DNA of 21,823 nt from Gracilaria domingensis. Lineage: Eukaryota; Rhodophyta; Florideophyceae; Gracilariales; Gracilariaceae. The notes below the pieces were generated by a model. The model was not told the origin of the DNA. It made no database searches and saw only the letters and a list, made by a program, of their open reading frames with translations. Every line of letters starts with the position of its first letter. The stretch's first letter is position 1. Of the stretch, positions 1-21,823 are shown one piece after another. Position numbers and translations under genes: made by a program. The stretch spans positions 1 through 21,823 of the forward strand of contig VCMS01000506.1 of assembly GCA_022539475.1 (NCBI GenBank), in the 5' to 3' direction.

Positions 1-786
1 GGCTGACGGAATCGTTGAAGGAGACGAATATCATCGCCTGGGACATCAATGAGTTGCGCCCGCCGATGTACCGGTTGCTCACTCGTTCGAGGCTGACCGA
101 CGACGCCCCCATTCACTCCCGTGCTCGTCGTATGCCTCCTAGGCACAACGAGATCGTAAGAAAGAAGTGGATGAGCTCTTGGAGACTGGTATAATCACCC
201 CTTCGGCGTCAGCCTGGTCCTTTCCAGTGGTCATTGCGACCAAGAAGGACGGCAGGCCAAGGTTCTGCGTTGACTATCGTCAGCTGAACCGCGTGATGAA
301 GCCCGATTGCTGGCCTCTCCCCCGAATTGAGGAGATATTCGACGACTTGGGTGGTGCGAAGGTCTTCACTACACTTGATCTGTTCTGTGGATACTGGCAG
401 GTCGTATGGCGGAAGAGTGCAAAGAGATGACAACATTCACTTGCCGATACGGGACCTATAAGTTTGAGGTAATGCCATTTGGCCTCATGAACGCCCCGTC
501 GACATTCCAGAGGATGATGGATGAAGTTCTCCGTGGCCTACCGTTCGTCAGAGTCTACATTGACGACGTGGTAATCTTCTCAAGACCATGGAGGACACCT
601 GGAACATTGTCGGGCGGTGTTCGAGCGCATTCGCGAAGCTGGTCTCAAGGTTAAGGTGACCAAGTGCAGCTTTGCACAGTCGAAGATTAAGTTGCTAGGA
701 CACGTTTTGGACGGAGAGGGTATCTATGCCGATGAAGAGAAGGTTTCGGCGATCTTGAAGGCCCTGTACCAAGAAACGCGTCCGAG
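1..786 (+). pseudogene. pol: Element A reverse transcriptase, N-terminal and palm regions, multiply frameshifted
   Basis: This encoded the RNA/DNA-dependent DNA polymerase of element A. RT landmarks lie in successive frames: the pre-palm region from base 3, RFCVDYRQLN near 270-300, TTLDLFCGYWQ near 367-400, the MPFGLMNAPSTFQ fingers/palm block near 472-510, and the active-site YIDD near 556-567. The frame steps by -1 five times, near 160-166, 402-404, 580-583, 594-597 and 761-764. Each step is what one missing base would produce, and family sequences argue for one more base at each point. The region cannot encode RT as it stands. Decay or assembly error are both possible causes. RT identity is certain. 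Confidence 0.93.
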
Positions 787-1551
787 TTGAGGAGCTTTTT
801 GGGCTTAGCTGGATACTACCGCAGATTCATCAAGAACTTCGCCGAGAGCTCAGCTGCATTGCACGCGGCGACCTCGACGAAGCGCGGGAAGTTCGTGTGG
901 ACAGAAGAGATGCAGGATGCTTTCGAGGATCTGAAGATGAAGCTAACGACTCCACCAGTGTTGGCCTATCCGGACTTCGCGGAGCCTTTCATCGTCGAGA
1001 CGGATGCGTCTTCCGTGTCCCTTGGGGCGGTTCTCTGTCAGAAGAAAGAGGATGGGAAGGTACATCCCATCCACTACGTCTCACGCACGATGACTGAGGC
1101 AGAGAGGAAGTACAGCACCTGCGAAAGGGAAGCCCTTGCAGTGGTGTTTGCGTTCAAGAAGTTCCGCGTGTACCTCCTCTCCGAGAACATATTCGAAGTA
1201 ATAACGGACCACCAGGCTTTGCAGTATGCGTTCAGGAAAAGGGACATCCATGGGCGCTTGGCCCGCTGGATGGACTTCATGGCGGAGTACAACTACCGCG
1301 TCCGGTACGGCCCTGGTCCAGAGAACAAAGGACCCGATTATCTGTCGAGGATTGAGATTGAGGGAGGTGGCGAGCCGCTGGACAGTGCGGAGGAGTTTGT
1401 CACCGCCGTGTTGTGGGAAGACCCGAACCTGTCGGAGTTGGAGCCGTATTTGTTGAACATCGCAAGGTTCTTGGCCGATGTGCCTATCCAGGAGCACAAC
1501 ATCATGCTCCGTCAGGCGATCCGGCGCAATGCCAAGAAGTTCATGTTGTAG
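787..1551 (+). pseudogene. pol: Element A RT connection and RNase H, ended by a premature TAG
   Basis: The frame is open from the RT thumb/connection motif (RSFLGLAGYYRRFIKNFAE) into a complete Ty3-type RNase H. RNase H shows the ETDAS aspartate motif near 1000-1014, CEREALAVV with the catalytic glutamate near 1120-1146, TDHQAL near 1204-1221 and PDYLSR near 1333-1350. The reading stops at TAG 1549-1551. The same frame continues directly into the integrase zinc finger, so the TAG is a nonsense change inside a once continuous polyprotein rather than a natural end. RNase H would have removed the RNA template strand. Apart from the stop, this segment has no visible lesions, unlike the RT part. 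Confidence 0.9.
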
Positions 1552-1803
1552 AACAACACGTTGTTTCGTCGAGAGCCGGCCGGGTTGACCGCGGTTCCTT
1601 CGAAAGACGGACGTTTGGAGGCACTGAAGATGCTTCACGATGACATAGGGCACTGGGACGAAGGAGCAACGAGGAAGTTGGTCCGCGAAAGGTTCTGGTG
1701 GCCGTCGGTATATGATGACGTCAAGGATTACGTTCGAGGGTGTGACGAGTGTCAACGCGCCGCCAATCCTGCGGTGTATCGCACCATCCTCAGAACCCCA
1801 GTG
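1552..1803 (+). pseudogene. pol: Element A integrase, N-terminal HHCC zinc finger (first half of split gene)
   Basis: This is in the same frame as the RNase H segment and follows its TAG. It has the integrase zinc-binding pattern: HDDIGHW supplies the two histidines and GCDECQ the two cysteines, with the FWWP block between them. The reading frame is intact up to codon GTG at 1801-1803, where element B begins. It resumes without a frame change at 13524. Element B therefore landed between the zinc finger and the catalytic core. Translation running past 1803 into the LTR is meaningless. Confidence 0.9.
1799..1803. repeat. Target-site duplication of element B, left copy (CAGTG)
   Basis: The five bases CAGTG directly precede the TG end of the left LTR. 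They recur at 13519-13523 directly after the right LTR. Five base pairs is the usual stagger for Ty3/gypsy integrases. Confidence 0.93.
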
Positions 1804-2375
1804 TGTGGTATAGCCGATCGGTGCGAGCTGCTAGTGGGGAGCCCTGCGTGGGCTCGACCCGGCGGAGGAGTGAAACACGTGACACCTAATAGGTCGGCAG
1901 CACCCACCATTGCCTATAGTGCACGGTGACCAAGTGGTAAATACGCCTGCACTGGTGTGCGGCAGGCACGTATAACCCTCGAGGTCAGCAAAACTATTAG
2001 AGGACTACTAGACTTACCAATTGGTGACTGTAGAACCGAACTGGTGTCAAATTAGCCTAGTTGGTGCTTGAATTTACCATTTGGTGTGGGAGGTTGGCGT
2101 CTCGGGGGTTTAGTACCCCCGAGCGCCCCTCCGGCTCTCACGGGTCTAGTGCCACGTGGGCCACCGGGAGGTGCATTTGTGGTGCACCACCCCGGCCACA
2201 TATCTACACTACCTAGTAAATATTAATTCTAAATTAACGAGAATAGACTAATTAGTCTTGTCCAAGCCTGCGCTTGCGCGTCCCACGTGGTACAATAGGC
2301 ACACGTGCCCGGGAGCCCGTGACGTCACCACTTGGTCTTGTAGAGCCCCCGTTGATCCGGCCGGGCTATACTACA
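1804..2375 (-). repeat. Element B 3' LTR (left copy)
   Basis: This 572 bp direct repeat matches 12948-13518. It starts TGTGGTATAG and ends TATACTACA on the + strand. Differences from the other copy are A1909 versus G13053, A2072 versus C13216, and a run of five C at 2116-2120 versus four. An AT-rich patch near 2216-2257, inside otherwise GC-rich sequence, includes the 12 bp palindrome GACTAATTAGTC at 2246-2257 and is the likeliest core-promoter area. This is inferred, and the U3/R/U5 borders cannot be set by eye. There are five CCANNTGG sites, at 1929, 2016, 2076, 2282 and 2327. Lying upstream of the + strand gene at 3368, this LTR could also promote that gene. Confidence 0.95.
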
Positions 2376-2388
2376 GACCCCCCTCCTA
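2376..2388 (-). promoter_or_regulatory. Element B polypurine tract next to the 3' LTR
   Basis: Read on the - strand, a tract AGGAGGGGGG plus TC lies immediately before the 3' LTR. This is where the plus-strand primer of an LTR retrotransposon is expected. The two extra bases between the purines and the LTR are slightly unusual. Two similar purine boxes lie inside the element, at 6235-6250 and 9651-9664. Confidence 0.65.
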
Positions 2389-3367
2389 CCGACAGGCACG
2401 CCCCGTGGCTGCGAAGTTCCCACGGCGTTTGCCGCCTTTTCGCCAAACGGTCGTCGGCGCGCATCGCCTGGCGCACGGCGCGTCTCGCGATGACGCGAAG
2501 ATGGCGCGGTGCACGGCGCGGTTCGCCACATGCACTGAAGCGCCATTACCCACGCCGCCGTACCCCTCTGTGGTAGGTGCGATCGTACCTTACGTCCCTC
2601 GTGGTATTGGAACGCGAAACCGCGAACCGCGACCATTCAGGTTGATCTTGTCGCGCGCCTGGTACCACGTGGTTGTCTTCGCCTGTTTGGTCCCTCCCGG
2701 AGGAGTCCGTCACTCCATCTTCCCCTGTCCGTCCTCCCCCTGGGCGGGTTAGTCCCGGCTTACCAGTTGGTTTCGAGCCTCCCTTCGGTGGGGTTCGCAG
2801 TTGTCAACCGATCGGCACACCGCCCCTCGTGGTGTCGCTCCTATTCTCTGTTGGCCACTTGGTCTTGTGCCGTACTGAGGTGATACCTCGTTGGTTCCGA
2901 CACGTACTGTCTCTCCGCTTGAGTGAGGGCGCCACTGGGGTGTCGTTGCCTTGGGCGGCCGCGTCGAGGAGACTCCTGCCCGTGGCTCTTCAGACTTCGT
3001 GACCGTACCGGTGCTGACGCCGCTTCTACCTAGTGGTCTGCCTCATCGGGGTGTTCAGGCTTGCTTCAGGTCCAGCCGAGGGGTTTACCCGACTGCGTGG
3101 CGTTCAGCGCCCCTCCACCTGGTTCCTCGCGGTCTCCTTCCGTCCCTTAGGTTCCCTCTGGGGTGGTTGTACCCTCCCTGGTTCACGGAACCCGTCCAGC
3201 CGGCGCACAACCCTGGTCATTTTCACGGTGTGTCAGCTCGCTCGAGCGGCGTGCCCGTTCTCTGTGACCCCTCAGGCTTCATCTAGTCATCCAATTGGTG
3301 GTGTTCCCCCTCTCGGTTGGTATCCTCCGTGGCACGCTCTCGCTCCAACTCGCGCCTTTTATACCTC
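2376..3367 (+). other. Element B non-coding stretch between 3' LTR and the convergent gene
   Basis: No convincing gene is visible in this 1 kb. Short open frames on both strands have no recognisable composition or motifs. It carries the purine tract at its left edge and five CCANNTGG palindromes (2664, 2762, 2854, 3114 and 3290). For the + strand gene at 3368 it would be the 5' leader or promoter. A TTTTATA stretch at 3356-3362 is too close to the ATG to be its TATA box. Confidence 0.5.
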
Positions 3368-5593
3368 ATGGGTGATCAACCCGCTTCCCCAACGGGGTGG
3401 TCGATGACGTTCGAACGCCGTGAAGACGGTGCCGAGGAGGGCATCGCGCGCGCCCTTCCCGTTGTGGTGGACCTCGGGGGTGAGACGGCGCCGTTTCAAT
3501 CGAATTACCACGTGGTTGACTCTTCGCAGCCCTGTCTGCCGTCCCAGACCGGTACACCTGTGTCCTTTCCATCGGGCGCCGAGGCTCCCGTGGAGGCCAA
3601 CCACTTGGTATTGGAGGAGCCGCACTTCGACCCTATAAAGGGGTATTCGGCTTCTGAAGTCTCCCCCTCGGCGGAGGTCAACCGTTCGGTTCGCGAAACT
3701 GTTGCCTCCCGGTCGAGGATGTCTGGCAAGACCCCTGGGGTAGCGCGCGGCCGCGGAGGTGGCATCTTCAAGCCTAACACGCGGTCGAGTACGCGTTCTC
3801 GTCAAGACCCTTACGGTCGCGGTGGGTATGATCCCTACGCAGCCGCCGCGGGCCCGAGCAACGTTAACCCTCTTGCAGTGGCCGGTACGGTGGAGGCTCA
3901 ACAGCTGAATCCTCATGACCTTAATAGGACGCACGGGCAGCCGCATGCCCACTATGGTGCACGCTTTGCCGATATCTCCGCCGAATTGGTCGCTCTGGGG
4001 AACTGGCCTTTCCACATCAGTTCCTCACTCTGTCCCTTGCGGTTCCGCCACATGGGTCTCACGCAGTATACCGCAATTGCCCGTTGGGATTGTCGCCGGT
4101 TGGAGGCGGTGTCTATGGCACCTCCACCACCACGCAAGGGCGAGAAGCAGAGCCGGTTCGGTCGACAACAGTGTTTCCATGCGCGGCAGCGACACACGAA
4201 GTTTCTATACTACATCCCCGTGGCCGTACCGTCGGATCTCCCCTTCATCCGCTGCGATGGGGAGGTCCACTACTTCCGCCGTTTGGTAGATATCCTTCAC
4301 CGCTTGGACGAACCTGCTACGCACATCGAGGTCGATCTGGAGTACGTCGCGTTTGAGCGCCCTTTAGACACCAATTATTGGACTGACCGTGGGAGGTGGG
4401 CGACCGATGCGATGGCTGAGAGCCGTGTTCGTCACCGTAACAACCGTACGCGGACCATGTTCCTGTTCCACAACGTTGAGTATTGGTCGCAGAGCGACCA
4501 CAACCGCCGGACATGGTATGTCAATCGACCCTCTTGGTGGGACCACTATGAAGTATGTCAGTGGCTGGAAGTGCCGACCCCGCCGGTCCTTGCGTACTTT
4601 GGTAGTAGCATCTCCCTCGAGAGGAACAACGCCTATGCCGTTTGGTCGGTCGCGCGCAGCGAGTGGGCCGTCATGGTGGCTATCCTCGCCCTTCAGGCTT
4701 CCGTGGAAGGTGTGACTTGGGACACGCGCTGCCCTGACAAGTCTGTTGGGATCAGCGGAACTCAACCAGTTGGTCGTATCTTCAATATTCCCAACGATGT
4801 GGTCGGCGACATTCGTGCCATGGGGCTCTCCAACATCGTGGAGGGCACCAAATATACTGCGCAGCAGTTGGATGGCTACCTCACTGCGGTAAGTAACCAC
4901 AATTGGGGGCCTGAACAGGGTTGGGATGTCTACGACCCGGAGGTTCATAGCATCGTGCCTCTCCAACAGCAGCACATGGCTGGCGAAGACCCATTTGGTA
5001 ATGACGATACCGTGATGGTGGCTGCCGAGAACTATGAGTCCCCCGCATTGCCTCCGTCGGCACCTGTACAGGCTACTCCTCCGACCAGCGTGGCTGCGCC
5101 TGTTCCAAGTGGTCCGGCGAACCCTCAGGCGGCTGCTCACCCTCCCGGACGGGCTGCCCAGGGGCCTCTTCGGGTTGGTTTCCAGTCGCTTCCGGTGAAT
5201 CCGGTGCCCCCTGGTGGTGATAGTGGCGCGATACGGAGCACTCTGGCTCGTCTCAACCACGCCTCGATGGTGCACTTCAACCGTCCTGGTCCCAATGACA
5301 TCCTCACCGCTGTGGATACTCTTACCAACTTGCTCCCCGTGGTTGCTCACCACGAGCGGCGCACTTCTGAGCTGCGACAGTTCCGCGACTACTTCCAGCG
5401 CAATCTCTACCGTGAGGTGACAGCCTATGTTGGTCAGTTGAGCAACCTTGTGGAAGGCCACGCGCCGTTACATCGACCCCCTGTGGAAAGTTTTCAACCC
5501 GTACGCTCCTGCGTCACAGCAACCTGCGACCCCAATGGTAGGCTTTGGTGGCCTTGGTACGTATCAACTCCCTGGTGGACCTCCTGGTGGTGA
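3368..5593 (+). CDS. Element B convergent (antisense-oriented) gene, first frame: large protein of unknown family
   Basis: This frame is 741 codons from ATG 3368 (MGDQPAS, with G after the ATG), convergent to pol. I do not recognise the family. The first 120 or so residues are disordered-looking. An Arg/Gly patch (ARGRGGG) and a GRGGYDPYAAA stretch follow near residues 125-165. Residues about 210-560 have globular composition, rich in Trp, Tyr, Arg and His (for example VEYWSQSDHNRRTWYVNRPS), which fits a nucleic-acid-binding fold. The rest is Pro/Ala-rich. The last 45 or so residues (from about 5455) look out of frame, and the natural continuation is the frame 5442-6095. The downstream AATAAA supports a real transcription unit. 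Extra antisense genes of unknown function are known in some plant gypsy elements (established knowledge). Homology to those is not shown. Confidence 0.75.
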   Translation: MGDQPASPTGWSMTFERREDGAEEGIARALPVVVDLGGETAPFQSNYHVVDSSQPCLPSQTGTPVSFPSGAEAPVEANHLVLEEPHFDPIKGYSASEVSPSAEVNRSVRETVASRSRMSGKTPGVARGRGGGIFKPNTRSSTRSRQDPYGRGGYDPYAAAAGPSNVNPLAVAGTVEAQQLNPHDLNRTHGQPHAHYGARFADISAELVALGNWPFHISSSLCPLRFRHMGLTQYTAIARWDCRRLEAVSMAPPPPRKGEKQSRFGRQQCFHARQRHTKFLYYIPVAVPSDLPFIRCDGEVHYFRRLVDILHRLDEPATHIEVDLEYVAFERPLDTNYWTDRGRWATDAMAESRVRHRNNRTRTMFLFHNVEYWSQSDHNRRTWYVNRPSWWDHYEVCQWLEVPTPPVLAYFGSSISLERNNAYAVWSVARSEWAVMVAILALQASVEGVTWDTRCPDKSVGISGTQPVGRIFNIPNDVVGDIRAMGLSNIVEGTKYTAQQLDGYLTAVSNHNWGPEQGWDVYDPEVHSIVPLQQQHMAGEDPFGNDDTVMVAAENYESPALPPSAPVQATPPTSVAAPVPSGPANPQAAAHPPGRAAQGPLRVGFQSLPVNPVPPGGDSGAIRSTLARLNHASMVHFNRPGPNDILTAVDTLTNLLPVVAHHERRTSELRQFRDYFQRNLYREVTAYVGQLSNLVEGHAPLHRPPVESFQPVRSCVTATCDPNGRLWWPWYVSTPWWTSWW

Positions 5594-6095
5594 TCCTGCG
5601 GCACCTTTCCATACTCCGCTTGGTCCTCACAACGTTCCTCTTCCTCCAGCAAGTACTGGGACAGGAGCACCAAGTGGTTTCTCAACTGGTTTCCGTTCGG
5701 CTCCGCTTCCGCCGACGTCCGGTGCTCCTAGGCCGCCTACTGGTCTGACCCCCGGTGCAGGGCCGTCTAGTGGTCTTGCTCCTCCGACCTCTGGTGGCAT
5801 CCCTCCGTCTAGCTTACCGCCTTTCTTCCATCCACCCACTGGTCCTGCGAATACCATGCCGGTAGTCAGCAGCGGTACCCCTGCGGGACCTGCTGGTACT
5901 TCTGCTCCCTTACCAAGTGGTGGTGCGCCACCGAGCGCGGCTAGCGGCGGGGGCGGAAGCTCCGCCGGACCTATGTCGGTGTCCTCTGGTCGTGGAGGTT
6001 CCGCTTCATCTCGCGGGACCTCCCGTGGACGTGGTCGCGGTCGTGGAACCAGTCGTGGACGCGGACGTGGCCGTGGGTCCTCCAAGGCCTCCTAA
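5442..6095 (+). CDS. Element B convergent gene, second frame: Pro/Gly/Ser-rich and Arg-Gly-rich C-terminal part
   Basis: This frame lies +1 to the preceding one and overlaps it at 5442-5593. It begins with a natural-looking stretch (RRYIDPLWKVFNPYAP), then about 130 residues of Pro/Gly/Ser/Thr low complexity. It ends in a GRGRGRG-type tail (about 6000-6090), the composition of RGG-box RNA-binding tails. There is no ATG near its start, so it is probably the C-terminus of the 3368 protein. It would be joined by +1 frameshifting, a very short intron, or a sequence error of one extra base between about 5442 and 5470. It stops at TAA 6093-6095, 38 bases before an AATAAA. Confidence 0.7.
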   Translation, partial: ATLWKATRRYIDPLWKVFNPYAPASQQPATPMVGFGGLGTYQLPGGPPGGDPAAPFHTPLGPHNVPLPPASTGTGAPSGFSTGFRSAPLPPTSGAPRPPTGLTPGAGPSSGLAPPTSGGIPPSSLPPFFHPPTGPANTMPVVSSGTPAGPAGTSAPLPSGGAPPSAASGGGGSSAGPMSVSSGRGGSASSRGTSRGRGRGRGTSRGRGRGRGSSKAS

Positions 6096-6133
6096 GTCAC
6101 CTCGTGGTTCCCTCTCGTGGATTCTTCTCGACT

Positions 6134-6139
6134 AATAAA
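6134..6139 (+). terminator. Polyadenylation signal AATAAA of the convergent gene
   Basis: A canonical AATAAA lies 38 bases after the TAA at 6093-6095. It is followed by GTGTCTTGCATTGTG and then a T/G-rich stretch (near 6165-6180). This is the usual layout of a eukaryotic cleavage and polyadenylation site. It sits in the 150-base gap between the ends of the convergent gene and pol, and supports transcription of the + strand gene. Confidence 0.65.
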
Positions 6140-6236
6140 GTGTCTTGCATTGTGATCTCTGATCTTCTTTTGTTTTCCTGTTAGGTTAGTTAGTTAGCTT
6201 TTCGTGTAGCGTGGCGTTCAACGGCTTTCGATAACC

Positions 6237-6252
6237 CCCCCCCTTCCTTAGC
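6237..6252 (-). repeat. Purine box copy 2, at the end of pol
   Basis: This is the same 16-base box as 9651-9666, with the G run extended to nine (6243-6235). Here the TAA is the actual stop codon of pol. The box stands in the same frame relation to pol as copy 1. It separates pol from the convergent + strand gene and could serve as an extra plus-strand primer. Confidence 0.75.
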
Positions 6253-9200
6253 GACGCGTACCACGCGAAGCAATACCAGTTGGTGGGGGCGTTCGCCCTT
6301 GTTTGCGCCAGTATCGGATGATGAAGTTGTTAGGGATATGACCAGGTGGTTCCATAGAGTCGTGCTCGGGCGACCATCCATACCATCTTACCCGGTAGCG
6401 CATACCCTTTGTGGTGTGTTCGTGACCTACAATGGTGTCAATAGCGCACTCCTGAGTGTCTACTTGAGGGTGTGACTCTTCCATTTGGTCATGGGGTGCG
6501 TGGCTCCCCGTGGGTGGTGTGACCCGTTGGTCTTGCCGAGGCTCGATCTCCTGTGCCGCTTGGGTCGTGGGGTCAGCCGTTACGGCTCTGGTGGAAGGTT
6601 GACCGCTCGGCTGACTCATCATAGGAGGGGGTATGGGAGACATTTGCTCCCTCTCCGCTTCTTGCTGCGTTGGCTCACCTATTGGTTGTGTATTCGCTGT
6701 CGTCGGTTGTGCGGCCTTGACAATCCTGTCGATGGAGACCGTGTTCTCCAAACCTTCCATTATGACCGTAGCGGTATGCTCATCGGAGCGAATCACCTTG
6801 TATGGTCCCGTGGACTTGGGTAGTAGTTTAGAATTGATATCCTCCTCAAGGCTGATGTCCTCTTCCATCTCCGCTGGGGTTGGTCGCTTACCTTTTGGTG
6901 GCACGTCAAGGAAGACCATGTCTCCTGCTTCCACTTTGGTCACTTTGCTCACCGTTCGGTCATAGTCCGCTTTATACCGTTCTTGGGCTGCTGGCATCTT
7001 AACTTTGGCAGCAGCCAAAGCGGCGCGTAACTTCTGGAGTATGTTTCTCTTGACCTTCGCCGGTGTGAGTGTCCCGGCCGCTTCCGAGCGGTCAGGTCCG
7101 GGCTGGACGATAATACCATGTGGTGTTCGCGAAAGTACCAGGTCGAATGGGGTTGTTTGAGTGACCCTGTGGACCTGGAGGTTGTACGCATATGTCAATG
7201 GTTGGACATACTCCGACCATGTGGTTTGGTGCTCTTCGACATAGTGCCGTAGGCGTGCCACTAGGGTCTTATTGAAGCGTTCCACTTGGCCGTTTGTTTG
7301 CGGATGATAGGCCGTGGTAAAGTAGTGCTTGACCCCTAGCATTGTACAAACCGCCTCGAAGAACTTAGAAGCTAGGTTCGAACCGTTATCGGTCAGTAGG
7401 TACATGGGAGCACCGTACGGGTAGACCCAATTCTCCAGGAAGGCTGTCGCTAGTGTCGTTGCCGTTTGGTTCTTCAGAGGTATGGCTCTGGTGAGCTTTG
7501 TGAACCTGTCGGTTATGACTACTACAAAGCGGTAGCCCTCTGAGGTCTTGGGCAGGGGCCCCAGTATGTCGATTGCTACGAATTCCAGGGGCCCCGCCGC
7601 CGGGAATAGCTTTAGGTACTTCCTGTGCTTCGCCACACCACCTCGGGTCTTAATGCACGAATTGCATTGCGCCACATAGGTATATACATCGTTAGCCATA
7701 TGCGGCCAGTAGAATTGCCTCCGAAGGGTATAGTACAACCGCGTGGCTCCAGGGTGCCCCGAAAGCCGTGGATTGTGTGACAGATATAACACCCTTTGTC
7801 TTAATGACTCAGGTACGACCTTCTGGAGAGCTCCGTCTAAAGGTGAGCGTCTGATGAGGTACCCATTGTGGTCGACGTCGAAATGAGAATCCTTCCTTCC
7901 AAGTACGTCAGCGAGCGTTTTGCACAACCTATCGGTCGATTGTTCGCGTAAGAATTCCTCACGGGTGATTGGAGCGTGTTCCCCTTCCTCCACAGGAAGG
8001 AGGGTCTCCACTACCACTTGGTACGTACTGTCATCATGCCAGTATCCCTTCAGAACTTCATTGACCTCGTGGTTAGCTGGTTCTATAGTAAAGCATGGGA
8101 TGTCGTCGTCCACTGGGTCAGTGTCCAATCCTTCGGTATTCAACCGGGACAATGCATCCGCCACTCGGTGCTTGACCCCGGGGCGGTACTGCACATCGTA
8201 CTCAAACTCCGAGAGTCTCAGACGCCACCGGGCCAGACGACCCGATGCGTCCGCCAAGCCTAATATCCACCTCAAGGAGTCGTGATCCGTTCGGAGCGTG
8301 AAGCGCACACCATATAGGTAAGGACGTAGCATGAGCATACTCCAAACAACCGCTAGGCATTCCTTCTCCGTTACGGTGTAGTTCTGCTCCGCTTGGTTAA
8401 GAGCTCTACTCCAATACCCAATTGGTGCGAGCTTGCCGTCCTCCTGTTCCTGCATTAGGCAGCAACCTATTTGGGCGTCCGACGCATCCGTGTCCAGTGT
8501 ATACGGGAGTCCCGTTTTGGGCAATGCCAGTACCGGTGGGGAGAGAAGCGCTGCTTTCAATGTATAGAACGCCTCTACCTCGTCCTCTTCCAGGTGGTCA
8601 AAGTGTGTGGGCTGCCCCTTCTGCAACCTCCGGTTCAGGGGTGCGGCTATCTTTGCAAAACCCTTGATGAACCGCCGGTAGACGTTGCATAGACCTATAA
8701 AGGATCGTATGTCCGTCTGCGACGTAGAGAGCTTCGCTTCCTGTACCGCTCGGATATTCCGTTTGGTCACTTCGAGTTTCCCGGGGCTTATTGTATGCCC
8801 TAGGTACTCTACCTCTTGGTTGAAGAACATACACTTTCGTAGTTTGAGGGTCACGCCTGCCTCTTGTAGCAACTGCAGTACCACTTGGACGTGCGAGAAG
8901 TGCTCCTCTATGGACCTCGAGTAGATGACTACGTCATCTATGTATACCAATGCGGTTGTCCACTTCACTTTAGACAGTATGATGTCTAACGCCCTTTGGA
9001 AGGTAGCGGGGGCGTTTCTTAAACCAAACGGCATGCGTAAGAAGCGATACAGGCCTGCGTGGCATGTAAACGCAGTCTTATCACGGTCACCCTCTGGTAT
9101 TTCGATCTGCCAATACCCGCAGTTGGCGTCCAGTGTGGTAAAGATGTTCGCATCTCCTAGGGAGTCGATGCATTCATCCATCCTCGGGATGGGGTACGAG

Positions 9201-9661
9201 TCCCTTACCGTTACGGCATTAAGTTTTCTGTAGTCAATACAGAACCTCATACGGGTCTCTCCTTGTTTTCGGACTAGCACTACAGGGCTAGCCCATTCCG
9301 AGTTTGCCGGTTCTATAACCCCCTCGCGGAGCATCCGCTCTACCTCCTCCAGCTCTACCTCACGGGCCTTATGTCCCGCGCGGTATGGCTGTTGGTGGAT
9401 GGGACGGGAGTCCGGTTTGAGGTCAATCCTGTGCTGGGTGGCCTTAATGGCTCCCAGCTTACCCGACCACATGGTACTGAATGGCTCCAGGAGTCCAAGG
9501 ATCTGAGCTCTGAGCTCTTCCCCTTCAAGTCCTATATTCACCTCCGTCTTCCAATTGGTCACTGGGTCGAGCTCCAGTTTCTGGTCTTCTCGCTCAGCTA
9601 GTCGCTGCACCATATGGTCTGTTCGCGACGAATTCAACGAATTGACACTGCCCCCCCTTCC
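6248..9661 (-). CDS. pol: Element B Pol: reverse transcriptase, RNase H, integrase, chromodomain
   Basis: Numbering residues from the TTG at 9637, RT shows TTLD at 167-170, MPFGLRNAPATFQ and active-site YIDD at 232-235. RNase H shows Asp384 (DTDAS), Glu424/426, Asp451 (TDHDSL) and Asp494 (VADALSR). Integrase has HHCC at 621, 628, 658 and 661 and the DDE triad at 690, 750 and 786 (35 residues in the last gap). GPY lies at 944-946, followed by a Gln/Pro linker and a chromodomain at about 1062-1112. The frame has no in-frame stop over 1138 codons. It opens only after TAA 9664-9662 and has no ATG at its start, so it depends on a -1 shift from the protease frame in the overlap 9661-9634. All catalytic residues are present, so the enzyme set looks intact. 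Confidence 0.96.
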   Translation of the reverse strand, partial: GRGGSVNSLNSSRTDHMVQRLAEREDQKLELDPVTNWKTEVNIGLEGEELRAQILGLLEPFSTMWSGKLGAIKATQHRIDLKPDSRPIHQQPYRAGHKAREVELEEVERMLREGVIEPANSEWASPVVLVRKQGETRMRFCIDYRKLNAVTVRDSYPIPRMDECIDSLGDANIFTTLDANCGYWQIEIPEGDRDKTAFTCHAGLYRFLRMPFGLRNAPATFQRALDIILSKVKWTTALVYIDDVVIYSRSIEEHFSHVQVVLQLLQEAGVTLKLRKCMFFNQEVEYLGHTISPGKLEVTKRNIRAVQEAKLSTSQTDIRSFIGLCNVYRRFIKGFAKIAAPLNRRLQKGQPTHFDHLEEDEVEAFYTLKAALLSPPVLALPKTGLPYTLDTDASDAQIGCCLMQEQEDGKLAPIGYWSRALNQAEQNYTVTEKECLAVVWSMLMLRPYLYGVRFTLRTDHDSLRWILGLADASGRLARWRLRLSEFEYDVQYRPGVKHRVADALSRLNTEGLDTDPVDDDIPCFTIEPANHEVNEVLKGYWHDDSTYQVVVETLLPVEEGEHAPITREEFLREQSTDRLCKTLADVLGRKDSHFDVDHNGYLIRRSPLDGALQKVVPESLRQRVLYLSHNPRLSGHPGATRLYYTLRRQFYWPHMANDVYTYVAQCNSCIKTRGGVAKHRKYLKLFPAAGPLEFVAIDILGPLPKTSEGYRFVVVITDRFTKLTRAIPLKNQTATTLATAFLENWVYPYGAPMYLLTDNGSNLASKFFEAVCTMLGVKHYFTTAYHPQTNGQVERFNKTLVARLRHYVEEHQTTWSEYVQPLTYAYNLQVHRVTQTTPFDLVLSRTPHGIIVQPGPDRSEAAGTLTPAKVKRNILQKLRAALAAAKVKMPAAQERYKADYDRTVSKVTKVEAGDMVFLDVPPKGKRPTPAEMEEDISLEEDINSKLLPKSTGPYKVIRSDEHTATVIMEGLENTVSIDRIVKAAQPTTANTQPIGEPTQQEAEREQMSPIPPPMMSQPSGQPSTRAVTADPTTQAAQEIEPRQDQRVTPPTGSHAPHDQMEESHPQVDTQECAIDTIVGHEHTTKGMRYRVRWYGWSPEHDSMEPPGHIPNNFIIRYWRKQGRTPPPTGIASRGTRR

Positions 9662-10797
9662 TTAGCATCCACGACCTCGTGGGACCATTGTGGTATAATT
9701 GTAAAGATCGTACGGGGAGCCGGTAAGGCAAGACCAATTACGGTGTGCTTTGGCAACTTGACCGGGCGGTTGCTGAAGTTACTCAGGTAGACCTGAAACG
9801 GTTTTGTCGGTATGTTGTCGACTATACCATTCGCCATTAAGGTCATGTGTCGTTCGGCCAACCGTGAATGGTTCTGAACGGATAACAGGCCAGGTTGTTG
9901 GCATGTGACCTTCACTACCAAGTGGTTCATAGGCGGTATTGTTACCGCCTTTGCCAATCGCACCTTGTTGGAGAGTGTGTTTTCCGGGACCGGTTGGTGT
10001 CGAGTGCGGTTCTTTTTCGGAGAGGCACCCTTGTGGTTACCAATAATGGCGATCCGGGGGCCATTATGGAACAGAACTGTCTTAGAACGTGGAAAAATTG
10101 CCCTGACATGCTGGTCTATAAAGGTTGTGCCGAGGATACAGTCTGTTGCCAGTTGGTTAACGACTATGAAGCGAACTCGGACCCTCATGGTGTCAATCAA
10201 TACCATTATGGTAAGCGCTCCCATGACGGTTAGTGGTCTGTTGTTGGCGTCAACCAGTGGGTTAGTTAATGTACATGGCTGAAGCTTATTAAGTTGTCTG
10301 TTAGTTAATAGTTTGGCATTCACCAGATTAGGTCCTGCCCCGGTGTCCAGGACAGTGACGCATGGTACCAAGTGGTTAGAAGTAAACCCGAGGGTGACGT
10401 TTACCTTATAGTTACTATGCTTGAGAAAGCATATCGGTTCGGTGCCGTCCATGAGGCTCTCCTCCCCTGTAACCAATGTGTAATTGTCCATACTTGCACC
10501 ACTTGGTTCTGGAAGGCCTTCCGTCTTCGGACAGTTGGGGAAGGCCTCTATCCCAACTGTTCGGCGTTTTCCGCCTGCGGGGCGGGATCCGTTTGGTCCT
10601 GCTCCGTGACGAGGTGTACCTGATGAGGTGTGGCTGCATTGGGTCGCGCATTTGCGTGTCCCGTGCCTGCGCTCCGTGCCGGGGGCCCAAATATATCCTG
10701 GTGGTTCTGCTGGCGAGCAGTCAGGAGAGCGTTCCTGTTCTGCGGAACCACACTTGGGCACGCTGTTGCCAAGTGGTGGGGCGACAAACAGAACCAA
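9634..10797 (-). CDS. Element B retropepsin (aspartic protease) frame
   Basis: The aspartic protease matures Gag and Pol. The active-site loop VLDTGAGPNLV lies at about 10353-10321, and the second conserved block ATDCILGTTF follows about 65 residues later, at the usual distance for retropepsins. The frame is -1 to the zinc-knuckle frame. The protease-like part begins downstream of about 10490, so the crossover must lie between the knuckle (10758) and the TAG at 10548. GGAAAAC at 10572-10566 is a weak slippery-site candidate. The C-terminal 130 or so residues after the protease are a linker of unknown role. The frame ends at TGA 9636-9634 after reading through a run of seven G, where pol begins in the next -1 frame. 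Confidence 0.88.
   Translation of the reverse strand: MVLFVAPPLGNSVPKCGSAEQERSPDCSPAEPPGYIWAPGTERRHGTRKCATQCSHTSSGTPRHGAGPNGSRPAGGKRRTVGIEAFPNCPKTEGLPEPSGASMDNYTLVTGEESLMDGTEPICFLKHSNYKVNVTLGFTSNHLVPCVTVLDTGAGPNLVNAKLLTNRQLNKLQPCTLTNPLVDANNRPLTVMGALTIMVLIDTMRVRVRFIVVNQLATDCILGTTFIDQHVRAIFPRSKTVLFHNGPRIAIIGNHKGASPKKNRTRHQPVPENTLSNKVRLAKAVTIPPMNHLVVKVTCQQPGLLSVQNHSRLAERHMTLMANGIVDNIPTKPFQVYLSNFSNRPVKLPKHTVIGLALPAPRTIFTIIPQWSHEVVDAKEGGAVSIR
9651..9666 (-). repeat. Purine box copy 1, at the protease/pol frame junction
   Basis: On the - strand this is GCTAAGGAAGGGGGGG, identical over 16 bases to 6237-6252. It provides a run of seven G in the overlap where protease must pass into the pol frame. 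It also holds the TAA that closes the pol frame upstream. It may act as a slippery run or as an internal (central) polypurine tract. Both roles are inferred. Confidence 0.75.
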
Positions 10798-11132
10798 CAG
10801 AGGAGATTGCCGGTTGTGGGGTCCTTCATTGCGAGCGACGACGCGCGCGGTGGAGGACGGCCTCCAGTAGGTACTGCACTCCGTTGCTGCGGGTATGGTC
10901 CTTGTTCACCATATTGCTTGAATGGTACCGCTAGGACCGGGCTGACCGGTACGGATACCTGTGATGGTGGAGCTGAGGTTTGTCTCGAGGGTGGCTCGCT
11001 GGATAGCGAGCTGGACCAAGAGGTATTACCGTGCGATCGAGTTGTCGGTTGTGCATGCACCAAGTGGACTGGGTGACCCTGGGAGGCGTATTGTGTGGAC
11101 GCCTCCCCGTAGTGGTCTCCTCTTCCTCTACG
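10548..11132 (-). CDS. Element B nucleocapsid (CCHC zinc knuckle) in the -1 frame of gag
   Basis: This open frame overlaps the 3' end of gag by about 200 bases and lies -1 to it. It encodes a Ser/Pro/Gln-rich segment followed by a CCHC knuckle, CWFCLSPHHLATAC (C-x2-C-x4-H-x4-C), at 10799-10758. This is the RNA-binding nucleocapsid motif normally at the end of Gag. It has no convincing ATG, so it must be reached from gag by -1 frameshifting, or the two frames are one in the true sequence and a base is missing here. It ends at TAG 10548-10550 and overlaps the protease frame by about 250 bases. Confidence 0.8.
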   Translation of the reverse strand, partial: RRGRGDHYGEASTQYASQGHPVHLVHAQPTTRSHGNTSWSSSLSSEPPSRQTSAPPSQVSVPVSPVLAVPFKQYGEQGPYPQQRSAVPTGGRPPPRASSLAMKDPTTGNLLCWFCLSPHHLATACPSVVPQNRNALLTARQQNHQDIFGPPARSAGTGHANARPNAATPHQVHLVTEQDQTDPAPQAENAEQLG

Positions 11133-12814
11133 TCAAACACTGACCGCCTGGTCTTTCCTTTCTCCTTTGATGGTTTGCCGAGTGGTGCGGAGTCTTTCCT
11201 GGCCCCTGACCGAACGGTGTCGCCTAGTCGCTGTGCATGGCGGGCTAGTGCGTTGTAGTCGACCGTGCGGTTGGTAGCTAGGTAGTTACGAACCTGTGAT
11301 CGGATAGACTTCGCCACGTTGTCGGCGTACATCGATTTCAACCTTTTGGTAGTAAAGACGCTTCCACAGCGGGAGGCTAATTCCCATAAGGAGCGAGCGA
11401 ATTCCAATTCGGTTTGTCCCGCGCGCTGGCGGTACGCAAGCACCTCTGCGTACGCCTCCTGGATTACCTCATCGGTCGCGTAGGTTTCCAGTAGGAAGTT
11501 AACCACCTGTGGGTATGTCGTCAACATTTCCGTTTGGTCTTCGTCCACCGCCATGGTGTTTCCTTGGAGGCGGCTGTGGAGCAACGCTCCAGCCTGACCA
11601 GTTAGGTAGAATTGAAACAGCCACATGGCTGCTGCCTCTGAAAACCCATTCTGATCACAAGCGATCTTGAACCTTTGAAGGAAATCAATGATCGCAATAG
11701 GGTCATCCCCGCTAAAGCGAGTTTCACCCAGTTGGAAACGAAGCTTCCTATGATGCTTCGTTATCTTCTGAGCTACCTCTTTGGTATACTCAGCCTGTCT
11801 GTTCTCTAACCTATAGGTACGATAGTCAACCGCTTTGGTGAATAAATCATTGAGCGGCGTAAGCACCTCTAGGTCAGTCTCCTCGTCGGAAGTTGAGTCC
11901 GAATCGTTATACCTTTTGGTCTTACCCTTGCGGGGATTCTTTCCTTTCTTCTTGCGAGAGTCCTTCCTCTTGCGTCGTGAACCTCTACGGTCGTCGTCTC
12001 CTGACGAATCCGAATCGGTGTCTGAGGACGAAGAGTCCGAGTCCGACCGGCGACTCTTTCTCTTTCCCCTTTTGGTTTTCTTCTTCTTACCATTTGGTTT
12101 ACGTCGACGCTCGTCTCCTGAGCTCGACGAATCTCCATCAGGGTCTCCACCATTTGGTCCTGACGGAGCTACACCAGTAGGTTGGGGGAGGTAAACGTAC
12201 CTCGGGCCCTCCATCCCTGGAGGCTCTGCCCCTTTCCCCATACGGTCGATAAATCCTTCACCAGTCGGTTGTGTAGGAAGGTTAGGGTGGAGAATACCAA
12301 GTGGTTTGGTGGCGTCTACTGCAGGCGGGGGAGCTTGCTTCATTAGCGCGGCCTGGGCCACCATCTCAGGTTGAAGCTTAGCCCCCTGCTGCTGCAGAGC
12401 CAGCATAACCAATCGGTCGATGTGTCCTCGCACCTCGTTTTCGAGGTACTGTAACACCACCACAGGTACCTTGTCGAGGACCTCCTGGGAGGCTCGATCA
12501 ACTACCACTCGGGTGACCTCGTCCAAGTCCAGTCGCGGTCCGACTGGCACCTCCATTTGGTCTACCACTGGGGTTGTTACAGGAGCGGGCTCCGCCCTTG
12601 CGGAGCCTGCTCCTCCGTCCACTTGGTCAGCCCGGGGAAGGGTCGAGGGGCCCCCAGCCTCTCGGTCTACCTTCTTCCCCCTCGGTGGGCGTTCCTTCCG
12701 AATCAGGTCCTCCGGGTCATCCAACACCGGATAGGACACTGAACCCCGTATGGGGTGACCACTTGGTGGAGCGCTCGGCGCCCTATTTGGGTAGCGCGCG
12801 CCCCGTTTCTCCAT
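10931..12814 (-). CDS. gag: Element B Gag (capsid) protein
   Basis: Gag forms the virus-like particle that packages element RNA. The start is a true ATG at 12814, the first in the transcript after the primer site. The N-terminal 220 residues are Pro/Gly-rich with a helical stretch around 105-160. Residues 225-312 are a Ser/Asp/Lys/Arg low-complexity block with many SDS-type acidic runs between KKKK-type basic runs. Residues about 365-535 look like the retrotransposon Gag capsid domain (FSGDDPIAIIDFLQRF..., ...LEFARSLWELASRCG). The last 55 or so codons look unnatural. The likely continuation is the -1 frame (11132-10548), which holds the zinc knuckle, with a crossover possibly at the GGGG near 11105-11110. 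As written, the frame ends at 10931 without a nucleocapsid domain. Confidence 0.9.
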   Translation of the reverse strand: MEKRGARYPNRAPSAPPSGHPIRGSVSYPVLDDPEDLIRKERPPRGKKVDREAGGPSTLPRADQVDGGAGSARAEPAPVTTPVVDQMEVPVGPRLDLDEVTRVVVDRASQEVLDKVPVVVLQYLENEVRGHIDRLVMLALQQQGAKLQPEMVAQAALMKQAPPPAVDATKPLGILHPNLPTQPTGEGFIDRMGKGAEPPGMEGPRYVYLPQPTGVAPSGPNGGDPDGDSSSSGDERRRKPNGKKKKTKRGKRKSRRSDSDSSSSDTDSDSSGDDDRRGSRRKRKDSRKKKGKNPRKGKTKRYNDSDSTSDEETDLEVLTPLNDLFTKAVDYRTYRLENRQAEYTKEVAQKITKHHRKLRFQLGETRFSGDDPIAIIDFLQRFKIACDQNGFSEAAAMWLFQFYLTGQAGALLHSRLQGNTMAVDEDQTEMLTTYPQVVNFLLETYATDEVIQEAYAEVLAYRQRAGQTELEFARSLWELASRCGSVFTTKRLKSMYADNVAKSIRSQVRNYLATNRTVDYNALARHAQRLGDTVRSGARKDSAPLGKPSKEKGKTRRSVFDVEEEETTTGRRPHNTPPRVTQSTWCMHNRQLDRTVIPLGPARYPASHPRDKPQLHHHRYPYRSARS

Positions 12815-12926
12815 TTAGGTAACTGGCGTCGGAGCCAATTGCTTCGGCAACGGGAACCAAACCACTCGGGTATCTCGTGACTTCCAAATCCTCTCTTCCC
12901 AAAACCACTTGGTAATCCACAGATTT

Positions 12927-12942
12927 CTAGGTCGGGACACCA
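12927..12942 (-). promoter_or_regulatory. Element B tRNA primer-binding site
   Basis: On the - strand, TGGTGTCCCGACCTAG starts five bases after the end of the 5' LTR. Its complement ends in CCA like a mature tRNA. The base expected to be the invariant C61 of the T-stem falls at the right distance from the 3' end, which supports a real tRNA match of about 16 bases. I do not recognise which tRNA it is. It is not the initiator-Met type site (TGGTATCAGAGC). A gag leader of about 110 bases separates it from the gag ATG at 12814. Confidence 0.7.
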
Positions 12943-12947
12943 AAATA

Positions 12948-13518
12948 TGTGGTATAGCCGATCGGTGCGAGCTGCTAGTGGGGAGCCCTGCGTGGGCTCG
13001 ACCCGGCGGAGGAGTGAAACACGTGACACCTAATAGGTCGGCAGCACCCACCGTTGCCTATAGTGCACGGTGACCAAGTGGTAAATACGCCTGCACTGGT
13101 GTGCGGCAGGCACGTATAACCCTCGAGGTCAGCAAAACTATTAGAGGACTACTAGACTTACCAATTGGTGACTGTAGAACCGAACTGGTGTCAAATTAGC
13201 CTAGTTGGTGCTTGACTTTACCATTTGGTGTGGGAGGTTGGCGTCTCGGGGGTTTAGTACCCCGAGCGCCCCTCCGGCTCTCACGGGTCTAGTGCCACGT
13301 GGGCCACCGGGAGGTGCATTTGTGGTGCACCACCCCGGCCACATATCTACACTACCTAGTAAATATTAATTCTAAATTAACGAGAATAGACTAATTAGTC
13401 TTGTCCAAGCCTGCGCTTGCGCGTCCCACGTGGTACAATAGGCACACGTGCCCGGGAGCCCGTGACGTCACCACTTGGTCTTGTAGAGCCCCCGTTGATC
13501 CGGCCGGGCTATACTACA
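12948..13518 (-). repeat. Element B 5' LTR (right copy)
   Basis: This 571 bp copy of the LTR should drive gag-pol transcription leftwards. It carries the same five palindromic sites as the left LTR (13073, 13160, 13220, 13425 and 13470), and the AT-rich patch lies near 13359-13400. The primer-binding site follows on the - strand after a five-base gap. This copy, rather than the left one, is the 5' LTR because the gag start and primer site lie just inside it. Confidence 0.95.
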
Positions 13519-13523
13519 CAGTG
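13519..13523. repeat. Target-site duplication of element B, right copy (CAGTG)
   Basis: This matches 1799-1803 exactly and follows the CA end of the right LTR. The codon GTG of element A integrase is split off here, and the integrase frame resumes. Confidence 0.93.
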
Positions 13524-14366
13524 ACCGGACTGTTCGAAACCTTTTCGATGGACTTCGCTGGGCCCTTGCCGCGTTCACGTACGGGGAAGAGGTTCGTACT
13601 GATTGCGGTGGAACATCTCACAGGATGGCCTATCGCTGTTGCCACGGAGAACTCGGTCTCCGACACCGTCATCAAGTTCATCGAGGAAGAGATTATTCGT
13701 CCGTTCGGTCTTCCGAGGACGATCGTGTCTGATAACGCGAACGCGTTCGTTTCGCGGGCTGTCGACGACTACTTGAAGAAGAAGGAGATCCATAGGAGGC
13801 CAGTCTTGCCGTACGCGCCGATGTCGAACGGTAGGGCTGAGCGTATGGTCGGAACGGTGAAGAAGGCCATCAAGAAGACGGTGATGCGCCCTGGGATAGA
13901 TTGGGAAGAGGCGTTGCCGAAGGTCGTGTATGGCTATCGAAGGCGTCCCCGTGGAGTTGTAGCCTCACCGTTCGAGTTGATGTATGGAGTGAAGCCACGC
14001 ATGATGGCGAACGATGCCATGGCCCTTCTCACAGACGCCACGCCTGAACAGCGAACGCTGGAATTGCTGGGCGTTGCAGGGAAGAGAGCCATGCAAGTCG
14101 CGCGGGGCTTCGTCCCCAGGGAGGAGAAGAAGCAAGTAAGGACGTTCAACGTCCGGGACGAGGTGCTTGTGGCGCATGGACAAGCGCTGAACCCGAAGAA
14201 GAGGTGGCCGGCATTCGAGTCCTTCTTCTATGGTCCGTGTAAGGTGACGAAGGCCCAGCATCCTCGTTACGAACTGGTGTCTTCGCACGGAAGGGTGACG
14301 AGAAATGCAGTACACGCCCGTAGGTTGGTGTTGTACAAGCGTCGCCCCATCCACCTTCGAGCCTAA
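13519..14366 (+). pseudogene. pol: Element A integrase, catalytic core and C-terminal domain (second half of split gene)
   Basis: Bases 13519-13523 are the second copy of the target duplication. From 13524 the integrase resumes in the frame left at 1803. The DDE triad is visible: Asp in FSMDFAGP at 13551, Asp in IVSDNA at 13731 and Glu in NGRAER at 13839. That gives 59 residues between the aspartates and 35 before the glutamate, the normal retroviral-type integrase spacing. The C-terminal part has a GPY/F-like FYGPCKV block and ends RRPIHLRA followed by TAA. The half gene is open but has no start of its own, since anything upstream is LTR sequence. It would have inserted element A cDNA into the genome. 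Confidence 0.93.
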
Positions 14367-14997
14367 GTCCTGTGGTTGAACTGGTTTCAGAACAGACGGT
14401 AGGTCTTTTAGTCGCTGAGCGGGGGCGCACCAGAGGTTGTGTGCCCCGTCGCGCAGTTGAGGAAACATCGCCGTCGAAAGTCAAAGGAAATAAGCGAAGT
14501 AAATGGAAGGCGAAGAGCGTGGAGATAAACGTCTGTGTTCTGCAAAGTGGAATATAGTCTGTTCGCTTTGGAAACTAAGCTAGTTTTGGGGCTATTTGGG
14601 GCGCGCGAGGGGGTAGCAGAGGCTGGCACTCAAAAAATTAAGAAATTTTGGAATATTAAATTCCATTTCGCGCAGTTTAGTGCTTGGGTCCCCTAGTTTT
14701 TGTAGAGGTTCTACTTCGCCGCACCACCCCATTCACTCTTTTCCGCGACCCTCTCTCAAAACTGCACTCGTGCTAGTTTGCCTTTCCATTTTCTCCCATG
14801 TTGCAATGCCAATCGCAACTCATCCCACTTCAATCATCCCATCACTTCTTCCCAGTCCACACCACCCCCGCTATTTACCCATTTCTCGCCCATCACGCGT
14901 TCCCATCCTCTCTCTCCGTCTCCGCAAACGTCATTTTGTAGAAGTCAGGTGGACAACCCTCCCCCTTCTCGTATACCCGCCTCGCCCCAAAACGGCT
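14367..14997. other. Downstream flank of element A and pyrimidine-rich intergenic DNA
   Basis: After the element A integrase stop there are about 250 bases with purine-rich stretches (for example near 14480-14525) that may be the 3' untranslated part and possibly a degraded LTR. No paired repeat is present in the window to prove it. Around 14625-14672 the sequence turns AT-rich. From about 14700 it becomes strongly C/T-rich on the + strand, continuing through the next gene. I see no convincing coding sequence here. Confidence 0.4.
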
Positions 14998-15927
14998 TCA
15001 AATCCCTCCCATCCTTCTCTCCTCCTGTCCCCTCAGATTCCCCTTCGCAGTCCGCGCTACCTCCGCCGCACTCCTAAACCCAGTCACCACCGGAGCTCCC
15101 ACTCCCTCCCGCGCCACCTCCTCCTCCACCTTCTTCATCTCCTTACGCCTCTTCTTCAGACGGCTCTTCCCATCCCCAACCCCACCACCCTTTGTCTTCG
15201 GTGTCACAGGAGACCCCTTCTGCACCGCCACCCTTCCCACACTTCCCTTCTCCGTCTTTCCCTCCACACCTCCTTTCAGCGTCTCCTCTTCCACCAATCT
15301 TTGCCTCTTGCCCAGCTCCTTCACCTCCTTCTCCAGCACGTCCAACCTCTCGTTCAGAACCCTATTCTCCTCCCGCAACTCTCCAACCTCCCTTCCCGCA
15401 CACTCCACTATCCCATACACATGATTTCTCATCTCCACTCCCAATACCGACAACGAATTCCGCAGGCTCGAAATCGCCTCAACCGAAACACCACTACCAC
15501 CCCCACTCAGCACCACACCGCCCATTTCCGTTACAATCTCCACAATTCCATCGTCCAGTTGCTCCTTCATCACCAACCCCAACATCCCCACCCTCGCCTT
15601 CATCTCCCCCACAAACCGCATCTCCCTGTCACCCTCTCCGCCCCCACTCTCTATCTGGTCTCCAACCTCTAACTGACTCAGATGCACCGCACCCCTTCTC
15701 TCCATTGCGACCCCCTCCACCTCCAATTCTACCCCCTTCTCCACCTCATCACCATCCCCTCTCCTCGCCTCACACTTCTTTCCTTCATCAGCCACTTCCT
15801 TCTTCTGCGACATCCGACCAGCCGCCGTAATCACGTCCTCTTCCCGCTTTGGTGACGGCGTCTGCGGTACCTCCTTCCCCTCCAACAGCACCCACAGCTC
15901 CTCATCCTTCACGTATCCGTTCGACAT
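14998..15927 (-). CDS. Unknown charged coiled-coil protein (310 codons)
   Basis: I do not recognise the family. The frame starts at ATG 15927 (MSNGYVKDEELWVLLEGKE). An upstream non-ATG extension exists but adds only a Leu-rich shadow. The protein is rich in Glu, Gly, Val and Lys. Residues about 185-235 form heptad-like helix sequence (ENRVLNERLDVLEKEVKEL) that should make a coiled coil. A basic cluster follows (KSRLKKRRKEMKK, near residues 260-275), a possible nuclear signal. There is no signal peptide or membrane segment. The - strand is purine-rich throughout, so the opposite strand also shows long open frames of Pro/Ser/His/Leu junk. The ordered coiled coil is why I prefer this strand. It may be a host gene or a remnant of a non-LTR element ORF1, and neither is proven. 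Confidence 0.6.
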   Translation of the reverse strand: MSNGYVKDEELWVLLEGKEVPQTPSPKREEDVITAAGRMSQKKEVADEGKKCEARRGDGDEVEKGVELEVEGVAMERRGAVHLSQLEVGDQIESGGGEGDREMRFVGEMKARVGMLGLVMKEQLDDGIVEIVTEMGGVVLSGGGSGVSVEAISSLRNSLSVLGVEMRNHVYGIVECAGREVGELREENRVLNERLDVLEKEVKELGKRQRLVEEETLKGGVEGKTEKGSVGRVAVQKGSPVTPKTKGGGVGDGKSRLKKRRKEMKKVEEEVAREGVGAPVVTGFRSAAEVARTAKGNLRGQEERRMGGI

Positions 15928-16166
15928 CTTCAGAAGAAGAAGTAGTAGTTGGATCGAAGTTTCCGCTGCGATACAGTGCAATCGAGCTAAACTGTCCTGT
16001 CCACCCCCACTGTCCAACCACACGGGCTATATCCAGCACCATGATTGTCCCTGTTTCCCTCATCCCATTTCCCGCCAAAACATCTACTGTACACCTTCGC
16101 GCCTTCCACTACTTAAGCGCCATCTCTCTGTCTCCTCTTCGCGCTCACATAATCCCCACCCACCTC

Positions 16167-16249
16167 GCCTCGACCGGCGATATTTTTCTCTTCCACCATA
16201 ACCTCACTCGATGGTTATAGCAAAACAGGAAGATATTGCCAGTGGAGGC
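16167..16249. repeat. Tandem foldback repeat, unit 1
   Basis: An imperfect inverted repeat: the left arm at 16167-16203 pairs with 16213-16249 around a nine-base loop. About three quarters of the 37 arm positions match. It is the best paired of three related hairpins spaced about 125-130 bases apart. It could be a MITE-like or small-RNA-producing hairpin, and nothing in the sequence decides between these. Confidence 0.7.
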
Positions 16250-16290
16250 AAGCTAGGGACTAGTGATTGCACTTAGAGTTGCTCACCCTC

Positions 16291-16370
16291 TGTCTCGACT
16301 GGGGGCATGTTCTTCTTCCGTCACATCCTTTGTGGGTTGTGACAAAAAAAGAATATGTCACCACTCGACA
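16291..16370. repeat. Tandem foldback repeat, unit 2
   Basis: Arms near 16292-16327 and 16336-16370 pair imperfectly around the loop TCCTTTGTGGG. The arm sequence (TCGACTGG...TTCTTC...CACATCC) resembles units 1 and 3. The linkers after units 1 and 2 also resemble each other (TGATTGCACTTAGAGTTG near 16264 versus TGATAGCACGTAGAGTAG near 16386), so whole hairpin-plus-linker units were duplicated in tandem. Confidence 0.65.
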
Positions 16371-16421
16371 CAGGATGGGTAACAATGATAGCACGTAGAG
16401 TAGTTCATCCTCCCTCTCAGC

Positions 16422-16497
16422 GTCCACTGGGGATATATTGATGTTCTCTCACATCCTTTCCCGGTTGTGATACAAGAGAAATACATCTCCAATGGAC
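16422..16497. repeat. Tandem foldback repeat, unit 3
   Basis: Arms starting GTCCACTGGGGATATATT (16422) and ending in the complement of GTCCATTGGAGATGTATTTC (16497) pair around TCCTTTCCCGG. The loop-proximal part, CACATCCTTT...GGTTGTGA, matches unit 2 closely. The divergent linker after it, with AT-rich DNA, runs to the epimerase fragment at 16567. Confidence 0.65.
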
Positions 16498-16566
16498 ACG
16501 GAGAATATAGTCGTGATAAAACGTAAAGGTAACAATGTAATAAACAATAAATTTATGCTACTATCT

Positions 16567-16887
16567 CTAACAAACCTTTCGAAAACCAGCTATGACATGA
16601 GCTGGGTTACTCGAGCCAAAGATGGCAGATCTTGCCACTAAAATGTTTGCACCGGCCTTCACTACTCCTTTCACAGTACTCAGTCCAATACCTCCATCCA
16701 CCTCTATCCCTATTCTTGGGTACAACTTCCTTGCATGTCGCACCTTATCCAGAACACCCTCCATAAACGCCTGTCCTCCAAACCCTGGCTCCACCGTCAT
16801 CAACAATAACATGTCTACAACTCCTTCCTTCATAAGTGCTTCTACGACCTTTGTAGACGTATTCGGGCGCAATCCAACTCCATCCTT
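16567..16887 (-). pseudogene. rpe: Ribulose-phosphate 3-epimerase, C-terminal half only
   Basis: The full enzyme (about 220-230 residues, TIM barrel) interconverts ribulose-5-phosphate and xylulose-5-phosphate in the pentose phosphate and Calvin cycles. Here only about 107 codons remain. They include MTVEPGFGGQ, the catalytic-aspartate strand IEVDGGIG and the phosphate-loop region ANILVARSAIFG, ending FRKVC and TAG. Upstream a TAA at 16890-16888 closes the frame, and I find no trace of the N-terminal motifs in the next 150 bases. The phosphate loop normally reads VAGSA, and here Gly is Arg (AGA). A 5'-truncated gene copy is most likely. An intron acceptor at AAAAG (about 16889-16885), with the first exon further away, cannot be ruled out, but no such exon lies nearby. 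Confidence 0.85.
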
Positions 16888-17278
16888 TTAATTATGGCAA
16901 TCCGATTGAAGCTATAAAACCCGTTCACCTCATTTATGAAGCCAAAATGGCTCCTTTCATCCTGTATTCAAGCTCCCCGTAACTCGTACTTTACAACTAC
17001 TTTACAACTCAGGTTCGAAATCAGTTTCATTCATGCACACTTTTACTCTTCCACCTACCTTTCATAAAACATCATCACACTTTGTGGCTTGTCGTCTCAT
17101 ACAAGCCTATCATTCATTCAGTACAATCACATATCATACATTTCGCTCACTTTCACAAAGTGAACCATGTTCCCGTTCTGCGCTTCCCAACCGTTTGTAC
17201 TTAAGTACACTCTTTACCCCAGCAGTTCTCCGCCCCATCTTCCATTTTATCGTCACACAAAAACAATCAACACTTGCA

Positions 17279-18211
17279 ATGAACTCCCAGTCCGACATGC
17301 CTCCCACTCCGCCTCCGAGTCCCAGATACTCTGACGTCCCTCAGGCCTCATCTCCCGCCCGAACGACTCGGGCCGTTATTGTTGGAAGGGGGCGTATAGG
17401 TACCATGCTGGCGAACGAAGAAGATACGGTCATTTCCGCACACGAATTCTGCAGCATGGCTGCTACCTCTCATCTTTCTGATGTACCGATACTAGTTTGT
17501 GGAAGAACGAACACCCTGGAGACCGTAATTCAGGCTTGCCCTTATTCGCTCAGAGAGAATCTCGTTTTCTTCCAGAATGGAGACATCATACCATTGCTTT
17601 CGAAGCTCGGTGTGGACAAATGTTCAAAAGTTGTCCTATACGTTGGTGTCCTCTCAAGAAACGCAGCTCCGCAGGATGGTGTCACTCCTCAAAGTCCGGA
17701 TGGTCTCACTGTCGCAACAGGAAAGTGGGCCTCCAACGTTGCAGACAGGTTTAGGTCTATGGGTCTCACTTGCGCGGTTGTCGACGAAGACACATTTCTC
17801 GTAAGCTATTATGAGAAGCTCGTGTGGCTATCAGCGTTCAACATCGTCGGGGCCTCAAGAGGTTTCATTCCTATGGACGTAGTCGCTACGGAGTGCAGTA
17901 CGGTTGTGCTCACAATAATGAAAGAGCTGTTGAAGATAGTTTCGCTTAAGACAGGTACTACTTTCAACCTGGAAGAGACCGTTGGGCGACTTCTTGCATA
18001 TGGGAAAACTCTCGTTGGCTTCCCTACTTCTTTCTCCGACTTTCAGTTTAGGAACGCGTACTTCTACGACTTTTCCCGCCAAGAAAGAAACATTGTAGGC
18101 GTGACCCCGCTCCTTTTCATACAAACTACGTCAACGTTGTTAAGGAAAAGTTATCCCCCTCCCCATTCCCCCAGCTTTGAGGTTAGAACACATGACTTTT
18201 CGGTGTTGTAA
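17279..18211 (+). CDS. Ketopantoate reductase (PanE/ApbA)-like protein
   Basis: Family members reduce 2-dehydropantoate with NADPH on the way to coenzyme A, and many paralogues have other or unknown substrates. Visible here are a Rossmann GxGxxG near residues 35-45 (VIVGRGRIGTML), a middle Rossmann part (FFQNG), and the family's helical C-terminal domain starting YEKLVWLSAFNIVGA. In that signature the catalytic Lys and the second Asn (Lys+8) are present. The first Asn (Lys+4), which contacts the substrate in E. coli PanE, is Leu. The start at 17279 follows an open, Met-started 82-codon extension from 17033. That extension is rich in Ser, Thr, His and Arg and nearly lacks acids, so an organelle presequence is possible. 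Activity on ketopantoate is doubtful. Confidence 0.7.
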   Translation: MNSQSDMPPTPPPSPRYSDVPQASSPARTTRAVIVGRGRIGTMLANEEDTVISAHEFCSMAATSHLSDVPILVCGRTNTLETVIQACPYSLRENLVFFQNGDIIPLLSKLGVDKCSKVVLYVGVLSRNAAPQDGVTPQSPDGLTVATGKWASNVADRFRSMGLTCAVVDEDTFLVSYYEKLVWLSAFNIVGASRGFIPMDVVATECSTVVLTIMKELLKIVSLKTGTTFNLEETVGRLLAYGKTLVGFPTSFSDFQFRNAYFYDFSRQERNIVGVTPLLFIQTTSTLLRKSYPPPHSPSFEVRTHDFSVL

Positions 18212-18805
18212 ACCTTTTAGAGATAGTTAAACATAAAAGTTACTTTATCGAAATGACCTGTTCCTATTACATTACTTATATTGTTCGTCCTTCTGTGGTT
18301 CAAATATGCCCCTTTAAATCCTACATCCGTTATCACTAATACTTCGCTAAGATTTTGCTAGATAGAAAATGGTCATTCCATATCATTAAAGTGCACGATA
18401 CTAGTAACGAAACAGTACAAAAATTGTGATATTTCTGAAGAACTAAGCGTTTGCATTACTTGGGGCACCCGTATAAAGTAAGGTAAACCTTTTATGGGTT
18501 TCAACCCATAATGGAGGTTGTTTTACTCTTCTTGATTTCTAAGCTCATGTAAAGATATTTACAGTTTTCTTTACCCACTTGAACCCGTACATATAATTTA
18601 TGACTAAATCATCCTTTCTTTACTTCAAATCGATGCAAAAACTTCTCCTCCTAGTAACGTTTTAAAACAGTACTACAATACCCGTATATGGTCGTTCGTA
18701 GACTCTTTTTATACTACGAAACACCTTGTGAACATCAATCACATCCTTCTCATTCGTATACCCACACCCATTTGCAAAACGAACCCTTTCGAAAGCTTTC
18801 AAAAC
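18212..18805. other. AT-rich intergenic region
   Basis: About 590 bases without a convincing frame on either strand separate the reductase-like gene from the first HAD gene. It should hold the 3' end of the former and the promoter of the latter. The only clear structure is the hairpin at 18486-18519. Confidence 0.6.
18486..18519. repeat. Short hairpin in the intergenic region
   Basis: TTATGGGTT (18492-18500) and AACCCATAA (18503-18511) are exact complements around TC. A further five-base pair AACCT/AGGTT (18486-18490 with 18515-18519) extends the stem across a small bulge. Its role is unknown. Confidence 0.6.
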
Positions 18806-19698
18806 ATGTATAACTCAGAAGTTAGAGCCCAAGAAGTAACTCCTCAGCAGCTGGCTAACGAAATATTCGAAAATGGCTACGCCGTGATTAGTGATGTTGA
18901 CGGTACTCTGAAAAGAGCTGGGGAGAACATTCCTGCCGAAACAGTCAAATGCATGAAGTACATCAACGCACGCGTTGGTTTCGGAATTGCTACTGGGCGA
19001 GATATAGAGGATGCCGAGAGTTTCATGGAGCACCTGGGTGGCTACACTTTTGGCATCTCTGGAAACCAAGGCGCACGGGTGAGATTATCCAATGGTACCG
19101 AAATTGATCAGGACCTTGACAGGGAAGGCTACAAAAGATGTGCAGCCGAACTTGAGAGACTTGCACTCTCCTTAAATGAATCGCACGGACTTCACGAAGA
19201 GCGTCAACAAGCAGTGGTGAGCACTAGAAAAGACAGTGGACTCCCTAACTTCACGTACAATGGACTGTCGAAGTGGAAAACAGAAGTTAACTCCGGTATT
19301 TCAAAAGTGTTGACATCCTTTCCGAACCTGGTTGCGTACCCTCAGATGAAAACTGTGACATAGGGGACATTCGTTTCACGAAAAATAGTGGGGCGCTAGC
19401 CTTGGTTGAAAACGACCCCCAGTTCGACACACATTTAATCGTTGCTTTCGGGAATGCTTCCAATGATGGCCCTCTATATGAAATGGCAACCCTGGCAGTT
19501 CATGTGAAGGGAGAAGACCATCCAGCAGCGGTAACATATCTTGTTGATGGCGTGGAGGACGTGCATGAGACCATCAGAAGGGTGGCAGAACTGTACGGGT
19601 ACAGAAAATGCAAGTGTCAAAGGTTTAGAAATGCTCTTGGAATTTGTTTCAAGTGCTACGATGCCTTAATACTTAGCTATGATATGAGATCTCAGTAA
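18806..19698 (+). pseudogene. HAD-superfamily (IIB-like) phosphatase, copy A, frameshifted
   Basis: HAD IIB enzymes are small phosphatases of sugar phosphates and related compounds. The start is ATG 18806. Catalytic motif I (ISDVDGTL) has both aspartates, motif II is GIATGRD, and the typical NG-like strand reads ISGNQGARVRL. After NLVAYP near 19338 the frame ends at TAG 19361. The paralogue-like sequence continues in the -1 frame, with motif IV FGNASNDGPL near 19447, to TAA 19698. One missing base near 19340-19343 explains this. The catalytic residues are otherwise intact, so it could be a young pseudogene, a frameshifted read or a sequence error. It faces copy B tail to tail with 30 bases between. 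Confidence 0.85.
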
Positions 19699-19728
19699 TA
19701 AAAGTGTCGTGTATATCTCAATACCCTT

Positions 19729-20589
19729 TTATGAATCATGGTGGTTTTTATCGTGCTGCTTTTCCTCGTAGCCGTACAACAGAGCCACCAACATAATTGT
19801 CGAATGTACATCCTCCACGCTTTCGAACAGGTTGTGTACTCCACCCGGGATACAATCTTCTTTGACGTGAACGCCGTACACGCCTACCTCATGCAAAGGC
19901 CCGTCGCTCAAAGCACTTCCGAACGTCACGACGTCATCCGTATCAATAAATCTCGGTTCATTATCCACAAGATTTTCTCCTCCGCTTCCTTTTGTGTATC
20001 GCTTGTCCACAATTTCGCAACTTTTATCGCCGGGATAGATAACAAACGCATCCATCTTCTGCAACAGGTCCCCAATAGCAGAATCCACTTCTTCTTTCCA
20101 CTGCCACAGTTTGTTGTACACGAAATTGGGAAGGCCACTATCACTTCTGGTCTCCACGAACCCCTTGTCATCATCATTCACAATACCATGCCTCCTATTC
20201 AAATCCCTTGCCAGGAACAGTAGTCCGTCAACAGTGTGGTCAAGGGTGTGATCATTGAATGCACCCTTAATTTCCCTCTCGTCAGAGAAACGCAGGAAAG
20301 CTCCATGATTCGCCGAGACACCAAACTTATAGTCTCCGAGTCCTTCCATTTTCCCCTCCACGTCGCCCACATCACCCCCTGTGACAAGTCCGAAACCAAC
20401 ACGTTCGTCAATGAACTTCATACACTTCACAACTTCTTCTGGAATTGACTCTCCTTCTCTTCTCAACGTTCCATCAACGGAACTTAATATACCGTAACCA
20501 TTGGCATATATGAACTTAGACAAGGTATTTGGTGAAATTTCCGCCAAGTCTCTCTGTTCCTCTGCCATTTTTCCTGATACAGTCACCAT
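19729..20589 (-). CDS. HAD-superfamily (IIB-like) protein, copy B, lacking the nucleophile aspartate
   Basis: A full-length paralogue of copy A, with 286 codons and ATG at 20589 or the in-frame ATG at 20568. Similarity runs end to end (for example IPEEVVKCMKFIDERVGFG against IPAETVKCMKYINARVGFG). HAD motif I is SSVDGTL: the first, phosphate-accepting Asp is Ser. Motif II is LVTGGD, without the Arg seen in copy A. Motif IV is FGSALSDGPL against FGNASNDGPL. The open frame has been kept while three catalytic motifs changed, so this is probably a non-catalytic pseudoenzyme or an inactive copy. The substrate of the family member is unknown. Confidence 0.85.
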   Translation of the reverse strand: MVTVSGKMAEEQRDLAEISPNTLSKFIYANGYGILSSVDGTLRREGESIPEEVVKCMKFIDERVGFGLVTGGDVGDVEGKMEGLGDYKFGVSANHGAFLRFSDEREIKGAFNDHTLDHTVDGLLFLARDLNRRHGIVNDDDKGFVETRSDSGLPNFVYNKLWQWKEEVDSAIGDLLQKMDAFVIYPGDKSCEIVDKRYTKGSGGENLVDNEPRFIDTDDVVTFGSALSDGPLHEVGVYGVHVKEDCIPGGVHNLFESVEDVHSTIMLVALLYGYEEKQHDKNHHDS

Positions 20590-20902
20590 ACTGCCACAAG
20601 TACCGCATAGACAGGAACTTATAGACTCTCAGTTTCATACTTCTCTTAAAAGCAACCTTAAGTGCAGTTTCAGAAATGTTAGGACGCTACATGTTCAATT
20701 GCGAATTGAATGGTGCCACCAATGATGTTAACGATACCGAGCATTTGGCATGTTGCAATTAGACGCAACTGGACCAAAGACGTTTGACATTTGTTCAATT
20801 ACCAGCCTGCCGCACCTTTTCTATGTTCATATGTATAGCCTTGTAATAGTATACTACTCTTAATACTCGCAAGACACACATAATTTACTAATCATCTCAT
20901 TC
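20590..20902. other. Intergenic region upstream of HAD copy B
   Basis: This AT-rich 313-base gap should hold the promoter of copy B (reading left) and the 3' end of the oxygenase-like gene. A perfect inverted repeat TTCAATT-GCG-AATTGAA lies at 20694-20710. I see no gene here. Confidence 0.55.
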
Positions 20903-21823
20903 TCATCCACTTCGAGGCGCTCGCAGCCTCATTATTGGCAAATCGTCATCACTACTACTCTCGAGCACTTCGGTTCTACCGGCGTCCGCTTCCACACCAA
21001 TCTCCACGACCACTTGGTCTTCGTCCATGTCAACCGCCCCACCCTCCTTATCGGACAACAGTTCATCCTCCGCCTCCTCCTCCTCGTCACCATTGACAAA
21101 CGTGGGTCGGAAATCCCGCACCCGATGAACAGCATCAGGTAGTGCGTAGCCCTCTGGTACCATGTACATGTGGTATCTAACCAGCAAATCCATAGACTCG
21201 GGCCTATCCACCTTGTCCTTCCCACTTGCTCCAGCATGTGTCACATCACCACGGCCCACGAATACAGAGTACGGTGGGATGATTATCTTCTTCGCTGGAT
21301 ACACCTCCGACATCACTCGCAACTGTTGGTTGTTCATCCCCACCAGTTGATGGCTTCCAGCGCTCACCCAGAGAGGAAAGCCCTCTTTCCCAGAGGCCAT
21401 TACAAAGTATCCGGGGTTGCCAGTATTCATTGTTTCCTTCGTAACCAGACCACTGAAGTCGGTGTGCAGCGTCTGGCGCTTGCACTTTCTCGTCGTCCCC
21501 AGAAATCGACCACCAGTTTTCGGAGTGTACATCTTCACAGCTTCCCTTTCATTGTCCCATAGTCCCAAAGCCGCAGCAATTGTACCCATTCGAACATCAA
21601 GTAAAGCACGCGACCTTACAACCCACCTGAGCTCCTCATTATCCTCCGGCTTCTCCACCGTACCCCAACGTGTCGACATCACTCTCCCCTCAAATGGTCC
21701 ATCGCTACCGTCCTTCCATCCTTCATCATCGTTGATTATTTGAACAAACGACTTCTGTTCCTCTCCTTTCCGTATATCCGGCATCGCTCCATACTCATTC
21801 TCGAAGAAGTCCACCAACTTTCC
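20903..21823 (-). CDS. 2-oxoglutarate/Fe(II) oxygenase-like protein, N-terminus beyond the window
   Basis: The frame is open to the right edge with no ATG at the visible beginning, so the gene is 5'-partial. About 306 residues are seen. Counting from the TTG at 21817, LHTDFSG supplies the HxD iron ligands (His118, Asp120), VSAGSHQLV resembles the PGSH strand of phytanoyl-CoA-dioxygenase-like proteins, GDVTHAGASG supplies the distal His194, and LVRYHMY offers an Arg (214) that could bind 2-oxoglutarate. This HxD...H order is that of the double-stranded beta-helix oxygenases. The substrate is unknown. The C-terminal 60 residues are an acidic, Ser-rich tail (EEEEAEDELL, ESSSDDDLP). It contains the only CCANNTGG site outside element B, at about 21003-21014. 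Confidence 0.7.
   Translation of the reverse strand, partial: GKLVDFFENEYGAMPDIRKGEEQKSFVQIINDDEGWKDGSDGPFEGRVMSTRWGTVEKPEDNEELRWVVRSRALLDVRMGTIAAALGLWDNEREAVKMYTPKTGGRFLGTTRKCKRQTLHTDFSGLVTKETMNTGNPGYFVMASGKEGFPLWVSAGSHQLVGMNNQQLRVMSEVYPAKKIIIPPYSVFVGRGDVTHAGASGKDKVDRPESMDLLVRYHMYMVPEGYALPDAVHRVRDFRPTFVNGDEEEEAEDELLSDKEGGAVDMDEDQVVVEIGVEADAGRTEVLESSSDDDLPIMRLRAPRSG

Follow-up and report, generated by a model that had tools for sequence, protein, structure and literature searches.

Papillomavirus E2 has clustered sites whose half-sites, ACC and GGT, are separated by a fixed gap of 6. In the parts of Hosaka et al (2017; PMC5735166) covered here, VANC motifs are short, concentrated in one Arabidopsis VANDAL family and different between related families. 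Passages of PMC6281560 describe many short stem-loops with a common recognition motif along the MS2 genome and the HBV pregenome, and those of PMC7264820 describe an antisense gene of unknown function (aORF-3R) between pol and the 3′ LTR of the plant Gypsy elements Grande, RIRE2 and Retand; palindrom, hairpin and motif are not mentioned in the covered text of the latter. Here, a window of 21,823 bp (the whole stretch of DNA analysed) from a red seaweed was found to hold a jumping gene with more than 100 tiny palindromes that are kept by selection even where the protein is unchanged. Sister elements have versions particular to themselves, suggesting that a hidden label lets an element recognise its own RNA or DNA. 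No such code was found described in the open-access literature searched, as covered by titles and the starts of abstracts.

The palindromes lie in a Ty3/Gypsy retrotransposon, element B (1804–13518; sense on the minus strand), which is inserted into another Gypsy element, element A, and splits it into two halves. The features are as follows.

1..1803, plus strand: left half of element A, with an RNase H match (Pfam) and no site excess
1804..2375, minus strand: LTR, 3′ in element sense, with 5 ACC-N4-GGT and 3 ACC-N5-GGT inside
1804..12947, no strand: field of ACC-N4/5/6-GGT inverted repeats (61, 35 and 18 sites)
2376..2386, minus strand: polypurine tract, GGAGGGGGGTC in sense, adjoining the 3′ LTR
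2376..3367, plus strand: stretch preceding the antisense gene, no gene assigned, 7 ACC-N4..6-GGT sites
3368..6095, plus strand: extra (antisense) gene, convergent with pol; frames 3368–5593 and 5448–6095, frameshifted in the window copy
6248..9637, minus strand: pol with reverse transcriptase, RNase H, integrase (H2C2, rve) and a C-terminal chromodomain (Pfam)
9634..10797, minus strand: protease region; weak gag-asp_proteas match (Pfam, E 0.009, below the curated cut-off)
10931..12814, minus strand: gag, by position and the ORF list
12927..12942, minus strand: probable primer binding site, TGGTGTCCCGACCTAG in sense, adjoining the LTR
12948..13518, minus strand: LTR, 5′ in element sense, paired with 1804..2375
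13519..14366, plus strand: element A, right half, with the integrase core (rve match of frame 13401–14366)

Element B has the chromovirus-type order RVT_1, RT_RNaseH, Integrase_H2C2, rve and then Chromo (Pfam), TG..CA LTR ends (TGTGGTATAGCC...GGCTATACTACA), a polypurine tract and a CAGTG target duplication on its flanks (1799–1803 and 13519–13523). Primer binding sites start with TGG, and that of element B was assigned by position and this start only. The LTRs align over 571 bases with 2 mismatches and one 1-base gap, and the ends claimed in the earlier note were slightly off. Pfam returned no gag family for the gag frame; a CCHC-like knuckle (CWFCLSPHHLATACP) was read by eye in frame 10548–11063, which overlaps gag.

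The earlier note had claimed that the element is saturated with CCANNTGG, at about 48 sites against one in the rest of the window, and the saturation proved larger. This palindrome was counted 53 times in element B (count range 1795–13518) against 4.2 (maximum 14) in dinucleotide-preserving shuffles (n = 300), and ACCANNTGGT 30 times against 0.3 (maximum 3). The remaining 10.1 kb held two of the former (at 475 and 21010) and one of the latter, with shuffles giving 2.6 and 0.17. The underlying unit proved to be ACC...GGT, its arms set 4, 5 or 6 bases apart, at 61, 35 and 18 sites with 8.3 expected per gap; among looser forms, ACC-N4-GGT had been noticed, and gaps 5 and 6 had been overlooked. 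The excess arms are mainly 3–4 bp long. Sites were present in the LTRs, in non-coding parts and in genes on both strands, as had been claimed, and in the leader, at 6.6–15 per kb across every compartment of element B; outside it, the density was 0.6 per kb in 1–1803 and 0.1 per kb in 13519–21823. Genome-wide, the motif was found at 4164 places; among the first 100 listed, the matches on C1–C3 were nearly all scattered singles, and the sole dense cluster, on C4, was a copy of the B family.

Codon bias, a peptide repeat and composition were rejected as explanations by the dinucleotide and codon shuffles, the gap data and conservation, in agreement with the earlier argument. Synonymous-codon shuffles (1000 per ORF) fell short of the observed number of CCANNTGG sites: 9 against 2.7 in gag, 5 against 1.5 in protease, 13 against 4.3 in pol and 6 against 1.5 in the plus-strand ORF 3368–5593; in the short frame 5448–6095 the count was not significant (2 vs 0.6, with 112 of 1000 shuffles reaching 2). 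In gag, protease, pol and ORF 3368–5593, ACC-N4-GGT sites occupied each of the three codon phases; in frame 5448–6095, 5/5 sites lie in a single phase.

Conservation between copies, which the earlier note had proposed as a check, was well above background. Among 8 diverged B copies of 65 match rows, which are mutually non-independent and one of which (C125) aligned over 6.1 kb only, fourfold-degenerate bases within arms had changed in 43 of 699 comparisons against 172 expected; these comparisons omit the 3′ LTR and unaligned stretches. CpG bases were left out in the first copy comparison, outside arms only for the 43/699 test, and on both sides for the per-gap test, in which the changed/expected ratio within arms was 0.18 for N4, 0.37 for N5, 0.19 for N6 and 0.28 for N7. 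The same ratio was 0.93 for ACC-N8..20-GGT, 1.17 for lone ACC/GGT and 0.90 for GGT-N0..20-ACC without dyad bases, indicating strong selection on the nucleotides of the arms in B. Retrotransposon genes therefore carry a further information layer that is preserved at synonymous sites and takes another form in each family looked at.

Some small classes behaved differently. Contrary to expectation, GGT-N4..6-ACC gave 6 changes in 78 against 19.8 expected (0.30), and 4 of 38 against 9.5 (0.42, few sites) after bases shared with real dyads were dropped; ACA-N4..5-TGT gave 2.5, and ACG and GAC had 0 changes in 7 and 14.

The earlier note had also seen an E-box in the core of the motif. CANNTG does sit inside it, and the sites could belong to host bHLH transcription factors and be spread by the element. 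The hexamer alone, however, is weakly enriched (83 vs 47 expected), CA..TG pairs are enriched at spacing 2 only (1.7×), and the ACC/GGT arms with gaps of 4, 5 and 6, of which gaps 5 and 6 are also enriched and conserved, carry most of the signal. Sites of bHLH proteins favour CG or GC centres, whereas 4 of 47 centres were CG and none GC; the sister families, which live in this host too, have different motifs. A host E-box is therefore highly improbable.

Three distinct Gypsy families of the same genome (C70, C24 and C45), each represented by one copy in one 10-kb stretch (L050–L052), had their own version, in the form of perfect 4-bp inverted repeats at 2–3 times expectation at gaps 3–5. Observed/expected counts at gaps 4 and 5 were 134/41 and 115/40 in C70, 115/42 and 131/42 in C24, and 111/40 and 76/40 in C45; they exceeded codon shuffles as well (z 5.1–11.6), and the excess arms were mainly 4(–5) bp. 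The earlier note had named a similar density in unrelated elements as refuting, and this holds in part: ACCANNTGGT itself was absent from each of the three families (0 sites), but they have their own versions, to which ACC-N6-GGT belongs in two of the three. Element A (2.8 kb) showed no excess at gaps 4 and 5 (12/11 and 14/11), nor did host stretches (L001–L004, chosen because each holds one ACCANNTGGT; 29/26, 32/24 and 49/47, 55/49). A smaller, unexplained excess was seen in host stretches at gap 3 (37/26, z 2.5, and 76/49, z 4.0).

The outer bases of these repeats are family-specific and the inner pairs covary. With the outer pairs fixed, both inner pairs were Watson–Crick in 395 cases against 91 expected; the inner bases span all four pair types and yet match, with A-T enriched about equally with G-C. 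G.U was not tolerated: repeats with one inner G.U numbered 56 where 75 were expected, and those with one A.C 95 where 95 were expected. In C45 the third arm base is not free, C being favoured. Genome-wide, CCGA-N4/5-TCGG was found 9700 times, CCAA-N4/5-TTGG 5031 times and the mixed forms 2475 and 2515 times, a 2 × 2 odds ratio for arm pairing of 7.8; controls gave 2709 (gap 12/13) and 2379 (reversed polarity). The signal depends on the length of the gap and on polarity, with the C arm first and the G arm second. When set against codon shuffles, the reversed form GG..CC was slightly raised in places, with z reaching 3.8 in B and 3.1 in C45. The loops of C70, C24 and C45 showed no departure from strand symmetry (no p <0.07). 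That of B, ACC-A-[A/C]-N-[T/A]-GGT on the sense strand, has a direction (p = 0.0003 in the test of strand symmetry).

Pol nucleotide identity among the sister families is ~70%. Family pairs had 29–44 of 120–164 centres in common, against 14–17 when shifted. Two-sided changes keeping a pair amounted to 0.28–0.51 vs 0.34–0.40 in controls, and compensatory double changes between families showed no consistent excess (above control in 4/6 comparisons, below in 2/6). Structural homology of the repeats between families was rejected, as positions mostly turn over.

The pairing could arise as a functionless mutational by-product, if the copying strand switched template within short inverted repeats and equalised their arms. 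The two arms do match exactly as inverted copies, largely irrespective of how strong the base pairs are, and template switching that homogenises inverted-repeat arms is described in the abstract of PMC8604942. By-product formation is nevertheless improbable, as every family prefers certain outer bases and one polarity, and in view of the strong synonymous conservation in B and the dominance of ACC/GGT there; fold-back priming would, moreover, be expected to bias the inner and not the outer pairs.

Relatives of the antisense gene, convergent with pol, were found in all four families (B, C45, C70 and C24). In sister copies of B it is a single open 935-aa frame with an Arg-Gly-rich C-terminus; at least 65 genome matches were found (60 of 1140 candidates scored), and 13 rows had the 935-aa frame with no inner stops. 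Its dN/dS was 0.10–0.18 for L006/L030 against seven diverged copies, and 0.25–0.81 among the seven, 5/7 of which have inner stops. The B and C45 proteins are linked by 37.5% identity over 56 residues and by position, and those of the C45 and C70 types share about 47% aa; E-values for these family-to-family links come from few-sequence comparisons, not from database scale, and the C24 link was scored without composition correction. The two frames had no Pfam match at E 0.1, a PDB sequence search with the antisense ORF no match at E 1, and a search of 5.8 billion proteins no relative at E 0.01 (7993 candidates scored); a single-sequence model (mean pLDDT 30) gave no usable fold. A comparison of pol with viral contigs gave 1 pattern match, not a relative. 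No antisense gene was recognised in the ORF list of element A, a short stretch.

A convergent gene in all four families also accords with hairpins on sense and antisense RNA that would prevent the two from annealing and feeding RNA interference; the covered part of PMC7264820 discusses how antisense transcripts of plant elements may give rise to dsRNA. Structure in both transcripts would account for the strict Watson–Crick pairing, since G.U on one strand is A.C on the other, and element A, with no antisense gene recognised in its short stretch, has no excess. The family-specific sequence and the weak folding energies (mean z between −0.4 and −1.8 for elements; −0.7 and 0.0 for host stretches) argue against it, and gag-pol need not be transcribed antisense; we regard this explanation as quite unlikely.

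The symmetric DNA-binding protein proposed in the earlier note was kept as a less likely but serious rival in the form of an element-encoded dimer, possibly coded by the antisense gene, that would bind double-stranded sites and keep the element's own copies open for expression in a VANC-like manner. B alone resembles a conventional palindrome, symmetry is strict without G.U, and the covarying pair of B leaves just a 2-base loop or centre, which is hard for RNA. The antisense protein also diverges (about 47% aa, C45 vs C70) while the sister families share ~70% of pol nucleotides, and VANC motifs pile up in one family and differ between families in the passages of PMC5735166. However, fixed half-site recognition does not predict variable-but-paired inner bases, so their covariation lowers this reading, and several gap lengths and the directional centre of B also count against it. 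A plain dsDNA binder is thus doubtful.

We favour, at a probability of roughly 45%, the view that the repeats are signals of hairpin type for self-recognition by a nucleic-acid-binding protein that the element encodes; reader, strand and the choice of RNA or DNA are inferred. Short inverted repeats able to fold back would have been planted by selection along the whole element and would be read as single-stranded genomic RNA or cDNA. This view draws on the excess in coding and non-coding parts, the conservation in B, the covariation of the inner pairs, the relatives of the antisense gene in all four families and the directional loop of B. The reader would be made by the element, most likely as the product of the fast-evolving antisense gene, with Gag as second choice, and the benefit may be that it coats, packages, exports or protects the nucleic acid of its own family only. 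The absence of G.U, which a plain RNA stem should tolerate, and the weak folding energies lower this estimate. Also counting against it are the 2-base loop of B, the strand symmetry of the other families' loops, the lack of consistent compensatory change, the gap-3 excess of host stretches, the B–C45 protein link over 56 residues plus position, and an antisense protein with neither a domain match nor a usable fold.

With Gag as the reader, the repeats would be dispersed packaging hairpins in genomic RNA, an unlikely variant that overlaps the favoured self-recognition reading and takes most of its odds from it. Sites run throughout the element, LTRs included; few lie <20 bases apart (3 vs 21 expected in B, 6 vs 25 in C45), and gaps of 40–50 are over-full (15 vs 7.4 and 21 vs 8.2). 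Large numbers of dispersed signals have been put forward for MS2 and for HBV pregenomic RNA (passages of PMC6281560) and, in an abstract covered, for parechovirus. The lack of G.U tolerance speaks against it, as does the spacing: by coefficient of variation, evenness fell short of significance in B (p 0.11) and in C45 (p 0.14), though it was significant in C70 and C24; repeats cannot overlap anyway.

More tentatively than the self-recognition reading itself, we propose that an LTR-retrotransposon lineage writes a family-specific self-complementary code along its whole genome, which an antisense-encoded protein reads, code and reader coevolving. With similar caution, the code may consist of at least 100 short inverted repeats, with outer bases preferred and inner bases nearly free but paired, that tell own RNA/cDNA from that of sister families. 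Such a code offers a handle on what Gypsy antisense genes do and on how retroelements that are close relatives and share a cell keep their RNA, proteins and silencing escape separate, and the families of this genome are ready swaps of reader and code.

Comparison with known systems places the locus beside several. Genome-scale ordered RNA structure (GORS) of RNA viruses, in the sources as covered, shares a genome-wide base-pairing excess in coding RNA; general structure of this kind appears unlikely here, because most of the excess falls on short arms of 4(–5) bp, in which certain outer bases are preferred. Folding energy is only slightly reduced. With E2 and EBV EBNA1, a viral genome contains several palindromes for a dimeric protein of the virus itself, a likeness to element B at the level of the sites, but in element B the gap varies and sites are scattered. 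The antisense gene, like aORF-3R in the passages covered, is a conserved gene of unknown function opposite gag-pol in the pol–3′ LTR interval; the link is by position, the database search with the antisense protein having found no relatives. Dispersed packaging signals share many short repeated stem-loops spread genome-wide, and arm pairing with covariation was found here as well (395 vs 91). G.U tolerance was not: the arms are strict 3–5 bp Watson–Crick with sequence preference in the outer pairs, and such signals are not described for LTR retrotransposons within the passages and abstracts covered. The VANC21 motif, YAGTATTAY, is not palindromic, often tandem and mainly non-coding (PMC5735166, passages covered), whereas the dyads of element B lie scattered, in genes too, in LTR retrotransposons, and their arms covary; Pfam gave no match to a VANC-family domain (DUF1985/DUF287) in the antisense frames at E 0.1. 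As in the VANDAL/VANC system, as far as the source was covered, a family-specific short motif, its density differing between families (one copy each for three of four), stands beside a diverging accessory gene.

Element B is a Ty3/Gypsy retrotransposon at 1804-13518 whose sense strand is the minus strand. It has a target duplication of CAGTG, a probable primer site and a polypurine tract, and it was inserted into another Gypsy element, A. The features are as follows.

1804-2375 and 12948-13518, minus strand: LTRs of B (571 aligned bases with 2 mismatches and a single 1-base gap)
Within B, minus strand: gag, assigned by position
Within B, minus strand: protease, weak match
Within B, minus strand: pol, RT-RNase H-integrase-chromodomain (Pfam)
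3368-6095, plus strand: antisense gene of B, between pol and the 3' LTR
1-1803 and 13519 onward: element A, host of the B insertion
17117-18208: host protein; 63% of its length aligns at 97% identity with a Gracilaria domingensis hypothetical protein, so that this red seaweed or a near relative is the probable host

Two adjacent, convergent and similar ORFs of the HAD-hydrolase type were seen at 18728-19363 (plus) and 19729-20589 (minus), the second by Pfam (Hydrolase_3) and the first by eye. An exon-like open frame at 16567-16872 (minus) showed a partial-length match to ribulose-phosphate 3-epimerase models, below their cut-offs.

The saturation of B with a palindrome, proposed in the earlier note, was borne out by counting: CCANNTGG occurs 53 times inside B and twice elsewhere in the window (4.2 in dinucleotide shuffles of B), and ACCANNTGGT 30 times and once, respectively (0.3 in shuffles). 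Synonymous-codon shuffles fell below the real counts in gag, protease, pol and the 3368-5593 frame, so that the excess held there as the note had argued; the short 5448-6095 frame showed no clear excess over such shuffles. The motif is better described as ACC-gap-GGT, with 61, 35 and 18 sites in B at gaps of 4, 5 and 6 bases (8.3 expected per gap), 1-9 sites at each remaining gap within 0-21, and 2-12 per gap (0-25) for the reverse order GGT-gap-ACC. Site density was 6.6-15 per kb in every compartment of B, including LTRs, leader and coding sequence on both strands, versus 0.6 per kb at 1-1803 and 0.1 per kb at 13519-21823. A few longer stems were also present on the sense strand of 1804-12947 (8 of 7 bp where 2.0 are expected, 3 of 8 bp where 0.4 are).

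Conservation of the sites was measured in eight diverged copies of B (identity to the window 0.81-0.97), which share kinship, so that the comparisons are not independent. Mismatch rates in arms and flanks were 0.058 vs 0.126 for ACC-N4-GGT, 0.042 vs 0.119 for N5 and 0.058 vs 0.097 for N6. At fourfold-degenerate positions within arms, 43 of 699 comparisons were changed against 172 expected, confirming the copy-to-copy conservation that the earlier note had suggested checking; the observed/expected ratios for gaps 4, 5, 6 and 7 were 0.18, 0.37, 0.19 and 0.28, compared with 0.93 for ACC-N8..20-GGT and 1.17 for lone ACC/GGT. The window lacks some sites that copies of B have, and at two of these positions (3313, 4313) the difference amounts to 4-5 of ten bases, indicating that sites turn over while density stays. 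Several lost sites showed G-to-A changes (TGGT to TGAT or TAGT), as if deamination decays old copies.

An RT search (150 of 1776 candidates scored) yielded three sister Gypsy families, C70 (L050), C24 (L051) and C45 (L052), represented by one stretch each and each with its own dyad field. Among the 16 self-complementary dinucleotide pairs, CC..GG stood out at 2.2-2.6 times expectation, peaking at distances of 4 (B), 6 (C70), 9 (C24) and 6 (C45); the runner-up, AC..GT in B (2.0 times), belongs to the same motif, and the reverse polarity GG..CC reached at most 1.5 times. Against codon shuffles of gag-pol in the four families, z was 6.1-9.8 for CC..GG and at most 3.8 for GG..CC. Counts of perfect 4-bp inverted repeats were 134 (gap 4) and 115 (gap 5) in C70, 115 and 131 in C24, and 111 and 76 in C45 (about 40 expected each); in B they were 98 (gap 2) and 84 (gap 4), with 46 expected. 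The excess lies mostly in 4-bp arms and partly in 5-bp arms, and in B in arms of 3-4 bp. The expectation that unrelated elements lack such a density held for element A, where, as in the host stretches, gap-4 and gap-5 repeats were about as frequent as expected; for the sister Gypsys it holds only in part. Gap-3 4-bp inverted repeats in host DNA exceeded shuffles (37/26 in 14485-21823; 76/49 in L001-L004). Three RT matches of equal score lie at 11,590-base steps (G000:C144:60656, 72246, 83836; G000, the whole assembly), a tandem Gypsy array or an assembly artefact.

The outer two arm bases are [A/C]C in C70, CC in C24, [T/C]C in C45 and AC in B. Inside them, the two remaining bases vary almost freely but pair, except that the third base of C45 and of B favours C. 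Given fixed outer pairs, the two inner pairs both matched in 395 cases (91 expected), one G.U occurred in 56 (75), one A.C in 95 (95) and one other mismatch in 306 (350). Genome-wide counts covered the 77.9-Mb assembly (680 contigs) and are inflated by repeated copies: CCGA-N4/5-TCGG 9700, CCAA-N4/5-TTGG 5031, mixed 2475 and 2515 (odds ratio 7.8), with 2709 for the same arms at gap 12/13 and 2379 for reversed polarity. ACCANNTGGT was found at 4164 places (reversed word 1620) and ACCGNNCGGT at 1908; the mixed words numbered 1308 and 1403, so that agreement of the inner bases carries an odds ratio of 4.3. G000:C1:6019-27942 holds 24 CCGA-N4/5-TCGG in 22 kb, far denser than the remaining contig, and probably consists of CC-type elements.

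Covariation extends to all four pair types, so either the arms physically pair or something copies one into the other. Copying of this kind, as a mutational by-product, is argued against by the outer-base preference, the polarity and the conservation of synonymous sites. Sites for a plain dimer on double-stranded DNA fit poorly with inner bases that are free yet matched and with a variable gap. If the arms pair, the signal would act on a single strand, either RNA or cDNA. The loop of B is directional on the sense strand: at gap 4, position 2 is A31 C21 G5 T4 and position 3 even (p=0.0003), with p=0.004 at gap 5 and no significant bias at gap 6. Gag-pol (p=0.0002) is biased the same way, and so is the half that spans the LTR to the antisense gene, for which p is 0.16 on its own. 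Plain RNA hairpins are nevertheless disfavoured, as A-T is accepted but G.U is not, the covarying pair in B (35 vs 24.5, reached in 0 of 2000 permutations) would enclose a loop of 2 bases and folding energies are only mildly low.

By its behaviour, the antisense gene, convergent with pol, is a real gene, given dN/dS of 0.10-0.18 when the young copies L006 and L030 are compared with seven diverged ones. The ratio was 0.21 for L006 against L030; within the diverged set, where inner stops interrupt five copies, it was 0.25-0.81, as expected of decaying copies. The 935-aa frame lacks inner stops in 13 of the 65 matches listed; the window copy is frameshifted. L030 and L006, which represent two young subfamilies, differ much more strongly in residues 1-200 (dS 0.44) than in the remainder (0.11 and 0.03), reflecting either recombination or a fast-evolving N-terminus. 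In C45, an antisense ORF after pol matches the B protein (37.5% over 56 aa, E 8e-6, three-locus comparison). This piece as query gave at least 162 genome matches (126 of 1092 candidates scored); those listed include subfamilies down to ~42% identity and one adjoining the C70 pol (C70:11599-12624), and B copies are absent among them. In C24, a related C-terminus lies at the corresponding position (28% over 106 columns, partly low-complexity, E 5e-9, two-sequence comparison). These matches place the antisense gene in all four families with dyad fields, the link to B being the weakest. In a 2.8 kb stretch of element A, a single short case, neither antisense gene nor dyad field was noticed. Neither Pfam nor PDB gave a match to the protein, the protein database yielded no relative, and its single-sequence model gave a useless fold.

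Given the objections to plain RNA hairpins, plain double-stranded dimer sites and a mutational by-product, the dyads are tentatively read, at somewhat below even odds (about 0.45), as selected self-recognition signals. An element-encoded protein would inspect the short Watson-Crick stem of each dyad and recognize sequence at its base. The antisense product would be the first candidate reader because of its fast divergence (about 47% aa between C45 and C70 types) while the sisters share ~70% of nucleotides over pol.

In the excerpts of PMC5735166, the VANC/VANDAL system resembles B in its family-specific motif density and accessory protein, but is distinguished by a motif that is non-palindromic, often forms tandem repeats and lies mainly in non-coding DNA; a Pfam search found no VANC domain in the antisense gene. 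Dispersed packaging signals, as excerpted from PMC6281560, are likewise many short stem-loops along a genome, and the plant antisense aORFs in the excerpts of PMC7264820 share the position of the antisense gene. As far as compared in these excerpts, none of the three has the combination found here, and the observed code is on that ground new; the mechanism behind it may prove to be a known one in variant form.
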